Below, piece by piece: positions 1 to 64,000 of a stretch of DNA of 64,000 nt. Each line of letters begins with the position of its first letter. The first letter of the stretch is position 1. The position numbers and the translations under genes are program-made. Where the stretch lies: positions 23,215 to 87,214 of IMG/VR virus record IMGVR_UViG_3300031857_000082. One strand, given 5' to 3'. This stretch comes from a virus. The notes under the pieces are model-generated. The model made no database searches. It was not told the DNA's origin and saw nothing but the letters and a program-made list of their open reading frames with translations.

Positions 1-1031
1 GAGAATCCATAGTTAGGAGTATATTGTTCCCATATCTTTTTATTGTTATTATCATTCCAGATATAAAGAGTTCCTATGTTTGATTGGCTACCCCCAACTA
101 AATAGGCGTCTCCATGGTTATTGTTAAAGTCTTTGCCAGGCAATTGGCTTTCTAAATCAAGATAGTCTACAAAGTTAAAGTATTGTTTATAGTCATTTGG
201 TGCAATTAGCCCATAGTAAAGTTCTACGTATCCATCCCATGGAACTATTTCTGTTCCGTCTCTACGAGTAGAGGTTTCATCAAATGCTACAGCATCTACC
301 CATGTATCTGTTTCATCTAAATATTGTATAGACCATACTTTAGGTATGCTAGATCTTGTTCTATCATTAAGAGGATTTTTAATAACTTCATCTGTATATA
401 CTCTTACTGTCTCTGAAGAGTTTTCATCATCTGACAAATTTGTTTGCATCTTAACAACAATTCTGTTGGCAAACATAGATTCTTTATACACTACAAATGG
501 GCAAGCATCTTCAATATAATATCCTAGTGCCGTTTCTGTTTGAGAAGATATTCCTCTTTCAACATTCTCTTCTTTTCTATATGATGTCCAATATTTAAAT
601 TTATCATATTTAGAAGCAAGATAGTATCTAGGTCTTGTTCCAGATCTTATGTTATCTATATACTTTTTATTTCTAAAGACTACCTTGTTAATTCCAGACC
701 TTGGTCTAAATGGAAGAAAGCAATCTTCTAAACTATAATATAACTTTCTAGATAATTCAGGGGTAACAAAAGGAATAGGAGTCTGTCCATCATTTTCTAC
801 TACGTATTCTGATTTAATAGAAGAGTCTAAAGCATTAATGAAGGTAGGATCTTCATTACTAAAATTGATGGGTAGAATATTAAATTCATTTCCTAATGGC
901 CTATATCTATAATTACCAGATGCTGATATATCCTCTAGATCATTTAAATTCCATTCTGCTACTACAAATGATTTAATTTGTAAGGTAGTATTTTGCTCAA
1001 TATGAGACTTTAAAACTGTATCTTGAAACAT
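1..1031 (-). CDS. Tail-tip / minor tail protein, truncated by window edge
   Basis: The frame is open for 343 codons from an ATG at 1031 to the window edge, so the C-terminus is missing. The ATG overlaps the TAA of the upstream gene (TAATG), which indicates translational coupling. The protein is rich in aromatic and charged residues, with no signal peptide or membrane segment. Two genes downstream of a tape measure gene is where long-tailed phages place tail-tip or baseplate proteins, so a virion tip role is inferred from position. I recognise no specific domain. Confidence 0.75.
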   Translation of the reverse strand, partial: MFQDTVLKSHIEQNTTLQIKSFVVAEWNLNDLEDISASGNYRYRPLGNEFNILPINFSNEDPTFINALDSSIKSEYVVENDGQTPIPFVTPELSRKLYYSLEDCFLPFRPRSGINKVVFRNKKYIDNIRSGTRPRYYLASKYDKFKYWTSYRKEENVERGISSQTETALGYYIEDACPFVVYKESMFANRIVVKMQTNLSDDENSSETVRVYTDEVIKNPLNDRTRSSIPKVWSIQYLDETDTWVDAVAFDETSTRRDGTEIVPWDGYVELYYGLIAPNDYKQYFNFVDYLDLESQLPGKDFNNNHGDAYLVGGSQSNIGTLYIWNDNNNKKIWEQYTPNYGF

Positions 1032-1666
1032 TAGACTTCCTCTAGAGTTACAGACACATTACAAAAATCGTAAGTATTTCTACCTCTTTTAACAACTGAC
1101 AAATCAAATGAGGCAAAGTATACTTCTACTAATTCGTTATACTCGCCAAGTCTATTAAATTGTGGATCGTCATTTTCATCCAGCATATTACTATATCTAT
1201 CTGCAGCAATCATAACCCAAAATGAACCTGGATTATTGTTATACCAGTTTCTCATTTCTTCTGCTCCAGCACCACCGTCTGAGGTATATTGAATAAGGTT
1301 TGAGGCTGTAGGTTTTCCAGTGCTAGCACTAAACTCTGGATTTTTATTAAAGGCTCTTGAGGGTAGCATTTCCCAATTTAAAGATATTCTAAGTTTATCT
1401 GCTACATGGTATGAACGCATTTTAGCATTAATAGTTCTTTTTCTATTTTCAATTCTTTCACATGAGTATTCTATTGGTTGTCTATTATCATCAGATAGAA
1501 TTATAAAATCTTCATATTCTACCCCCGTTGGAACTAGAGTAGTTGCTCCAGCAATAGATATATGAGTATCTTTTGTCCCATAGGTTTTAGACCAAGCAAT
1601 TGCTTGTGGTCTTTTTGGAAGGCTGTTTAGATTCCAACGACCATTTAGATATGAACTACTAGCCAA
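1031..1666 (-). CDS. Distal-tail-like minor tail protein (211 aa)
   Basis: It follows the tape measure gene with an 8-nt overlap and is coupled to the next gene by TAATG. The middle carries a region rich in beta strands (residues about 50-105) and the C-terminus ends in alternating hydrophobic and polar strands (DFCNVSVTLEEV). Position and length fit a distal tail (Dit) or first minor tail protein, which would join the tube end to the tip. No catalytic motif is seen. The assignment rests mainly on gene order. Confidence 0.6.
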   Translation of the reverse strand: MASSSYLNGRWNLNSLPKRPQAIAWSKTYGTKDTHISIAGATTLVPTGVEYEDFIILSDDNRQPIEYSCERIENRKRTINAKMRSYHVADKLRISLNWEMLPSRAFNKNPEFSASTGKPTASNLIQYTSDGGAGAEEMRNWYNNNPGSFWVMIAADRYSNMLDENDDPQFNRLGEYNELVEVYFASFDLSVVKRGRNTYDFCNVSVTLEEV

Positions 1667-4600
1667 CTTTTACACCTCTTAGACTTCTTGACTCTACTTG
1701 TTTAATCTTTGACATTACGGCATTTGCTATTTCATCAGGAGATGCGTCTGTTCCTGCAACATTAACATTAATGCTATAACTATTATTATACAGGCTAGGA
1801 TTAGTTTTTGCACTACCCTTTGGCATTGCTCCGCCAGGATATATATTTCCGTTTAATTGTTCAAGCAATGGCATATAAGCACTAGCAACTGATTTTCTAA
1901 TTACAAATTCTCCAGGAGTTAGTAATGCTGGAACACGATCTGTATTTCCCATTCCTGGAACCATACTTCCATATGCCATTTTTATTGCTGGAGGTGGCTC
2001 ATTTGATCCCTTGTAGTTAACCCTTCCACCCATTGCATATAGCGGTGGATTTATTTTTAATTTGTATCTACTGATTAATAAATCTCTTTCTCCTTCACTT
2101 AAAACTTTATTAGCACTATTATTAATAAATCTATTAAAATCTGAAAGTGCTGCACTTTTTGCAGATCCCCTTAATTGACCATTAATTGCTTTAGTTATTT
2201 GCTCTGCCCTCTTAACATATTTATCTTGTTGTGCCATTGGCGTTCCTGATCCTGTGTTGCTTGCTCCTCCAGAACCACCTCCGCTAAATGAGACCCCGCT
2301 TGCCTGACCTATTTTTTGTAACTCTGCAAAAATTTGTCTATAAACTTCAAGATTTGCAGTATTGTTTGCAAGACTTTTTAACTCTAACGCATATCTTTCA
2401 TCTGCTAATTTTTGTTGTAACTGTAATATAGGAATTTTTTCTTCTTCTATTTTTTTAATATCTAAACCTATTTGGTATATTCTTTCATTTGATGCTTTAA
2501 TGGCATCTTCAATTTCTTTTCTTGTCATCAATACGCCATTGACGCTTATCTTTATTGCCTTTATAGCATTTTCTCTTTGAACTTCTAGGGCTTTTCTAGC
2601 ATCTTCTATTTTATATAATGCTTCTTGAGATGTTATTTCTGCAGCCGCTTGTGCTGCAGCCCCAATATCTCCGCTAGTAAGGGCTGTTGCTAAATTAATT
2701 CTTGATTTTTGTCTATTTGCATTTCTTTGATTTGCATTATCAACCTTGTCTAATGCCTCAACTCTCTTATTATATTCTTCATTAATTTTTTCTTCTTGTT
2801 CTGATATTTTATCTAAAGCATGCTGTCTTACTTCATTTAAATCTTGTTCTTTTTCAATCTCATCTTGCTTTGCATTTATTCTTCTATCAATCAATGTTAT
2901 TTGTCTATTATAAATTTTATCTTGAATGTCAAGAACTTGCATTCTTTTATCTTCAGCACTTGTCAATCTATTTGTAATATCTACAGTATTTTTTAAATAG
3001 TCTTGATATGCTTTTTCTAAACTTATTCTTTGTTTTTGTGCCTTATTAGCAATTTCAATAGCAAGTGCTGGATCCATTTGTGCTATCTGTGCATCTGTCA
3101 GCATTGATTGTTTCTTATCAGAATTTAATACCTTTAACGCTGCTATGTATTGTTTTGTTTGTTTAATTCTTTCTTGCATCATTTGAATTTCAGTTTTATC
3201 TCCAGTGCCTGTTGTAGAGGCTGGGGTGGTTTGTTGATTCATTGCTAATAATGTTTTGTTCATTTCATCCATTTGTCCATAGGCAGCCACTGCACCAGAT
3301 AATGATATATTTTTTCCAGCCTGTGTTATTCTACCTTGTATGTCTGCTATTTGTACTGCATATGTTATAGAAGCAAACTTGTTTTCTAATGTTAAGTTAT
3401 TAAAGTCTTTTATTTTATTTAAAACATAATCAAACGATGATTCGCTACCACCAATTTTAATTGCAAAATCTATAGCGGCTTTCTTCATTTGACCTGGTTT
3501 GCCACTACCCATATTTTTATAAATATCGCTAAATTCTTTTATTGCATCTTTATTTCCTGTTTCAATCTCTAATAATAACTTGCTTCCACCCAATGCTAGA
3601 TTTCCATTTTTATCAAATCCAAATGAGTATAGTAATTCTTGTAATTGTCCTGCTTTATCTAATCCAACAATGTCTACCGCTGCTTTAAATGATGCTGCAT
3701 TAGATGAAGAAAGATTATTTTGTGCCCACATTGCAAATTTTGATGCTTCAATTTCATTTCCAACAAACTTATTGGTCCACTCCACTGCTACAGAATTATC
3801 TTTGTTTTGTATAAAATCAACTAACATAACCAAATCTTCTGGCCTTATTTGACCAGATGATACCTGCAATAGTACCTGTGCTGACTTTCCTTCATCTAAC
3901 TTGTTAGAAATTTCATTTATTTTCTTTACCTGTTCTTCTGTGTATCCACCAAGTATCAACTGATCCTTTAATGCTTGTGCAGTAGCACCTTTATCAGAAG
4001 TTGCATTTAATGAAAATTGAATTTGTTTTTGTGCTTCTTGTTGTAATGAATTTGTTTTTTCAATTATTTCATTATATTTAGATTGAGTAATTGCACCCTT
4101 TTGTAATTCTATATTTGCAAGTGCTTGTGTTTCTTCAGCAGATTTAAATGTTTGTATTGCAGATGAGATATTAAAAGAAGAGTCTTTAAAGTCTTGATTT
4201 CCTATTGTGTAAGTTCCTCCCCTACCCGCTGATATAGCAGTTCTTGCTGGCCCCTCCATAGAACCTTTATATTGACCTCTTTGTTGTGTCAACCTTAATA
4301 AGGCTTCAGAACCTGATCCTTGTGAAGATATTTGTCTTATAACTTGATTTGACAAAAGAGAGTCTTTAAGTTCTACGCCCACTACTCTTGCAAACTCTCC
4401 ACCAGAAGTTGCGTCCATCATTCCACTTGCTATTGCGTTTTGAATATAAGAAGACAGTTCAGAACTTCTTTCTGTTGAAGACATCCCTCTTAGACTTTGT
4501 AAAAATGCTTGACCTTGCTCTGTTTGTAATGCTGCAAAAGATTCTTCTTGTGCTTGAAGTTGTTTATCTGTAAATTTAACGCTATTAGATAAAGAAATTT

Positions 4601-7600
4601 GTAATGGAGTTTGTTTTCCTAAAATTTTTGCCATTACATCTAGTGCATTTGCTGCTCCACCTGCAGATGCACCTTGTTTAGCAGACTCTCTTGCTGCCTT
4701 ATCTATGCTTTCTCTATATTTCTTTAATCCTATGGCTGTTGCAGTAACTGCTGCAATTAAAATTCCCCATGGTCCAAAAAGTTTCGGTATTAAACTAGGA
4801 AATATAGACATTGCTAAAATAGCAGGAGTAAGTGTATTTATAAAATTTCCTACTCCATTTACGTATTTATTTGTGGCTTGTTGCATTTGCTGACCTATCA
4901 TTGGAAGAACAAATCCAGCACTCATAAGGCCCATTCCCATTGCTGGGTTTTTTGCCATATATTGAGCAACTCTTGATTGCATATTTGGTCTTAAACTAGA
5001 AGTTGGTCCTGCAACCCCTCTATTATTTGTTGCTAGATCCATAACTAATCTATTTTGTTCATCTGTTGCAAAATATTGAACGCCTGGAATTTTTCCACCC
5101 TTGTTATATCCAGCCATACTGCCGTTATTAATTGCTTTTAATAATGCCATATTGTTTCTAGTTGCTTCTTTGTTTACTACAAATTCCCCTGGAGTTAGCA
5201 TTGCTGGAACGGTATCTGTGTTTCCAGATCCAGGAACTATATTTCCTCTATTAAATTTAGCAATACCACCTTTATTAAGGCCTAGTGTTCTTTTAAGATT
5301 TTCATTATAGTCATCTACTAAAGATGGTCTACCTCTAGAGATTCTTGAAAATTCATCATCAGTAACTTGTTTTCTAATTTTACTTAATGCTCTATCTCTT
5401 ACATCTTGGTACCCAGGACTATATACTGCCCATTGATTTTGGCTTTTCCATTCACTATATCTGCTTTGAACAATGTCTTCTAAGCCTTTTGCTTTTCTAA
5501 AAAATTGTCCTATATCTAATTTGATAGAACCTTTTTGTAAAATTTTTGCATAATCTACTGCAGCATCTGCACCAACAAAAGGTGCTAATTCATCAATCAT
5601 ATTCATAGATTTTGGATCTAATCCAGAAAGATTCATAATTGCAGGTTTGCCAACTCTTCCTCTTTCAAATATTGCTTTTCCTCTTAATCCACCTAATGCG
5701 TATCTAGGAATCATGCCACCTTTATTTCTAAAAATTGGTTCATCTGGAGATAGTAAAATTTGTGATTCAAAATCATAAAAATCTTTTAATAACCTAGAAG
5801 TTTTTTGTTTTTTTCTTGGAGAATATGGAATACCTAATAATTCAGACACAATCATTTTTTGTTTTTCAAATTCTTTAATATTTATTGGAGCACCTATTCC
5901 TAAACTACTATATAGTTTACTTTGATTAAATTCTTTTGGTTCTACAACTGCTTGACCTAAATATCCTTTTAAACTATAGCCCCTACCAGACTGTCTTTGT
6001 TTTTCTATTCTGGTTTGGGTATGGTGTGATCTATCTCCAAGTTTTCTTCCATCTCCTCCTATAAATGCTAACTCAGCAATATCATCTCCTACGTATCCTT
6101 TATTTTTCAAAAAACTTGTTAAGTCAAGAATCTCATTACTTTCATTTGAAATTGTATTCCATCTTAAATCTTTAGGATCTGTTTTAATTTCTATTTGTCT
6201 TATCTTGTTTGCTTCAGAATATAATTTTTTTCTAATAGGAGCAAGATCTTCTATTCCGCTATTATTAAATCCAGATTTTTTAAATAACATGTCTATTTCA
6301 TCATTACTAAATCCACTTTGTCTTAATGCCATAGCATCATTAAGTCTTGCACCTTCTACAACATCTGTCCAACTTCTTGATCTTAATCTTTGTAATACAT
6401 TTTTATCAAATGCACCTAATTGTGGCCTTAGTTGTTTAATTTGCTTTCTCATTCTTGCACCTATAAGCATTCCTATATTTGCATATTGAACACCTGGAAT
6501 TTTTCCACCCATACCATATTTAGGTATCTTTCCACCCATACCATACATATGAGCACCTTCAAAGCCAGCAGGTCTCTTAGTACCTCTCCAACTTTGTTGC
6601 ATTCTTGTATATGACTGTCTATTTAAATCTTCATAAGTAGATCTATTAGCCATTTGACCAGTGCTACTTCTCATTCTTTGTTTCATTACATTTGCAGTAT
6701 CTTCTGATAATAATCTTTGTAAATGATCTGGAGATAGTCTATTTAATAGTGCTTCATTTTGTAATTCTTTTACAGAAACAAATTTAACATTAGCATATTC
6801 AGGTTTATCTATTACATCTTGAATTCTTTCAAGTCCTTTACTATCTAAGAATCTTACTTCTTTACCCGCATTTTTTGCTGCTATAGAATCAAAATTATTT
6901 TGTAGTGTTGTCTTATAAGCAGTCTTTGCCCATTTTTGACCAGCGTATGCATCTATCATCCACATACCAATGTCGCTTGTCATTTCTCTTCTAAGTTGAT
7001 CTAGTGGTACGCCTCTCTTATCAAACCCACCCATTACTCTATTTCCAACTAATTGTTTATTTGTAGTTGGATTAACAAGATATACAAGATTATTTAGTTT
7101 ACCTAATACTTCTCCAGTTGCTCTTGAAGATACTGATGCAGTTCCTAAAGGCATTCTTCTTCTATTTGGTGCAAATACTGAAAGTTCTGATGCTGCTTTT
7201 TCTGCTGCTTGCCTTGGTCCTAAGTAAGCACCAGGGTTTGCATATGTAGTGCCACCCTTATTGTATCCAGCACCTCCACCATTAATTGCGTATAGTAATC
7301 CTAAATTCTTTTCAGTTGCCTGTTTATTAACAATAAATTCTCCAGGTGTAAGCATTGCTGGAACGGTATCAGAATTGCCAGTTCCTGGAACAGTAGATCC
7401 GTCACTCATAAATATTCTTCCACCAGAATTTCTCATTTGTGGTGGTCTGATTATTCTTCCACTTGCTGCTCTTCCTGTTTGAGCAAGTCCTGCTGCAGTT
7501 TGTCCAATACCCATTGTATAAGGTGCAAGTCTTGCTGCTTCCATCATTTTTGCTATAAGAATAGTATATGAATCGCCTAAGTATTTAACTGCACCTGCTG

Positions 7601-9488
7601 CACCCATTGCTTCTGAAACTTGTTTTCTAAGTGCACTATTGGTAAATTCTGTTGCAGTTCCTAATTGTTGTGCAGCAAGGGCTGCTTCAATTTCTGCTGT
7701 TGAAAAATACTTAGTTGACTGGGTTGCATTTTTAAATGCTCCAACAATACCACCTTGTAAAAATCCTTTACTAAAAGCACCCATGAACTGAAATAGTTTT
7801 GCAAGAGTACCAGTTAAGTTCATCAACAAACCAAAGAACATCGTTCCAGCGGGTATAACAAGACCAGTAATAATAGTTGCAAATGCTATAAACCTCTTTG
7901 AAAAATCTGGTAGGCTATTAAATGCATCTGCGATGCTAGTAGCAAAATTAACTAATGGAATTGCTAACTTAACAAATATTTCACCTATAGGGGCTATTGC
8001 TAATTTAAACTTTTCTACTGCCGCTTTTAATTGAACACTAAATGCTTCTTCAATAGTTTTTAATTCTCGATCAGCAGTCATGGCTAATTCTTCAACACTG
8101 TACCCCATAGTAGCCATAACCTGTTGAGCCTGAGATCCATCTCTAATAACGTTTTCAAATAAAGCACCTAATCTTGCATATTGGTACTTACCAAATACTT
8201 CTTCTAATGCCTGTTGTTGTTCAAATTCTCCTAGTGTTGATAAGGCCTTAGCAAATGCAGTAACTGTCTTCATTAAGTCACCTTGATTAGTTTGAATAAT
8301 TGCATCTAAATTGACGCCAAACTTACCTAGTGTTTCCGTTGCTGATTTGCTTGGATTAATTAAAGATGCAAGACCAGACTTTAAAGCGTTTGCACCCTGT
8401 TCTGCACTCACACCACCTTCTTGCATTGCTGCTAGAAATACGGTTAAATCTTTTACGTCTCCACCCAAACCTTGAATTACTGGTGCTACACGTGGTATTG
8501 CTGCTGCAATATCTTGTAGGCTTACTACAGTTTGGTTTTCTACCATATTTAGATAGTTAATAGTATCTGCTAATTCATTTCCTGAAAGTTTAAAAGCACT
8601 TTGAAGTGCAATGGTTGTTTCTAATGCTGCATTTTGATCCATCTGGCCAAGGGTTGCTAGTCTTGTAGCCTGACTTACTGCATCTGTTAAATCTGAATTT
8701 CTTCTACCTGCTGCTGCAGCCTGGGCTGCTAGACTCATTGTGTCTTTAACTGCTATACCATATTTAGTATATTCTCTACCAAGATCTTGTACTGCTTTTA
8801 AGTTATCTTGCATTTCTCTTGGAGTTGTAAATAAGTCTCCATATACTTTCTTAAATGCTACCGTTTGTTTTTCTAAATCAGCAAATACCTTGCCTGCTGT
8901 TGTTCCAAATATAGTTAATGGAACTGTAAAACCAACCATAAGTTGACGTCCAGCCCATTGTACGTTTTTACCAAAATTTACAAGTTGAGTTGTTCCCTGT
9001 CTAAACATTGATGAAAGAATCTGAGTTCTTTGAGAAGCAATAGTAGCCTGATCGGCAAATGCTTGTAGTGGTCTAATTGCAAGAGCGTCTTGCATTCCTT
9101 TTGATGATTTGGCTGTTGCGATAAATTGAGTTTGAAGTACGCTAGCCTTTTGTCTTGCTAAGTCTAATGTTTCTGCAAATAGTGCACCATTTTTTACATA
9201 TCTTGCACTAAAATACTGTCCAAGTGTTGCTTGTCCTTTTTTAAGAGTATCATCTAAGGCTCCAGCAGCAGTACGCATTCTTACTGATTCAGCAGTAAAT
9301 ACCTTGCTGGAGTTAACCATATCTGCAAGGCTAGAGGCGTATTTTTGAGAGGCTGCTAATGAAGCAGCGTTATTTTTATTTAATGATAGGAAAACAGAAT
9401 TAATCTGTTGTTGTAAAATCTTTAGTTCTGCAGCAGATTTGCCAGTATTGATTTCAATGTCAACAATACCTTTTACTACTTCAGCCAC
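1659..9488 (-). CDS. Tape measure protein (2609 aa)
   Basis: The largest gene in the window lies directly after the tail assembly chaperone pair, the classical position. The N-terminal third is helical and Ala/Gln-rich and contains the conserved phage tape-measure core (residues about 200-470). Hydrophobic stretches lie near residues 546 and 1573. Three Gly-rich motifs ending in LTPGEF(I/V) occur near residues 715, 1433 and 2523, a known repeated motif of tape measures. About 700 residues between the first two look inserted and are polar and basic, with GMGGKIP repeats near 980-1003. A coiled-coil segment lies around 2150-2400. At about 0.15 nm per residue an upper bound on tail length is about 390 nm. 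Confidence 0.93.
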   Translation of the reverse strand: MAEVVKGIVDIEINTGKSAAELKILQQQINSVFLSLNKNNAASLAASQKYASSLADMVNSSKVFTAESVRMRTAAGALDDTLKKGQATLGQYFSARYVKNGALFAETLDLARQKASVLQTQFIATAKSSKGMQDALAIRPLQAFADQATIASQRTQILSSMFRQGTTQLVNFGKNVQWAGRQLMVGFTVPLTIFGTTAGKVFADLEKQTVAFKKVYGDLFTTPREMQDNLKAVQDLGREYTKYGIAVKDTMSLAAQAAAAGRRNSDLTDAVSQATRLATLGQMDQNAALETTIALQSAFKLSGNELADTINYLNMVENQTVVSLQDIAAAIPRVAPVIQGLGGDVKDLTVFLAAMQEGGVSAEQGANALKSGLASLINPSKSATETLGKFGVNLDAIIQTNQGDLMKTVTAFAKALSTLGEFEQQQALEEVFGKYQYARLGALFENVIRDGSQAQQVMATMGYSVEELAMTADRELKTIEEAFSVQLKAAVEKFKLAIAPIGEIFVKLAIPLVNFATSIADAFNSLPDFSKRFIAFATIITGLVIPAGTMFFGLLMNLTGTLAKLFQFMGAFSKGFLQGGIVGAFKNATQSTKYFSTAEIEAALAAQQLGTATEFTNSALRKQVSEAMGAAGAVKYLGDSYTILIAKMMEAARLAPYTMGIGQTAAGLAQTGRAASGRIIRPPQMRNSGGRIFMSDGSTVPGTGNSDTVPAMLTPGEFIVNKQATEKNLGLLYAINGGGAGYNKGGTTYANPGAYLGPRQAAEKAASELSVFAPNRRRMPLGTASVSSRATGEVLGKLNNLVYLVNPTTNKQLVGNRVMGGFDKRGVPLDQLRREMTSDIGMWMIDAYAGQKWAKTAYKTTLQNNFDSIAAKNAGKEVRFLDSKGLERIQDVIDKPEYANVKFVSVKELQNEALLNRLSPDHLQRLLSEDTANVMKQRMRSSTGQMANRSTYEDLNRQSYTRMQQSWRGTKRPAGFEGAHMYGMGGKIPKYGMGGKIPGVQYANIGMLIGARMRKQIKQLRPQLGAFDKNVLQRLRSRSWTDVVEGARLNDAMALRQSGFSNDEIDMLFKKSGFNNSGIEDLAPIRKKLYSEANKIRQIEIKTDPKDLRWNTISNESNEILDLTSFLKNKGYVGDDIAELAFIGGDGRKLGDRSHHTQTRIEKQRQSGRGYSLKGYLGQAVVEPKEFNQSKLYSSLGIGAPINIKEFEKQKMIVSELLGIPYSPRKKQKTSRLLKDFYDFESQILLSPDEPIFRNKGGMIPRYALGGLRGKAIFERGRVGKPAIMNLSGLDPKSMNMIDELAPFVGADAAVDYAKILQKGSIKLDIGQFFRKAKGLEDIVQSRYSEWKSQNQWAVYSPGYQDVRDRALSKIRKQVTDDEFSRISRGRPSLVDDYNENLKRTLGLNKGGIAKFNRGNIVPGSGNTDTVPAMLTPGEFVVNKEATRNNMALLKAINNGSMAGYNKGGKIPGVQYFATDEQNRLVMDLATNNRGVAGPTSSLRPNMQSRVAQYMAKNPAMGMGLMSAGFVLPMIGQQMQQATNKYVNGVGNFINTLTPAILAMSIFPSLIPKLFGPWGILIAAVTATAIGLKKYRESIDKAARESAKQGASAGGAANALDVMAKILGKQTPLQISLSNSVKFTDKQLQAQEESFAALQTEQGQAFLQSLRGMSSTERSSELSSYIQNAIASGMMDATSGGEFARVVGVELKDSLLSNQVIRQISSQGSGSEALLRLTQQRGQYKGSMEGPARTAISAGRGGTYTIGNQDFKDSSFNISSAIQTFKSAEETQALANIELQKGAITQSKYNEIIEKTNSLQQEAQKQIQFSLNATSDKGATAQALKDQLILGGYTEEQVKKINEISNKLDEGKSAQVLLQVSSGQIRPEDLVMLVDFIQNKDNSVAVEWTNKFVGNEIEASKFAMWAQNNLSSSNAASFKAAVDIVGLDKAGQLQELLYSFGFDKNGNLALGGSKLLLEIETGNKDAIKEFSDIYKNMGSGKPGQMKKAAIDFAIKIGGSESSFDYVLNKIKDFNNLTLENKFASITYAVQIADIQGRITQAGKNISLSGAVAAYGQMDEMNKTLLAMNQQTTPASTTGTGDKTEIQMMQERIKQTKQYIAALKVLNSDKKQSMLTDAQIAQMDPALAIEIANKAQKQRISLEKAYQDYLKNTVDITNRLTSAEDKRMQVLDIQDKIYNRQITLIDRRINAKQDEIEKEQDLNEVRQHALDKISEQEEKINEEYNKRVEALDKVDNANQRNANRQKSRINLATALTSGDIGAAAQAAAEITSQEALYKIEDARKALEVQRENAIKAIKISVNGVLMTRKEIEDAIKASNERIYQIGLDIKKIEEEKIPILQLQQKLADERYALELKSLANNTANLEVYRQIFAELQKIGQASGVSFSGGGSGGASNTGSGTPMAQQDKYVKRAEQITKAINGQLRGSAKSAALSDFNRFINNSANKVLSEGERDLLISRYKLKINPPLYAMGGRVNYKGSNEPPPAIKMAYGSMVPGMGNTDRVPALLTPGEFVIRKSVASAYMPLLEQLNGNIYPGGAMPKGSAKTNPSLYNNSYSINVNVAGTDASPDEIANAVMSKIKQVESRSLRGVKVG

Positions 9489-10164
9489 TATTCAATCACC
9501 TCATAATCTAACCCTTCGCCAATACCGAATCCTGCTCTTTGTGCTGCAGCACCCTGTAATGAAACTATGTCATTTGGATTAGTTGTTTTACCACCACTAA
9601 ATGCTTTGGCCTTAATTCTTTCCCAAGCATCTTGACCATTGGACGAATCGGAGTTCTTATCTAAATCAACGCCTTGCATTGCTGCCAGGAATTTACGATT
9701 ATCGTTTTCTTCCTTTTGCTTTGCTTGTAGTATTGCTACTAACTCTGGCATCGATATACTGTCCTCCATCTCCTCGTAATTCTTCCAAAAACCTAGAAGA
9801 AATACTTTGGATTCTAGTTCGGCTAGATCTAGTTCGTTCCAACTAGAGCCGCCGCTAGTGCGTTTGGGTCGTTCAACTTAATACCTGCCGCTACTTCAAT
9901 AACTTTATAAACAGTTGGAAGATCAATTAAATCTTCTAATTTTGCTTTATCAGCAATATCTGGCTTATATTGTTTCATTGCAATAACTGCACAATCAAGT
10001 AGAAGGTCCATAGATTTAATGTTGTCTTCTGCTATTTTTTCATCTGATATTTTTTGAAATTCTTTCATAAAATCTCTTAATACAGAAATTTTTAATGGTT
10101 TCATTTCTACTTTTGTACCATCTTGTAATTCAATTTCTACAACTTCGTAAACACTTGTTGCCAC
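9488..10164 (-). CDS. Tail assembly chaperone G-T fusion made by -1 frameshift (225 aa)
   Basis: The 111-aa chaperone frame has a canonical slippery heptamer CCCAAAC at 9868-9862, in phase as C CCA AAC. Slipping back one base enters a frame open through the former stop and continuing to 9488. The extension is 124 residues and includes SKVFLLGFWK and SMPELVAILQAKQ. The fusion would be 101 + 124 = 225 aa. Lambda G/GT and many siphoviruses make the same pair to load the tape measure. The downstream frame also has an ATG at 9769, so a separate 93-aa product is the alternative, but the conserved-looking sequence upstream of that ATG favours the fusion. Confidence 0.85.
9829..10164 (-). CDS. Tail assembly chaperone, short form (111 aa)
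   Basis: The start is GTG at 10164, chosen because AAGGAGG lies six bases upstream; an ATG further up would put that ribosome site inside the gene. The product is a small, acidic, helical protein with an N-terminal beta strand pair (YEVVEIELQDGTKVEMKPL). It lies between the major tail protein and the tape measure gene, as chaperone G does in lambda-type phages. It would coat the tape measure during tail tube assembly and would not be in the mature virion. Confidence 0.85.
   Translation of the reverse strand: MATSVYEVVEIELQDGTKVEMKPLKISVLRDFMKEFQKISDEKIAEDNIKSMDLLLDCAVIAMKQYKPDIADKAKLEDLIDLPTVYKVIEVAAGIKLNDPNALAAALVGTN
9862..9868 (-). promoter_or_regulatory. Programmed -1 frameshift slippery site CCCAAAC
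   Basis: The heptamer fits X XXY YYZ and sits in the zero frame, ten codons before the zero-frame stop. The -1 frame has a stop upstream and is open from there, so the shift must occur in a window of about 16 codons. This is the only canonical heptamer I see there. Confidence 0.82.
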
Positions 10165-10191
10165 GTAAAGCCTCCTTAAGACTATATAAAA

Positions 10192-10200
10192 ATTATAGCA
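10192..10200 (-). promoter_or_regulatory. Extended -10 promoter TGCTATAAT before the chaperone gene
   Basis: A TGn-TATAAT box directly abuts the T-tract of the terminator behind the major tail gene. It is about 30 bases before the GTG, with AAGGAGG between. No good -35 is seen. It would restart transcription for the chaperone and tape measure after attenuation. Confidence 0.5.
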
Positions 10201-10201
10201 C

Positions 10202-10230
10202 AAAACCCACCCCCCAAAAAGGAGAGTGGG
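10202..10230 (-). terminator. Rho-independent terminator after major tail gene
   Basis: A 10-bp stem (CCCACTCTCC with GGGGGGTGGG, two G-U pairs) has a five-base T loop and is followed by TTTT on the minus strand. It probably caps the abundant major tail mRNA and reduces read-through into the chaperone and tape measure genes. Confidence 0.8.
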
Positions 10231-10252
10231 CCAAGTGTTTTATTAAGTTGTA

Positions 10253-10936
10253 TTACATTTGTGCTGGGGCTTGTCCAACTGTTCTGTCGACAATTTTGCC
10301 GTATGAACCGTTAGATGCTGACAACAGACGGAATGTAACTTCGAACATAGAAGGTGTATCACGCTTTGCAGAAACTGATACATTCTCGATTGAGAGTGCA
10401 CGGTTTGCTACGTAAATACGTTCTACTGCGTTGTTTCCTGTTTTTGTTGGATCTCCAGATCCTGGACCAACAGCAACAAGAGCACGCTCTACTGGAACAT
10501 CGCCAATATCTCCTGAAGAGAGATTTAAGCGAGCACCGCCGAATCCTTTGTCTGCTTCTTTTGCTGCAATTGCAGTAACCAAGTTATCAAGTGTTGCTTC
10601 TGCAAAACCTGTAACCATAGAAACTTGCATACCTTGTTTGTAAAGTTTTGCAACGTCTAGCAATTGATCAACTTGAACTTCACCAAAGTCTGGTTGGAAT
10701 TGTAATTCCAAACCATTCATTGTGTAGCCAACACTTGACCAATCTGCTGAATCAGCAAGGGTGTCTTTGTAGGATGAGTTAGCCTGAAATGCTGGAAGAT
10801 CAGAAGTTCCTGTTCCAGTAAATGAGTAAATTGCTGATGCACCTGTTCCTGAAACGTATTCCAGTGGGCTATCTGCAATAAACAATGCTGCTGCACCTAC
10901 GATGATTTGTTTTGAATCACCACGTGTATATGCCAT
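10253..10936 (-). CDS. Major tail tube protein (227 aa)
   Basis: The length, beta-rich composition and position between the tail terminator candidate and the chaperone gene match the tube subunit of siphoviruses. Sequence near residues 30-60 is rich in Gly, Thr and Ser and probably forms a surface loop. GAGGAGG lies eight bases before the ATG, one of the strongest ribosome sites here, and a strong terminator follows. Both suit a very abundant structural protein that polymerises around the tape measure. Confidence 0.85.
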   Translation of the reverse strand: MAYTRGDSKQIIVGAAALFIADSPLEYVSGTGASAIYSFTGTGTSDLPAFQANSSYKDTLADSADWSSVGYTMNGLELQFQPDFGEVQVDQLLDVAKLYKQGMQVSMVTGFAEATLDNLVTAIAAKEADKGFGGARLNLSSGDIGDVPVERALVAVGPGSGDPTKTGNNAVERIYVANRALSIENVSVSAKRDTPSMFEVTFRLLSASNGSYGKIVDRTVGQAPAQM

Positions 10937-10985
10937 ATTTTTTTCCTCCTCTATTTTTTAACATAGTGGGGGCGTATCCTCAATA

Positions 10986-11510
10986 TCAATTATAACTTGT
11001 ATTTACATGATAGTCAAACTTGACTATTAGGTCAGTTTGATAAGGGGTTCTTGTAGTATCTAGATTAGTAGCGTCTTTCATATAAGTAACTTGGTATGCA
11101 TTTACGCATTGAAATTTAACATCTGATGGCCCAACAAAGTTATTTATGTCCTCTGCAGCAGCATCTTCCCTGTCTAGAGAAGAAAGCATTATATGCCTCA
11201 TTGCATATACGTCCTCAACACTTGCACCTCTAATTGAGTAAAGCATTTGTTGGGATTTAATAGGATAGAAATACTTATCTTTTCCAGTTCTAGCCTTTAC
11301 AAAATTATCATATAAAATATATGGTCTTGACCCCCATGATATTGCTCCAGCATTTGGATCATTTACGGGGAATATAGGAATAAATCTTCTTCCATTTTCT
11401 ACATATTCATTATAGAAGTCCTCATCATTTAATCTAAATTGTTCCCATACATATTTATTTACTAATACTTCTGGTGTTTTATCGCTTAAATTAGGTATAT
11501 TAATTGTCAA
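10986..11510 (-). CDS. Tail terminator / neck protein candidate (174 aa)
   Basis: This is the last gene before the major tail protein, the usual place of the tail terminator, which stops tube growth and joins tail to head. It overlaps the preceding neck gene by 11 bases. The sequence is mixed alpha/beta and ends with the strand pattern DLIVKFDYHV. No enzymatic motif is visible, and the function is inferred from gene order. Confidence 0.6.
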   Translation of the reverse strand: MTINIPNLSDKTPEVLVNKYVWEQFRLNDEDFYNEYVENGRRFIPIFPVNDPNAGAISWGSRPYILYDNFVKARTGKDKYFYPIKSQQMLYSIRGASVEDVYAMRHIMLSSLDREDAAAEDINNFVGPSDVKFQCVNAYQVTYMKDATNLDTTRTPYQTDLIVKFDYHVNTSYN

Positions 11511-12195
11511 TTTGATCTTCTCCTGGTAATTTTGATATCCAAGAAAGGGCAGTCATTTTTCCTATACCCGCCGCATTTGTACCTTGTAAGGCTTTTTTAA
11601 AGTTTCTTTCATATTCTTTTGGAGACTCAAAATGTTTGTAAAACTTTATTGCCTTTAAGTATACTTGGCTTAAATAGTTATTATAGAATTCTTGAAAGAC
11701 ACTTACAAAGCCACCCCTTGTTTCTGCTCCTCCAGGATTAAGAACTGTTATAGGTCCCATTCTAAAATACTCTAAACCGTCTATTTCGAAAAATAAGGCC
11801 TTTGCTTCCTTTTCCTTGATAACTACTGGGATGCCCTCTTCCATGACCTCTGCTTTGTCGTAAAACGGCTCAGTGGACCCATCCTTGACTGTCTGTGATT
11901 GTAAAAATTCTGCAGTGATTGTAGATCCTCTTCCAGAGGATATAATTCCTAAATCTACCAGTCTTGCTGTTGGGTTTCCTACTTGACCCCATTCATATAT
12001 ATGGTGAAGCATTCCTGGATGCATTCTTGCAACCCCATCTAAGTATTGATAAAAAGCATTAACACTAGTGTTTGCTACTTTTCTATTTATATATCCTTGT
12101 TGTGCTTTTGTTTCAGTAATAAACCCATCTGAGTATTTAACAAGGTTATTTAACATCTTATTTAATTTCTTAGTATCTATTTTTGCTGTAATCAT
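11500..12195 (-). CDS. Neck protein, HK97 gp10-like candidate (231 aa)
   Basis: It lies in the connector block after the capsid gene and is coupled to its upstream neighbour by TAATG. Features include a basic N-terminal helix, the segment HPGMLHHIYEWG near residue 80, common in neck-type proteins, and a helical C-terminus. It would bind the head-closure ring and the tail terminator. Which connector it is cannot be fixed without structure comparison. Confidence 0.6.
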   Translation of the reverse strand: MITAKIDTKKLNKMLNNLVKYSDGFITETKAQQGYINRKVANTSVNAFYQYLDGVARMHPGMLHHIYEWGQVGNPTARLVDLGIISSGRGSTITAEFLQSQTVKDGSTEPFYDKAEVMEEGIPVVIKEKEAKALFFEIDGLEYFRMGPITVLNPGGAETRGGFVSVFQEFYNNYLSQVYLKAIKFYKHFESPKEYERNFKKALQGTNAAGIGKMTALSWISKLPGEDQIDN

Positions 12196-12647
12196 TAGTA
12201 GACTACCTCGTATTGTTTAGTTGATCTAGTTAAGTATCCACGATAGAAATCTACAGCATGAAAGGCGTTGTATGAAGGAACAAAAGATTGAATTTCATAT
12301 TGAGTTTTGGAATCTTCTCTTTCTGTCCATACTACTTTGCCTTCTGAGTCTTTTATGTTAGTAACCAAAACCTCTGTAATAGGGTAGTGTGTTCCACCTT
12401 TTTTTCTTTGAATATCATCAGATGTTCTAAAGGCAATATCAGAGTTATATTGAAAAAAAGCAGTTGTAGACTTTAGTTCACTATTTAATGTTTTATCTGC
12501 CATTGCTGATACGGCTGAGCATTTAACTGTTCTATCAAAAACCCAAGTTCTTTCCATTGTTCCAAAATCGTTCTGTCTAGTTTCTGCATAAAATATTTCA
12601 GCAGTCATAGGATAGAGTATATTATCTATTCCAGCACCTGGGAGCAT
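12195..12647 (-). CDS. Head-closure / head-tail connector protein (150 aa)
   Basis: Its ATG directly follows the TAA of the upstream connector gene and its end overlaps the next start, so the three neck genes form one coupled unit. The sequence is mostly beta strands (AEIFYAETRQNDFG, YPITEVLVTNIKD). Size and position fit a head-closure protein that plugs the portal after packaging. No motif proves it. Confidence 0.6.
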   Translation of the reverse strand: MLPGAGIDNILYPMTAEIFYAETRQNDFGTMERTWVFDRTVKCSAVSAMADKTLNSELKSTTAFFQYNSDIAFRTSDDIQRKKGGTHYPITEVLVTNIKDSEGKVVWTEREDSKTQYEIQSFVPSYNAFHAVDFYRGYLTRSTKQYEVVY

Positions 12648-13544
12648 TTACAACACCCCAACACGAATTGGTCTCTTATATCTCTCCAAGATCCTGTCAA
12701 CTATAAGGTTGCCAGTTGTGGCCGTCCAATTTTTAGCAAACTTAATCTTAAAATCATCATTATCAAAGGATTCAATATATCTATTTATATATTTGATATT
12801 ATCTTTAAATATATCTTGAACCAATAGTTCACATGCTTCTTGAATATCTTGTGGTATAACCTTCCATCCATAATCAGCATCTACGATATATTCATACCCT
12901 TCAAAAAAGTCTACATCTAAGAATCTATCTCTCCATACCTTCTTATAGTTTATTCTATTTGATTCTGGGATATCTAATACTATGGCATTTAATTGTTTAT
13001 TAATCATATAGTCTGCCTCGTTATTTTGAGAAGAGGCATCATACATCAATTCTCCATTTTCATAAATCTTGTATAGGTTATGAATTTTTTCGTCTATAAG
13101 TAATTCATCTGTTCCTGTGCCAATAAATTCTTTTTCTTTTCTGATATATCCAAAGCCGTCTGTGTGTGAGTCAATTATGTATCTTGCTAGTCTTTCGTAT
13201 TCAACTATGCTATTTCTTTCTACAGTTGTAAGAGTTGTTGTCTTTCCGTATAACTTTAGGCCTGTAGCATCTATATTGCAGTATGGCCTTACTATTTCAA
13301 TATTTGTAATATTTACAATGTCATTTTGAGGATCTTTTACTGTTGCTACCAGGGAGCCTGTATAAGTTAAATAATGCTCTGGTATTGAGAATACCACTAC
13401 ACCAGATCCATTTGAATTTGCACTTGCTGAATATGACTGTGAGGTTATTAAGTCATCTAATTCTATTTTATAATTTACGCTTGAACTTAATCCAGAAAAT
13501 GATGCAGACAAACTTGTTGTGTTATTCAATCTTAAAAGTTCCAT
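12648..13544 (-). CDS. Head-tail adaptor with N-terminal beta-sandwich domain (298 aa)
   Basis: The start is ATG at 13544, because AGAGG lies five bases upstream; a GTG two codons earlier falls inside that spacing. Residues 1-95 look like an Ig-like beta sandwich (Ser/Asn-rich strands, SGVVVFSIPEHY). Residues about 105-298 are helical in the style of gp6/gp15 head-tail adaptors (PQDIQEACELLVQDIF). First gene after the capsid terminator, the usual adaptor slot. The fused sandwich may decorate the neck. Confidence 0.65.
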   Translation of the reverse strand: MELLRLNNTTSLSASFSGLSSSVNYKIELDDLITSQSYSASANSNGSGVVVFSIPEHYLTYTGSLVATVKDPQNDIVNITNIEIVRPYCNIDATGLKLYGKTTTLTTVERNSIVEYERLARYIIDSHTDGFGYIRKEKEFIGTGTDELLIDEKIHNLYKIYENGELMYDASSQNNEADYMINKQLNAIVLDIPESNRINYKKVWRDRFLDVDFFEGYEYIVDADYGWKVIPQDIQEACELLVQDIFKDNIKYINRYIESFDNDDFKIKFAKNWTATTGNLIVDRILERYKRPIRVGVL

Positions 13545-13581
13545 GTGCACCTCTAAATTATTATATCATTTATAAAAAATA

Positions 13582-13607
13582 AGAGGGGAGTATCTCTACC
13601 CCCCTCT
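13582..13607 (-). terminator. Rho-independent terminator after capsid gene
   Basis: A 9-bp stem (AGAGGGGGG with CTCCCCTCT, one G-U pair) is followed on the minus strand by TATTTTTTA. It lies between the capsid gene and the adaptor gene and probably isolates the abundant capsid message. Confidence 0.85.
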
Positions 13608-13625
13608 CTGATTTCGTAAAGCAAA

Positions 13626-14606
13626 TTATGCTGTACGTGCGATTGCATCAGTTTCTTCGATTTGAACACCGAAACGTAAGAATACAGTATATTCTACTGT
13701 GTCTTTCTTAGGTTGGAATTCACGATGAACTGTGATATCTCTTTGGAAACCCCAAATTCTATTTTCAGGGAATGTCAAAGTGATACGGTTTGCAGGCATC
13801 AAAGGAACTTCCAATAAAGGAAGACCTAATACACGGTACTGGATTGGAGCACCTAGTATTTGTGGTTCTTGGCCAGCAACAACTCTTTCAACGATTCTTT
13901 CGCTGTTCAAGTTGCCTGAAGATCCAAGGCCATTGATGATGTTTGATACTGTTTCTGTATCTGCATAGAACTTCATTGCTGCACGTGAGGCACGGTATTT
14001 ACGAGGCATTGCAAGCACAAGTGCTTGTAAGTCTTCGATATTTGTACCAAATGTTGCAGTGTTTGTTGAAGTATTTTCTTTTGTGACAAATCCTTCAAGG
14101 ATGTTTAGGAACGCATTTGATCCTGTTCCAGTTCCGTTGATTGCAAGATCTTCAAGATCGTTTGCAAACGCACGGGTCATGGTACGGACTAAGTGGTCTT
14201 CTAAACCTGCTCCTTCTAGGTTGTCTTCTAGTGCTTCTGTTGATACTTCCCAATCAAGACGAATCTTCTTTGTTGAAAGTTCAACCTTTGTGAAAGTTAC
14301 GCCAGCGTTTGTGTAAGTTGCATCTGCTTGTGCAGCGGCACGGATTACACGTTCGCCTACGTTTAACTTTTCAAGTTCTGAAGCGTTTGTACGCATTGTT
14401 ACTCTGCGTCCATCTCTTGCAAGAACTTGTTGTTCGAAAATGTATTCGATAAATTGGCGTGATTGCTCAGGAGCAAGAATACCGCCGTCATTAGCGGCAC
14501 TTCCTGCGACACCAAGGTCTCCTGCGGCTGGGGTTGTTACACCACCAATACCACCAGAAACGATAGATCCTGTAGCAGCAGCCTTTTCTAAAATTTCATC
14601 TGCCAT
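13626..14606 (-). CDS. HK97-fold major capsid protein (326 aa)
   Basis: It lies directly after the protease and scaffold gene, with GGGAGGTGA seven bases before the ATG. The sequence has the order seen in the HK97 capsid family: a Gly/Ala-rich N-arm (residues 1-45), an E-loop region around 60-110, a spine-helix region (EDNLEGAGLEDHLVRTMTRAFANDLEDLAINGTG, near 120-155, written here only as a position guide to its start EDNLEGAG), and a C-terminal strand FLRFGVQIEE. The length is typical. A terminator follows. Confidence 0.9.
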   Translation of the reverse strand: MADEILEKAAATGSIVSGGIGGVTTPAAGDLGVAGSAANDGGILAPEQSRQFIEYIFEQQVLARDGRRVTMRTNASELEKLNVGERVIRAAAQADATYTNAGVTFTKVELSTKKIRLDWEVSTEALEDNLEGAGLEDHLVRTMTRAFANDLEDLAINGTGTGSNAFLNILEGFVTKENTSTNTATFGTNIEDLQALVLAMPRKYRASRAAMKFYADTETVSNIINGLGSSGNLNSERIVERVVAGQEPQILGAPIQYRVLGLPLLEVPLMPANRITLTFPENRIWGFQRDITVHREFQPKKDTVEYTVFLRFGVQIEETDAIARTA

Positions 14607-14628
14607 AATATTTTCACCTCCCAGTGAA

Positions 14629-15240
14629 TTAACGATATAGGTCAGCGGAATTGAGGAAACGCCCGCCCCACATCGATCCTTTTCTTATTTGTGTTTCCTG
14701 AACGACCCCGCCGAGGTCGCCAGACTTACGGACAGCGGTATCGTCTTCTAGTGAGTCGACACGCTTTCCAAACTCATCAACATTGTTTTTTACTCCTGCA
14801 ATTTCCTCTTTTGCGGAAACAATGCTTTTTTGTAGTTCTGTCATTTTTTCGTTAAGTGACTTAACTGTTGCCACCAAATCTCCAAGTGCTGAAGCAACTG
14901 TATTTTGAACCTCGTCAATAGATTCTTGTACTGTATCTACAGCCTTTGCCAATTCTGCGTCTTCGCTATCTTCGGCGGGAGTGGCGGCATCTTCTGCTGG
15001 TGCATCTGTTGCTGCTTCTGCTGGTGCATCTGCTGCTTCTGCTGGTGCATCTGCGGCTGGTGCTACTGCTTCTGCTGGTGCTTCTTCTGCACTATCAGAT
15101 TTTTCAATGTTTTCTTCGGTAGCAACTTCTTCAGCGGCTGGTGCTTCTGCTGCAACTTCTGCTGCGGCTGGTGCATCTGCGGCTGGTGTTTCAACAACTT
15201 CTTCAGTTGCTGGTGCTACTTCTACATTTTCTTCTGCCAT
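14629..15240 (-). CDS. Nested in-frame scaffold protein (203 aa) from internal start
   Basis: Codon 262 of the protease gene is an ATG preceded by AAGGAGGGG and six bases, one of the best ribosome sites in the window, although it lies inside a gene. The 203-aa product lacks the protease domain and keeps the Ala/Pro/Glu-rich linker and the coiled coil (near its residues 95-165). Lambda makes its scaffold Nu3 from an internal start of protease gene C in the same way. Independent translation is inferred. Confidence 0.75.
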   Translation of the reverse strand: MAEENVEVAPATEEVVETPAADAPAAAEVAAEAPAAEEVATEENIEKSDSAEEAPAEAVAPAADAPAEAADAPAEAATDAPAEDAATPAEDSEDAELAKAVDTVQESIDEVQNTVASALGDLVATVKSLNEKMTELQKSIVSAKEEIAGVKNNVDEFGKRVDSLEDDTAVRKSGDLGGVVQETQIRKGSMWGGRFLNSADLYR

Positions 15241-16023
15241 ATTATTCCCCTCCTTATCAGGATTTTCAGCCTTGGTTATTTTTTCACCAAGTCCAATTTT
15301 CTGCGATTTCAATAAATCTTTGATCACAGAATTCTTTTCAGTATCGTTTGATTCTACAAAGCCTATATTTATCATATGTTTTTCACATGATGGACATGAA
15401 GAATCTTCTTCTTGAGAAAGTCTTACTAGGGAATCTGATTCGCACCAGTAAACATTTTCAAGATCTACTTTACTAATAATACCATCTATTTTGTTTGTAC
15501 CGTCTGCTACTTTTTCAATTGACACAATATTGGCAAATTGATTAGCAGGATTGTCTACTAATGAAAGTTCGTGTAGGTCATATTCTTTAATAACCCTAAT
15601 TGCTTTATCCATCTTGGAGTCATACATTTCTTCAGAATCTTTAATGCTACCACCAATAGAAAAGCCAGAAAGAGTACCATCAAGAACTTTTTCCCAAGTG
15701 TCTTGAGCACCTTTTGATATATATGCATTTACGAATACTCCATTGTAAAATTTGTCTTCTTCTTTATTATAAAATTTATCTGATTTAAATGACACTACCC
15801 TGCCGACTGCGATAGGCATGTGCATTTCACGTAGGTTGCCACGGAATCTTTCAAACGCTTTAATACTGACATCGGTTGGAACGATGTCTGCTTGCTTGTC
15901 AATGTTGTCAAGGGTTGCAAAACCAGAAACTGTTCGTTTCTCTTTATCGACTTTAGCGATTGGCATGGACAACTTGATGCTGTTGTCTTCTGAGTGCCAA
16001 AATGCTTTATGCAAATTAGTCAT
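14629..16023 (-). CDS. Prohead protease with C-terminal scaffold region (464 aa)
   Basis: Residues 20-165 form a HK97-type prohead protease: His68 (REMHMPIAVGR), Ser122 (LSGFSIGGS) and Glu152 (HELSLVDNPAN) fit the catalytic set of that family. Residues 194-216 hold C194, C210, C213 and H216, a possible zinc knuckle. From 262 on the protein is Ala/Pro/Glu-rich (to about 355) and then coiled coil, like a capsid scaffold. The protease would cleave scaffold and capsid N-arms during head maturation. An internal strong ribosome site starts a nested product. Confidence 0.88.
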   Translation of the reverse strand: MTNLHKAFWHSEDNSIKLSMPIAKVDKEKRTVSGFATLDNIDKQADIVPTDVSIKAFERFRGNLREMHMPIAVGRVVSFKSDKFYNKEEDKFYNGVFVNAYISKGAQDTWEKVLDGTLSGFSIGGSIKDSEEMYDSKMDKAIRVIKEYDLHELSLVDNPANQFANIVSIEKVADGTNKIDGIISKVDLENVYWCESDSLVRLSQEEDSSCPSCEKHMINIGFVESNDTEKNSVIKDLLKSQKIGLGEKITKAENPDKEGNNMAEENVEVAPATEEVVETPAADAPAAAEVAAEAPAAEEVATEENIEKSDSAEEAPAEAVAPAADAPAEAADAPAEAATDAPAEDAATPAEDSEDAELAKAVDTVQESIDEVQNTVASALGDLVATVKSLNEKMTELQKSIVSAKEEIAGVKNNVDEFGKRVDSLEDDTAVRKSGDLGGVVQETQIRKGSMWGGRFLNSADLYR

Positions 16024-16074
16024 ACTACCTCTATTATAATTAGTCTTTATAGGGCTTTACAATATTATAACAAA

Positions 16075-17631
16075 TTATTCTTGAGATCTACCTTCACCCT
16101 GGGCATTTCGTCCAGTAGTGGTGGATGCAGAATCGGAAGCATTATCTGTTCTCTGTTGGTCTCTACTTCTATTTCCAGTTGATTGAGCGACTTGTTCTGC
16201 TCTGGCTTGTGCACCTAGAACAATGGGGTCTGAGCCGCCAGGTCTAACTGGATACCCTAATCTTTCACGAACTTCATTTGGAACAACTACCTGCATACGT
16301 AGGTATCTCTCGTCAATTTGACTTTGAGTTTGTTCGTCTGTCAATGTTAGTTCATTGAATTTAAGGGCAAGCATATCTGTTTTTTCCTTAACAATCTTGT
16401 TAATGGTTTTTTCTAGATTTCTTTGTGCTGGTCTTGCTACTTGTTCCTTAAATGTTCTATCTGCCACCAATGCTGATGCGATAGAAACTCCCGCTCCACC
16501 ACCAACTTTTGAATAAGGCACTTGGTGTGCCATTAAGATATCGTCACGATTTGACTTACGGTATTTTTCAAACGATCCGTCTTGAATACCATTCTCAATT
16601 GGTTTTAGATCAAAATCTACTTTATTATCTGGTCCATCTCCAGGAAGAGGGATGTAGAGTGTTCTGTGGTTTTGTCCACGAAGTCCAGCCTGCATGAATC
16701 TAAAGAACTTATCTTCTGCTTCTGGGCTAAGTTTTGCACCCTTTACCAAGGCAATGTATCTAGGAACTGCTTTGTTTTCAAAGTAATCAACATTGTATTT
16801 TGCTGCTAGTTCATTACCAACCATAGAAGTTGCTGCTGACACTGTATCTGGAACTCCATAGTATGAGTTCTTTGGAGAATACTTTTTAATATGAATTAGT
16901 TCATTTGGCCTATTGTCGCTTGTTACAGGGTTGATATTTCTTTGTTCTTGGAAGTTTCTAAAGTATACTACCTTTTGATTTACTATTTGAATATACCCGT
17001 CACGCATACGGCGTACACGAATTGTGGTTGCTGGGATATGACCAATGTAACCAATATCTCCATTTACTTTTCTACCAATTTCAATGTATCCATTACCTAC
17101 TGTTTCAACATCTGTATATACTTTTTCTAAAACATGTGTAAATGTATCTTCATCATTTAGGCTTTCTAGCCATTCGGTCATTTGAGCCTTAGTTCTTTGA
17201 ATCTTTCTTTGTGCCCTCATTAATTGATCTTCTGATTCTGACTCTTCTAATTTTGCAACTGTTGAATCAGTCATTTCAAAACTATATCCTAGCCCAACTG
17301 TATTGGCAACCTTTGCATTAATAGCGGCATGATTAGCATATGAATTTTCATAAAAGTATGCCAACTCATCTAGGTTATATGGTGGAAGGACTACGTCAAA
17401 AAGACCATAGGCTGTAACCATATCCATTTCTGGAAATAGTTGTTTTGATTTAGTATCGTCTATTCCTTGAAATGCTTTATTAACTGTTCTTGAAATTTTG
17501 CGTTTAAAATTTTGATGTAGCCCATCATAGGACTTTACAAGTTCTCCATCTGTTGTAAATGGATCGACCTTAGTTTTCTTTTCAACCTTGTCTAAATTAT
17601 CTATCCTTGCTATTGCTTCGTTATCTTCCAT
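16075..17631 (-). CDS. Portal protein (518 aa)
   Basis: Size, position upstream of the protease and sequence fit the phage portal family (HK97/SPP1 style): NHAAINAKVANTVGLG near residue 90, a wing region with WLESLNDEDTF, a clip and stem around 240-330 and an unstructured Gln/Ser-rich C-terminus. The dodecameric ring would sit at the capsid vertex for DNA passage. ATG 17631 overlaps the end of the upstream gene by 11 bases and is preferred; an upstream in-frame GTG at 17667 would add 12 residues. No terminase gene lies upstream, which is unusual. Confidence 0.88.
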   Translation of the reverse strand: MEDNEAIARIDNLDKVEKKTKVDPFTTDGELVKSYDGLHQNFKRKISRTVNKAFQGIDDTKSKQLFPEMDMVTAYGLFDVVLPPYNLDELAYFYENSYANHAAINAKVANTVGLGYSFEMTDSTVAKLEESESEDQLMRAQRKIQRTKAQMTEWLESLNDEDTFTHVLEKVYTDVETVGNGYIEIGRKVNGDIGYIGHIPATTIRVRRMRDGYIQIVNQKVVYFRNFQEQRNINPVTSDNRPNELIHIKKYSPKNSYYGVPDTVSAATSMVGNELAAKYNVDYFENKAVPRYIALVKGAKLSPEAEDKFFRFMQAGLRGQNHRTLYIPLPGDGPDNKVDFDLKPIENGIQDGSFEKYRKSNRDDILMAHQVPYSKVGGGAGVSIASALVADRTFKEQVARPAQRNLEKTINKIVKEKTDMLALKFNELTLTDEQTQSQIDERYLRMQVVVPNEVRERLGYPVRPGGSDPIVLGAQARAEQVAQSTGNRSRDQQRTDNASDSASTTTGRNAQGEGRSQE

Positions 17632-17986
17632 GTTTTCTAAAACCTTCTTCTGCTGCCATCCAGGCACCGATATCTGTTTGACTTGGGATTAAGCCATCTT
17701 TCATTCTTTGTGTTTGTTCTGCATATTCTTCATCTGTAACTCTAGTCACACCAGCCATGAATTCTACTTTGCCTTCTGGAGCACCATAGTACTCTGCTGC
17801 TTTTCTTATCTTTGACATTTTTTCAATATCATAAGGTCTTCCAGGGATATTCATTATATTTCCCTTGCCATCTCCAAAGGGCTTGCCATCAAAGTCACAT
17901 TTCCAGACATATATGCCCCAGTCAGACTTTTTTTCTACTACACTTACTCTAGGCTTACCATTATTTTTTAATTTCTTTGGATTCAT
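17621..17986 (-). CDS. Small conserved-looking protein before portal (121 aa)
   Basis: The protein is basic at the N-terminus (PKKLKNNGKPR), then has a strand-rich segment with WGIYVWKCDFDGKPFGDG and a helical C-terminus (DEEYAEQTQRMKDG). It overlaps the portal start. I recognise no domain. The position suggests a role with the portal or packaging. No ribosome site is seen; a TATACT box lies seven bases upstream, so the mRNA may be leaderless. Confidence 0.65.
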   Translation of the reverse strand: MNPKKLKNNGKPRVSVVEKKSDWGIYVWKCDFDGKPFGDGKGNIMNIPGRPYDIEKMSKIRKAAEYYGAPEGKVEFMAGVTRVTDEEYAEQTQRMKDGLIPSQTDIGAWMAAEEGFRKHGR

Positions 17987-17993
17987 GTACTCA

Positions 17994-17999
17994 AGTATA
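17994..17999 (-). promoter_or_regulatory. Extended -10 box TGGTATACT, leaderless type
   Basis: TATACT with a TG extension ends seven bases before the ATG of the 121-aa gene, and no ribosome site intervenes. It would start a transcript at or near the start codon, opening the head gene block. Confidence 0.5.
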
Positions 18000-18004
18000 C
18001 CATA

Positions 18005-21000
18005 TTAAACTGCAGTGACATCTTTTTTGACCCAGGTTACGTTAGTTAATGCATCAAAACCATCTGAATTTGTTACAGCAGTTGCAGAATCATCAAATAC
18101 TTGTTCAGAAAGACCTAGATAAGTCTTAAAAGTACTGTCTCCTGTTTGAGAAACGATATCTGTAATAGCAATTTCTCCCCATTGTTGCCAAGTTAGTGGT
18201 GTTGCTAACTGTGTTGGATAGTCCCAGTTTTGATCATCTATGTTTGTCCACTGCAAGCCAGTAGTTAACTTTGAGAAGAAGTTAACAAATTCTTGTTGGA
18301 AGAATGCTATATTGTTGGCCAAGAATCCTTCATATATTTCAAACTTGCCCTTTTTACTATTAAGAGTTATGTCTGTACTATCTGTAAATGATATTAATAT
18401 AGATGTCCATTCTAATGGGACGACTTTCATTTCATCTATAATTCTTCCATTAACAAAGAACTTGGCTCCTGTGTATAAAACATTATTCTTATAGACTTTT
18501 AGGCTACCCCTTTTTCCATTTAATTCTGGAACTAGGTATATATCGTAATAATCATTGATTCCAGCATTTGCCTCTGTTGCTATAATCGTTCCCATTTTTT
18601 GGGTAGAAGATATAGTTTTATCTTTGTTATAAAACATCCAGAACTGTAGACCAGTTAATTTGTAAGAGGAGGCCTCGTGGTCGTTTATTGGAAATGAAAG
18701 ACCTCTTAGTTTTGTAGATTGATATGGCAAAACTGCTATTCCAGAGTCACCAGTTAAATATAGATAAGGGGTTGAATCTCTATATATTGTAAATGGGTTC
18801 TTTTCTTTATAGTCATAATTTAATCCAGATCTAGTAAATGGAATTATGGAGTGTCCACTCCTAGTGCCTATCTTATATTCAGAAGTTTCATCAAATGCTA
18901 ATGAGGTTAGAGACATTCTTTTAATATTGACTGGCTTACTTTTTATACCTCTTACTCTCATTTCTAAATGAATGGTTATATAGTAGTTTTCAAAATCTAT
19001 AAGTTCTTTAGGTGGATAGATGATTGTTCCATCTACTACCTCAAATTTTTTAGTAAGAGTTGAAAATTCTGGGACTAAGTCAAGGACTCTTGATGCACCT
19101 ATATTTTGAGTATTGGTATAACTTGAATATGTTTTCTTACCTACCAGTTTAAAATCTTGTAGTGTTATATATGACTTCATACTAAATGCGTCTGCAACAG
19201 ATGCTGAGTTTGTCATTGTTATTGGTCCTGGAACATCTATATTAAATTGAATTAAATCTAAATCATAATATGGAGAGGAGTTTGTATCCTGAACATATGT
19301 TCCAAAGTATGAAAGGGGTAATGAATCTTCCCAATATCCAGCAGACCCTATATCAAAAAATATTTCCCCATAAGAACTTATTGGAAGAAATGTATAACTA
19401 CCAACGTAAGTAAATGGGTATAGACCTTCATTGTTAGCCTCTGCCTCAGTAAAGAACATAGTTCCATTGGTATTTATTAGTTCTGAAGTGTCCTTTATGG
19501 TAAACATCTTATTATTAAATGTTAATGATCTTATCTTTCCTGTAAAGACTTTATCTTCATACCCGCCTAGGTTTAATGATACATTTTGAGGATTATTAAA
19601 AAAGTTTCCTATAATAGCAAAATTGCTTTTAATTAACTCTTCTAACTCAATACCAACAAATAGGTCCTGAGATGCTGATGCTGAATAGTTTGCTATTTGA
19701 TATGTAGATGCTGATGTTTGAAATTCATAACTAAGTCCACTTTGACTCAAGCATATTTTAAACTTGTCAGAAGTAAATGAGTTGGTAAATGTCATTATAG
19801 GCTCTCTGTTTGAATAAGTAGGCAAAGACTGTGGTGCTTCAAATACTCCAAAGATAGACGCTACTGGACTATTTATTGTATTTATAGAATTAAAATATAT
19901 TGATCCGAGAACATTATCGTAAGAAGCATTTGGCCTCATTTTGATAAAGGTAGGTTCTCCATTTTGAATATTGTAATTGTCTATTAAAAAGTTATTAGAT
20001 ATATCATCATCTATTGTTACAGATGCTGAGGTATAAGAAAACTTAATTTCTGGAAGTTCATAATCAACAAAAGAAAGAGATCTTGAGTTACCGTTTAGAT
20101 TTGAAAAAAATCCAGAAGACCATCTGTTCATATCTGGATAGGTCATTGAGGATGTATATTTTGCAAATGGAAAGTCAACAAAGAAAGATTCTCCTTTAAA
20201 GTCGCTTACTATTTCTTCTGGGTTATCCACAGCCTGTGCATAAACAAACCTTCTTCTTGCTATTTGTTCTGGAACAATATATGGATAGATTGCAACAGCA
20301 TCTAATTCAAATGGATAAACCGTATTGTGGGAATAAAATCCTAACCAATCATGACTTGAACTAGCAAAATTTACATTATTTACATCTATGTCCATGTCTA
20401 TAACTAAGTCTCCATTTAACAAAACACTAACATTAGAACTGGTATATCTAATATCTAATAACATTGGCCTATACCATTTGCCAACAAAATATGATTTTGT
20501 ATAAGATCCTACCTTTAATGTTAAAAATTCTTGTTCTACATAAAGTCCATCTGAATTACTTACTGGGCCAAATACTCTTATTGGCTCTTGAGAATCTGTG
20601 TAAACTCTTATCCAAAATTCTGCAGTTAGGTTTTTATACTTGCCGTTATCATTTAAAAATGTTTTTCCAGGTATTGCTATTGACGGAACTCCTGAATCAA
20701 TTGGACTATTAACCCTGGTTATATTTCCAGATCCAAATACCATAGGAAGGCTTGTATTGTTAGCAAGCATTTTATTTCTATTTATAAAATAGTACCCTGT
20801 GTCTTCATCGTTAAATCCGTATGGTTGTATTTGAGATACTTTATAGGCACTAGCATTTACCGATATAGCACTAGATAAAGAATTGTCTGATAGTACTATT
20901 GGCTTAGTTCCAGAGGTGTCTCTGTTGTAAACTTCAGACCATTGAGCAAACGATACTCCATTAAAATAAACGTTAAAGTTAGATCCAGTAGATTCAAAAT

Positions 21001-21490
21001 TTAAATAACCAACTCTTACTATTGGTTTGAATGTTGATGATGTTGGAATATCTACTGAGTAAGAAGCGTGTGTCCATGTTGAGGGACTTTCGTTTTCAAA
21101 TCTTTTATAAGTAACGCTTCCAGATACATCTATCCCTAAATCTATATAGTCTACTGTTGTTCCAGAAAAAAACCAGGTACTTAAAGATATTGATCTTTTA
21201 TCTGTATCTATATTTGATTCAGTAAAATAGGTTGGAAAAGTTGAGGTTGTAACTGATACGCTTGCAGACTTTGTAATATAAGATAAGCCGTCTTCTAATA
21301 TTGGTCTATTTGGGTATGTAGAAGATGCTACCGAAGCAGATGTCCCACCCGAAGTATTCCAGGTAGATAGGCTCTGAGTGGAGGCACTAAGTAGATTTGT
21401 AAAAGCAAAATCTTCATCTAGTGTCCATAAGGCTATTGGATGTTCTGCAAATATTTTTGAAGCATATAGATTAGAAACGGTATATGACAT
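18005..21490 (-). CDS. Large LamG/ConA-like structural protein (1161 aa)
   Basis: The protein is made almost wholly of beta strands rich in Ser, Thr, Tyr and Asn. HPIALWTLDEDFAF near the N-terminus and the segment at about 285-410 (AEFWIRVY to VAIYPYIVPEQIARRRF) look like concanavalin-A/laminin-G jelly rolls, which bind sugars in many phage tail proteins. AGAGGT lies four bases before the ATG. It lies between the reductase and the head genes, away from the other tail genes, so it could be a head fibre or a minor tail protein. No catalytic residues are visible. Confidence 0.7.
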   Translation of the reverse strand: MSYTVSNLYASKIFAEHPIALWTLDEDFAFTNLLSASTQSLSTWNTSGGTSASVASSTYPNRPILEDGLSYITKSASVSVTTSTFPTYFTESNIDTDKRSISLSTWFFSGTTVDYIDLGIDVSGSVTYKRFENESPSTWTHASYSVDIPTSSTFKPIVRVGYLNFESTGSNFNVYFNGVSFAQWSEVYNRDTSGTKPIVLSDNSLSSAISVNASAYKVSQIQPYGFNDEDTGYYFINRNKMLANNTSLPMVFGSGNITRVNSPIDSGVPSIAIPGKTFLNDNGKYKNLTAEFWIRVYTDSQEPIRVFGPVSNSDGLYVEQEFLTLKVGSYTKSYFVGKWYRPMLLDIRYTSSNVSVLLNGDLVIDMDIDVNNVNFASSSHDWLGFYSHNTVYPFELDAVAIYPYIVPEQIARRRFVYAQAVDNPEEIVSDFKGESFFVDFPFAKYTSSMTYPDMNRWSSGFFSNLNGNSRSLSFVDYELPEIKFSYTSASVTIDDDISNNFLIDNYNIQNGEPTFIKMRPNASYDNVLGSIYFNSINTINSPVASIFGVFEAPQSLPTYSNREPIMTFTNSFTSDKFKICLSQSGLSYEFQTSASTYQIANYSASASQDLFVGIELEELIKSNFAIIGNFFNNPQNVSLNLGGYEDKVFTGKIRSLTFNNKMFTIKDTSELINTNGTMFFTEAEANNEGLYPFTYVGSYTFLPISSYGEIFFDIGSAGYWEDSLPLSYFGTYVQDTNSSPYYDLDLIQFNIDVPGPITMTNSASVADAFSMKSYITLQDFKLVGKKTYSSYTNTQNIGASRVLDLVPEFSTLTKKFEVVDGTIIYPPKELIDFENYYITIHLEMRVRGIKSKPVNIKRMSLTSLAFDETSEYKIGTRSGHSIIPFTRSGLNYDYKEKNPFTIYRDSTPYLYLTGDSGIAVLPYQSTKLRGLSFPINDHEASSYKLTGLQFWMFYNKDKTISSTQKMGTIIATEANAGINDYYDIYLVPELNGKRGSLKVYKNNVLYTGAKFFVNGRIIDEMKVVPLEWTSILISFTDSTDITLNSKKGKFEIYEGFLANNIAFFQQEFVNFFSKLTTGLQWTNIDDQNWDYPTQLATPLTWQQWGEIAITDIVSQTGDSTFKTYLGLSEQVFDDSATAVTNSDGFDALTNVTWVKKDVTAV

Positions 21491-21519
21491 TTTTACCTCT
21501 AATCTATTTTAGCATGCGG

Positions 21520-23460
21520 CTACTTGCTAATATCTACTATTTCGCATACCCCTGCTACACAAGACAATTCTTGGCTTCCAGTTGTGCCATCTTCTTTTTC
21601 GTACATAGAAAGCATTTCCCATTGAATATTTGAAGGAGATTTTTTTACCCATTCTTCATACTCATCTTTATAAATTTCTTGATATGGGGCTTGCTTATAA
21701 GTATGTTCACTCGCTGGTAAGAAAGATACACCACCAATTGAATCAAAGTTATCAAAAACCCATGCACCTACTCTTAGCCATTCATCTTCATGAACGTTGA
21801 TCGTAACACTAGGGTTATGTTCTGTCCAATAAGTTCTATAAATCTTCCACATCTCTAGATGATCTATGGCTGTTAAATCTTTTGTTATTGTTGCATTTTT
21901 TGGAGCCTTTTGAGGAAAATAAAATACTGTTGTTTCATCAGGCTTCATTACATCTGGTTCGTTTGGAACTCCTGAATCTTTTAAAAATTGTGTTAATGGA
22001 TCATTGTTTGAACCACGAACACTTCTAATATAATATTCTGAATACCACGGATGAATTCCGCTAGACACCCCGACCAGTTGACTTACAGTGCCAGAAGGCT
22101 TAACACAAGTAATTGATACAGAAGGATTGATGTTTAATTTCTTTGCTTCGTGATCATTAACCCTAACTGACTCTAATCTCATATCAGTCAACAACTGCTC
22201 TAATGCTTTTCCTGCTGTTGAAGTAATCTTATTGCCATAGATTCCCGTTAAAGAAACTCCTAGCAATCTTTCTTCTTCACAATTATCTTTCCATGTTTTG
22301 CGAAGATATTTAAAATTGGTCAAGGTTGACTGCCATGTTCCTAGGATAGTGGCTAGTTTAACTTTTTCCATTAAATCTTCTCTAGTGTCTTCTGCAGAAA
22401 TAACTACTTCTGTTAAATTGCAAAATTCATTTGGGCGAAGAATAATTTCTCCACATGGATTTGTTCCTGCAATTAACGAGGCATCTCTTCTTCCAAAAGA
22501 CTCTACGTGTTTACGTACTGAGTCAATATTGTAAATTCCTCTTTCTCCAGATTTTGATTCGTAAAGATTTCTCCATTCACGTAGGAACTGTGCTGTGTTT
22601 GGCTTAGTGTTATAAACTGCTGAATTGTTTGCCAAAGATCTTTGTGCTTGAGTTTCCCACCAAGATCCACTTTTTGCTTTTGCCATTTCAAAATCATCAA
22701 GATTAGAAAGGCTGATTAAAGCACTACGGCGAACTCCTCCAACTACAACCACTTCTCCAACCTTACACATTAGATCATGTGCTTCAATTGGTTTTAATCT
22801 ACGACCTGCAGCATTTTTAAAAGTATCTGTTGTAAATGTAAATAATGCACTTAGTGGCCCTGGTCCAGAAGCACGACCACCAAAAGTTTTTAGTCTTGCT
22901 CCTGCAGGACGAACTTTTGACATATCCCATTGTGGTATTTGACCTTGTGATAATAATGCAATTAATTCTTTAAATGCTTTTGCCCATCCAAGTTTAGAAT
23001 CTTCTACAACAATGGTAGTTGCTGTTTGATTAAATGATTCTGCAATTATAGGAAGTTCATCTACATATTTTGCTTCTACTGAAAACCCTACCCCAGTTCC
23101 GTTCATCAATACATACATTGCTTCATCAAATGCACGTAGACTGTCTACTGCAATAAAAGAACAGTTGTATGCTGCAATATGATCACGTTCTAATGCTGGA
23201 CCTGCAGTCATCAATGCTCTCATTGAAGGCATAATTCTATGACTTAAAATTGCTTCTTTAACTTCGTCAAAAATTTTAGCATTTGGGCTATAGCCATAAT
23301 TTAATACTAGATGATCTTTCATAAAGTTAATATAACGATCGACTGTTTCTACCCAAGTTTCTCTTCTATTTTTTTCTTCTATCCACCTTGCATATCTTGA
23401 GATATGTATAAAGTTTTTGTATGGGTCTGTTATAGATCCGTTTTCATTAATAAATGACAT
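21520..23460 (-). CDS. nrdJ: Class II (adenosylcobalamin-dependent) ribonucleoside-triphosphate reductase (646 aa)
   Basis: It reduces ribonucleoside triphosphates to dNTPs for phage replication. Key residues align with the monomeric B12-dependent enzyme: C100 (AYNCSF) and C347 as the active-site pair, C336 with E338 in NPCGE as the thiyl-radical cysteine and acid, and C634/C639 (CVAGVC) as the C-terminal shuttle pair. No separate small subunit is expected or seen. The radical depends on cobalamin, so host B12 supply matters. The gene lies among late structural genes on the minus strand, which is unusual for nucleotide metabolism. Confidence 0.93.
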   Translation of the reverse strand: MSFINENGSITDPYKNFIHISRYARWIEEKNRRETWVETVDRYINFMKDHLVLNYGYSPNAKIFDEVKEAILSHRIMPSMRALMTAGPALERDHIAAYNCSFIAVDSLRAFDEAMYVLMNGTGVGFSVEAKYVDELPIIAESFNQTATTIVVEDSKLGWAKAFKELIALLSQGQIPQWDMSKVRPAGARLKTFGGRASGPGPLSALFTFTTDTFKNAAGRRLKPIEAHDLMCKVGEVVVVGGVRRSALISLSNLDDFEMAKAKSGSWWETQAQRSLANNSAVYNTKPNTAQFLREWRNLYESKSGERGIYNIDSVRKHVESFGRRDASLIAGTNPCGEIILRPNEFCNLTEVVISAEDTREDLMEKVKLATILGTWQSTLTNFKYLRKTWKDNCEEERLLGVSLTGIYGNKITSTAGKALEQLLTDMRLESVRVNDHEAKKLNINPSVSITCVKPSGTVSQLVGVSSGIHPWYSEYYIRSVRGSNNDPLTQFLKDSGVPNEPDVMKPDETTVFYFPQKAPKNATITKDLTAIDHLEMWKIYRTYWTEHNPSVTINVHEDEWLRVGAWVFDNFDSIGGVSFLPASEHTYKQAPYQEIYKDEYEEWVKKSPSNIQWEMLSMYEKEDGTTGSQELSCVAGVCEIVDISK

Positions 23461-23482
23461 AATTCTTCCAACTCCTGATTTT

Positions 23483-23512
23483 TTGATTTATGAGATAATA
23501 GTATTCTACACT
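23483..23512 (+). promoter_or_regulatory. Promoter TTGATT-N18-TACACT
   Basis: A sigma70-like promoter sits in the divergent gap between the reductase and the 75-aa gene, 20-25 bases before the ATG at 23535. GAGAGAGG follows as ribosome site. Confidence 0.6.
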
Positions 23513-23534
23513 AGTTTATGAGAGAGGTCAATAT

Positions 23535-23762
23535 ATGTTATCAGTCCAGGAAGTAACCTTTTATAACAATTTAGTTGAAAAGGGTAATGCAGGAAAAATA
23601 AACTGTCCTTTTGATACTAATGATGTTGTTGTTACTAAAGTTAATGATAAAGATGAAGTATATTTTAAATGCCTTGGCTGCGATACAATATTTTATCCAG
23701 GTTTAAAAATAGAGCAAATAATTAAAAATACAATAAATACTTTTGCTGCTAATAAAAAATAA
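23535..23762 (+). CDS. Zinc-binding small protein (75 aa)
   Basis: Cysteines CPFD and CLGC, about 23 residues apart, could form an incomplete zinc ribbon with Asp or another ligand. The rest is acidic and helical (EQIIKNTINTFAANKK). The gene runs against the surrounding late genes, diverges from the reductase and has its own promoter and ribosome site seven bases before the ATG. Function unknown; a regulator of the neighbouring reductase or of transcription is one possibility. Confidence 0.75.
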   Translation: MLSVQEVTFYNNLVEKGNAGKINCPFDTNDVVVTKVNDKDEVYFKCLGCDTIFYPGLKIEQIIKNTINTFAANKK

Positions 23763-23814
23763 AATAGTATCACAAATGCACAAATTTGTCAATTATAACA
23801 ATTTTTATAAATAG

Positions 23815-23843
23815 TTGATTTTCTGGAATAAAAGGGTTATACT
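23815..23843 (+). promoter_or_regulatory. Promoter TTGATT-N17-TATACT of the lysin gene
   Basis: This near-consensus sigma70 promoter is followed by a leader of about 35 bases with AAGGAGG six bases before the lysin ATG. It gives the lysin gene its own rightward control inside a leftward late region. Confidence 0.75.
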
Positions 23844-23883
23844 AGTAGGGTATCTAAAAATGGCTTCTTCAAGGAGGTAACTT

Positions 23884-24393
23884 ATGAAGAAAGTATTATT
23901 AGCATTATTGGCATTTATTATTGTAGGAACGTATATTAATCGACTGGATAGATCGTATATTCAATACCCCGCAGAACCGTTAGTGGTCGTCCCAGAGGGA
24001 CAGACCACTTCAAGTGTTTTAGGGGCTGTAAAGGCCGCTAGAGAGGCTTCTAGCACCATTGCAGCACGCTCTAGGGCTAGGTTTGAAGATCCTAAATCAG
24101 ACAAGGCTATTTCTGCCTATCAAGAGTATTTAAAAGACATAGTTCCAGATCAAGAAGAATCTTGTTATTTTAAAATTGTTGATAGAGAAAGTGATTGGAA
24201 TCCTCTTGCTCAAAATCCAAAATCTACAGCATTTGGAATAGGTCAATTCTTAAATAGCACTTGGGGATTAGTAGACTATAAAAAGACTAAAAACCCATAT
24301 GATCAAATTGATGCAATGGTTCTATATGTTAAATTAATTTACGGTGATGGATGTAATGCTTGGCATTTTAAAAGCCAGCACGGTTGGTATTAA
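23884..24393 (+). CDS. Membrane-anchored lytic transglycosylase-like endolysin (169 aa)
   Basis: Residues 1-18 are a hydrophobic signal anchor. Residues about 92-165 match the SLT/Rpf-like lysozyme fold: DRESDWNPLAQN with Glu102 as likely catalytic acid, then AFGIGQFLNSTW. C94 and C157 may form a disulphide outside the membrane. It would cleave peptidoglycan during lysis, and a signal-anchor-release mode is plausible. The segment 45-65 is Ala/Arg-rich and may be a linker. Tail to tail with the glycosyltransferase gene (overlapping stops). Confidence 0.82.
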   Translation: MKKVLLALLAFIIVGTYINRLDRSYIQYPAEPLVVVPEGQTTSSVLGAVKAAREASSTIAARSRARFEDPKSDKAISAYQEYLKDIVPDQEESCYFKIVDRESDWNPLAQNPKSTAFGIGQFLNSTWGLVDYKKTKNPYDQIDAMVLYVKLIYGDGCNAWHFKSQHGWY

Positions 24394-25481
24394 AGTTCTC
24401 TAATTTCTTTATAAACCTTATCCCATTCAGGACCACGTTTTTCCATGGTATGGAACTCTCTAACTATTTCCATATTACGTTGTCTTTCTTTATTCCTTAC
24501 CTTTTGATTTGATAGTTCTTCTAAATGAGATATCCATTCATCTTCAGTATGGGCTATTCTTCCTACCCCAAATTCTTCATTAAGATATGTATATTCTTCA
24601 AAGTCTGTAGAGATCCATGGAACTCCTGCTGCTGTGTACTCAAGACCTTTAATAAATGATTTTGCTCTATTAAATTCAACATGGTTTAGTGGAACAATTC
24701 CTATGTCTATTTTATTAAACATCTTTGTATAACTTAATATTGGCTGCATACCTTCTGATGAATATAGTTTATGTGGTATTCCTAATTGCTCTTCTACTGT
24801 AGGAGCATTTATAATATGTCCTGAATGATGAAATCTCCAACTTTTCTTTTCTAAGAATTGTCCTAAGAATGGATTTAATGTTTGAAGATCATTAGAACGC
24901 CAAGGTGTTGCTCCAACCCAGCCAACGGTAGGGTATAAGCCAGATAGATCTTTTCTAAAATTAAAGTATTGATTGTCTATTCCATTACGAACCATAAATA
25001 TTGGTTTGTTAGGATATTCTTTTTTGTAGTAATTATATAAAAATGGGGTAGAGGTAACTAAAGCATCTGCTAAATCCATACCTTTGAAATAGTGATCTCT
25101 ATTGTTTTTAGGATTAGTCTTAGGATCTGTTGCTACATAAGCCATATTAGATGGCTCTAGTCCAGCGTGATGATCGTCTATATCTATAACTATTTTTTGA
25201 CCTATAGATTGTGCTTGAGGTATTTGTTCAACTATACTTTCAAGCATCATTAATTTTAATACAACAATGTCCCAGCCGTGTATTGCTTTTTTGTCTGGTA
25301 TTAATAAACCATATCCATGCTTTGGGTCAAACCCAGGAAATCCCATTCCTGTTTCCCAACCAAGTTTTTTTAATTCTGTCATTGGCAAGTAGCAACGATA
25401 CCAAGCACATCCATTTGGTTGTAGAGGATTGGTTCCAAAAGCCCAGTCATAAGTTAAAAATGCTATTGTTGGCTTTGCCAT
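24390..25481 (-). CDS. GT-B type glycosyltransferase (363 aa)
   Basis: The fold signature is GT4-like: the C-terminal half has KSFIKGLEYTAAGVPWI with the acid-x7-acid type donor region, GWVGATPWRSND as a linker strand and Rossmann strands such as GQKIVIDIDDHHAGL. It would transfer a sugar from an activated nucleotide sugar, either to virion proteins (for instance the Ser/Thr-rich fibres) or to host cell wall to change receptors. The start is ATG 25481, with a purine-rich site before it; the frame extends 14 codons further but through a terminator hairpin. Confidence 0.8.
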   Translation of the reverse strand: MAKPTIAFLTYDWAFGTNPLQPNGCAWYRCYLPMTELKKLGWETGMGFPGFDPKHGYGLLIPDKKAIHGWDIVVLKLMMLESIVEQIPQAQSIGQKIVIDIDDHHAGLEPSNMAYVATDPKTNPKNNRDHYFKGMDLADALVTSTPFLYNYYKKEYPNKPIFMVRNGIDNQYFNFRKDLSGLYPTVGWVGATPWRSNDLQTLNPFLGQFLEKKSWRFHHSGHIINAPTVEEQLGIPHKLYSSEGMQPILSYTKMFNKIDIGIVPLNHVEFNRAKSFIKGLEYTAAGVPWISTDFEEYTYLNEEFGVGRIAHTEDEWISHLEELSNQKVRNKERQRNMEIVREFHTMEKRGPEWDKVYKEIREL

Positions 25482-25500
25482 TATATTCTTTCTCTGAGAA

Positions 25501-25529
25501 GAAGGGGTAGGATTTTGTCCCACCCCTTC
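25501..25529 (-). terminator. Terminator hairpin after the holin-like gene
   Basis: A 12-bp stem (GAAGGGGTGGGA pairs with TCCTACCCCTTC, one G-U pair) has loop CAAAA. The 3' tail TTCTTCTC is only partly T-rich, so termination may be moderate. Confidence 0.6.
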
Positions 25530-25546
25530 GTATATCTAATTTATAA

Positions 25547-25789
25547 CTATTTCTTTTTAGAAGCAGTTTTTGCTGCTACTGCGTTAATTCCAAACTTTGT
25601 ATCTTTTGGATTAACAGCACGAATGACTACCCATGCTGCTGCTGATAATGCTGAGTTTAGGATTGTACCTAAAGCATCTCCACTTAAAGCAGAAAAATCT
25701 GCTCCAGAAGCAGTGAATTGTGTAATTAATGCAATTACAAAAGCATTTACTGCTGACTCTAGCACTTTCTTGTTTAGTAATGATTCCAT
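25547..25789 (-). CDS. Holin-like small membrane protein (80 aa)
   Basis: A hydrophobic stretch near residues 12-28 (VNAFVIALITQFTASGA) and a second near 42-58 (ILNSALSAAAWVVIRAV) are followed by a basic tail ending KKK. This two-segment plan with a charged C-terminus is common in phage holins, which open the membrane for the endolysin. The neighbouring lysin gene supports a lysis role. AAAGGAGG lies seven bases before the ATG. Other small membrane roles cannot be excluded. Confidence 0.55.
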   Translation of the reverse strand: MESLLNKKVLESAVNAFVIALITQFTASGADFSALSGDALGTILNSALSAAAWVVIRAVNPKDTKFGINAVAAKTASKKK

Positions 25790-25848
25790 TATTTGTCCTC
25801 CTTTAAGAACATTAGATAATTGTACCTTACATAGTTAACCATTGTCAA

Positions 25849-26004
25849 CTACCACTTGCCTATAGGGCAAGAAGCCTCTGGTATGCCAACCTTTAAAGGC
25901 ATAATACATGCACATAAATCACATTGTTTTGTTGTTTTAAAAAGATGTTCGCATGACTTACAAATGTCATATCTTTCTTTTGGATCAACAATCTTATTGT
26001 CCAT
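25849..26004 (-). CDS. Cys-rich small protein (51 aa)
   Basis: The start is ATG 26004, which overlaps the end of the upstream gene by 11 bases. It has CKSC, CDLCAC and a final CPIGKW, a pattern seen in small zinc-binding proteins (DUF6171-like) of aquatic phages. Six cysteines in 51 residues suggest metal binding. Its position next to lysis and tail genes does not show its job. Confidence 0.65.
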   Translation of the reverse strand: MDNKIVDPKERYDICKSCEHLFKTTKQCDLCACIMPLKVGIPEASCPIGKW

Positions 26005-26302
26005 TGTTATCTGCTTCTTTAAATCTTGGCAAAGCATTAAATTCAAACTCTTTAATAGTGTTTATTGAATTAATGTATATTTGAAGTAGCCCTTGACCAG
26101 GGGTAGCGGGATCAAATAAAGCCTTAGATTCTAATTCTGCATATTCTTTAATTTTTTCTGATATGAATGTCTTTATCTTACTAACAATATCTTGATCTTC
26201 ATAATATAACTCCATTAGATGACCATATTGAAACAAGAATATAACTTCATCTTCATCTGTTAATATAACAGGTCCTTGTTGAGATGGTAGTATTTTATAC
26301 AT
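25994..26302 (-). CDS. Unknown acidic protein (102 aa)
   Basis: I recognise no domain. The N-terminus has short beta strands (GPVILTDEDEVIFLFQYGHLMELYYED), followed by a long charged helix (KTFISEKIKEYAELESKALF). GAAAGG precedes the ATG, with a TATAAT box further up. It is coupled to the Cys-rich gene by overlap. Confidence 0.6.
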   Translation of the reverse strand: MYKILPSQQGPVILTDEDEVIFLFQYGHLMELYYEDQDIVSKIKTFISEKIKEYAELESKALFDPATPGQGLLQIYINSINTIKEFEFNALPRFKEADNNGQ

Positions 26303-26323
26303 TAGTGCCTTTCTTTTGTATTA

Positions 26324-27517
26324 TTATACCGCTGATAGGGTAAAGTTGTCAAGAGAGGTGGCCTGGCTTACATTTGAGTCGCCTCTAGGTCCAAGCATAA
26401 GTCCGTGCCTAGTTCCTCTATTTGGATTAGTTGCTACATAATTTTGTACCCATGAACTTCCAGTATTATCATCATTGGCATACGCTCGTAGTGTAACGGT
26501 GTTTCCAGATGTGCTTACTGAAATATTTGCGGGTATCCAGGTATTATCATTTACAGTATATGTATTAATTGTAGCAACACTATTATTAACTGAATTTATT
26601 AATTTTATTTTTTGTGAATATGAATATGATGTTCCAGTAGTAGCGGAGTTGCTTAATAAACAAGTTGTTCCACTTAGTGTTCCACCATTAGGACATGAAT
26701 ATGATGTTGTTGGCGGACTTGTAACAGCAGGTATATAAGAAGTACTTGAATAACAATTTCCATATCCATCATAAGCCACTGTTCCAACATTACATGCACC
26801 AGTTCCTCCCAATTTACCTTGACTTCCGCATGGTCCAAAACTTTGATTATATGAGCCGCTTCCTCCAGCCGTTATACATACCCCAGAAGCAATATATGAT
26901 GAGGATGTACAACTGTTTAATCTAATAAAATCTCTTGGGCCTGTTCCACCATTTGAACAAGAAGTTGATCCTGGTATTGATGTAGCAGTAGCAGCGTAAT
27001 CATAAACACAAGTTGGTGTTCCTTGACCACTTTGTAAAGCCTGTCCATTAAATGTTGAGGCACATGTATAAGTTGTTGTTCCAGTTAAAATAACGTCATT
27101 GTAAGCAGCCCACCAGTTTGTTGCATCAACAATCCAAAACGCAATTCCAGCACCATATTTGCCAGATGCTTGAGAAGTTCCAGTTGGATTTATTGTTGTT
27201 CCTATTTGTACATTTTGTGTACTAAAGTCAACGTCTATCATTGGATAAGATGCAGCAGATGTGGCACTTTCAACCCTGTTAGTATTAATTGACCAAGACC
27301 CATCAGTTTGTGTCCAAGTATAATCTGTATCTGGAACATTTCCTAGGCTTGCACTATTTGCTCTATCAAAATTATCAGATATTGAAGAAGTATAAACTGT
27401 TTGCCATGTTCCATTAACTTTTGCAAATACTTGTTTTGCTGTAGTCCATGAATTAGAAGTTTTTATAAAAGGTGTTCCATTAGACCAGGAGCCATTATTT
27501 TTTGCATTTATTGGCAT
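26324..27517 (-). CDS. Jelly-roll tail protein with Cys-rich insertion (397 aa)
   Basis: Residues 1-45 form a short adaptor (NGSWSNGTPFIKT, NGTWQTVYT). Residues 46-397 form a jelly-roll domain (ISDNFDRANSASLG and a final TSLDNFTLSAV). It is interrupted between about 150 and 290 by a Gly/Ser-rich insert with ten cysteines (152, 170, 187, 203, 214, 230, 242, 255, 275, 286), unusual for a cytosolically folded virion protein unless zinc or crosslinks stabilise it. It would be a distal receptor-binding component. GGAGAT is the ribosome site. Confidence 0.65.
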   Translation of the reverse strand: MPINAKNNGSWSNGTPFIKTSNSWTTAKQVFAKVNGTWQTVYTSSISDNFDRANSASLGNVPDTDYTWTQTDGSWSINTNRVESATSAASYPMIDVDFSTQNVQIGTTINPTGTSQASGKYGAGIAFWIVDATNWWAAYNDVILTGTTTYTCASTFNGQALQSGQGTPTCVYDYAATATSIPGSTSCSNGGTGPRDFIRLNSCTSSSYIASGVCITAGGSGSYNQSFGPCGSQGKLGGTGACNVGTVAYDGYGNCYSSTSYIPAVTSPPTTSYSCPNGGTLSGTTCLLSNSATTGTSYSYSQKIKLINSVNNSVATINTYTVNDNTWIPANISVSTSGNTVTLRAYANDDNTGSSWVQNYVATNPNRGTRHGLMLGPRGDSNVSQATSLDNFTLSAV

Positions 27518-27525
27518 ATTATCTC

Positions 27526-28059
27526 CTAGTATTTAACCCAGATATCACCATTATTACCATCACCAGATGTTGGTGTAGATGTTGATACTGTTATATTTCT
27601 TACCCTCGATGTTAATGCTTGTTCTCCTTGCATTATTATACTTGTTGCTTGACCAGAAAATCTTCCAGCAAAGTCTATTAATGATATTGTTGTGGCACTT
27701 GAATTTTTAAATTCTATTAAGTTTGCACTTTGACTTGCTGCTGCTGTAATGCTAATAGGCACAACAGATGCAGAAGATGGAAGCATTACGTTGGCACCAG
27801 TTTTAGTTAAAAGATTAGCAGTGTTTGGCAAAGTTGTTAATGTTGATTCTATTGAGTCAAGTCTAGACTCATGACCTTCAAAAGCACCTACTACTCCAAG
27901 AGGTGATCCAGAAGAAGGAGTCCAATTAGATACACCAAAATGGTAGGCACGAAATGCTTCAGTAATATCAGCAGTATCGCTTAAATCTGGAACTAAGGAA
28001 TCAAACTTAGATTCAACACTTCCAGTTGAACCAGTAAGTTCTCTTAAACTCCTAGCCAT
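27526..28059 (-). CDS. Short tail fibre / adaptor protein (177 aa)
   Basis: N-terminal helical part (residues 1-90) is followed by a Ser/Thr-rich beta part ending GNNGDIWVKY, the C-terminal motif seen in the adaptor paralogues. It probably forms a trimeric fibre segment. The gene follows the beta-helix fibre gene after 10 bases. No receptor domain is recognised. Confidence 0.6.
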   Translation of the reverse strand: MARSLRELTGSTGSVESKFDSLVPDLSDTADITEAFRAYHFGVSNWTPSSGSPLGVVGAFEGHESRLDSIESTLTTLPNTANLLTKTGANVMLPSSASVVPISITAAASQSANLIEFKNSSATTISLIDFAGRFSGQATSIIMQGEQALTSRVRNITVSTSTPTSGDGNNGDIWVKY

Positions 28060-28069
28060 CTCTTACCTC

Positions 28070-30574
28070 CTATCCATTTGTAGTAGTTGTAGAAGCACCT
28101 GAATTATCTTGATATGCTGTTGTCGCAGCAGTACCAACAAAATTTCCGAATGCTCTCATTCCACTACATGTATTTGTTATTTGAATTCCGTATAAAGCCA
28201 CATTTGCATTTTCTTTAAATCCTCTATTTGCAATAATTGATGTATTTGTTGTTGAGTCACTTATGTATATAAATCTATGGGTATTGTTTGTAGCCTGAGA
28301 AACATCTTTTATAACATTGTTAGATAACATCAAAGCAGAACTATTTGTTCTTACATCAATACCGTCATTTCCTATATTTTCTAATCTATTTGCATTTATT
28401 GTTCCATCTACTACTGTTGTAAATGCAATTCCATCTACCCCAAAATTTTTAACATGGTTGTCATTAACTGTTACCCCATCATAATTTACAACATATATTC
28501 CCATATGTCCAGATGTAGAATTTACACCTTCAACTTGATTTCCAGTTATAATAAGGTTTTTACATTGTTGAGCACTGCTAACTCTATCAGTAGTATCAAA
28601 TCCAGCACCAATACCTGCATAACAATTTTTAATTATATTGTTTGAAATTATTGTGTCATCATGTGTAACATCAAGTCTTATTGCGTATTCTGTCATAGAG
28701 TCAAATGTATTGCCAATCATTTTTATATTTGTATGTTTTACTCCAGAGGTATAAGAATGTGATCCTATCCCTGTTGGCCATGATGTTGTGCCAGCAGTTC
28801 CTGAAGGCCCAAAATAGCAATTTTCTATTACAACATCTGTGCAAGGAGTATTGTCATAAGATCCAAACGCACCAAATACTGATGAACTTTTTGCAAGATC
28901 AATTTGAACAGCCTCTGAAAATCCTCTACTTCCAGTATCTTTAAAACCAACAAATCTACAATTTGATATTCTTACATTTTTACTAGAGTTAATTTCAATA
29001 GCATGATATCCACCAACATTTGATACTGTTAAATCTTGAATAATAATATTTGATCCATGGCCTATACTTATACCCATTGCTGGTGTTGAAGGAAATGCTG
29101 TTCCTCTACATTCCCAAATTCCACCAATTATTTTTATATCTGTTTGTCCAGCATATCCTGAATAAGATGCTCCAGCCAATCCATTTATAATCATGTTTGA
29201 ATTATGATTTCTAAACATAACTGCTTTTTGAGATAGTAATAATGTTGTTCCTGTATAAATTTCTAATCTACTTCCTAGGTTATAAGTACCAGTAGGAATA
29301 TATACAGTTCCACCTCCAGCATCTCTTGCAGCATTTAGTGCATTTTGAATTTTTGTTGCAGAGTCGCCTTCTCCAGCAGCAACGCCATAATCTCTTACTA
29401 CATCGTAAAAATTACTTGCTTTTTGATTTACTGATGCTGATGAGGCACCAAGATCTTCATAGGTAACGCCGTCATTTGTAAATTGCCACTTGTCAGATCC
29501 TTCGTTCCATAAAATAGAAACGTTATTTGAAGATCCTCTTTCAACCTCTATGCCAGCATTTTCTGTGGGTGTAGCACTAGCAGAATAATTCAAAGTAATA
29601 AAATTATCTTCTACCATTAACTCTGTAGTATTTATTTGTAAAGTATTACCTGATACATATAGTGATCCATCTATATTTAAATTTCCTATAACACTTGCTG
29701 ATCCCAATACAGAAATATTTCCTGGGGTAATAATATTATTTGGTAATCCAACTGAGGCTGTATTATTAAAAACACCTACTTCTATTTCATTATCAGTTCC
29801 TATAATTGTTAAAAGTCCATTATTTGTTAATGTTATTAATCCATTGCTGTCATTATAAGAAGCACTTATTCCATTATGAGATCCAGAAAAAGAATTTGCT
29901 ATTTCATCTTGAACTTGTTCTTGTGTATAGTTTATAATTTTTATCCATGCATTATTATGAGAATAATACATTGATCCTGTACCGCTCACATATGCCCACT
30001 TACCAGTATTAGATGAGGCTGATGGTAGTGCACCTTCGTTAGCATATGTTGTTATGCTGACGTTACTATAATCAATTCCAGTTACAGCAATGCTTAGAGC
30101 ATTTCCAGCATCGTTATAAACCACTGATGCACCTGTGTGAGTTCCTGCAGCAAATAATGCTGCAACTGTATCTTGAACTTCTTCTGTAGTTAAAACATTG
30201 TCTGATGAAAATAAAAGTCTGTTATTAGCGTCATCATAAGTTACTGTAAAGCCTGTATGATATGCATGGTTAAATAATGGCACTGCTGCGTCTTGTACTT
30301 GCTCTGTAGATATTGGAACAGTATCTCCAGCAGGACCTTGTGGCCCAGTAGAACCAGTTTGTCCTTGAGGTATTACAAAATTTAATATTGCATTTGTTAA
30401 TGATCCAGCATTATAAACAGATGCTGATGTTCCAAAAGGAACAGTTGCAACAGTTCCAACTTGAACTGTTCCTGCATTTCCTTGTGCACCAATATCAACA
30501 GATAAATCTATTACATCTGGTGGACCAAATATTGTTAAGTTATCATCATCGTAGATTACGTCTACTACAGCCAT
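28070..30574 (-). CDS. Tail fibre / tailspike with pectate-lyase-type beta-helix (834 aa)
   Basis: The N-terminal 85 residues include a short collagen-like stretch (GSTGPQGPAG). Three degenerate repeats of a TxEQVQDxxAxLF...HTG motif (about 90-125, 128-162, 216-250) form the shaft. A VEDNFITLNY...GIEVERG module (about 310-370) is shared with two other fibres. Residues about 388-834 form a right-handed beta-helix (VVRDYGVAAGEGDSATKIQ then GGTVYIPTGTY), the fold of phage depolymerases. It may cleave or bind a surface glycan; catalytic acids cannot be assigned. Confidence 0.78.
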   Translation of the reverse strand: MAVVDVIYDDDNLTIFGPPDVIDLSVDIGAQGNAGTVQVGTVATVPFGTSASVYNAGSLTNAILNFVIPQGQTGSTGPQGPAGDTVPISTEQVQDAAVPLFNHAYHTGFTVTYDDANNRLLFSSDNVLTTEEVQDTVAALFAAGTHTGASVVYNDAGNALSIAVTGIDYSNVSITTYANEGALPSASSNTGKWAYVSGTGSMYYSHNNAWIKIINYTQEQVQDEIANSFSGSHNGISASYNDSNGLITLTNNGLLTIIGTDNEIEVGVFNNTASVGLPNNIITPGNISVLGSASVIGNLNIDGSLYVSGNTLQINTTELMVEDNFITLNYSASATPTENAGIEVERGSSNNVSILWNEGSDKWQFTNDGVTYEDLGASSASVNQKASNFYDVVRDYGVAAGEGDSATKIQNALNAARDAGGGTVYIPTGTYNLGSRLEIYTGTTLLLSQKAVMFRNHNSNMIINGLAGASYSGYAGQTDIKIIGGIWECRGTAFPSTPAMGISIGHGSNIIIQDLTVSNVGGYHAIEINSSKNVRISNCRFVGFKDTGSRGFSEAVQIDLAKSSSVFGAFGSYDNTPCTDVVIENCYFGPSGTAGTTSWPTGIGSHSYTSGVKHTNIKMIGNTFDSMTEYAIRLDVTHDDTIISNNIIKNCYAGIGAGFDTTDRVSSAQQCKNLIITGNQVEGVNSTSGHMGIYVVNYDGVTVNDNHVKNFGVDGIAFTTVVDGTINANRLENIGNDGIDVRTNSSALMLSNNVIKDVSQATNNTHRFIYISDSTTNTSIIANRGFKENANVALYGIQITNTCSGMRAFGNFVGTAATTAYQDNSGASTTTTNG

Positions 30575-30936
30575 TAGACCCTACCAGTGATGTCATCTGT
30601 TACTGATAGATTTCCAGTTAGCAGAGTATAAATAGATGAGGCACCGCCACCTAGATTCTTTCTAATTTCTACGTCATAAACATATGTTCCTGATGCTGCT
30701 AGTGCACCACCAGTTGTAGGATCAATTGCTACAGCAATAGTTCCAGCGTTTGAATCAACAGTAACTGCTTTTTCTGCAATTTTTGTTCCTGTTATTCCAC
30801 GTGCTGTTGATACTGTAAATAGTCCTGAAAAGTTTGTTAAATCAAAGGCTACGCCATTTGCATTTTTTGGGCTAATTAAAAATTCGTATGAATCCCCACG
30901 GTAGTAGGTTATATTATATGTTGATGGAAATGCCAT
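30574..30936 (-). CDS. BppU-N-like beta-sandwich protein (120 aa)
   Basis: A short beta protein with ITYYRGDSYEFLISPK at the N-terminus and strands to SVTDDITGRV. It is a distant paralogue of the 115-aa protein at 54248-54595 and resembles small baseplate attachment domains. It directly precedes the beta-helix fibre (TAATG overlap) and may attach it to the baseplate. AAGGGTGAT is the ribosome site. Confidence 0.6.
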   Translation of the reverse strand: MAFPSTYNITYYRGDSYEFLISPKNANGVAFDLTNFSGLFTVSTARGITGTKIAEKAVTVDSNAGTIAVAIDPTTGGALAASGTYVYDVEIRKNLGGGASSIYTLLTGNLSVTDDITGRV

Positions 30937-30962
30937 TATTGATCACCCTTTTTATTATATCA

Positions 30963-31241
30963 CTAAGGAGTTATTTCTACCCCTGAAAAATGGAAAGCAC
31001 AAGATGTTCCAGTAAAACTTACTTGTTGATTTGCTGGGACTACTTGTTTTAAATCTAGAATTACTGTATCATTTGCTGGAATAACAGTTGAGGTAGTTAC
31101 AGAAACTCCATTTATTGATATTGAATAAGTTTGTTGAGAAGCACTAGTATTTGATATTACAATGCTATTAATAAGAATTTTGTTAGTAGGAGTAAAGTTT
31201 CCTGCAGTACTTCTATAAAATACTTGTAAATCAGTTGCCAT
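30963..31241 (-). CDS. Divergent B-type beta protein (92 aa)
   Basis: Related in plan to the 110-aa B proteins (strand TNKILINSIVISNTS, then IPANDTVILDL) but shorter and divergent. It lies downstream of a C-type adhesin, the reverse of the usual cassette order. An extended -10 TGCTATAAT at 31257-31265 and GAGGTGA precede the ATG. Confidence 0.6.
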   Translation of the reverse strand: MATDLQVFYRSTAGNFTPTNKILINSIVISNTSASQQTYSISINGVSVTTSTVIPANDTVILDLKQVVPANQQVSFTGTSCAFHFSGVEITP

Positions 31242-31256
31242 TGTTCACCTCTATTG

Positions 31257-31265
31257 ATTATAGCA
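31257..31265 (-). promoter_or_regulatory. Extended -10 box TGCTATAAT
   Basis: TGn-TATAAT lies directly behind the stop of the adhesin at 31268 and about 15 bases before the next ATG, with a ribosome site between. Confidence 0.45.
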
Positions 31266-31267
31266 TT

Positions 31268-32137
31268 TTAGATATAATAACGAATTACACATAATCCACT
31301 ACCGCCCGATCCGCCACTGCCTGTAGGAACTCCTCCACCGCCACCACCACCAGTGTTTGCAGTTCCATTACTTCCAGATCCTCCAGCACCAGAGCCACCA
31401 CTTGTTCCACCACCACCTGCTCCACCGCCACCAATTGCTCTTCCTAATAATGTAACTCCTGCTGCACCAGTTCCTTGTGTTCCTGCTGCAATAATACTTC
31501 CTCCACCACCTGCTGTAGCATTAACATCTCCAGGTGATCCACCACCATTAAAACCTATTCCTAATTCCATTGTTCCTTGATTATTTCCTTGATAGTTTTG
31601 TGTTGGATTTGCGTCACTTCTAGAAGATCCAGACCCTCCACCACTTGCAACCTTATGTCCATATCCACCACATGGATGTCCACCTCCACCTCCACCTACT
31701 ACTACATATCCATGATTTGAAAAGTTAGCACTTCCTGTTGCTTTAAAAGATGAAGTATTTCCAGATCTACCCCAAAGTTCAGGATTGCAATCTCCACCAT
31801 ATCCATTACCACTACCACCACTTCCTATTGCTATTGTCCAACTAGAACTATATCCAACATAAACCCAACCATAAAAAATTTGTGCACCACCACCTCCACC
31901 ACCCTTTCTATTACCACTACCAGATGAACTACCACCTCCACCGCCTCCGCCAGCAACTAATAATAACTCTACAAAGTCAACACCGTTAGGTCTTGTCCAT
32001 GAATTAGATCCAGTGAATGCTTGTTCAACAAATTGTTTTCCAGCATTAGCATTACGATAGGCTACGGCATCAAAACCAGGGGTAGTAGAATAATCTTTAC
32101 CATAAATATTACTTGTAGTTGCTCTATATACAGCCAT
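31268..32137 (-). CDS. Glycine-rich adhesin, C-type (289 aa)
   Basis: After a short N-terminus (NSWTRPNGVDFVELLLVAGGGGG) the protein is a long Gly-rich region with GGGGG runs alternating with aromatic turns, ending VIRYYI. This matches the Gly_rich_2 type of phage adhesin, thought to fold as packed polyglycine-II helices with specificity loops at the tip. It is not part of the five cassettes. A TATAAT box lies six bases before the ATG, and no ribosome site is clear. Confidence 0.75.
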   Translation of the reverse strand: MAVYRATTSNIYGKDYSTTPGFDAVAYRNANAGKQFVEQAFTGSNSWTRPNGVDFVELLLVAGGGGGGGSSSGSGNRKGGGGGGAQIFYGWVYVGYSSSWTIAIGSGGSGNGYGGDCNPELWGRSGNTSSFKATGSANFSNHGYVVVGGGGGGHPCGGYGHKVASGGGSGSSRSDANPTQNYQGNNQGTMELGIGFNGGGSPGDVNATAGGGGSIIAAGTQGTGAAGVTLLGRAIGGGGAGGGGTSGGSGAGGSGSNGTANTGGGGGGGVPTGSGGSGGSGLCVIRYYI

Positions 32138-32143
32138 AGTTTA

Positions 32144-32149
32144 ATTATA
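32144..32149 (-). promoter_or_regulatory. -10 box TATAAT, leaderless type
   Basis: Six bases separate TATAAT from the ATG of the adhesin, and the box follows a terminator. Confidence 0.5.
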
Positions 32150-32162
32150 CTTCATTAAGAAA

Positions 32163-32190
32163 TGGGGGATATTAATTTTTATACCCCCCA
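32163..32190 (-). terminator. Rho-independent terminator after 121-aa gene
   Basis: A 10-bp stem (TGGGGGGTAT with ATATCCCCCA, one G-U) is followed by TTTCTT on the minus strand. Confidence 0.75.
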
Positions 32191-32198
32191 ATTTTGAA

Positions 32199-32564
32199 TT
32201 ATTCGGAAACTACTAGTTCCCATTCACCTTTGTTGTCATTCCAAATGTAGCGATCTTCGCCCTCTGGATATGCAACTGGTGCTTCCCATTGACAGGTATC
32301 TTCATTTAATACCCATTTACTATAAGGTTTTGGTGGAATAAAAGCATCTCTGCCTTCATCATATGTGTAACCAATTCCTGCATAGTTTTTACGAATATTT
32401 CCGTTATAAGATGTTTGTTTCCAAGTACCGCCTAGAAGAGTGTTGCAGAATGCAGCACCAACTGCTTCTGATTCATTACCTTCGGCATCTTTGCAATCGT
32501 TGTTGTCAACAACAATTACTCTTTGAACAATTCCATCTGCATTTATCTCTGCAAAATGTGCCAT
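32199..32564 (-). CDS. Conserved aquatic-phage type protein (121 aa)
   Basis: It has the pattern AHFAEINADGIVQRVIVVDN then GGTWKQTSYNG, YAGIGYTYDEGRDAFIPPKPY and WNDNKGEWE, a small protein I associate with marine and freshwater phage tail regions. Its role is unproven; a fibre accessory is likely. A strong AAAAGGAGG site and a TATAAT box precede the ATG, and a terminator follows. It is thus its own transcription unit at the end of the cassette array. Confidence 0.7.
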   Translation of the reverse strand: MAHFAEINADGIVQRVIVVDNNDCKDAEGNESEAVGAAFCNTLLGGTWKQTSYNGNIRKNYAGIGYTYDEGRDAFIPPKPYSKWVLNEDTCQWEAPVAYPEGEDRYIWNDNKGEWELVVSE

Positions 32565-32591
32565 ATTTATTACCTCCTTTTATATTATATC

Positions 32592-33437
32592 CTATGCAAT
32601 TCTATATCTTAAAATTACTATTCCACTACCGCCATTGCCTCCAGGAGCACCACCGTTTTGTCCAGATCCTCCACCGCCACCACCAGTATTTGTTTGACCA
32701 GCACCTCCAGCAGTTGTTGTAGCACCAGTTGCACCATTTCCTCCACCACCAGTTCCTCCAGCAGCACCAGTTGGACCGCCACCTCCACCTCCACCTGCAT
32801 ATCTTGTAGATGTTCCAGATATTGATGATAAAAATCCAATTCCACCAGTTCCACCAACACTTCCTGTAGAAGCAGTTCCTACTGCACCTCCACCACCACC
32901 TCCAGCACCAGAAATTATACTTGTAGTATTGTTAGAGCCTCCAGCAAAACCTTGTCCTGATATTCCAGCACCTCCAGTTTGAACTGCTCCACTATTTGGT
33001 CCACCAGCACCTCCACCAGATCCACCAAGTCTTCCAGATTTAGTTAATCCACCTCCACCTCCACCACCAGTTGTACTAATTCCAAAAGCAGATGAAGAAA
33101 CACCGTCTGCACCAGTAACACCACCAGATAAACCTACAGCACCTCCACCAATTACAACTGAGTTAGATGATGATCCAGAAAGTGATGTATTTCCAGAGAT
33201 AACTCCACCACCTCCACCGCCACCACCTTGATCTGATCCTCCAGCACCCCCACCTGCAACAATTAAATATTCAACAGTTCCAGTTCCAGAGGTAGTAGAA
33301 AAAGTTCCAGATGATGTAAATGTATGGCATCTATATGTAATTCCACTTTCAACATAATCATTAACTGAGTTTCCTCCAACTCCAACTAAAAATTGACTTG
33401 GATTTTTATTAATACTATTTAATGAACTAATTGGCAT
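32592..33437 (-). CDS. Cassette 5 C-type glycine-rich adhesin (281 aa)
   Basis: The N-terminus has a short helix-like lead (SSLNSINKNPSQFLVG), then YRCHTFTSSGTFSTTSGTGTVEYLIVAGGG (positions about 33-62; only its start YRCHTFTSSG given as motif) and a Gly-rich body to VILRYRIA. The start overlaps the stop of the 110-aa B gene (TAATG). It is the last adhesin of the array. Confidence 0.78.
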   Translation of the reverse strand: MPISSLNSINKNPSQFLVGVGGNSVNDYVESGITYRCHTFTSSGTFSTTSGTGTVEYLIVAGGGAGGSDQGGGGGGGGVISGNTSLSGSSSNSVVIGGGAVGLSGGVTGADGVSSSAFGISTTGGGGGGGLTKSGRLGGSGGGAGGPNSGAVQTGGAGISGQGFAGGSNNTTSIISGAGGGGGGAVGTASTGSVGGTGGIGFLSSISGTSTRYAGGGGGGGPTGAAGGTGGGGNGATGATTTAGGAGQTNTGGGGGGSGQNGGAPGGNGGSGIVILRYRIA

Positions 33438-33769
33438 TATGCTGTTACCTCCGCATATGATAAATTAAAACTTACACTACCGCTTGAAGACCATACCGAC
33501 AAAACATCGGAGGCATCCATGGTTATTCCATGTCCAAATTCTACTGTGTCATTTGCAGTAATCATTAAACCAAAGAATAAGTAATGTTGGTCAGCAATTG
33601 ATGCACCATCTGGCCTTACTGCTACACGAATTGATGCAGATGTTGCACCTAAATTACATGCATGAATATTTGAAATTACAGCCTGAGTATCAGCAGGAAC
33701 TGTATATAAAGTTGAAAGTGTTTGTGCAGCAGGTTCTAACTGTGCAGGTGACTTATAAGTTGTTGCCAT
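33437..33769 (-). CDS. Cassette 5 B-type beta protein (110 aa)
   Basis: It carries the B signature TLYTVPADTQAV near residue 20 and the strand-rich tail with DVLSVWSSSGSVSF. B proteins lie before a C adhesin in each cassette and may form the small sandwich that joins or folds it. Coupled both sides by TAATG. Confidence 0.72.
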   Translation of the reverse strand: MATTYKSPAQLEPAAQTLSTLYTVPADTQAVISNIHACNLGATSASIRVAVRPDGASIADQHYLFFGLMITANDTVEFGHGITMDASDVLSVWSSSGSVSFNLSYAEVTA

Positions 33770-33990
33770 TATTTAAACGCTCCAAAGAAAGAATTAAATC
33801 CACCTTCTGCAGTAGATCCTACGTCTATCCATTCATTACCATTATAAGCCTTTAATAAATGTGTATTTGCATTTGTTGTATCTACCCAAAGTTGTCCAGT
33901 AGTTGGACTTGAGGGTGCAGAAGTACCATAATGAATATCTTTTTCAAAATTAGTTAATGCTTTATCTGCTAGATCTCTGGCTTTACTCAT
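33769..33990 (-). CDS. Cassette 5 A-type adaptor, minimal form (73 aa)
   Basis: Lead SKARDLADKALTNFEKDIHYG is followed by the A signature GQLWVDTTNANTHLLKAYNG and NEWIDVG. It is the shortest kind of adaptor, almost only the attachment motif. ATGA overlap with the adhesin before it shows coupling across cassette boundaries. Confidence 0.7.
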   Translation of the reverse strand: MSKARDLADKALTNFEKDIHYGTSAPSSPTTGQLWVDTTNANTHLLKAYNGNEWIDVGSTAEGGFNSFFGAFK

Positions 33991-34952
33991 ATTAGATACC
34001 TAATTATTACTATTCCACTACCGCCATTTCCTCCACCACCTGTTGAAATTGCCATTCCACCGCCACCGCCACCAGTATTTTCTGTTCCATTTATTGCTGT
34101 AACATAATTTCCACTAACATAACCACCAGCACCTCCACCACCTAATCCACCAGAACTTCTTGTTGCACCACCATTTTGTTGTCCACCTCCTCCACCTCCT
34201 GCATAAAATACTGATGTTCCACTTATTGATGATTGAAGTCCAACCCCTCCATTTCCAGGATTTCCACTAGTTGCAGTAACTCCAATAGCACCAGCACCTC
34301 CACCACCTCCTGCAACATATGCATACGTATTATATGGAAAACCATTACCACCAATATTTCCTTGACCAGCAGTTGCTGATCCTCCTTGTCCAGCGGTTGT
34401 GGAAGATGTACCTCCTCCACCACCAGATCCTCCAGAAGTTCCATTTAAATATGTGTTTCCAGTACCAGTATATGCACCACCTGTGCCTCCGCCAATTGCA
34501 GTTAATGAATTAAATGAAGAATTTGTGCCGTTAGTTCCAATTGTAGATGTTCCTCCTGGTGCTGTATTTCCTCCAGCACCGACAACAATTGAATATGTTC
34601 CAGGATTAATAATAGTACTTCCTTGAATTAAACCTCCTGCTCCACCGCCTCCAGCACCTCCACCTCCACCGCCACCTGCAACAATTAAATAATCAATACT
34701 GGTTTGTCTATTTACAATAAAAGTTCCACCACTTAAAAAAGTATGAATTTTATATCCACCAACCGTAGTTATGTTTCCACCAGTTGCTTTATTAATTAAA
34801 GAAGTTTGAAACAATTCAGAATATGATTTTCCTTGTGATAATTGTGTGGAAAAATCTGATGTTGTTAGTCCACTATTTATTAAAGATTGAATCTGTCCAT
34901 ATGTTAATCTATTTGTATTATTATTTGAAGCATTACTACTATTAATTGCCAT
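33987..34952 (-). CDS. Cassette 4 C-type glycine-rich adhesin (321 aa)
   Basis: The N-terminal 70 residues are helical (YGQIQSLINSGLTTSDFSTQ) and Asn-rich, unlike cassette 5. Then SIDYLIVAGGGGGGGAGGGG opens the Gly-rich body and it ends GSGIVIIRYLI. The loops between Gly runs (GAIGVTATSG, NGGATRSSG) differ from the other copies and are the likely specificity parts. Confidence 0.78.
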   Translation of the reverse strand: MAINSSNASNNNTNRLTYGQIQSLINSGLTTSDFSTQLSQGKSYSELFQTSLINKATGGNITTVGGYKIHTFLSGGTFIVNRQTSIDYLIVAGGGGGGGAGGGGAGGLIQGSTIINPGTYSIVVGAGGNTAPGGTSTIGTNGTNSSFNSLTAIGGGTGGAYTGTGNTYLNGTSGGSGGGGGTSSTTAGQGGSATAGQGNIGGNGFPYNTYAYVAGGGGGAGAIGVTATSGNPGNGGVGLQSSISGTSVFYAGGGGGGQQNGGATRSSGGLGGGGAGGYVSGNYVTAINGTENTGGGGGGMAISTGGGGNGGSGIVIIRYLI

Positions 34953-35284
34953 TATGCAATCTCCATTTTAAAAGCATTAAATGCTACCGAAGCAGTACTT
35001 GCAAATACGGACAATACGTCCTGTGCTCCCATCGTTATACCTTGGGTAAATGCTACAGTTTCATTACCTGCAATAGTTGCATTAAAAACAATATAATTAG
35101 CATTTGTAATTGAGACACCATTTGGCACTACCGCAATTCTGTAGGTTGCATCTGTAGATGCTGTATTGCAAACATTAATTGTTGAAACAACAGCCTGTGT
35201 AGAAACAGGAACTGTATAAAGCGTTGTAAGGGTGTTTGCCGCTGGCAAAACATAAGAAGGTGATTTAATTGTTTCTGTAGCCAT
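34952..35284 (-). CDS. Cassette 4 B-type beta protein (110 aa)
   Basis: B signature TLYTVPVSTQAV with NVCNTASTDATYRIAVVPNG behind it. The copy is nearly collinear with those of cassettes 1-3. ATG follows the A gene's TAA directly. Confidence 0.74.
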   Translation of the reverse strand: MATETIKSPSYVLPAANTLTTLYTVPVSTQAVVSTINVCNTASTDATYRIAVVPNGVSITNANYIVFNATIAGNETVAFTQGITMGAQDVLSVFASTASVAFNAFKMEIA

Positions 35285-35860
35285 TTAAGCCCCCATAAGC
35301 AAGAAGTGAGTCTTTAATCCCCCACCACCGCCTGCACCTGACATTATAATCCACTCATTACCATTATACACTTTTAATATTGGAGTGGCTGGTTCTGTAG
35401 TATCAACCCATAACTGTCCTAGTAAAGGAGAAGTCGGGGTAGTTGAAGAATATACAATATCTCTTTCAAAATTTGCACTAGCACTAGTAGATAAATATTT
35501 TGCATCACTTTGTTCTTGAGTATATACATTTGCAATAGAAAGAGATTTTAAAGAAATAATTTCAATTACACTACCCGCCCCAATTGAGGCAAGTCCTGTA
35601 ATGCTTGTGCCATTTGAGGCGGTATAGTCAGAATTTCTAACCAATAAAATTCCATTTAAAAATACTTGTTCATATCCTGGAGAATAAGAAAGATTAAGAC
35701 CATTATCATCATATCCAAATAATGTTGTTTCTCCACCTGTGGCAATTTTTTGCCATCTTGTGGAATTAATAAGATTATTTTGTGCGTTTAAAGGAAGCCA
35801 ATTTGTACCATTCCATGCATACATTGCTTTTCCTGTATTTAGTATTGATGCTGATGCCAT
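35285..35860 (-). CDS. Cassette 4 A-type adaptor with shaft module (191 aa)
   Basis: Three parts: an N-terminal MYAWNGTNWLPL strand motif, a GYDDNGLNLSYSPGYEQVFL shaft module (about 50-115) also found in the 271- and 873-aa fibres, and the A signature LWVDTTEPATPILKVYNG with a final GAGGGGGL. GGAG is eight bases before the ATG. Confidence 0.72.
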   Translation of the reverse strand: MASASILNTGKAMYAWNGTNWLPLNAQNNLINSTRWQKIATGGETTLFGYDDNGLNLSYSPGYEQVFLNGILLVRNSDYTASNGTSITGLASIGAGSVIEIISLKSLSIANVYTQEQSDAKYLSTSASANFERDIVYSSTTPTSPLLGQLWVDTTEPATPILKVYNGNEWIIMSGAGGGGGLKTHFLLMGA

Positions 35861-35863
35861 TTA

Positions 35864-36823
35864 TTATGCTCCAAAGACTGATGGTATGTTTAAAGCAAAT
35901 CTAATCATGACTATTCCAGTTCCACCATTGCCACCATTACCTCCACCACCACCGCCTGTATTGGAAACACCATTTGTTCCACCTTGACTATTGCCTCCAT
36001 ATCCACTTCCTCCACCACCAAATCCTCCTACTCCAGGTGCACCACTATCATCTGCTCCACCACCACCTCCTGCATAATACGTTGTTGATCCAGATAAAGA
36101 AGATTGTAGTCCATTTCCACCATTTCTTCCAGAACCTCTTCCTGGGTTTAATGATTGTGCTGCTCCTGCTTGACCAGCACCTCCACCACCTCCACCACCT
36201 CCAGCGTTGCTTTGGCCACGACCTCCAGCATTTCCTTGTCCAGATGTTCCAGGTGCTGCGTAAGTAGAGTCTGCGTAAGCAGTTCCTCCACCAGATCCAC
36301 CACTTAATCCATAATCATTATTGTCTGTACCTCCACCTCCACCACCAATTGCTGTTAAAGATAAAAGTACTGAGTCTCCTCCGTTTGATCCCCTACTTCC
36401 AGTTGCCCCACCTGCTCCACCAGCACCAACTGTAACCGTAGTTGTTCCACTTGGAATTGTTAATGATTGTGCTATAAATCCACCAGCACCGCCACCGCCA
36501 CCATAATTATTGCCACCACCACCTCCACCGCCTGCAACAACTAATACTTCAGAAATACAGCCTGCAAGTGGTCCTGGATTATAAGATGATGTAGATGTAA
36601 ATGTTTTTAATGCATAATATGTTCCACCAGTTTGATAACTTGTATATCCATTTGTATTTAAATAATTTAAAAATCTTGCAGTACTTCTAATTGTAGAAAT
36701 ACTACTTCCTATACTTTTTTCATATTCAACATAAGAAAATAAACCATTAGCAGTAACATTATTTGCTAACCCTGTTATTTCTGAATAAGTACTTCCACTA
36801 CCGCCAAGTCTTGATATACCCAT
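35864..36823 (-). CDS. Cassette 3 C-type glycine-rich adhesin (319 aa)
   Basis: The lead has STIRSTARFLNYLNTNGYTS, then YYALKTFTSTSSYNPGP and a Gly-rich body with IAQSLTIPSGTTTVTVGAGG. It ends IRFALNIPSVFGA, a variant C-terminus shared only with cassette 2 (IRFAFTIPSSFA), so these two form a subgroup. Confidence 0.78.
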   Translation of the reverse strand: MGISRLGGSGSTYSEITGLANNVTANGLFSYVEYEKSIGSSISTIRSTARFLNYLNTNGYTSYQTGGTYYALKTFTSTSSYNPGPLAGCISEVLVVAGGGGGGGNNYGGGGGAGGFIAQSLTIPSGTTTVTVGAGGAGGATGSRGSNGGDSVLLSLTAIGGGGGGTDNNDYGLSGGSGGGTAYADSTYAAPGTSGQGNAGGRGQSNAGGGGGGGGAGQAGAAQSLNPGRGSGRNGGNGLQSSLSGSTTYYAGGGGGADDSGAPGVGGFGGGGSGYGGNSQGGTNGVSNTGGGGGGNGGNGGTGIVMIRFALNIPSVFGA

Positions 36824-37158
36824 TAAGCCGTTACCTCCATTTTAAATGCTGTAAATGCAAGGGTAGAAGCAGAAGAATAAACTGCTAATATATCTCCAGC
36901 ATCTAATATAATTCCTTGATTAAATATGATTGATTCATATGCACTAATATTTGAATTATATACTAAATAATTTTGTTGTTCAATTGCTGCCCCGCCTGGT
37001 CTGATACCAATTCTAAATGTTGCAGCAGATGCACTTGTATTGCAAACGTTAATTGTAGGAATAACTGCTTGTGTTGAAGCAGGAACTGTATATAAAGAAG
37101 TTAAAGTATTTGCTGCAGGTGCAGAAAAAGAAGGCGTTTTCATTGTTTCTGTAGCCAT
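36823..37158 (-). CDS. Cassette 3 B-type beta protein (111 aa)
   Basis: Start ATG 37158 overlaps the A gene stop (TAATG); the longer frame upstream is a shadow. B signature SLYTVPASTQAV and an acidic-free tail with GDILAVYSSASTLAF. Sequence close to cassette 2 and 4 copies. Confidence 0.73.
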   Translation of the reverse strand: MATETMKTPSFSAPAANTLTSLYTVPASTQAVIPTINVCNTSASAATFRIGIRPGGAAIEQQNYLVYNSNISAYESIIFNQGIILDAGDILAVYSSASTLAFTAFKMEVTA

Positions 37159-37370
37159 TATGATGCTCCTATTGTCATTAGTGTGGCTGCCATTCCGCCA
37201 CCACCACCAGCACCTGACACGAGTTTCCACTCAGTTCCATTATACACTTTTAATGATGGTGAATTTGGATTAGAATTGTCTGTCCATAGTTGTCCAATTA
37301 CTGGACTAGTTGGCTCGGTTGAAGAAAATGATCCACCTCTTGCTTTTGATACTTCTCTTGCTCTAGACAT
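37158..37370 (-). CDS. Cassette 3 A-type adaptor, minimal form (70 aa)
   Basis: Lead SRAREVSKARGGSFSS is followed by GQLWTDNSNPNSPSLKVYNG and a Gly linker. It overlaps the previous adhesin stop by one base. Like the cassette 5 adaptor it has no shaft module. Confidence 0.7.
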   Translation of the reverse strand: MSRAREVSKARGGSFSSTEPTSPVIGQLWTDNSNPNSPSLKVYNGTEWKLVSGAGGGGGMAATLMTIGAS

Positions 37371-38356
37371 TATGCAAATGAGGATGGAATTGTAAAAGCA
37401 AATCTTATTACAACTATTCCAGATCCCCCTCCTCCAGCAATAGTTCCGCTAATTTGACCTCCGCCACCACCAGCCCCAGTATTTGCTGTTCCAGCAGTTA
37501 ATGAAGGTGTAGAACTACTTGATGCATTAGTAACCGATGTAGAATAGCCAGGAGCGTGAAACCCTCCATTACCTCCAGCACCATAAAATATATTTTGTCC
37601 AGTTATTGAAATTTGTAATCCAGGACCTCCTCCTCCAGCAGATCCTCCAGAATACCCTCCTATACCTTGTATTCCAGGTCCACCAGCACCTCCACCCCCA
37701 CCAGGTGTACCGTCATTTGTTGCAGAAGATGTTCCACCATTATTTCCCTGTCCAGCAGTTCCCGCACCACCAGCATAACTATTTGTTACAGAATAATTAC
37801 TGCCACCGCCGCCAGAACCTCCATTATTTCCAATATTTGTTCCACCACTTCCTCCACCAGCACCTCCACCAATTGCAGTATATGAAGAAAAAATACTATT
37901 ACTTCCATTTGTTGATCTAGTTCCTCCAGCACCAACTGTAATAGAATAAGAAGATTGATTTACTAAGACGTTACTTGCTTGAATAACTCCACCGCCACCA
38001 CCGCCACCAGAATATCCACTTCCACCTTTATCTCCACCTCCACCGCCAGCAACAACTAATATGTTTGCATTTGAATTTAAAAATGGTCCAGGTGTAAAAG
38101 TTCCTGAATTTAAAAATTGTTGAAAAGCATAATATGTTCCACCAGATTGATATGTTGTATATCCAGCATTTTGAATATATGTTAAATATCTTGAAGCACT
38201 TAATATTTGATTTTTTGGAATACCTAAGCCAGAAGCGTTTGCTAAATAATTTGATAATGCAGTATTAGTTCCTGCTTGAGAAAACATAGTACTTAGTTCT
38301 CCAACACTAAAAGAGTTACTAGATATTCTTGATTGATTTAAACTTGAAAATCCCAC
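37370..38356 (-). CDS. Cassette 2 C-type glycine-rich adhesin (328 aa)
   Basis: Ser/Asn-rich lead (SSLNQSRISSNSFSVGELST), helical segment SASRYLTYIQNAGYTTY, then YYAFQQFLNSGTFTPGP, a Gly-rich body and the C-terminus IRFAFTIPSSFA. Polyglycine runs alternate with Tyr or Asn turns. Same subgroup as cassette 3. Confidence 0.78.
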   Translation of the reverse strand: MGFSSLNQSRISSNSFSVGELSTMFSQAGTNTALSNYLANASGLGIPKNQILSASRYLTYIQNAGYTTYQSGGTYYAFQQFLNSGTFTPGPFLNSNANILVVAGGGGGDKGGSGYSGGGGGGGVIQASNVLVNQSSYSITVGAGGTRSTNGSNSIFSSYTAIGGGAGGGSGGTNIGNNGGSGGGGSNYSVTNSYAGGAGTAGQGNNGGTSSATNDGTPGGGGGAGGPGIQGIGGYSGGSAGGGGPGLQISITGQNIFYGAGGNGGFHAPGYSTSVTNASSSSTPSLTAGTANTGAGGGGGQISGTIAGGGGSGIVVIRFAFTIPSSFA

Positions 38357-38689
38357 TTATGCAGTCACCTCAGCGTAAAATCCTACAAAGCATACGCTGG
38401 CGGTAGATGCACGAACTGATAAAATATCTCCAGCACCCATGCTCATTCCTTGATTAATCATATATGTATCATTTCCAGCAATTGTTGCATCATAGATAAT
38501 ATGATTTTTATCTTCTAATGCAGCACCTCCTGGTCTAAAAGCAATTCTAAATGTTGCATCAGTAGATGCTGTGTTACAAATATTTATAGCAGAAAATATT
38601 GCTTGAGTTGCAGAAGGAACTGTATAAAGTGTTGTATAAGTATTGGCTGCTGGTTCAACCTGAACTGGTGACTTATAATTATTTGCCAT
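38357..38689 (-). CDS. Cassette 2 B-type beta protein (110 aa)
   Basis: B signature TLYTVPSATQAI. A cysteine near the end (SVCFVGFYAEVTA) is unique to this copy. One-base coupled to the adaptor before it. Confidence 0.72.
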   Translation of the reverse strand: MANNYKSPVQVEPAANTYTTLYTVPSATQAIFSAINICNTASTDATFRIAFRPGGAALEDKNHIIYDATIAGNDTYMINQGMSMGAGDILSVRASTASVCFVGFYAEVTA

Positions 38690-39505
38690 TTATATACCTG
38701 CCTGAAAGAATGGGTGGAGTCCTGCTTCTGACGCTCCAGATACAGCAATCCAAGTACTTCCATTATACACTTTTAATGCAGGAGCATTTGAATTTGTTGA
38801 GTCTATCCATAGGGTTCCAGCATTTGGAGCCGATGGAGATGCTGAAACATAAGCAATATTTGGTTCAAAATTAGCACTTGCAGTAGTTAATAAATACTTA
38901 TTATCACTTTCATTCTTTGTATATACATCTGCAATTCCAAAAGATTCAAAGGCATGAATTTCTATTAAATCCCCCGAAGATGCTGGCTCAGTTAAAGCAA
39001 CACTTGTTCCATTTGAAGCGGTATAGTCAATTCCTCTATTTATCAAAGTTCCATTTATATATACTTGTTCAAATCCAGGAGTATATATAAGATTTAAATT
39101 ATTATTGTCATACCCCGAAATTGTTGAAGTAGATGCTGATAGTGTTTTAGACCATCTTAAGAATGTTTGAATGTCAAGGCCTGTGCCTACGTCTTCGTTA
39201 CTGTCTACCCATAATGCACCTGGCTCAAGATCTGTTATATCTGGTTGTTCATTTTGAAATAATACAGTTCCTCCGCCACCACTAATTTCAGCCCACTCTG
39301 TTCCGTTCCATACTAATACTTGATCAGTATCAGTTTCAAATATTAATTGGCCTTCAGTTGGTGAACCTGGGCGGGTAGAAGAAGTACAAGTTAAAATTCC
39401 TTTTATTGATATTACTATCCAAGATTCACCATTAAAAATATAAGTAATATTAGAAGATGTTGTAAATTGCTGTCCTGCTGATGCACTACTTGGAAAAATT
39501 GACAA
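38690..39505 (-). CDS. Cassette 2 A-type adaptor, long form (271 aa)
   Basis: The start is TTG 39505, with AGGTGAT before it; no ATG fits. It has three A-like LW/LI motifs (GQLIFETDTDQVLVWNG, GALWVDSNEDVGTG, GTLWIDSTNSNAPALKVYNG) plus the GYDDNNLNLIYTPGFEQVYI shaft module, so it looks like tandem adaptors fused. It may reach further from the baseplate than the short adaptors. Confidence 0.72.
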   Translation of the reverse strand: MSIFPSSASAGQQFTTSSNITYIFNGESWIVISIKGILTCTSSTRPGSPTEGQLIFETDTDQVLVWNGTEWAEISGGGGTVLFQNEQPDITDLEPGALWVDSNEDVGTGLDIQTFLRWSKTLSASTSTISGYDNNNLNLIYTPGFEQVYINGTLINRGIDYTASNGTSVALTEPASSGDLIEIHAFESFGIADVYTKNESDNKYLLTTASANFEPNIAYVSASPSAPNAGTLWIDSTNSNAPALKVYNGSTWIAVSGASEAGLHPFFQAGI

Positions 39506-39531
39506 TTATATCACCTAGTTTATTATAGCAT

Positions 39532-39540
39532 TATGAAAAA
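39532..39540 (-). promoter_or_regulatory. Extended -10 box TGCTATAAT before cassette 2
   Basis: TGn-TATAAT lies 26 bases before the TTG start, with a ribosome site between. It lies directly after the cassette 1 adhesin stop. Confidence 0.5.
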
Positions 39541-39541
39541 A

Positions 39542-40936
39542 TTAGACTGGATATCTAATTACTATTATTCCTGAACCACCATTAAATCCATTATGGTCAT
39601 TGTTTTCTTCAACAACACCACCACCTCCACCGCCAGTGTTTGCACCACCATCAGAACCACCAGTGCGACCGTTACCATAACTTCCCTGAGCACCAGTTCC
39701 ACCACCACCTAAACCACCAGGAGTTGAAGTTCCATACTGTCCACCAGAACCTCCACCACCATAATAAACACTTGTACTATCTCTAAAAGGATTTATGTGT
39801 CCAATGCCTCCAGCAACTCCACTACTTGCTGCTCCAGCACCACCACCACCTAAGCCACCACTATTATTACCAAATGTAGTTGCGTCCCCATCTGATGCAT
39901 AAGTTCCAGAACCACCGCCACCGCCACCAGAAGCACCAGAAGTAGCACCGCCACCACCTGATCTTCCACCACCACCGCCACCTGCCGAAGAAACAGTTGC
40001 AAGCCCAGTACCGATAATTGTTGAAATTCCTCCTGTGCCACCTGCTCCACCAGTTGCTCCACTTCCACCGCCACCAATTGTGCAAGTAAGTATTGCATTT
40101 GGAAAAGTTTGAGATGTTCTAACTATTACACCACCAGCACCTCCACCGCCTGTACCAGAACCATTATAGCCACTTGATCGCCCACCACCGCCACCACCTG
40201 CTACAACAAGATAATCAACTATTGCAGAATTTCCAGTTATTGTAAAGTTAGAAGTTCCAGTAAATGTGTGAGAACGAAATCCTGAATATGTTGTAATAGT
40301 TCCACCAGTTGCAGTAAAAGGTGTTGCTGAATTAGAAATTGAAGAAGCAGCAGATACGCCATTAGCATTTGTAGCAGTTACTGTAAATGTATAAGATGTT
40401 CCTGCAGTTAAAGATGTAACATTAATAGGAGAAGATCCTCCTGATTGACTTGATCCAGTGTTTGGTATTGCATTATATGAAGTTATTGTTTTACCGCCAG
40501 TTCCATTACCAGTAAAAGCAACAGAAACCTTTTCAAATCCATGTGTAACTGATGTAATTGTAGGTGCTTCTGGAACAGTAGTTGCTGTAATTAAATTTGA
40601 AGGAATAGAATCTTCAGAAAATCCTACAGAGTTTGCAGAGTTAACTACAAATGTATATTGAGTGTTAGATTGAAGACCAGTTATTACTATTGGTGACGTT
40701 GTTCCTGTTGCTGTATAAGATCCTGGAGTTGATGTTACTCTATAAGATGTCGCAACCTCTCCTTCTATTGCTGGAGTAAAAAATACTGATGCTGCCCCAT
40801 TATTATATGAACGATTAATTCCTATATCAACTGCTGATATTCCACTTGGGCTTTGTGGAGTGTTGCCTAAAACTGCTTTTATTTTTTTTGTTTTAAATCC
40901 GTCTAATCCGCTTTCGCTAAATGAACTATATGCCAT
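39542..40936 (-). CDS. Cassette 1 C-type adhesin with two Fn3 domains (464 aa)
   Basis: Residues about 25-120 and 122-205 are fibronectin III-like domains (TSYRVTSTPGSYTATG, SNTQYTFVVNSANSVGFSED; then ITSYNAIPNTGSSQ, TSYTFTVTATNANGVSAAS). A Gly-rich adhesin (about 235-464) follows from IVDYLVVAGGGGGG to IIVIRYPV. Fn3 domains act as spacers in many phage fibres. Its C-terminal two thirds is a paralogue of the 767-aa fibre at 50076-52379. Confidence 0.8.
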   Translation of the reverse strand: MAYSSFSESGLDGFKTKKIKAVLGNTPQSPSGISAVDIGINRSYNNGAASVFFTPAIEGEVATSYRVTSTPGSYTATGTTSPIVITGLQSNTQYTFVVNSANSVGFSEDSIPSNLITATTVPEAPTITSVTHGFEKVSVAFTGNGTGGKTITSYNAIPNTGSSQSGGSSPINVTSLTAGTSYTFTVTATNANGVSAASSISNSATPFTATGGTITTYSGFRSHTFTGTSNFTITGNSAIVDYLVVAGGGGGGRSSGYNGSGTGGGGAGGVIVRTSQTFPNAILTCTIGGGGSGATGGAGGTGGISTIIGTGLATVSSAGGGGGGRSGGGGATSGASGGGGGGSGTYASDGDATTFGNNSGGLGGGGAGAASSGVAGGIGHINPFRDSTSVYYGGGGSGGQYGTSTPGGLGGGGTGAQGSYGNGRTGGSDGGANTGGGGGGVVEENNDHNGFNGGSGIIVIRYPV

Positions 40937-41271
40937 TAAGATACTTCGCTTCCAAATGCACTGAATGAAACAGATGCAGTTGAAGCGTATACACTTAAAG
41001 TATCTCCAGTTCCTAGAGTTACTCCAATTGTTAGTGATACAGAGTCTTTTGCTGTTACAGTTGCATCATATGCTATGTAGTGTTCTAAAGATAAAGATTC
41101 TCCGTTTGGTACAGCGGCAATTCTACAAGTAGTTGCAGACGCTGTAGTGTTACAAACATTTATTGTTGAAACAACAGACTGAGTAGATGCAGGAACTGTA
41201 TATAATGTTGAAACAGTTGCAGCGTTAGGTGAAACTTGTCCTAATATTTTAAAATTTTCTTGTTTTGCCAT
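40936..41271 (-). CDS. Cassette 1 B-type beta protein (111 aa)
   Basis: B signature TLYTVPASTQSV with a CRIAAVPNGESLSL stretch behind it. The first copy of the array in transcription order and the most divergent at the N-terminus (KQENFKILGQVSPN). Confidence 0.72.
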   Translation of the reverse strand: MAKQENFKILGQVSPNAATVSTLYTVPASTQSVVSTINVCNTTASATTCRIAAVPNGESLSLEHYIAYDATVTAKDSVSLTIGVTLGTGDTLSVYASTASVSFSAFGSEVS

Positions 41272-41272
41272 C

Positions 41273-41707
41273 TTATGCTCCCATCGTCATAAAGTTATTT
41301 GCTTTTAATGACGAGCCTGTGCCTGAAACTTCAATCCACTCTGTTCCATTATACACCTTTAGATTTATTGCATTTAAATCAGTATTGTCAAACCATATAT
41401 ACCCTGCCGATGCTCCAACTGGAGATGCTGAAGAATATACTGCATCTAGAATTCCAGAATCACCTTGTGGTCCTTGTGGTCCTGTTGCACCACTTGCACC
41501 CTGTGGTCCTTGTGGCCCACTTATGTTTACCCAATATTCTCCATCATATACAAATAATCCACCAGCCTCATCGTCATACCAAATGCTTCCAGTAATAGCA
41601 CCTTGTGGTGCACTTTGTGCAATATCAATTGTTGTTTGTGGTGTAGATGCATCACCAACTTGAACCCAAGAAGATCCATCCCATACATACATTGGTTTTA
41701 ATGACAT
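41273..41707 (-). CDS. Cassette 1 A-type adaptor with collagen-like segment (144 aa)
   Basis: Two adaptor motifs (MYVWDGSSWVQVG and GYIWFDNTDLNAINLKVYNG) flank a collagen-like run of Gly-x-Gln/Gly-x-x triplets (GPQGPQGASGATGPQGPQG), which should trimerise. TATAAT lies six bases before the ATG. Confidence 0.74.
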   Translation of the reverse strand: MSLKPMYVWDGSSWVQVGDASTPQTTIDIAQSAPQGAITGSIWYDDEAGGLFVYDGEYWVNISGPQGPQGASGATGPQGPQGDSGILDAVYSSASPVGASAGYIWFDNTDLNAINLKVYNGTEWIEVSGTGSSLKANNFMTMGA

Positions 41708-41713
41708 ATTTTA

Positions 41714-41719
41714 ATTATA
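41714..41719 (-). promoter_or_regulatory. -10 box TATAAT, leaderless type, opens cassette 1
   Basis: Extended box TGTTATAAT; TAAAAT separates it from the ATG. Confidence 0.5.
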
Positions 41720-41730
41720 ACACCGTCCTA

Positions 41731-42366
41731 TTAAATTGGATATCTTAAAATAACAATTCCATTTGCACCACTACCACCATTAGCATTACCTTGTTCATTT
41801 TGTCCGTTACCTCCACCGCCACCACTACCTGGTGTAGATCCATTAGATCCAGGAGAGGTAAATCCAAAATTACCTCCAGGACCAGGTTGTGAATAAGTTA
41901 CAGAAGTACCACTAATAGAAGAAACACTATTACTTCCAGAACCTGCACTACCGTTTGCTCCAAATCCACCTGCCCATCCTGCACCACTACCACCATTAGA
42001 AGTTATATTATTAAAACTACTACCAGTACCAGTTCCACCAGTACCTCTAAATCCACCACCTCCAGCACCACCTCCCACTGTTATTGAATAAGATTGAATT
42101 AATGGTGCAAATGTTCCGCTATTAAAAATTCCTGCACTACCACCATTTCCAGCACCTGATCCAGCACCTGATCCACCATAACCTGCACCACCACCACCAC
42201 CTCCGCCTCCCACAATAATATAACTTATTGCAGAAACTCCTTTAGTTATTGAAAAACTAGTACTTCCTGTAAATGTATGTATTCTAAAATTATTTAAATC
42301 TGATATTGTTCCACCCGTTGCTCTTGGAACTTGATTTGCTGTTGCTAATATACCTGGAATTGGCAT
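41731..42366 (-). CDS. Glycine-rich adhesin, short C-type (211 aa)
   Basis: No lead domain; it begins near the FRIHTFTGSTSFSITKG strand and ISYIIVGGGGGGGGAG, so it is the most compact adhesin. It ends NGIVILRYPI. It overlaps its upstream fibre by one base, and no B protein lies between them, so this is an incomplete cassette at the upstream edge of the array. Confidence 0.77.
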   Translation of the reverse strand: MPIPGILATANQVPRATGGTISDLNNFRIHTFTGSTSFSITKGVSAISYIIVGGGGGGGGAGYGGSGAGSGAGNGGSAGIFNSGTFAPLIQSYSITVGGGAGGGGFRGTGGTGTGSSFNNITSNGGSGAGWAGGFGANGSAGSGSNSVSSISGTSVTYSQPGPGGNFGFTSPGSNGSTPGSGGGGGNGQNEQGNANGGSGANGIVILRYPI

Positions 42367-43610
42367 TATGCTGTTAAGTCACCTATTGCTACCCAAGTGT
42401 CTGTTCCTCTTTTAATTAAAGTAGCACTTGACCATTGAGCACGTAGTTTTAATCCTGGAGTTGAATTTATAGTAACACCTACGGTAGCAACAATTGTTGT
42501 TTGTCCACTTCCAGTTTGTAATATTGTTATTTGAGTTCCTATAGGAAATGGAACTGATGAATTTAAAGGAACTGTTAAATTATTAGCAGATGCTACATTC
42601 ATTTCAACAATTTGATCTGCATTTCCAATAACCAATGTGTAACTTGCAGTCTCTGGATCAAAAGTAACTAATTTATCTGCTTTTGTTGACAAATCTAATG
42701 TAGCCCAAGATGCTGATGCACCATTTGTTATTAAATATTTTCCATCATTTCCAGTTTGAGATGGCAAGGCATCTACTTCTTCCCAAGATGTTTGCGATCC
42801 ATCTGTACTTAAATATTTTCCTGCATTTCCACCTTGACTTGGTAATGCTTCAAAACTTGCAATTGCTGAATCTGTATAGGCACTAGCAGATGAATATGCT
42901 GCTGTACTTGCTGTCACTATTCCAGAATTTAAATTTGATATAGTTGCATATGTTGATGATGCAGTTGTTTGTGTTAAATATAAACTAGAAGCATTATTTT
43001 GTGTTAAATATGTTGATGATGCTGAATTTGTAGATAAGTATTGTCCATGTATGTGATTAACCGCTACAGCCTCTTCTACGACCCCATCTGAGTCAATCCA
43101 TACAGATCCTACCTCTAGGCCTAAAGCAACCGCATTTGGGCTTGCAGACTGGTATAAGACGGCACCACTGCCAAGTTCTTTAAATGTACTTCCATCTTTT
43201 GTAAATTCCCATCTATCATTTGATTCATTCCATTGAATAGAAACATTTGGACTTGATCCTCTTTCTATTTCTATACCCGCAGAAAGTGAGGGGGATCCAG
43301 AAACTCCATAATTCAAAACTATTAAATTATCTTCTATATTAAGTTCATTAACATTTAAATAAGTAGTTGATCCTGATACTGTTAAATTACCATCAATTAT
43401 TAAATCACCAGTTATATTACCCCCAGAAATTTGAAGGTATATAGAAGAAGCATTTGCTTGTGTTAAATAAGGAGTTAAATCAATATTGGCTAATTCTTCT
43501 TTAGTAGCATAAATAACAGATGCACTCTGAGCACTTATTCCTGTGCCGTCACCGACTAGGATCCATTGAGATCCAGTCCACATATATAATGGTTTTCTAG
43601 TTTGACTCAT
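42366..43610 (-). CDS. Tail fibre with A-type N-terminus (414 aa)
   Basis: N-terminal MYMWTGSQWILVG-like motif, a shaft with LTVSGSTTYLNVNELNIEDN and IEIERGSSPNVSIQWNES (shared with the 426- and 834-aa fibres), then repeats of YLTQxNASSxYL (about 200-225). The C-terminal domain (about 320-414, VNNLTVPLNSS-like beta rolls ending RGTDTWVAIGDLTA) is a common phage fibre tip. TATAAT lies six bases before the ATG. Confidence 0.72.
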   Translation of the reverse strand: MSQTRKPLYMWTGSQWILVGDGTGISAQSASVIYATKEELANIDLTPYLTQANASSIYLQISGGNITGDLIIDGNLTVSGSTTYLNVNELNIEDNLIVLNYGVSGSPSLSAGIEIERGSSPNVSIQWNESNDRWEFTKDGSTFKELGSGAVLYQSASPNAVALGLEVGSVWIDSDGVVEEAVAVNHIHGQYLSTNSASSTYLTQNNASSLYLTQTTASSTYATISNLNSGIVTASTAAYSSASAYTDSAIASFEALPSQGGNAGKYLSTDGSQTSWEEVDALPSQTGNDGKYLITNGASASWATLDLSTKADKLVTFDPETASYTLVIGNADQIVEMNVASANNLTVPLNSSVPFPIGTQITILQTGSGQTTIVATVGVTINSTPGLKLRAQWSSATLIKRGTDTWVAIGDLTA

Positions 43611-43616
43611 GATTTA

Positions 43617-43622
43617 ATTATA
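43617..43622 (-). promoter_or_regulatory. -10 box TATAAT, leaderless type
   Basis: GTATAATTAAATCATG, with six bases between box and ATG. Confidence 0.5.
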
Positions 43623-43649
43623 CCTTAGTAGATTCATATTTTCATTTAA

Positions 43650-44273
43650 TTATACTGGCTGATAAGTAAACTGCCCATAATATCTTTTAAATGTACCTCC
43701 GCAAGGGTCTCCATATGTACCATTATTTGCATTTATACTTACAGTTGTCCGTGGCATGCTTACTGAGTTAGATGATCCAGCATTACACCCTCCATAACTA
43801 AACGATCCACATCCTCCATTTGGTGTGCCATAACTTGAAAAATCTGTTCTTGTAAATATAAAACCGCTTGGAGCAGTGACACTTCCACTTTGATTTTCAT
43901 TCATAGTTAAACAACTATATCCAACATTGATTGATCTTACAACTAAAGAAAAATCTCTAAAAGACCTTCCTCCAGTTCCTATTGCACCTATTGTAAAATT
44001 AAATGTTGTTCCAGAATTGTAGTCTGCTAATCCAGTTGGTGTTCCACTAATCGTTCCATTTGAAGTATTTAAAGATACTCCAGTTGGCAAAGATCCGTTA
44101 GAAACGTAGTATGATCCAGCACCGTCTGCTTGAACAGTTGTGCTATAAGACCTTGTTGTATAAATAGTTGTTCCACTTAATAATTGACCAGCGTTAGTAA
44201 CCCATAGTGGTATTCTTCCAGCAGATTTTCCCACTGTACCAAAGTTTCCAGACAACGTTGTTGTAAATGGCAT
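43650..44273 (-). CDS. Ig-like plus SUEL-type lectin protein (207 aa)
   Basis: Residues 42-112 look like a putative Ig domain (SLPTGVSLNTSNGTISGTPT). Residues about 119-205 match the SUEL / rhamnose-binding lectin pattern: TDFSSYGTPNGGCGSF, a central Cys and the YGDPCGGTFKR box. Cysteines are C121, C155, C163 and C191. Such lectins bind rhamnose or galactose. The protein stands alone among fibres and would be a receptor-binding tip or cap. AGGAG lies four bases before the ATG. Confidence 0.72.
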   Translation of the reverse strand: MPFTTTLSGNFGTVGKSAGRIPLWVTNAGQLLSGTTIYTTRSYSTTVQADGAGSYYVSNGSLPTGVSLNTSNGTISGTPTGLADYNSGTTFNFTIGAIGTGGRSFRDFSLVVRSINVGYSCLTMNENQSGSVTAPSGFIFTRTDFSSYGTPNGGCGSFSYGGCNAGSSNSVSMPRTTVSINANNGTYGDPCGGTFKRYYGQFTYQPV

Positions 44274-44280
44274 ATTTCTC

Positions 44281-45360
44281 CTAAATGTTTAAATTAGAGT
44301 TTGCAATTATTATTGTTGAACTACTTGTCCTAAATACAGTAAAGTTAAATATATCTATTTTACCCACAGAACTTGTTGGTGTTGGAGCACTTCCTCCAAG
44401 CCATCTAATTGTTTGAGAGATTCCATCTATCATAAATATGCTAGGTATATAACCAGTTGCACCTTGTGTTACTACAACTGATATTGTTTGACTTCTTAAG
44501 TTAACATTAGGAATATTTGTTACATTTAGTGTAAAGTTTGCAGATGGTGCATTTGCTATATAGAATAAGCCTCCGTCATTAAAATTTACTGTTGCTGATC
44601 CAGATACTATAGAAACTTCTGTTATTTTTTCTCTTATTTCTTGAACATCCAATATTCCATCAATTTGAGCATTATTAAATAGTGATGTTCCAGTAAATGT
44701 TGGGCTTGACAAAGGAGAGTAAGTAGCACTGGCATTTGATTGAGTTAGATATGTAGATGTAGCGTTTGATTGTGTTAAATATGTGGCACTAGCATTTGAC
44801 TGCGTTAAATAAACAGATTGTATTGTTGAGTAAAAATTAGGATCATCATTCAATGCCGCTGATAATTCGTTAAGGGTATCAAGAGTTCCTGGTGCAGAAT
44901 CTATTAAGAAATTAACTGCAGCAGCAGAGGCTGTATTTATACCAGAGGAAACCTGGGCATTTGTATATGATATTAAAGATGAAGATGCAGAATTTGTATA
45001 TGCACTTGCACTTGTATAAGCCGCAGCCGAGGCGGTATTGATAGTAGAAGTCAAATCTATATTATTTAAATCAACAATAGTAGCATATGTAGCAGAAGCA
45101 TTATTAATAGTTAAATATGTATTAGATGCAGATGATAATGATAAATATTGAGAATCATGATTATGTGTTATACCCGCAATATCGTCTTCTACCGTGCCGT
45201 CTTCGTCTACCCAGAGTGTTCCTGCTGAAGGATTGCTTGGAGAAGCAGATTGATAGTAAATCTCACCGCTACCGCCACCACCGTCACCAATTGGAACCCA
45301 TTCAGTTCCATTCCAAACGTATGCTGGCCTTGTTGTTGTTGATATTTGTGCAGATGCCAT
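44281..45360 (-). CDS. Tail fibre with tandem YLTQSNASAT repeats (359 aa)
   Basis: The N-terminus (YVWNGTEWVPIGDGGGGSG) and GTLWVDEDGTVEDD are A motifs. Ala/Ser-rich helical segments (INTASAAAYTSAS, AAAVNFLIDSAPGTLD) alternate with YLTQSNASAT-type 10-residue repeats, three in tandem near residues 180-215. The C-terminal domain (about 230-359) is beta-rich and ends IIIANSNLNI. The repeats probably form a trimeric shaft. Confidence 0.7.
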   Translation of the reverse strand: MASAQISTTTRPAYVWNGTEWVPIGDGGGGSGEIYYQSASPSNPSAGTLWVDEDGTVEDDIAGITHNHDSQYLSLSSASNTYLTINNASATYATIVDLNNIDLTSTINTASAAAYTSASAYTNSASSSLISYTNAQVSSGINTASAAAVNFLIDSAPGTLDTLNELSAALNDDPNFYSTIQSVYLTQSNASATYLTQSNATSTYLTQSNASATYSPLSSPTFTGTSLFNNAQIDGILDVQEIREKITEVSIVSGSATVNFNDGGLFYIANAPSANFTLNVTNIPNVNLRSQTISVVVTQGATGYIPSIFMIDGISQTIRWLGGSAPTPTSSVGKIDIFNFTVFRTSSSTIIIANSNLNI

Positions 45361-45366
45361 TATTTA

Positions 45367-45372
45367 ATTATA
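45367..45372 (-). promoter_or_regulatory. -10 box TATAAT, leaderless type
   Basis: GTATAATTAAATAATG. AGGAG lies 14 bases before the ATG, too far for a normal ribosome site. Confidence 0.5.
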
Positions 45373-45377
45373 CTCTC

Positions 45378-46358
45378 CTAAGTTAAATACCTAATTATAA
45401 CTATACCGCTACCACCAGCAGATGCACCGCCACCGCCACCACCTGTATTTGCTGTTCCAGCAGTTCCTCCAGATGTTCCTCCAGCACCACCGCCGCCACT
45501 TCCTCCAGCACCGCCAGAAGTATTTCCATTGCCACCGCCGCCGCCAGCATATGTTACCGCAGTTCCAGATATTGATGATGAAGAGCCTGCACCGCCTGCT
45601 CCACCAACTCCATCACTAGGAGCATTAGAACCAACAGCACCTTTACCGCCACCACCACCACCTGATTGAACAGTTACTTGCCAAGTACCATTACCTGTTC
45701 CACCATTATTTCCTTGACCTGCTGTTCCAGTACCACCTGCTCCTGCAGTAGAGTTACCTCCACCACCAGATCCACCATTTGCACCAGCACGTTGAGTTGC
45801 ATCAGCATCTCCACCTCCGCCACCTCCGCCTCCGCCTATAGCAGTAAGTGATGAAAATACTGAGTCTGAACCATTATTTCCTCTTTTATTACCAGCATTT
45901 ATAGTTCCACCAGCACCAACTGTGACTGGATAACTACCAGCACTTACGTTTAAACTAGATCCAGTAAGCATACCTCCAGCACCACCACCTGCAGCATAAT
46001 ATCCTAGTGTACTATTTGAAGTTCCACCTGCACCACCGCCAGCAACTACTAAATATTCTACACTTAACGTTTCATTTGCTACAAAAGTATCAGTTGCTGT
46101 AAAAGTATGTATTGTATATGCACCAGATGTTGTTTTGGTTCCACCTAATGCTTTAACTGCAGTTAGTTTAGGGTTTCTGAAAGAATTTGATCCATAAATT
46201 TGCATTACTGGAGCACTTGCTGTTGAAGTATCAATCCAGAGTCTACCATTTGAATTTAAAGATGAAGGAGAAGCAGAAGATATAACTATTCTACTATTTA
46301 AATCATTAATAGTTGCAGCGGTTGTAAAAATCTTACTTGTATCTCTTGTTCTTCCCAT
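45378..46358 (-). CDS. Glycine-rich adhesin with fused A lead (326 aa)
   Basis: The lead MGRARDTSKIFTTAATIND and GRLWIDTSTASAPVMQIYGS is an A adaptor fused in-frame to a C adhesin, from VEYLVVAGGGAGG to IVIIRYLT. So it fuses the parts that are separate genes in the cassettes. Closely similar to the next gene. Confidence 0.78.
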   Translation of the reverse strand: MGRTRDTSKIFTTAATINDLNSRIVISSASPSSLNSNGRLWIDTSTASAPVMQIYGSNSFRNPKLTAVKALGGTKTTSGAYTIHTFTATDTFVANETLSVEYLVVAGGGAGGTSNSTLGYYAAGGGAGGMLTGSSLNVSAGSYPVTVGAGGTINAGNKRGNNGSDSVFSSLTAIGGGGGGGGGDADATQRAGANGGSGGGGNSTAGAGGTGTAGQGNNGGTGNGTWQVTVQSGGGGGGKGAVGSNAPSDGVGGAGGAGSSSSISGTAVTYAGGGGGNGNTSGGAGGSGGGGAGGTSGGTAGTANTGGGGGGASAGGSGIVIIRYLT

Positions 46359-46364
46359 AATATT

Positions 46365-46370
46365 ATTATA
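46365..46370 (-). promoter_or_regulatory. -10 box TATAAT, leaderless type
   Basis: Six bases (AATATT) precede the ATG. Confidence 0.48.
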
Positions 46371-46376
46371 TGCTCC

Positions 46377-47405
46377 TTATGTTAAATACCTGATTATTAC
46401 TACCCCGCTACCGCCATTTGATCCATTTCCATTACCTCCGCCGCCACCGCCGCCACCAGTATTTATTGTAGCGTCAGATATTGCACCACTAGCAGTTTGA
46501 CCATTAGCACCACCACCTAATCCCCCAGTTCCACCTGATATTGCAGCAGCATGAACTCCGCCTCCACCACCACCTGCATAATATACTAATGTTCCACTTA
46601 TAGATGATTGAATTCCAACTCCACCATTTCCTCCAGTACCAGCATTAACTACTGTTGTTGAATTTCCTCCAGCACCACCAGCACCGCCTCCACCTCCACC
46701 AGAAACATGATATCCACCTCTATGATATCCAGCACCTCCAGAAAAACCTTGTCCAGAAGTTCCTACTCCACCAGATCTACTAACTCCATCTGCTCCACCA
46801 GTTCCTCCACCACCAGATCCTCCAGAGTTACCTTCTTGAGTTGACTGTGTATATCCTGCACCACCAGGTCCTCCACCGCCACCTCCACCTGTTGCTACAA
46901 CAATAGAACCTATTGAACTGTTTGCTCCATTTGATCCTTTTGATACATCTATTGCTTTAGGCCCACCAGATCCTATTGTTACAGTATAAGTTCCACTAGA
47001 TAACTGTGTTGTGCCAGTTAAAACTCCTCCTGCACCTCCACCTCCACCACCTTCATTATCTCCACCACCTCCACCACCTGCTACAACTAAATATTCTATT
47101 TGTTTATTTCCTACTACTATAAAATTATCTAGTGAAGTAAATGTATGAACTGTATAAGAACCAGATATTGTTTTAGTTCCACCAGTAGCAGAAAATTTAG
47201 ATAATACTGGTTGTTTAAAAGAGTTTGATCCATAAGTTTGAATAACTGGAGCAGATGCTGTTGAAATATCAATCCAAAGTCTTCCGTCTGTATTTCCCGA
47301 GGTAGGAGAAGCACTATTAATATAAATCCTACTATCTAATGAACTACTAACATCAATATTTTGTATAGTAGTTAATACATTTGCTATATCTCTTGCTCTG
47401 CCCAT
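46377..47405 (-). CDS. Glycine-rich adhesin with fused A lead (342 aa)
   Basis: Paralogue of the 326-aa adhesin: lead MGRARDIANVLTTIQ, GRLWIDISTASAPVIQTYGS, then IEYLVVAGGGGGGDNEGGG. The first 100 residues of the two are far more similar than the loops of the Gly-rich body, as expected for tips under diversifying selection. Ends GVVIIRYLT. Confidence 0.78.
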   Translation of the reverse strand: MGRARDIANVLTTIQNIDVSSSLDSRIYINSASPTSGNTDGRLWIDISTASAPVIQTYGSNSFKQPVLSKFSATGGTKTISGSYTVHTFTSLDNFIVVGNKQIEYLVVAGGGGGGDNEGGGGGGAGGVLTGTTQLSSGTYTVTIGSGGPKAIDVSKGSNGANSSIGSIVVATGGGGGGGPGGAGYTQSTQEGNSGGSGGGGTGGADGVSRSGGVGTSGQGFSGGAGYHRGGYHVSGGGGGGAGGAGGNSTTVVNAGTGGNGGVGIQSSISGTLVYYAGGGGGGVHAAAISGGTGGLGGGANGQTASGAISDATINTGGGGGGGGNGNGSNGGSGVVIIRYLT

Positions 47406-47412
47406 AATTTAT

Positions 47413-47418
47413 TTTATA
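47413..47418 (-). promoter_or_regulatory. -10-like box TATAAA, leaderless type
   Basis: Seven bases before the ATG, a weaker variant of the repeated motif. Confidence 0.35.
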
Positions 47419-47427
47419 CCCTCCATT

Positions 47428-50049
47428 TTATGCTCTTCTCATCATACAGCCGTTAAATTGAGTTAGTGTTGGATCTGTGTTCATAGTAACATTTCCACCA
47501 CTTTCTTGATAAACATATCCTTCAACGTAATCAGTTGATCCATTCATATATAGTAAACCATTAGCCTCAAAAGATATTCCACCATTATTATTAGAACCTA
47601 AATCTAGTCTTTGAATAGCACTGCCACCGTTTTTATAAATAGCAACGGCTCCACGATTAGAGGTAAAGCCCATAAAAACAGATAGTGTAAACATATAATA
47701 TCCAGCCACGGTTGGTGTAAACCGATTATTAGTAGTATTAAAATTATTATTAGTATCAAAGTTTTCGTTATTAAATGGAATTTTAGTCCATGTTGAATTA
47801 GGTATTGTTAATGCTCCAGATGTAGTGCTAAATGCTGGCCCCTTTTCAAGTGTATCAATCTGTGTTTGAGTATAGTATGTAGCAGAAGCACCACTTTGTG
47901 TTAAAAATGTGCTTGAAGCACTAGCCTGTGTTAAGAATGTGCTATTTGCTTGACTAGTTGTATAAACATCAGCCACATTAAATGGTTGAGTATTTATAAT
48001 TTCTATAACATCATTTGTTACTATCCCCGAACCTAGGGTAATTACAGAAGCACTAGTTCTAGCATAGTCAGTAATTGGGGTAAGTAAAATACCATTCAAA
48101 TAAACTTGTTCGTAGCCAGAAGTGTATGAAAGTGGTAGAGAATTATCATCATTTCCTTGAACCTTAGCAGGATCAAGAAGATTGATTGTTCCTTGCATTG
48201 ATGAATGATATTGACAAGCATAATAAAGTGTGTCTGGTGCGTTTGCTGGTATAAACCAAGTTATTGTTCCATTATCAGTTCCAAGATTTGTTGTTCCAGT
48301 TGAATAAACGTTTCCGCTACTATATCCTCCAGAGACTGTTTGAATCCAGAATGGGTGACCACTTGCATTTATTGAAAATGTATATGTATTTCCTTTTACT
48401 AAATTAAATGTTGGATTTTGTACTCCTGCAACAACATAAGCACCCGATCCATTATTTGTTACAGTAAAACTTTCATTGCCAGGTATTGTATATACTTTTT
48501 TCCATCTAGTTAGATTATTATACTTAGCATCTATTTGTGCTTGAGAGTATGTGTTAACATTTGTTGAGTTTTGATATGCATATATGTCTATTACATCATT
48601 GACTACCGCCGCTTCTGCCAATACTATCGCAGATCCGCTGGTAGCAGTATATTCATTCTTAGCAATCAATACACCATTAATAAATACTTGTTCATATGAT
48701 GGATTATATTGTAGGGTTATAGAATTATCATCTACCCCTGAAATTACTGTTGCTGATGCTGATAAAGTTTTTGTCCATCTAGTAAATGCTGCTGAAGCAG
48801 TTTTAGAAAGATATGTTGATGATGCTGCAGTTGTTGTTAGTAAAGTGTCTAATATGTTTGCATTATCATTTAGTGCTGCTGATAATTCGTTTAATGTATC
48901 TAAGGCTGCTGGTGCACCATCTACTAAGTATGATACTGCTGCTGCACTTGCTGTTTGAATAGTTGAAGACAAGTCTATTGTTGCTATTTGTTGATCTGTA
49001 TATGAACTGGCACTTGCATAAGCCGCAGCCGAGGCGGTATTTATAATATCTTGTTTAGGACTATTTACCCATATAGAAGAAGCAGAGTTATAAACTATTA
49101 AATCATCATTTGCTACCCCTGAAATTCTTACATCATGTAATTCATCTAATTCATATCCATTTTGTGCTTTTACATATATTCTTCCTGAAGAAGCATTTTT
49201 CTTTACTACTACCCCGACAAATACACCATGTAATGGTCCTTGTGGTTTTGTTGTTGTTAAAGATCCAGGAGTATTTCCTAACCAGAGAACGTCTCCTTCA
49301 TTAAATCCATTTGTATTAATATTTTTTACAAGACCTTGAGATACTATTAATCCTTCTGCTCCGCTTGTGATATTTTCTGCTGCTATACCAAATGTTTTGG
49401 CAGAAGTAGTATCTGAAGCATTGCTTGCTAATTTAACAGATGGTCTTTGACCTTGAGCACCAAAAAGATATACTACCTGACCTTTTGTTATTGTAGAAGC
49501 CTCAGCGTTATATACTTTTACTACAAGTTCTTGACCAAGTGTTACGTTTGTGTCTGCATTAAGTTGTAAAGATAAAGATGACTCTCCACTATCCCATGAA
49601 AGTGTTGAAACACTTGCTGAAGTATTTTCGGGGGTAGTATCAAAAACAATATAATCAGGATAAGCAATAGAATCTACACTAGTATAATTACCTGTTGAAT
49701 TAATAGTTACTGAATTATTAGCACTGGCATTTACTATAGAAATATTTTCACCAGATATTATGGTTAATGTTTCTCCTGCTGTTGCAGCAACTATAGATTC
49801 AGTCGAAGGATTTGTAACAATTGTTTGGAAACTTGGACCACCAGTTCCTCCACCACCTCCTCCACCACCTCCTGTAGCAGATGCATTACTATCTACCCAA
49901 ATTGTTCCTACTTCTAAATTTGTTACATCTGGCTGAGAGTCTGAATAAATAACAGAAGCACCTGTAGGGGCTCCTCCTCCACCAACAGGAATCCAGACGG
50001 TACCGTCATAAAAATATAAAGTTTTTCCTGCTGTTGATACTGATGCCAT
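47428..50049 (-). CDS. Large tail fibre with cupredoxin and C1q-like domains (873 aa)
   Basis: Order: A motifs (1-60); virion domain at 165-310 (VKVYNAEASTITKGQVVYLF); coil and Ala/Ser repeats (330-420); shaft module DDNSITLQYNPSYEQVF (440-500); cupredoxin domain (about 519-627) with His565 (SGHPFWIQ) and Cys612/His615/Met618 (CQYHSSM), the full type-1 copper ligand set; a second shaft module (635-695); C1q-like jelly roll (740-873). It would be a trimeric receptor-binding fibre. Whether copper is bound or the fold is only structural is unknown. Confidence 0.82.
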   Translation of the reverse strand: MASVSTAGKTLYFYDGTVWIPVGGGGAPTGASVIYSDSQPDVTNLEVGTIWVDSNASATGGGGGGGGGTGGPSFQTIVTNPSTESIVAATAGETLTIISGENISIVNASANNSVTINSTGNYTSVDSIAYPDYIVFDTTPENTSASVSTLSWDSGESSLSLQLNADTNVTLGQELVVKVYNAEASTITKGQVVYLFGAQGQRPSVKLASNASDTTSAKTFGIAAENITSGAEGLIVSQGLVKNINTNGFNEGDVLWLGNTPGSLTTTKPQGPLHGVFVGVVVKKNASSGRIYVKAQNGYELDELHDVRISGVANDDLIVYNSASSIWVNSPKQDIINTASAAAYASASSYTDQQIATIDLSSTIQTASAAAVSYLVDGAPAALDTLNELSAALNDNANILDTLLTTTAASSTYLSKTASAAFTRWTKTLSASATVISGVDDNSITLQYNPSYEQVFINGVLIAKNEYTATSGSAIVLAEAAVVNDVIDIYAYQNSTNVNTYSQAQIDAKYNNLTRWKKVYTIPGNESFTVTNNGSGAYVVAGVQNPTFNLVKGNTYTFSINASGHPFWIQTVSGGYSSGNVYSTGTTNLGTDNGTITWFIPANAPDTLYYACQYHSSMQGTINLLDPAKVQGNDDNSLPLSYTSGYEQVYLNGILLTPITDYARTSASVITLGSGIVTNDVIEIINTQPFNVADVYTTSQANSTFLTQASASSTFLTQSGASATYYTQTQIDTLEKGPAFSTTSGALTIPNSTWTKIPFNNENFDTNNNFNTTNNRFTPTVAGYYMFTLSVFMGFTSNRGAVAIYKNGGSAIQRLDLGSNNNGGISFEANGLLYMNGSTDYVEGYVYQESGGNVTMNTDPTLTQFNGCMMRRA

Positions 50050-50055
50050 TATTTA

Positions 50056-50061
50056 ATCATA
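50056..50061 (-). promoter_or_regulatory. -10-like box TATGAT, leaderless type
   Basis: GGTATGATTAAATAATG; six bases to the ATG, with AAGGAGG 12 bases upstream. Confidence 0.42.
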
Positions 50062-50075
50062 CCTCCTTTTCTTTT

Positions 50076-52379
50076 TTATATTTCATATCTTATTAATACT
50101 CTTCCAGAACCACCAGAGCCTCCAGTGCTTCCTCCAGAACCACCAGAGCCAATTGTTACTGTATAATTCTGTGCGTTAGTAACTGTTTGTGAACTTAAAG
50201 TTTGTAGTTGTCCACCACCACCACCGTGTCCACCGTTGGTTCCACCTCCGCCACCACCACCGTAATTAGAAGGGGCACTTGATCCTGTAGCGTTACCTGA
50301 ACTTCCACTTCCATTTGCACCACCATGTTGTCCAGATGCTCCACCTCTATCTCTTGCACCACCTCCACCGCCACCTCCTGCATATTTGTATGAGTATGTT
50401 GCATTTCCAAATTCGTTAGACCATGCTGACAAGCCTATTCCACCAGGACCAGCACTTCCACCACCATTACTACCAGCACCTCCAGCACCTCCACCGCCAC
50501 CACCAGTTTCAGCGTATGATGCAGATACTCCAGTTCCTCCTAAAAATCCATTTCCAGAAGTTCCTCCTCTTCCAGAGTTAGCAAAAGAATTTCCTGCTGA
50601 ACCTACTGTTCCATATATACTAATTCCTAATCCTGTAACACTGCTAACATTTCCATTTGAACCACCTGATCCAGCACCTCCTCCTGATATAACAACCATA
50701 TCAACATTTGCTGTACCAGTTGGTGTAAATGTACCAGTTGATGTAAAATCATGTAATTTATATGTTGAAGCACCAGAGGTTACTGTTGTAATGCTTCCAC
50801 CTGTTGCATTAAATGTTGTTATTGAAGAAGAGGTATTTGATACCTGAGAAGTTCCATTATCATTTGTCGCTGTCATTGTAAATGTATAGTTTGTTCCAGG
50901 ATTTAAACCAGATACTAATATTGGAGATACCCCACTTCCAGTTATAGAAGATGGAGAAGATGAAACTGTATATGAACTTATTGCTTTACCACCAGTTCCT
51001 CCACTTGAATAGTAAACATATGCTCTGGATTTTGTTCCATCTGCATTTGCTGAACTTATTATTGGTGCTTCTGGAACTGTTGTTGCAGTTATGCTATTTG
51101 AAGAATTAGACGCTGTAGAGGTTCCAGCAGTATTTGTTGCTGTTACTGAAAATGTATAGGAGGTATTAGACTGAAGCCCTGAAACAACTATCGGTGATGA
51201 TACTCCAGTTGCAGTGTATGATCCAGGAGTTGATGTTACTGTAAATGAATCTGCTGCATCTCCTGCAGTTGATGATGCAAACGTAACAATTGCAGCACCA
51301 TTATTATAAGGACGCCCAGTTCCAACATCTGATGCAGATACTCCAGTTGGTGCCCCAGGTTTGTTTAAAGAAACATACTCGTTTAAAATATTCCATCCTT
51401 TAATAGCATTTATATACATTACTTCTACAGATGAATCAGGAGTGTTAATTATATAAGCACTTGCTCCACCAATATTATTTCCATTTCCTAATACTGTAAT
51501 ATTATTATTTTGTGCATTTGCTGCTACATCTAAAACTTTTATTTTTGATCCAGTAGTAGGTGATGATGGAAGTGTTACATTTATAGAACTTGAGGCACTA
51601 TTTACAAATATAGTTTCATTATCTTGAGCATTATGATTTTCAGATATTGAAGTAATTGAATCTTTTGTTTGATAAGTTGTAGATGCAGAAGATATTGAAA
51701 GTTTGGAAGATAAAGCATTAGTTACAGTAGTTGCAAAGTTTTGATCATCTCCAAGAGCATTTGCTAGTTCATTTAGAGTATCTAGAGCACCAGGTGCTGA
51801 ATCAACAAGATATGATACTGCAGCAGCACTTGCTGATTGAGCATATTGCAAAGTAGCATAATTAGTTAAATTTAAATTGTTATTAGCATTTGACTCAGTA
51901 ATAATCTTAGAGTCATTTATTTTTATATTACCGTTTGAATCTACACTTAAAGAAATGTTTGCACTAGCATTTGCAGGATTTTGCAGGTATAAAGAAGATG
52001 CTCCTAAATATAAATCTTTTACTCTATATGCAGAAGAACCAATACTATAAATATTATCTACATCTGGTATTAAATTACCATCACTATCTTCAGTCCAAAA
52101 TAATAAACTTGTTCCACTACCGCCTCCACCACTTGAACCACCAGTTCCTGTACTATCACTATCTACCCATAGTGCACCTAACTCTGCTCCATCTGGTGCT
52201 TCTGGTTGATAATATACAGATGCTGCACCAGCACCACCAGTTAATTCTGTCCACGTACCGTCAGCATATATTTTAACAACATTATCTGTAGTATTAAAAT
52301 ATAAATCGCCCTCTGACCCAGTCACTGGATCTGAGGATAAATTCGTTAAATTTATCGGTGTTAAAAACTTCTTTGACAT
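50076..52379 (-). CDS. Large fibre with two Fn3 domains and Gly-rich tip (767 aa)
   Basis: N-terminal A motif (GDLYFNTTDNVVKIYADGTW) plus GALWVDSDSTGTG, then fibre shaft to about 340, two Fn3-like domains (about 345-430 and 432-520) and a Gly-rich adhesin body ending GSGRVLIRYEI. The tip from Fn3 onwards matches the cassette 1 adhesin (464 aa), so whole fibre tips seem to be exchanged. It begins with AUG preceded by GGAG. Confidence 0.78.
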   Translation of the reverse strand: MSKKFLTPINLTNLSSDPVTGSEGDLYFNTTDNVVKIYADGTWTELTGGAGAASVYYQPEAPDGAELGALWVDSDSTGTGGSSGGGGSGTSLLFWTEDSDGNLIPDVDNIYSIGSSAYRVKDLYLGASSLYLQNPANASANISLSVDSNGNIKINDSKIITESNANNNLNLTNYATLQYAQSASAAAVSYLVDSAPGALDTLNELANALGDDQNFATTVTNALSSKLSISSASTTYQTKDSITSISENHNAQDNETIFVNSASSSINVTLPSSPTTGSKIKVLDVAANAQNNNITVLGNGNNIGGASAYIINTPDSSVEVMYINAIKGWNILNEYVSLNKPGAPTGVSASDVGTGRPYNNGAAIVTFASSTAGDAADSFTVTSTPGSYTATGVSSPIVVSGLQSNTSYTFSVTATNTAGTSTASNSSNSITATTVPEAPIISSANADGTKSRAYVYYSSGGTGGKAISSYTVSSSPSSITGSGVSPILVSGLNPGTNYTFTMTATNDNGTSQVSNTSSSITTFNATGGSITTVTSGASTYKLHDFTSTGTFTPTGTANVDMVVISGGGAGSGGSNGNVSSVTGLGISIYGTVGSAGNSFANSGRGGTSGNGFLGGTGVSASYAETGGGGGGAGGAGSNGGGSAGPGGIGLSAWSNEFGNATYSYKYAGGGGGGGARDRGGASGQHGGANGSGSSGNATGSSAPSNYGGGGGGGTNGGHGGGGGQLQTLSSQTVTNAQNYTVTIGSGGSGGSTGGSGGSGRVLIRYEI

Positions 52380-52393
52380 AAAACTCCAGTTTA

Positions 52394-52424
52394 TATAGGG
52401 GCTAAGGTTTAGTTAACCCCTATA
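52394..52424 (-). terminator. Hairpin between the 426- and 767-aa fibre genes
   Basis: An 8-bp perfect stem TATAGGGG/CCCCTATA has an inner CTAA/TTAG pairing, but the T-tract is poor, so termination or mRNA end protection is uncertain. Confidence 0.45.
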
Positions 52425-52429
52425 CTATT

Positions 52430-53710
52430 TTAGCCTATTACAACTACGTTGAAGGTGTTTACTCCAGGTGGTGTTGCAAAGCCAATTACTACGTTATTAG
52501 CATCTATTCTATCAATATCAGTTTCTACTGTTTGATAAGCATATGCAGATAACTCAGTTCCATAAACTTGGACCTGTACATTTCTAGTTCCTAGATTATG
52601 TGTAACTGTGTAAGATGTACTTGCACTGTTGCCAATGATTTGTGAGAATTTACGAGTAAAGGAATCTGCTACTAAAGCGGATTCTAATGCTCCTTTATCT
52701 ACAGCAAGTCCGTTTGCGTTTGTTAAGTACGGTGTAGATGCAGAAAGAACTGTATCAAGAGTTAAACTATTTGATCCGTCATTGTAATTAACAGATAAAG
52801 AGTTACTTCCTCCTACTAGTCCTCCAACCACATCTTGAACTGCTTCCGTAAAGTCAGTTACATCAGTTGATACGTGAGTATGTCCTTCTACGGATACTCT
52901 GTATACTGCAGAACCGCCTTGGGTTAAAGACCATTGATCTTGTGTTTCATCCCAGTACAGTTTTGCATTAGTTGATGTACCACGTTCTACTTCAATACCA
53001 GCATCTAAACTAGGAGATGTTGTAACGTTGCTATTTAAAACAACGAGATTATCTTCTACATTTAGTGTTTGAGTATTTAAAGTAGTTGTATCTCCATTTA
53101 CAGTTAAATCACCACTAATTGTTAAATTACCGCCAACTGTTACGTTGTCTGGTAATCCAATTGTGATAGATCCATTTGCAGCAGAAACTTCAATTTCATC
53201 TTGAGTTCCAGCAATGTTTGTTACTACTGTTGTAGATGCAGATCCAATGGAAGTTACACGACCATATGAATCAACGTTTACAACTGGTGTAGTAATTGTG
53301 TTTGTTCCTGAATCGAAAGATCCTGTTCCTGAACCTGTTGGATTTACTTGTGCAAGATCTACAGTTACTCCTCCAGCAGAAGCACTTAATGTAGTTCTTC
53401 CAGCGGTACCAGCAATACTTGTTACACCAGTGTTTGTTATGGTAAGGGTATTACTTGGATCATTGTAAGTAAGTGAAATGCCAGTTCCTGATTGCAATAA
53501 GTTTGCAACAGTATCACCAATATATTCAACACTGCCTACAGCGACCCATGCAGACGCAGAACCACTATAAACTTTTAGTACATCATCTGCAGTGTTGTAG
53601 TAGATTTGACCTGCTACTCCACTTGCTGGATCGGTAGTTGCATTTTGTACAACTGCTCTAAGTAATTGATTTTGTACTAAATCTAAATTAGTTAAAAATT
53701 GTCTAGCCAT
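52430..53710 (-). CDS. Tail fibre protein, first of the fibre block (426 aa)
   Basis: N-terminal A-like module (GQIYYNTADDVLKVYSGSASAW); mid-shaft LTVNGDTTTLNTQTLNVEDN and GIEVERGTSTNAKLYWDE, shared with two other fibres; C-terminus with SYTVTHNLGTRNVQVQVYG and FNVVVIG, a common fibre end domain. AGGAGG precedes the ATG. It may be the main conserved fibre on which the rest of the array varies. Confidence 0.72.
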   Translation of the reverse strand: MARQFLTNLDLVQNQLLRAVVQNATTDPASGVAGQIYYNTADDVLKVYSGSASAWVAVGSVEYIGDTVANLLQSGTGISLTYNDPSNTLTITNTGVTSIAGTAGRTTLSASAGGVTVDLAQVNPTGSGTGSFDSGTNTITTPVVNVDSYGRVTSIGSASTTVVTNIAGTQDEIEVSAANGSITIGLPDNVTVGGNLTISGDLTVNGDTTTLNTQTLNVEDNLVVLNSNVTTSPSLDAGIEVERGTSTNAKLYWDETQDQWSLTQGGSAVYRVSVEGHTHVSTDVTDFTEAVQDVVGGLVGGSNSLSVNYNDGSNSLTLDTVLSASTPYLTNANGLAVDKGALESALVADSFTRKFSQIIGNSASTSYTVTHNLGTRNVQVQVYGTELSAYAYQTVETDIDRIDANNVVIGFATPPGVNTFNVVVIG

Positions 53711-53725
53711 TTATTTCGCCTCCTT

Positions 53726-54166
53726 TTATGATAAAAATGCCCTTCCAGAAAACGGACTGGAAAAGGTTAAAACAACAGTTGTTGCATTTGGATAATCGTA
53801 TGACCCCTCAATGACTGTTCCAAATGTATCAACTACTGTTATATTAGGCATAAATTCAAGATTATGATTGATAGTCCATGTTGCACTTGAAACTGTTTGA
53901 GTGTGAACATATCCTAATTCAGCCTGTCTTAAAGATATTCCTAATCCCCATGCACCATTTGTTTTTGGTCCATAAAGTTCTGTTGCTACGGTATCTAGGT
54001 AAAAATCTCCTTCAATACCAAGAGATGAATTTGGTTCACCCAAGCCATTAAGAAGTTGAGTTCCTCTTGGCCCTTGTGGTCCTCTTTCACCTAAAACTAA
54101 TGTTGTTATTTGATCTTCTACTAATACCTGAACTGTTGTCTCTGTTACATTTACAATTTCTGGCAT
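53726..54166 (-). CDS. Short collagen-like fibre protein (146 aa)
   Basis: The lead PEIVNVTETTVQVLVEDQ is followed by a GERGPQGPRG collagen triplet run and GEPNSSLGIEGDFYLDTVAT, then a C-terminal beta domain TWTINHNLEFMPNITVVDTF. It probably anchors the fibre block. The upstream mini-gene repeats its N-terminus. Confidence 0.7.
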   Translation of the reverse strand: MPEIVNVTETTVQVLVEDQITTLVLGERGPQGPRGTQLLNGLGEPNSSLGIEGDFYLDTVATELYGPKTNGAWGLGISLRQAELGYVHTQTVSSATWTINHNLEFMPNITVVDTFGTVIEGSYDYPNATTVVLTFSSPFSGRAFLS

Positions 54167-54173
54167 TAACTAA

Positions 54174-54248
54174 TCACCTATTTCCTGCTGTTTTAACTTC
54201 TACTATGATATTTACGATAGTCTCTGTTACTTCTACAATTTTTGTCAT
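54174..54248 (-). CDS. Mini-gene repeating the next gene's N-terminus (24 aa)
   Basis: The ATG overlaps the stop of the 115-aa gene (TAATG). Its sequence KIVEVTETIVNIIVEV closely matches EIVNVTETTVQVLVED at the start of the 146-aa protein downstream. It may be a relic of gene duplication or a real short peptide. It is too short for ordinary gene finding. Confidence 0.5.
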   Translation of the reverse strand: MTKIVEVTETIVNIIVEVKTAGNR

Positions 54249-54595
54249 TAACGTGTCACCTCGGGGGTAACGTTAAAACGTCCTTCTATTAATCTATCTA
54301 TAATGTTACTTGGAGATATTAATTCTAAATCATAGACATGATCTCCATCAATAAATAATGCTGTTGCTGATGCTGCGATAAATATATCAATTGTTCCTGC
54401 AGATCCACCCATGGTTAGTCCATTGCCATCAGATGTTAAGTATGCAATGTAATCTGCTGCATCGTGTGTTTCACGAACTTGAAGTCTAGATGAGTATCCA
54501 CTTAAGTTGACTGGTGTCTCATCGTTCTTGTATGTGATAGTAGATTGAAAAGTACTACCTTGTGGACAAGTAAAATTATAACGCCCTGGGGTCAT
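54248..54595 (-). CDS. BppU-N-like attachment protein (115 aa)
   Basis: Beta-rich, with FTCPQGSTFQSTITYKNDET, LSGYSSRLQVRE and RFNVTPEVTR, the pattern of small baseplate proteins common in aquatic phages. It probably attaches fibres to the baseplate. AGGAG is the ribosome site. Confidence 0.65.
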   Translation of the reverse strand: MTPGRYNFTCPQGSTFQSTITYKNDETPVNLSGYSSRLQVRETHDAADYIAYLTSDGNGLTMGGSAGTIDIFIAASATALFIDGDHVYDLELISPSNIIDRLIEGRFNVTPEVTR

Positions 54596-54610
54596 GAGGG
54601 TACTCCTAAA

Positions 54611-54636
54611 GAGGCGGAAGCCTCATTTTCATTATA
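54611..54636 (-). promoter_or_regulatory. Extended -10 TGGTATAAT and GAGGC hairpin
   Basis: The -10 at 54631-54636 lies just after the 103-aa gene. A small GAGGC-TTCC-GCCTC hairpin followed by TTTA lies at its downstream side. It could be a weak terminator of the 103-aa gene or a leader hairpin of the fibre block. Confidence 0.4.
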
Positions 54637-54642
54637 CCAAAT

Positions 54643-54954
54643 CTATTTGTCTACTATTGAGATTACTATATCTTTAACTACTTGCAATTCCCCTGAAATT
54701 TGGGAGAGTTCATTCTTCATTTTGTTTTGGTCTCTACGGATGTAGTCAATTTTGTCTGACATGGAAGATCCGCCATTTGGTGTTAATTGTCTTTCAATTT
54801 TTTCTAGTCTTTCTAAAACTGTATTTCCTTTTTTATCTTTTCCAAGAAGACCTTCGAATCTGCGAGCCATCACATATCCAACACCTAGGGCTGCTGCGAT
54901 AATTGTTAACATTTGCCAGGTATCTGAAATCATGGCTAAGATATTTTGATCCAT
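54643..54954 (-). CDS. Membrane protein with coiled coil, DUF2746-like (103 aa)
   Basis: Hydrophobic residues 14-30 (WQMLTIIAAALGVGYVMA) are followed by a charged coiled coil (about 45-100). The plan resembles small membrane proteins near lysis genes of actinophages, possibly holin-related, but here it heads the fibre block. Start of leftward late transcription; TATAAT lies 11 bases before the ATG. Confidence 0.55.
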   Translation of the reverse strand: MDQNILAMISDTWQMLTIIAAALGVGYVMARRFEGLLGKDKKGNTVLERLEKIERQLTPNGGSSMSDKIDYIRRDQNKMKNELSQISGELQVVKDIVISIVDK

Positions 54955-54980
54955 AATATTTAATAATTATAACATTGTTA

Positions 54981-55009
54981 TTGACTTACACTTATATACC
55001 CCATATAAT
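54981..55009 (+). promoter_or_regulatory. Strong promoter TTGACT-N17-TATAAT
   Basis: It drives the rightward DUF7455-like gene from the divergent gap at 54.95-55.03 kb, next to the left-going late genes. Spacing is ideal. Confidence 0.85.
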
Positions 55010-55033
55010 TAATATATAAGGAAGTGGTGAAAA

Positions 55034-55270
55034 ATGGCAAAGTCCAAAGTAAAAGATAAAGAAGAGATTAAGTACGAGTTAACCGCCTTAGATCGTTGCG
55101 ATCGTTGTGGCTCTCAGGCGTGGGTCAAAGTCGGCGGGGTAAATGGAGAATTACTATTCTGTTCTCATCACTACAATAAAGTCGAAAAAAGTATTAAAGA
55201 ATGGGCATTCAATATCCTAGATGAAAGAGAACGTTTAATCGAAAATCGATTGACAGGCTCGGACAAATAG
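55034..55270 (+). CDS. DUF7455-like zinc protein (78 aa)
   Basis: The core TALDRCDRCGSQAWVKV then LLFCSHHYNK, with CxxC and CxHH, is the pattern of the actinobacterial DUF7455 family, seen in hosts and phages. The C-terminal half is a charged helix. Function unknown; nucleic-acid binding is a reasonable guess. It is expressed from a strong promoter, so it is likely early and abundant. It is the best single pointer to an actinobacterial host. Confidence 0.78.
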   Translation: MAKSKVKDKEEIKYELTALDRCDRCGSQAWVKVGGVNGELLFCSHHYNKVEKSIKEWAFNILDERERLIENRLTGSDK

Positions 55271-55278
55271 GATATAAT
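55250..55278 (+). promoter_or_regulatory. Perfect consensus promoter TTGACA-N17-TATAAT
   Basis: Both boxes match consensus at ideal spacing, overlapping the end of the DUF7455-like gene. The next 80 bases have no coding frame, only hairpins. Confidence 0.9.
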
Positions 55279-55284
55279 AGATAT

Positions 55285-55367
55285 ATCTTCGGGACATATA
55301 CAGATCCCGACTAAACCGTGAGTCAGTCCTACACCACCACACCACCAGGGCTGGCTCACACTTCTTT
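55285..55367 (+). ncRNA. Putative ~83-nt phage small RNA
   Basis: Transcription from the consensus promoter should start near 55285. The RNA has hairpin 1 (TCGGGA/TCCCGA, 55289-55310, 10-nt loop) and hairpin 2 (12 bp, 55318-55329 with 55348-55359, two G-U pairs) with an 18-nt loop of CCA repeats, followed by CTTCTTTTAT as terminator tail. No start codon is in a usable context. Length and architecture fit an sRNA or a decoy. An alternative is that hairpin 2 only terminates the gene before it. Confidence 0.65.
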
Positions 55368-55511
55368 TATAAGGCATTTAAATCGAAAAATTTGGCACTT
55401 AAATTAAGTCGGCGATATATGAACACCATCTCCACCTTCTTCCCTTATTTATGCCTTACGGCATGTTTAAAGGGTATGGAGGTTATTTCTCCCATTGACA
55501 TATTATGATAT

Positions 55512-55540
55512 TTGACATGTGTTTTAAATGTGTGTATAAT
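55512..55540 (+). promoter_or_regulatory. Second perfect promoter TTGACA-N17-TATAAT
   Basis: Both boxes match consensus exactly with a 17-base spacer. The transcript would start within or next to a G-rich tract; no gene follows on this strand for 2.6 kb. Confidence 0.85.
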
Positions 55541-55541
55541 T

Positions 55542-55615
55542 GGGGGGGAAAGGGGGGGCAATAAACTATCAAAAGAAAAAAAACAAAAGATAGTAAATAT
55601 AATCCCCGTATCCCC
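55542..55615 (+). ncRNA. G-rich structured element, possible small RNA
   Basis: Two seven-G runs separated by AAA (55542-55558) can form a G-quadruplex of four GGG units or pair with CCCC at 55604-55607 and 55612-55615. Between them lies a 6-bp hairpin ACTATC/GATAGT (55565-55570 with 55589-55594) with an 18-nt A-rich loop. No T-tract follows, so the 3' end is unknown. Confidence 0.5.
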
Positions 55616-55853
55616 AATAATAGATATCCAGATATAATCCCTAATCTTTATTTATCCAGATAGCCAGAATAAGGCTGAATATTGACATAGAACAAATATA
55701 ATAAAATAGGAAGATGTCTTCTGGAGAACGAATTTTTCTATTCCCCCGAAAATTCTCTACGATGCCTATCGCAAACAAATTCTTCTTTATTATCTATAGT
55801 TACATCATAATAGGCTATATCTTCACAATTATCCATAGAGCATGGTTTATGCA

Positions 55854-56003
55854 TTATTTCCTTACCCCCGATTTTTTTGATCTATTAAGACACAATTTAC
55901 ATTGAGATCTATATCCATCACTAGATTTATCATATTTATCAAAATCTGAAAAATTTTTCATTTCCAAACACCATATGCATTTCTTAGTATTGGATTTGAT
56001 CAT
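55854..56003 (-). CDS. CxxC zinc microprotein or HNH-type remnant (49 aa)
   Basis: KKCIWCLEMKNFSDF and DGYRSQCKLCLNRSK form the zinc-ribbon pattern typical of the N-terminus of phage HNH/VII-type endonucleases, but the catalytic part is absent. The start is ATG 56003, six bases after TATAAT. It is either a real microprotein or a truncated relic; no catalytic remnant is visible downstream. Confidence 0.55.
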   Translation of the reverse strand: MIKSNTKKCIWCLEMKNFSDFDKYDKSSDGYRSQCKLCLNRSKKSGVRK

Positions 56004-56009
56004 ATATCT

Positions 56010-56015
56010 ATTATA
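56010..56015 (-). promoter_or_regulatory. -10 box TATAAT, leaderless type
   Basis: AGATAT separates TATAAT from ATG; no ribosome site is present. Confidence 0.45.
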
Positions 56016-56274
56016 GCCAAGATATCTATATACCCCGAAAAATGAGATACCCCCCACGTACCGAAGTAGAGGTGGAGGGCCTGGTTCTCAGGGAACATAT
56101 CCCTTACTAGATCCGTATAAAATATTATAAACCCGTTTTTATAAAAATCTGAATTTTTGTCTGATTTGTACGATACGTGATTTAAAAAGATTTTTCAAGA
56201 TAATTAGTGAGCCCATATGGGATAAGATTTAATTATCCTACCCCGATAAGATTTTGAACATCTAACTTTATAAG

Positions 56275-56559
56275 TTAAACAAGTCCTTCATTCTTAAGGC
56301 ATGGGAATATAACCTCAACATCTGGCGTGTGTTCATCTGTAATCCATCCACCATTGTTATAGATTGCAGTGATTGCTCGGTCTACATCTTCGCCCTCGCC
56401 ATATAGGAATTGTGTTGCTAATATATCTGCTGTGTATTTATCTACACAACCTTTTCTATCATACTTATTCCATACCCCGACTAGTAGTAGTGTCATTAGT
56501 ATTGTGTAAAGGACAATAACTAGATTCTTTCCTCTGCGTGTTAGTCTGTTCCAGTTCAT
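56275..56559 (-). CDS. Small membrane protein (94 aa)
   Basis: Start ATG 56559 overlaps the stop of the 50-aa gene (TAATG). A basic start (NWNRLTRRGKN) precedes one membrane segment (about 12-28, LVIVLYTILMTLLLVGVW), then an acidic cytosolic or external domain with two cysteines. The basic-inside rule puts the C-terminal part outside, so it may act at the envelope. Function unknown. Confidence 0.65.
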   Translation of the reverse strand: MNWNRLTRRGKNLVIVLYTILMTLLLVGVWNKYDRKGCVDKYTADILATQFLYGEGEDVDRAITAIYNNGGWITDEHTPDVEVIFPCLKNEGLV

Positions 56560-56711
56560 TAGTTCACACTCGCAACATAGGCACAGAATATCCATGTGCT
56601 AACTAGTAGTATTGCTAGCCATGTCTCATCATTGGCATATTTAACATCTAGCCAACGCATTTCGATAAAGTGTTTAATCTCTTGACCTGCTAGCCATAGT
56701 TTGTAGTTCAT
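56559..56711 (-). CDS. Membrane microprotein (50 aa)
   Basis: Start ATG 56711, coupled to both neighbours. It has a polar first half and a membrane segment about 31-47 (WLAILLVSTWIFCAYVA). Paired with the next membrane protein, so a two-component membrane complex is possible. Confidence 0.65.
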   Translation of the reverse strand: MNYKLWLAGQEIKHFIEMRWLDVKYANDETWLAILLVSTWIFCAYVASVN

Positions 56712-56870
56712 TTATTTATTCCAATCATTTAATTTAATTATCTTTTCTAATTGCTCATTGGTAACTATTGCTTTTAGTGTGCCTAGTAGTGCATAGTCTG
56801 CTAACACACTATCACCATATTGGGCATTTAATTCGCTGTGAATTAAATCTATCATTGTATCCTTAGTCAT
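56712..56870 (-). CDS. Helical microprotein (52 aa)
   Basis: Mostly helical and acidic (TKDTMIDLIHSELNAQYGDS, TNEQLEKIIKLND). The ATG directly follows the stop of the upstream microgene. No domain recognised; member of a coupled micro-operon. Confidence 0.6.
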   Translation of the reverse strand: MTKDTMIDLIHSELNAQYGDSVLADYALLGTLKAIVTNEQLEKIIKLNDWNK

Positions 56871-56951
56871 TTATTTACCTGCTTCCATTTCGTATTGTAG
56901 ATTTTCTAATAGTATAGCCTCTTGCTCTGACAACCAATTCTCGTAGGTCAT
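56871..56951 (-). CDS. Microprotein (26 aa)
   Basis: A very short helical acidic peptide (ENWLSEQEAILLENLQYEME). Kept because it is tightly coupled between two other microgenes on the same strand and keeps an open frame with matching start and stop overlaps. Confidence 0.5.
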   Translation of the reverse strand: MTYENWLSEQEAILLENLQYEMEAGK

Positions 56952-57080
56952 TTAGTAACCTGCCTTATCCATAGCACAATCGTTGCATAGTGCGAACAAT
57001 TCTAAACTAGGTGTGCTTAGTTCGATTTCTTCTAAGCATTTGTAGCACATGGCTATTGTTAGTGTTGATTTCTTTTTCAT
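56952..57080 (-). CDS. CxxC zinc microprotein (42 aa)
   Basis: CYKC and CNDC 21 residues apart, in a short Ser/Leu-rich frame. AGAAAGGT lies six bases before the ATG. First gene of a leftward micro-operon (57080 to 56275). Same class as the zinc microproteins on the plus strand at 58-59 kb. Confidence 0.65.
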   Translation of the reverse strand: MKKKSTLTIAMCYKCLEEIELSTPSLELFALCNDCAMDKAGY

Positions 57081-57150
57081 TTATTTACCTTTCTAGTAAT
57101 AACTTAAACCTATCATATACCCCCGACAGATTTGGGAGGGGGTCTTGCAT

Positions 57151-57214
57151 GTCTCTGGCTTATTTGCTAGGGCTCATCCCTTTCGGGCTTATTTGCCTAG
57201 GCTCATCCAGAGAC
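57151..57214. ncRNA. Paired 23-bp repeats inside an 8-bp inverted repeat
   Basis: GTCTCTGG (57151-57158) and CCAGAGAC (57207-57214) are perfectly complementary. They frame two 23-bp direct repeats (57157-57179 and 57186-57208) differing only in the central GCTAGGG / GCCTAGG, with CTTTCG between. The layout suggests a structured RNA leader or 3' UTR, since it lies between the 33-aa gene and the micro-operon on the minus strand. Function unknown. Confidence 0.45.
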
Positions 57215-57226
57215 TAAACCTGTGGG

Positions 57227-57328
57227 CTATTCGCCTCGCCAGATTTTGTAGAACTGGTCGTAATCAGGTTCTACACCCTCTGGGAGTTCTTGCTCCCAAG
57301 CCTCTAGGGCTTCAACGTATCCTCTCAT
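57227..57328 (-). CDS. Acidic microprotein (33 aa)
   Basis: The frame is helical and acidic (YVEALEAWEQELPEGVE, DYDQFYKIWRGE). AAGGAGG lies seven bases before the ATG, and TATGAT lies further up. No domain. Transcribed leftward away from the DnaA-box cluster. Confidence 0.6.
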   Translation of the reverse strand: MRGYVEALEAWEQELPEGVEPDYDQFYKIWRGE

Positions 57329-57437
57329 TTGGATACCTCCTTAATTTCTATCTATACTTTAATCATAAATGGGGGGTCTGACAATTTTGGCCTATTTAGA
57401 TGAACGCCAGGTTAACAATAGATGAACAAATTTAGGG

Positions 57438-57503
57438 TTATCAACAGGCAACACGCCGTATATGTTAATAAAGTTATACACAATGTTAGTAACCTGTGGA
57501 TAA
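57438..57503. other. DnaA-box cluster, possible origin or DnaA-controlled site
   Basis: Within 66 bases: TTATCAACA (57438-57446, one mismatch), TTATACACA (57474-57482) and TGTGGATAA (57495-57503, TTATCCACA on the minus strand). Two match the strict TTATNCACA consensus. The region is AT-rich and gene-free (57329-57573). Host DnaA could act here in replication or transcription. Confidence 0.5.
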
Positions 57504-57515
57504 AGCGGGCGTCAG

Positions 57516-57545
57516 GATCGGGCGTGTCGCACCTTTACGTTAAGA
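57516..57545 (+). repeat. 30-bp repeat, copy 1, part of a perfect hairpin
   Basis: Identical over 30 bases to 57709-57738. Here GGGCGTGTC and GACACGCCC form a 9-bp stem with a 15-base loop. The second copy cannot make this hairpin but makes another. Confidence 0.75.
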
Positions 57546-57573
57546 CACGCCCTTGCCGAATGCAGGCTATTGG

Positions 57574-57636
57574 TTAGTTATAACTTCTAGCACAAGAACG
57601 GCACATGTAATTAGAGGTGCAAGAACATTGAATCAT
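57574..57636 (-). CDS. CxC/CxxC zinc microprotein (20 aa)
   Basis: One of the smallest plausible genes: CSC and CRSC in 20 residues. AAAGGA lies five bases before the ATG, and a TTGACT-N17-TAGGTT promoter lies at 57658-57686. With four cysteines it could hold one zinc. The ribosome site and own promoter argue against chance. Confidence 0.5.
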   Translation of the reverse strand: MIQCSCTSNYMCRSCARSYN

Positions 57637-57657
57637 TTATTTCCTTTCGTTAATTAA

Positions 57658-57686
57658 AACCTATCACTACCCCCTGACAAAGTCAA
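57658..57686 (-). promoter_or_regulatory. Promoter TTGACT-N17-TAGGTT with TGTCAG box in spacer
   Basis: Boxes are on the minus strand. The spacer holds TTTGTCAGGGGG, a motif shared by other promoters in this region. Confidence 0.5.
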
Positions 57687-57708
57687 ATCGACACGCCGCT
57701 GACGCCCC

Positions 57709-57738
57709 GATCGGGCGTGTCGCACCTTTACGTTAAGA
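57709..57738 (+). repeat. 30-bp repeat, copy 2
   Basis: An upstream CGACACGCC (57689-57697) pairs with GGCGTGTCG inside this copy to form a 9-bp stem. A similar CGACACGCC element lies at 58016-58024. Confidence 0.75.
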
Positions 57739-57759
57739 TGCGAGGGTTCCCGATGCAGA

Positions 57760-57954
57760 CTACCTTAGTCTAACAAATGTAGGCCAGGTAATTCCACAAG
57801 CCTCTTGAAATTTAATGTCATTAAAGTTTTTATTTTCTGCAAAAAACAAATCACCAAATTCCAAAACAATTTCTTCAAAAGTAGTTTGAGGAATTTCATC
57901 CTTAAATTCTTTTAATAGGGAAGCAACCTTTTCAAAGTGTTGTCTAGTCATCAT
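57760..57954 (-). CDS. Small conserved-type actinophage protein (64 aa)
   Basis: The pattern TRQHFEKVASLLKEF and LFFAENKNFNDIKFQEACG resembles a small helical protein often found in actinophages. AAAGGA lies seven bases before the ATG. Function unknown; the neighbouring promoter carries the TTGTCG box. Confidence 0.65.
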   Translation of the reverse strand: MMTRQHFEKVASLLKEFKDEIPQTTFEEIVLEFGDLFFAENKNFNDIKFQEACGITWPTFVRLR

Positions 57955-58030
57955 TTTTATTTCCTTTGTTTGTAGTTAGTTTTAATTTATCACATACCCC
58001 CGACAATTTGCAAACCGACACGCCGATCCT

Positions 58031-58072
58031 GACGCCCCGAAACGGACATTTAGGTCATTTAAGATGTTAAGA
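58031..58072 (+). repeat. Promoter-associated repeat R1
   Basis: GACGCCCCGA, then TTTAAGATGTTAAGA. This is the copy upstream of the zinc microprotein operon promoter. Confidence 0.6.
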
Positions 58073-58098
58073 AAAAATATGCCGACATGCCGACCCCC

Positions 58099-58126
58099 TT
58101 GCTATACATTGTCAGACCCCTATGCT
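58099..58126 (+). promoter_or_regulatory. Promoter of the zinc microprotein operon (TTGCTA-N16-TATGCT)
   Basis: The spacer contains ATTGTCAGACCCC, the shared box. The transcript would start near 58133 and run to the terminator at 59806-59842. Confidence 0.55.
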
Positions 58127-58161
58127 AGGATTTTAATATGATAAAAGATAAGGATACAAAA

Positions 58162-58278
58162 ATGAAATATACAGCAAAATGTTGGTATTGTGAAATTGAT
58201 ATTGAAATGCCTACCCCCGACTTTCTAAGTGATGAGGTAGTTTGCTACGATTGTGGCATGAGTAAGGTAATGGCATAA
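58162..58278 (+). CDS. CxxC zinc microprotein a (38 aa)
   Basis: CWYC and CYDC 21 residues apart, with acidic residues between them. AAGGA lies seven bases before the ATG. First of ten coupled genes (58162-59740). The paired CxxC layout is a zinc knuckle; a role in protein or nucleic-acid binding is likely but unproven. Confidence 0.68.
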   Translation: MKYTAKCWYCEIDIEMPTPDFLSDEVVCYDCGMSKVMA

Positions 58279-58424
58279 TGTTAAATGATGAGTGGAAAGG
58301 CATAACCTGTTTATTCTGTGACGAATATGAGATTGTGCATATAAGTAGCAAGGATTGGTTTTTATGTCTGCCATGTGGGCTAGACTATGAGTTATCAAAA
58401 GAAAAGGAAAAAATAAATGAATAA
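58278..58424 (+). CDS. CxxC zinc microprotein b (48 aa)
   Basis: Start overlaps the previous stop (TAATG). CLFC and CLPC 19 residues apart, then a charged helical tail (ELSKEKEKINE). Its spacing and tail differ from its neighbours, so these are not simple duplicates. Confidence 0.66.
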   Translation: MLNDEWKGITCLFCDEYEIVHISSKDWFLCLPCGLDYELSKEKEKINE

Positions 58425-58578
58425 TATAATCAACTTACAGAGTTGCGTGGTATGCACTAAAATTGGAATTCATTGGCTATGTCATAAATGTGAGTCAAGA
58501 ATTCATCACCCTAGTGTCTATGTAAAAGTTGAACGCTATCGTGATAGAATAAATCAAAAACTAAGTGAGGTTAAATAA
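58417..58578 (+). CDS. CxxC zinc microprotein c (53 aa)
   Basis: It starts inside the end of b (8-base overlap) and ends in TAATG with the next gene. CVVC and CHKC with a basic tail (RIHHPSVYVKVERYRDRIN) suggest RNA or DNA contact. Confidence 0.66.
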   Translation: MNNIINLQSCVVCTKIGIHWLCHKCESRIHHPSVYVKVERYRDRINQKLSEVK

Positions 58579-58826
58579 TGAGTAATTCAACACAACTATG
58601 GTATGCAGGAACTATCACAAAATTTGGTGATATACAAAAAATCTATGATGATGAAACACTATGGACTCTTGAAAGTAAAGACGGCTCATATGCTAGTGTT
58701 ATTCTAAATAAAGAAATGATTGCTAGTTGGCGTTGTGAGGGTGCATGGAACTTAGCAAGACAAAAGGCTGAGTCTCTAATTCTTGAAAGAGAACAACTAG
58801 AACAAGAGGGATGGGTTACTAACTAA
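58578..58826 (+). CDS. Unknown operon protein (82 aa)
   Basis: The only non-zinc gene in the front of the operon. Beta strands (AGTITKFGDIQKIYDDETLW) precede a charged helix (ARQKAESLILEREQLEQEGW). Coupled on both sides. Confidence 0.65.
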   Translation: MSNSTQLWYAGTITKFGDIQKIYDDETLWTLESKDGSYASVILNKEMIASWRCEGAWNLARQKAESLILEREQLEQEGWVTN

Positions 58827-59014
58827 TGAATACATATTCAGAAGATAACGATTGCCCTAAGTGTGACCATAGTGGTGAAATTATCTTTCATCAATATGTA
58901 AATAGTTTCTCTTGCCAATGGTGTGGTTTTTGGTGGGACTTTGGTGTTGATATTGACAAATTAACAAATCTATTGAATAATCATAATATCAAAAGAACAG
59001 AGGTAATTCAATGA
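58826..59014 (+). CDS. CxxC zinc protein d (62 aa)
   Basis: CPKC and CQWC framing FHQYVNSF, a zinc-ribbon-like layout, then an acidic helical tail (DIDKLTNLLNNHN). It overlaps the next gene by ATGA. Confidence 0.68.
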   Translation: MNTYSEDNDCPKCDHSGEIIFHQYVNSFSCQWCGFWWDFGVDIDKLTNLLNNHNIKRTEVIQ

Positions 59015-59109
59015 TAGCAACATGTCAAGAGTGTAATAAAAAGTTTGACATATTTGATGAACTAGAGGCTAGCGAATTGCTAGACGGACACGATTGTATC
59101 TCATACTAA
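59011..59109 (+). CDS. Small CxxC protein e (32 aa)
   Basis: One CQEC plus a lone late Cys (HDCISY) and an acidic centre. Could bind one zinc with two cysteines and a histidine, or be a degenerate copy. Confidence 0.55.
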   Translation: MIATCQECNKKFDIFDELEASELLDGHDCISY

Positions 59110-59216
59110 TGACTACTTGCATAATTTGTAATGATGATATAAACTATGACGAAGACGGAGGACACATATATCCAGACGGATGTGTAGTGTGTCCAGATTG
59201 CGAGGGTAAGGAATAA
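59109..59216 (+). CDS. CxxC zinc microprotein f (35 aa)
   Basis: CIIC, then CVVCPDC with acidic residues between (NDDINYDEDGG). Five cysteines, the densest of the set. Confidence 0.62.
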   Translation: MTTCIICNDDINYDEDGGHIYPDGCVVCPDCEGKE

Positions 59217-59404
59217 TGCAAGCACAATGGATAGATTTGCTTAAACAAATACAAGGCAAACTAAAAACATCAGGCTACCAATTACAAGAGGTTGCAACTT
59301 ATAGTGAAACTAACTATAATGAAGAAATAATGAGATTGTCAGAGCATTGTGACAAAATGGTTAGAAACATAGACCTACTACTATCGGGAGTTAAAAGTGC
59401 CTAA
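59216..59404 (+). CDS. Unknown helical operon protein (62 aa)
   Basis: Helical and amphipathic (AQWIDLLKQIQGKLKTSG, EEIMRLSEHCDKMVRNID). No zinc motif. Coupled by TAATG; overlaps the next GTG start. Confidence 0.6.
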   Translation: MQAQWIDLLKQIQGKLKTSGYQLQEVATYSETNYNEEIMRLSEHCDKMVRNIDLLLSGVKSA

Positions 59405-59666
59405 AGAAAAGCCAATACATAAAATGGTTGAAGAAGTATTTGATAAAGATGTAACTCAAGATTTAATAGATGAGTTAGCAGAAGAAAAAACTTTCATAGT
59501 TAATACAATGAAAAAATTTGTAGAGACAGATGAAATATGGCAACAACTAGTAGATAACATTGAAGCCAGAAAAGCATTTCTAGTTAATTTACAAATGCTA
59601 TTTCTAAATGATATAGAAAATCAAACTCTAATTGAATTAGCAACTACTAAATGGGGTAATGACTAA
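59397..59666 (+). CDS. Acidic helical operon protein (89 aa)
   Basis: It starts with GTG 59397, after GGGAG and six bases. Highly acidic helix-rich sequence (VFDKDVTQDLIDELAEEK, DEIWQQLVDNIEARKAF). A DNA mimic or protein-binding role is conceivable but not shown. Confidence 0.62.
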   Translation: MPKEKPIHKMVEEVFDKDVTQDLIDELAEEKTFIVNTMKKFVETDEIWQQLVDNIEARKAFLVNLQMLFLNDIENQTLIELATTKWGND

Positions 59667-59740
59667 TGGAAATAATGTTTATTGGATTTATATTCTTATG
59701 TGTATCCTGGTATTTAATTAGTAAAGAGAAACCTTTGTAA
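59666..59740 (+). CDS. Membrane microprotein, last gene of operon (24 aa)
   Basis: A hydrophobic stretch (MFIGFIFLCVSWYLI) with a basic end KEKPL, coupled by TAATG. A minimal single-pass membrane peptide. Confidence 0.55.
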   Translation: MEIMFIGFIFLCVSWYLISKEKPL

Positions 59741-59754
59741 TTACCCCGAAATTT

Positions 59755-59803
59755 GCGGGGCGTCCGCAGGATCTAAAAGTGATCGATTAAGATGATAATT
59801 AAG
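59755..59803 (+). repeat. Promoter-associated repeat R6
   Basis: GCGGGGCGTCC then two TTAAGATG units. It lies between the operon end and its terminator, and no clear -35/-10 follows it, so it may be a relic copy. Confidence 0.5.
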
Positions 59804-59805
59804 AT

Positions 59806-59842
59806 GCCCCAGCCTAGGAACGGAGCAGAACCAGACTGGGGC
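59806..59842 (+). terminator. Terminator of the zinc microprotein operon
   Basis: A GCCCCAG/CTGGGGC stem (7 bp) with a 23-base loop is followed by TTTAGTTCTT. A second hairpin GTCTAGG/CCTAGAC (59854-59881) lies behind and may serve the opposite strand. Confidence 0.65.
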
Positions 59843-59894
59843 TTTAGTTCTTAGTCTAGGAAAAATGAAGTAAACCTAGACCAAGAAGTTTTTA

Positions 59895-60071
59895 CTAGAT
59901 TGCTACTTGAACAATCTTATATTCTGGCTTAACAGTTGTCCAGCGTTCTTTACCTCGAACATCTAAACGAACACGCACCGAGCCAGATGGGTTCTGTATA
60001 ATCTCTTTGACTATACCTTTTGCACCACTCTTTTGAGTAGTGAGTTCTTGACCTAATTGAATTAGTGTCAT
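59895..60071 (-). CDS. Small SH3-like or KOW-like protein (58 aa)
   Basis: Read on the minus strand from ATG 60071. It is strand-rich and basic: QKSGAKGIVKEIIQNPSGSV, RVRLDVRGKERWTTVK. A small beta barrel such as KOW/SH3 is plausible. AAAGGA is the ribosome site. Strong promoter TTGACT-N17-TATGAT directly upstream. Confidence 0.65.
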   Translation of the reverse strand: MTLIQLGQELTTQKSGAKGIVKEIIQNPSGSVRVRLDVRGKERWTTVKPEYKIVQVAI

Positions 60072-60103
60072 TTGCTTCCTTTCGTTGTTGTTGATACAAA
60101 CTT

Positions 60104-60132
60104 ATCATACACGACTGACAGGTGCAAGTCAA
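60104..60132 (-). promoter_or_regulatory. Promoter TTGACT-N17-TATGAT with CTGTCAG in spacer
   Basis: Good -35 and -10 match at ideal spacing on the minus strand; the spacer holds the shared TGTCAG box. It diverges from the promoter at 60194. Confidence 0.75.
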
Positions 60133-60157
60133 TAGCCGTGTGATGTTCGTCACATCT

Positions 60158-60190
60158 GGGGCGTCCTGTCCGATTTGTCCCTGTTTAAGA
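60158..60190 (+). repeat. Promoter-associated repeat R2
   Basis: GGGGCGTCC, TGTCCGATTTGTC, TTTAAGA, just before the promoter of the 51-aa gene. Confidence 0.6.
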
Positions 60191-60193
60191 TCC

Positions 60194-60222
60194 TTGATTT
60201 TGTCTGCCCGATATGGTAAGTT
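60194..60222 (+). promoter_or_regulatory. Promoter TTGATT-N17-TAAGTT, leaderless type
   Basis: The -10 ends six bases before the ATG at 60229, so the 51-aa gene is probably translated from a leaderless mRNA. Confidence 0.6.
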
Positions 60223-60228
60223 AATCTT

Positions 60229-60384
60229 ATGAGTAACACATACAAAGATAGAAAAGTACAGCATGTTCAAGGCTTGAGGCGTTCAGGTGCTTCTGGCATA
60301 CATAAAAATAAAGTAAAAGATAGACAGAAAAGACTATCCTCTGCTAAGATATGGAAAGACTACCTAAAGGATGAAAATGAATAA
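60229..60384 (+). CDS. Basic small protein (51 aa)
   Basis: Very basic and helical (QGLRRSGASGIHKNKVKDRQ, SAKIWKDYLKDE), suggestive of nucleic-acid binding. No ribosome site, but a -10 box six bases before the ATG. Overlaps the GP88-like gene by eight bases. Confidence 0.62.
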   Translation: MSNTYKDRKVQHVQGLRRSGASGIHKNKVKDRQKRLSSAKIWKDYLKDENE

Positions 60385-61099
60385 GTTAAAACGCTCACAC
60401 GATAGAAAAGTTACTAACCTAGTTAATAATGCAGGCAATGGTAGTTTAATTCAAAATACATTCGGTCTACCTGCAGGAAAAAATTATTCATGCCCTAGTG
60501 CTACATCCATATGTGAAAAAGTTTGCTATGCAGGAAAATTAGAAAAATTATACAAGGCTGTCAAGGCTAATCTATTACACAACTGGGAATTGTTACATAA
60601 TGCAAGCCGTATAGAAATGTATGAATTGCTTTCAGAAATGGTAGCAGAATTCAAAAAAGATTGTGTTAAGCGTAATGCAGAAATGTTATTCCGTATTCAC
60701 TGGGACGGTGACTTCTTTAATGAAGACTACACACAAGCATGGCGTTCCGTTATTGAGGAACAACCAGATATACAATTCTGGGTATATACAAGAGTAATGT
60801 CTGCTGCTCTTACTCTTAAAGATATTCCTAATCTATCTTTATATTATTCTACCGACAGTGATAATGTTGATAATGCCAAGGTGCTATCTAATGACCATGG
60901 AATTAAACTTGCATACCTTGCAGATACATTCGCAATGGGTAAGGAACAATTACTATCCCTAGTTAATAAAACTGGTATTCCATGTCCAGAAAATAATAAG
61001 AAAATTCCTCTTATTGACAAGGGTGGCTCTGCATGTGTAAAATGTAGTCAATGCGTAGTGGGTCGTAACAATATCTTATTCTCTGCTACTAAAAAATAA
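60377..61099 (+). CDS. GP88-like phage protein (240 aa)
   Basis: It matches the GP88 family of actinophages: SCPSATSICEKVCYAGK with C39, C46, C50, then FRIHWDGDFF (about 105-114) and a C-terminal ACVKCSQCVVG with C220, C223, C226 plus ILFSATKK. C203 adds a fourth late cysteine. The cysteines could bind zinc or an iron-sulphur cluster; the family's function is unknown to me. ATG 60377 is preferred, as AAAGG is well spaced before it. Confidence 0.78.
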   Translation: MNKLKRSHDRKVTNLVNNAGNGSLIQNTFGLPAGKNYSCPSATSICEKVCYAGKLEKLYKAVKANLLHNWELLHNASRIEMYELLSEMVAEFKKDCVKRNAEMLFRIHWDGDFFNEDYTQAWRSVIEEQPDIQFWVYTRVMSAALTLKDIPNLSLYYSTDSDNVDNAKVLSNDHGIKLAYLADTFAMGKEQLLSLVNKTGIPCPENNKKIPLIDKGGSACVKCSQCVVGRNNILFSATKK

Positions 61100-61106
61100 G
61101 GTGGCT

Positions 61107-61247
61107 ATGATAATATTCTTAATGTTCTTAACACTAGTATTGACTTTTTTATTTGGATTGGCTATACTTGGATTTATTGACGGATTTGGCTATACTGCTG
61201 ACAATGAGGGTGTTCATGGAGATGGGGCATGGCTAGACAGAAAATAA
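61107..61247 (+). CDS. Membrane microprotein (46 aa)
   Basis: Residues 2-23 form a membrane segment (IFLMFLTLVLTFLFGLAI); the tail is acidic and Gly-rich. AAGGTGG precedes the ATG. Confidence 0.6.
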   Translation: MIIFLMFLTLVLTFLFGLAILGFIDGFGYTADNEGVHGDGAWLDRK

Positions 61248-61327
61248 CATTTTTAGATTTAATTATAAAAATTCTTGCTATCATTGCATTCTTTGTATCT
61301 GCTAAATTATATTGGGGATGGTTTTAA
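61229..61327 (+). CDS. Membrane microprotein (32 aa)
   Basis: It starts inside the end of the previous gene (overlap of 19 bases) in another frame, with GGAG seven bases before the ATG. Basic start, then LIIKILAIIAFFVSAKLYWG. The pair may form a small membrane complex. Confidence 0.55.
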   Translation: MARQKITFLDLIIKILAIIAFFVSAKLYWGWF

Positions 61328-61342
61328 ATACCCCCTGGATCT

Positions 61343-61380
61343 GCGGGCGTCCCGTGTGAGGAACATCACACTATTAAGTT
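61343..61380 (+). repeat. Promoter-associated repeat R5
   Basis: CTGCGGGCGTCCC, then TTAAGTTAAGA, before the promoter at 61391. Confidence 0.6.
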
Positions 61381-61390
61381 AAGAAGGGGC

Positions 61391-61419
61391 TTGCCCAGAC
61401 CCCAGTTATATGATATGTT
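61391..61419 (+). promoter_or_regulatory. Promoter TTGCCC-N17-TATGTT
   Basis: It lies about 30 bases before the ATG of the 151-aa gene. The spacer contains CAGACCCC, close to the shared box. Confidence 0.5.
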
Positions 61420-61448
61420 TTATATACCCTACTAACAAAGGAATACAA

Positions 61449-61904
61449 ATGGCAGGAAAAGCAATAAATGTCAAGGTAGCCAGAACTAAGGTTATCAAAG
61501 CATTAGAAATCAAACTAGAAGAAATGCACAACGCAAAAATGAACTATGATTTAGCGTTTAGCAAATATGAAACAGATATGAAAGAGTGGAAAGATAAGTG
61601 TGCTCAAATAGCATATGCTAACTTTGACATATCTTCATCTAACAAAAAATCTGTTTGTGTTAGAAATTGGTCACAAGACCCTAATGTCAGGGTTGAAGTA
61701 GAAGTAGAGATTGACAGAACCAAGTTGCCAGAAGAACCAAAGAGTCCAAAAGACCCTTTCCAACAACAAGGCTATGGTCGCAACTACATTGGTGGCTATG
61801 AAGATAGAGTTGCAGATATATCAAATGCAATTCGTATTCTATCTATGTCAGATGAGGAAGTTGTCTCAACCTCAACTTACCAATCTGTGAGTCGCTACTT
61901 ATAG
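61449..61904 (+). CDS. Unknown early protein (151 aa)
   Basis: ATG 61449 is preferred (AAAGGA six bases before it); 13 upstream codons lie in the leader. Helical and charged N-terminal half (TKVIKALEIKLEEMHNAKM), then VRVEVEVEID strands and a C-terminal Gly/Tyr-rich loop. No domain recognised. Its leader CCTACTAACAAAGGAA is duplicated before the MGLDMYL gene. Confidence 0.65.
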   Translation: MAGKAINVKVARTKVIKALEIKLEEMHNAKMNYDLAFSKYETDMKEWKDKCAQIAYANFDISSSNKKSVCVRNWSQDPNVRVEVEVEIDRTKLPEEPKSPKDPFQQQGYGRNYIGGYEDRVADISNAIRILSMSDEEVVSTSTYQSVSRYL

Positions 61905-61960
61905 ATTTTGGCAAGAACCAAACACATGGATATTAGTTCCATATACTTGGTAGCCAAAAG

Positions 61961-62086
61961 GTCAAGTGCCTATACGAAATGAGTAGTCACTAGGCACTTG
62001 ACAACAACCTGAGCATGTTGTTAAACTGCTCGTAGACCCAGCCCTTGTGTTCCACGCTAATTTATTAGCAAGTGTCCCCTAGGGCT
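61961..62086 (+). ncRNA. 3' UTR RNA element with hairpin and candidate pseudoknot, copy 1
   Basis: A perfect 12-bp stem (GTCAAGTGCCTA/TAGGCACTTGAC, 61961-61972 and 61991-62002) is followed by a stem AACAAC/GTTGTT with loop CTGAGCAT; AGCA in the loop (62012-62015) can pair with TGCT of AAACTGCT (62027-62030), an H-type pseudoknot. Then AGCCCT (62040) pairs with AGGGCT (62081), enclosing GCTAAT/ATTAGC. Similar order follows the DUF932-like gene. Confidence 0.5.
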
Positions 62087-62114
62087 CGGTCACCCTACTA
62101 ACAAAGGAAAATAA

Positions 62115-62555
62115 ATGGGATTAGATATGTACTTGAATGCTAGACAATTTACTGCTAGACAATTCGCTAGGCCTGAACTGTTTAACAGACTAGTTCAAGA
62201 AGCACCCTTTGCCGTTAAAGACTATGCAACTCTAGAAGTGCAGGTAGCCTATTGGAGAAAAGCAAATCAGATTCATGCATGGTTTGTTAAGCACGTCCAA
62301 AACGGTGTAGACAATTGTGAAGAGTACTACGTATCACGAGAGCAACTACAACTATTGCTTGATACTTGCAAATTAGTATTAATGCAAAAAGAAGAGGCTG
62401 TTAACTTATTACCAGTACAAGAGGGATTTTTCTTTGGTTCATATGAATATGACGAATACTATTTTAGTGATATTCAAGATACTATAGACCAGTTAGAGTC
62501 AGTACTAAAAGATATTCCAGCAGGCTGGGAACTTAGATACCATTCTAGTTGGTAG
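62115..62555 (+). CDS. MGLDMYL-family phage protein (146 aa)
   Basis: It begins MGLDMYLNAR and carries AYWRKANQIHAWFVKHVQNG, CEEYYVSREQLQLLLDTC and GFFFGSYEYDEYYFSD, a widely spread small phage family of unknown function. Often found in early regions. AAAGGA precedes the ATG. Confidence 0.75.
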   Translation: MGLDMYLNARQFTARQFARPELFNRLVQEAPFAVKDYATLEVQVAYWRKANQIHAWFVKHVQNGVDNCEEYYVSREQLQLLLDTCKLVLMQKEEAVNLLPVQEGFFFGSYEYDEYYFSDIQDTIDQLESVLKDIPAGWELRYHSSW

Positions 62556-62564
62556 GTGTGGTGT

Positions 62565-62603
62565 GGGCTGGTTTGAACTGTGTAATCACCTAGGTTCCAG
62601 CCC
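62565..62603 (+). terminator. Hairpin after MGLDMYL gene
   Basis: GGGCTGG/CCAGCCC (7 bp) with an inner GAAC/GTTC pairing; no T-tract follows, so it may protect the mRNA end more than terminate. Confidence 0.4.
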
Positions 62604-62662
62604 TCATCCAAAGCAGCACGATCGCCTGGCCCGCATTCGTAGGGTTTGCGGGATCCAGGTCT

Positions 62663-62700
62663 GACGCCCCGCATGTCCGATTTATACCTTTAAGAAGACC
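62663..62700 (+). repeat. Promoter-associated repeat R3
   Basis: GACGCCCCGC, ATGTCCGATTT, TTTAAGAAGACC. Its last 35 bases align closely with R4. Confidence 0.65.
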
Positions 62701-62717
62701 AGTTGAGTATCCCAGTC

Positions 62718-62746
62718 TTGACATTGTCGGTGGGTTAATGTAAGAT
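62718..62746 (+). promoter_or_regulatory. Promoter TTGACA-N17-TAAGAT of the DUF932-like gene
   Basis: Perfect -35, good -10. The spacer begins TTGTCGGTGGG, the shared box. Confidence 0.8.
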
Positions 62747-62774
62747 AAATATATCTACAACGAAAGGAAATACT

Positions 62775-63782
62775 ATGGCACACGCCTTAGAAGAAATGAA
62801 TGGCGAAGTGGCTTTTGCTTTAAGAGGCAAACCTGCTTGGCATGGTCTAGCAAATGTGTTATTCGATAAGGATGAACACGTTGAGACTAGCACAATGTTG
62901 GATAGTGCAAAACTATCTAATTGGAATATCGAGTTAGAGGAAATTCAAAATCCTACTGGCTATCGTAGTCACAAGTCATCTTACTATGTGACACGCACTA
63001 ATCCTTTTGACAACGGCAAAGATATTTTAGGTGTCGTTGGTGAAAGATACAAGGTTGTGCAAAATGAACAACTATTTGATTTTGGCGATAACCTATTGCA
63101 TGGTGGTGCAAGTTGGGAATCTGCTGGTTCAATCAAGAACGGCACAGTAGTGTTCGGCTCATTGGTAGTTCCAAAAGAATTTACCTTAGACCCTAGTGGT
63201 GCTAATGATAAGACTACAACTTATTTATTAGTTCACACCTCACATGACGGCTCAGTCTCAGTTCAGGCTAGCATTACACCTGTTCGAGTTGTCTGTCAAA
63301 ATACTCTTAATCTTGCATTGGGTAGCGTGAAGCAATCTTTCAAACTACGCCACACAGCAACAGTTGAGGGCAAAATCCAGTTGGCTCGAGAGACTCTTGG
63401 ATTAACAATTCAATATATGGATGACTTCGAGAAAGAAGCCAAAGCCTTATTTGAAACACCTATTAACGATAAACAAGTGTACGACATAATTACTGCTGTT
63501 TATCCAAAGCCAGACGAAGCCAAAAAGGCTAGTCTAACTAAGTGGGACAACAAAATAAATCTAGTTAATGATTTATATTTTGACTCACCTACAAATGCAA
63601 ATATCAAAGGAACTGCTTGGGGTATGTTCAATGCCTTAACAGAACGTTTGGATTATTACAGAGCAGAACGAAAGGGTAATTCCGAAAATCGTTTTGCTTC
63701 TGCTTCTGGATTTGACCCAATGACAAATGCAGAAAAGAATAAATTATTTCATCAAGTTAAACAACTTGCTGGGGTAAAATAA
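62775..63782 (+). CDS. DUF932-like phage/plasmid protein (335 aa)
   Basis: AWHGLANV near the N-terminus, then YRSHKSSYYVTR, GVVGERYKVVQNEQLFDF and TPVRVVCQNTLNLALG are the family pattern (DUF932 / TIGR03299). The function of this phage/plasmid family is not established; it is common in early regions. AAAGGA lies six bases before the ATG. A terminator and 3' UTR element follow. Confidence 0.85.
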   Translation: MAHALEEMNGEVAFALRGKPAWHGLANVLFDKDEHVETSTMLDSAKLSNWNIELEEIQNPTGYRSHKSSYYVTRTNPFDNGKDILGVVGERYKVVQNEQLFDFGDNLLHGGASWESAGSIKNGTVVFGSLVVPKEFTLDPSGANDKTTTYLLVHTSHDGSVSVQASITPVRVVCQNTLNLALGSVKQSFKLRHTATVEGKIQLARETLGLTIQYMDDFEKEAKALFETPINDKQVYDIITAVYPKPDEAKKASLTKWDNKINLVNDLYFDSPTNANIKGTAWGMFNALTERLDYYRAERKGNSENRFASASGFDPMTNAEKNKLFHQVKQLAGVK

Positions 63783-63785
63783 AGA

Positions 63786-63831
63786 TTGCCAATAAAAGGC
63801 AACTGACCTGAGCATGTCTGAGGAAACTGCT
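63786..63831 (+). ncRNA. 3' UTR RNA element, copy 2
   Basis: TTGCC/GGCAA hairpin (63786-63802), then GAC-CTGAGCAT-GTC with the same loop and AAACTGCT behind it; AGCA (63811-63814) may pair with TGCT (63828-63831). The stem bases differ from copy 1 while the loop and AAACTGCT stay the same. Confidence 0.5.
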
Positions 63832-63835
63832 TACC

Positions 63836-63862
63836 TAGCCCTCACTTAATCGGTGGGGGCTA
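63836..63862 (+). terminator. Strong Rho-independent terminator after DUF932-like gene
   Basis: A 10-bp stem TAGCCCTCAC/GTGGGGGCTA (one G-U) with a 7-base loop is followed by TTTTAATT. Confidence 0.88.
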
Positions 63863-63885
63863 TTTTAATTCCAGGATCAAATTTT

Positions 63886-63925
63886 GCGGGCGTCCAATGT
63901 CCGTTTTGTCTCTATTAAGAAGACC
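63886..63925 (+). repeat. Promoter-associated repeat R4
   Basis: GCGGGCGTCC, ATGTCCGTTTTGTC, TTAAGAAGACC, upstream of the next promoter. Confidence 0.65.
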
Positions 63926-63940
63926 TGATTAAGAACCCAG

Positions 63941-63969
63941 TTGACATAACCCCATTAAGATGATAAGAT
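63941..63969 (+). promoter_or_regulatory. Promoter TTGACA-N17-TAAGAT, leaderless type
   Basis: Perfect -35; the -10 ends five bases before the ATG at 63975. No ribosome site. Confidence 0.75.
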
Positions 63970-63974
63970 TTTTT

Positions 63975-64000
63975 ATGGTGGAACTATCAAAGGTGGTATA
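63975..64000 (+). CDS. Start of a gene cut by the window edge
   Basis: Only eight codons are visible (VELSKVV), from an ATG five bases after a TAAGAT box. Placed here because promoter, start and phase agree; nothing can be said of the product. Confidence 0.4.

Follow-up and report, generated by a model that had tools for sequence, protein, structure and literature searches.

A conserved row of overlapping CxxC microprotein genes in a virus with a very likely actinobacterial host

Introduction

Small phage proteins are largely unexplored, and several described systems share features with the locus presented here. TraR and lambda Orf73 (DksA-type C4) are small phage or plasmid proteins with a CxxC-x17-CxxC zinc site, and in this group a small C4 protein reprogrammes the host RNA polymerase (PMC9239242). 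Lar (PF14354) is likewise a small CxxC...CxxC protein. Larger sets are described for haloarchaeal viruses: the part of the report on HF1-like viruses cited here gives, for Serpecor1 and Hardycor2, 12–14 CxxC proteins of <100 aa each, outside the virion genes (PMC7230728), and the cited part of the His2 report gives three small early genes that lie close together near a genome end, some of them with CxxC (PMC7221443). Actinobacteriophages, in turn, carry small-ORF regions in which unknown small genes lie densely near GP88 and vary in a mosaic manner.

Here, we analysed a 64-kb stretch (the window) that forms the right part of the 87,214-base record of an uncultivated virus and in which ten small genes, named g1 to g10 in their order, are chained by short overlaps. 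Like the haloarchaeal viruses, the window encodes several CxxC proteins of <100 aa outside the virion genes, and like the actinobacteriophage regions it shows dense small genes of mosaic content near GP88. However, the halovirus microproteins belong to archaeal viruses and have no significant homology to the operon proteins (Hardyhisp2 CxxC protein vs. g5: E 0.3), as judged by g5, g4, g9 and g7-type queries; a row of six genes coupled by 1-, 4- or 8-nt overlaps is not described in the cited parts of the two halovirus reports (PMC7230728, PMC7221443). Unlike the actinobacteriophage small-ORF regions, g4, g9 and the g7-type query had no match among 50,697 phage records, in which g5 gave matches at chance level only. 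Scattered CxxC microproteins are common both in the wider phage group and in haloviruses; new is their dense coupled array.

Results

The terminase of the virus is 56% identical to those of large Streptomyces siphoviruses (e.g., Yaboi and Genie2). A WhiB-like gene (L095, ~1–230, minus strand; PF02467, E 9e-12) lies outside the window, where it runs into the contig's left edge; WhiB has been reported to be restricted to actinobacteria and was proposed as an indicator of actinophages (PMC10202952). Together with GP88 and the gene of a 78-aa DUF7455 protein (55034–55270, plus strand; PF24254, E 5e-19), the bacterial relatives of which are actinobacterial, these genes make an actinobacterium the very likely host. 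A search with g7, g4 and g9 against 251 genomes of the Planktophila order, run without a positive control, gave no match.

A sequence-only reading of the locus had proposed ten overlapping genes of 24–89 aa, six of them with CxxC motifs, and all ten frames are indeed present. They are listed below with the number of genomes in which each was found and with dN/dS values, which range from 0.18 to 0.56 and are simple pooled pairwise estimates that ignore kinship among the sequences.

58162–59740, plus strand: ten-gene operon, adjacent genes chained by short overlaps
58162–58278, plus strand: g1, 38 aa, CxxC...CxxC; 9 genomes including the window; dN/dS 0.56
58278–58424, plus strand: g2, 48 aa, CxxC...CxxC; 14 genomes; dN/dS 0.27
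58417–58578, plus strand: g3, 53 aa, CxxC...CxxC and an invariant His-Pro; 14 genomes; dN/dS 0.43
58578–58826, plus strand: g4, 82 aa, without CxxC; 14 genomes; dN/dS 0.30
58826–59014, plus strand: g5, 62 aa, CxxC-x16-CxxC; 3 operons plus L093 and L094; dN/dS 0.37
59011–59109, plus strand: g6, 32 aa, CxxC...HxC; 6 genomes; dN/dS 0.21
59109–59216, plus strand: g7, 35 aa, site C4 C7 C28 C31; 12 genomes; dN/dS 0.36
59216–59404, plus strand: g8, 62 aa, without CxxC; 13 genomes; dN/dS 0.50
59397–59666, plus strand: g9, 89 aa, acidic, without Cys; 13 genomes; dN/dS 0.18
59666–59740, plus strand: g10, 24-aa hydrophobic peptide, likely a single membrane span; 5 genomes; dN/dS 0.18

Two CxxC motifs each are found in g1, g2, g3, g5 and g7, while g6 combines CxxC with HxC; these six proteins span 32–62 aa. 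From g1 to g10, the junctions overlap by 1, 8, 1, 1, 4, 1, 1, 8 and 1 nt. In 500 shuffles preserving the nearest-neighbour composition of the operon stretch, the longest overlap chain comprised 3 genes vs. 10 in the real sequence, and the plus strand of this stretch contains six double-motif ORFs vs. a mean of 0.005 in shuffles. Across the whole 87-kb contig, 11 such ORFs, including the six of the operon, compare with 0.75 expected. For g1, an alternative upstream ATG at 58138 would give a protein of 46 aa; the start at 58162 is the better choice, since relatives start there and the ribosome-binding site is placed for it.

The following expression signals flank the operon:

58109–58131, plus strand: promoter block TTGTCAGACCCCTATGCTAGGAT with a -10-like TATGCT at 58121–58126
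58150–58154, plus strand: ribosome-binding site AAGGA of g1, recognised by its sequence, in a leader conserved among relatives
59806–59842, plus strand: hairpin GCCCCAG...CTGGGGC followed by TTTAGTT, from folding
59850–59894, plus strand: conserved terminator-like hairpin CTTAGTCTAGG...CCTAGACCAAG with a T-rich tail

The promoter block, which in its exact pattern occurs once in the window, precedes the first operon gene, slightly varied, in each of the 14 relatives whose sequence covers the 5' end (consensus TTGTCAGACCC-Y-TRTG-N-TA(G), with slight variation), and the leader GATAAAAG.TAGGATATAAAAATG is found in nearly all of them. The terminator-like hairpin stands at the same place in L005, L002, L007, L090 and L015, with paired changes in the stem, as compared by eye. 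Generic sigma-70 and terminator scans scarcely exceeded shuffles, and the assignment of both signals is therefore based on conservation, which backs the proposed single promoter and single terminator. Scans for RNA families found none.

Related promoter blocks also precede minus-strand small genes at 57080, 57328, 57636 and 57954 as well as the gene at 60071. In this repeated form, a TATGATA-like -10 closely preceded by TGTC(A/G)G (57080–58131, 60071–60121 and 62724–62742), the promoter-like block stands ahead of several small-gene units on both strands. With three mismatches allowed, the pattern occurs at chance level, for which reason only sites with 0–2 mismatches upstream of genes were used. 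Between the promoter-like blocks lie CGACACGCCG-like repeats, with four in the window vs. 0.2 expected. A 58-aa protein encoded at 59895–60071 (minus strand) shows a weak, sub-threshold likeness to KOW domains and was matched in 84 of the loci compared.

Searches with GP88, g4, g5, g2, g7 and g9 yielded 14 distinct IMG/VR contigs with a collinear operon, along with several near-identical copies (L002, L005, L006, L007, L008, L009, L011, L012, L013, L014 (partial), L015, L085, L086 and L090); L014, L085 and L086 end at contig edges, and gene absences there were left uncounted. The order of CxxC microgenes, for which a search in related phages had been suggested, is thus shared: (A42) (B52) (g1) g2 g3 g4 (29-aa hydrophobic peptide or g5) (g6) (g7) g8 (C54) (74-/143-aa gene) g9 (short hydrophobic peptide) (E77), where only the genes in brackets vary. 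Of the ten operon genes, g2, g3, g4, g8 and g9 are near-universal, g7 is common, and g1, g5, g6 and g10 are variably present, the slot of g10 being filled elsewhere by other short hydrophobic peptides. Including the window, exact overlaps of 1, 4 or 8 nt occur at 120 of 133 junctions (57 of 1 nt, 48 of 8 nt and 15 of 4 nt). That close relatives would have lost the frames and cysteines had been named beforehand as an outcome refuting the microproteins; the relatives were checked for this, and both are kept. The ten frames are real coding genes.

The four paired cysteines are invariant among the homologues of g1, g2, g3, g5 and g7, as are CxxC and HDC among those of g6, and this invariance of the paired ligands persists even at ~30% identity. 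Both g3 and g8 occur as two divergent alleles; those of g3 are only 24–33% identical, and cysteines make up four of their eight invariant columns. In g7, the fifth cysteine (C25) is Ser in many relatives, which assigns the putative metal site to C4, C7, C28 and C31. With two invariant ligand pairs (CxxC with CxxC or HxC), all six proteins show the broad zinc-ribbon or zinc-knuckle ligand pattern. A metal site in each of them is well supported by these sequence comparisons, and zinc is the likely metal. AlphaFold gave models of modest confidence that contain no metal: g7 was predicted as a small two-knuckle fold (pLDDT 79), with zinc-binding RING-, LIM- and GATA-type domains as best, weak and not significant matches (E 0.057), and g4 as four strands and one helix (pLDDT 69), without a significant match in the PDB. 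The sole strong match to g4 is its homologue A0A6J5P5Z3 (UniProt, 70% identity), which comes from an uncultured phage and is annotated as uncharacterised.

Scans with Pfam, PHROGs, NCBIfam and PADLOC gave sub-threshold zinc-ribbon resemblances only and placed none of the ten proteins in a known family at curated thresholds; a PDB sequence search gave no significant match either, and neither approach linked them significantly to any protein of known function. Members of g5 match Lar weakly over the zinc site (best E 0.0007), but stay below the cut-off (19 vs. 28.6 bits) and differ from it in the remainder of the protein. Weak matches of g1 and g6 to LysW-type and other zinc ribbons (PF21344, PF13717, NF041070) cover the CxxC region and are all below cut-off (PF21344: g1 13.9 and g6 16.5 vs. 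27 bits; NF041070: g1 19.3 and g6 15.6 vs. 75), and g6 has HxC where the second CxxC would stand. For the sigma-G inhibitor Gin (PF10764), g7 reached 13.3 vs. 27 bits. The N-terminal DxxDxA helix of the TraR/DksA C4 family is absent from all ten proteins, none of which matched this family by sequence or profile, and the WhiB pattern CxxC-x5-C with GVWGG is likewise absent from them.

Individual genes are exchanged as cassettes between these phages. The DNA of g5 is 97% and 93% identical to that of L090 and L009, respectively, whereas other shared genes reach 50–84%; similarly, g3 is 93% identical to its counterpart in L012 and 49–55% identical to those of the other relatives compared. The g5 gene of L009 ends in a copy of the g4 3' end (GAGGGTTGGGTNACTAACTAATG) and leads into g7, a structure that insertion of g5 through recombination at the g4/g7 junction would produce. 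Moreover, g5 occurs in other surroundings in L093 and L094, and the g7 domain stands alone in L131 and forms the C-terminal part of longer proteins in L133–L135. L132 (1506–4046) holds a separate row of small genes that overlap or stand close together, several of them encoding CxxC proteins, and the g7-type domain is all that this row shares with the window operon; being made almost wholly of other families, it suggests more than one origin of this layout. Among more distant phages with GP88, 64 loci, including some duplicates, contain 214 short ORFs of the paired-CxxC type vs. ~15 expected, which indicates that CxxC microproteins are a widespread trait of this phage group. The window's clade is marked by the coupled row of several CxxC genes, with L132 as a separate example. 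Descent from a single duplicated CxxC family was considered and found unsupported: profile comparisons of g1/g2, g1/g7, g2/g3 and g2/g7 gave probabilities of 0.5–4%, at the little power of such short profiles.

Similar microproteins had also been pointed out on the nearby minus strand, and the three named loci held up to different degrees: that at 56952 is a true paralogue of g1, that at 55854 carries CxxC...CxxC, and that at 57574 is conserved in spite of its 20 aa. Together with a fourth gene, they are:

56952–57080, minus strand: paralogue of g1, 42 aa, CxxC...CxxC; 41% identity to g1, cysteines invariant
56712–56870, minus strand: 52-aa gene; its homologues (B52) lie inside the plus-strand operon of 12 relatives
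55854–56057, minus strand: 67-aa ORF with CxxC...CxxC; homologues in 16 loci, near-duplicates included
57574–57636, minus strand: 20-aa peptide with four cysteines; 75–85% identity in L005 and L012, own promoter-like block

Discussion

In summary of the earlier reading, the coupled and conserved CxxC operon with its retained cysteines stands, metal binding has become likely, and the locus emerges in addition as an accessory module with exchanging content. We propose that the ten genes would form one transcription unit, translated by coupled re-initiation at the 1-, 4- and 8-nt overlaps, presumably early in infection. The six tiny, mostly acidic products could be zinc-knuckle or zinc-ribbon proteins, each folding around one Zn2+ with four Cys, or three Cys and one His, as its ligands, and each docking on a protein. 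Together, they would represent an exchangeable kit of small effectors for different host (or phage) proteins, which during infection would divert transcription or translation or else counter a defence, and recombination at the conserved junctions between genes may add and remove their cassettes. We give about even chances to this reading as protein-binding zinc effectors used as an exchangeable kit in host takeover or counter-defence.

Protein targets are favoured over nucleic acid because g2, g6 and g7 (pI 4.1–4.8) as well as g4 are acidic; g3, being neutral to basic, could bind nucleic acid. A role as putative adaptors redirecting host machinery, as put forward in the sequence-only reading, is plausible. 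Turnover combined with fixed order and coupling would be expected of effectors with a host-dependent value, while an optional effector role fits the core genes less well, almost every relative having them. In its most specific form, the proposal would describe a combinatorial zinc-adaptor kit, i.e., a coupled row of slots filled with interchangeable zinc microproteins, each for another host target and recombined at start/stop junctions. This version is rather speculative; if true, phages would refit the row of slots through recombination at conserved start/stop junctions.

Alternatively, the small zinc proteins could regulate the phage's own genes by binding the repeated TGTCAG-type promoters or RNA polymerase and thereby time its programme. 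Similar promoter blocks ahead of several small-gene units on both strands, the neutral to basic g3 and the precedent of transcriptional regulation by zinc proteins of this size (Brz, PMC2253796; TraR family, PMC9239242) would fit such a role, but the strongly acidic g2, g6 and g7, and the differing gene content of phages with the same promoter block, make it rather unlikely. We attach a similarly low probability to a counter-defence island, in which several proteins block restriction or other defences in a Lar-like manner. It would be in line with the rapid cassette exchange and the weak likeness of g5 members to Lar, whereas this likeness is sub-threshold, core cassettes are near-universal and PADLOC, which however lists defence rather than counter-defence, returned nothing convincing.

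Fixed order and exact coupling across relatives, as well as the nearly constant company of g2, g3, g4, g8 and g9, could also point to ten subunits of one phage complex, kept in fixed proportion by coupled translation; since many relatives lack g1, g5, g6, g7 and g10 or have other genes in their place, and g5 and g7 are also found without the other operon genes, we consider this very unlikely. Even less probable, to an extent that we hardly reckon with it, are redox, iron-sulphur or metal-buffer proteins in place of zinc-folded binders: CxxC is also used by redox and Fe-S proteins, and four-Cys Fe-S proteins of the WhiB type are in use in the host group, but paired CxxC motifs with spacers of 8–20 residues are a zinc-knuckle arrangement, a fold of thioredoxin size and the WhiB pattern are lacking, and g6 contributes a His. 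That the frames, every one of them very short, are chance ORFs without products can practically be dismissed in view of the shuffles, the frames conserved in relatives, dN/dS below 1 and the retained coupling and cysteines.

The preferred reading as an exchangeable set of zinc effectors is of interest since phages may assemble effector sets in this way, with order and coupling fixed and cassettes swapped at the junctions. Moreover, the locus offers a compact, evolutionarily validated set of six metal-site proteins of 32–62 aa, together with their natural variants.

Elsewhere in the window, a B12-dependent (class II) ribonucleotide reductase is encoded at 21520–23460 (minus strand), and many paralogous glycine-rich genes, with GGGGGG repeats and ends in VIRY/VILRY, stand in a row at 31268–46358 (minus strand), probably encoding tail or fibre proteins. 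A further Cys-rich protein (62 aa, DUF6171) is encoded at 25849–26037 (minus strand), and similar proteins of the KC..CGCFM..K type are present in several related phages.
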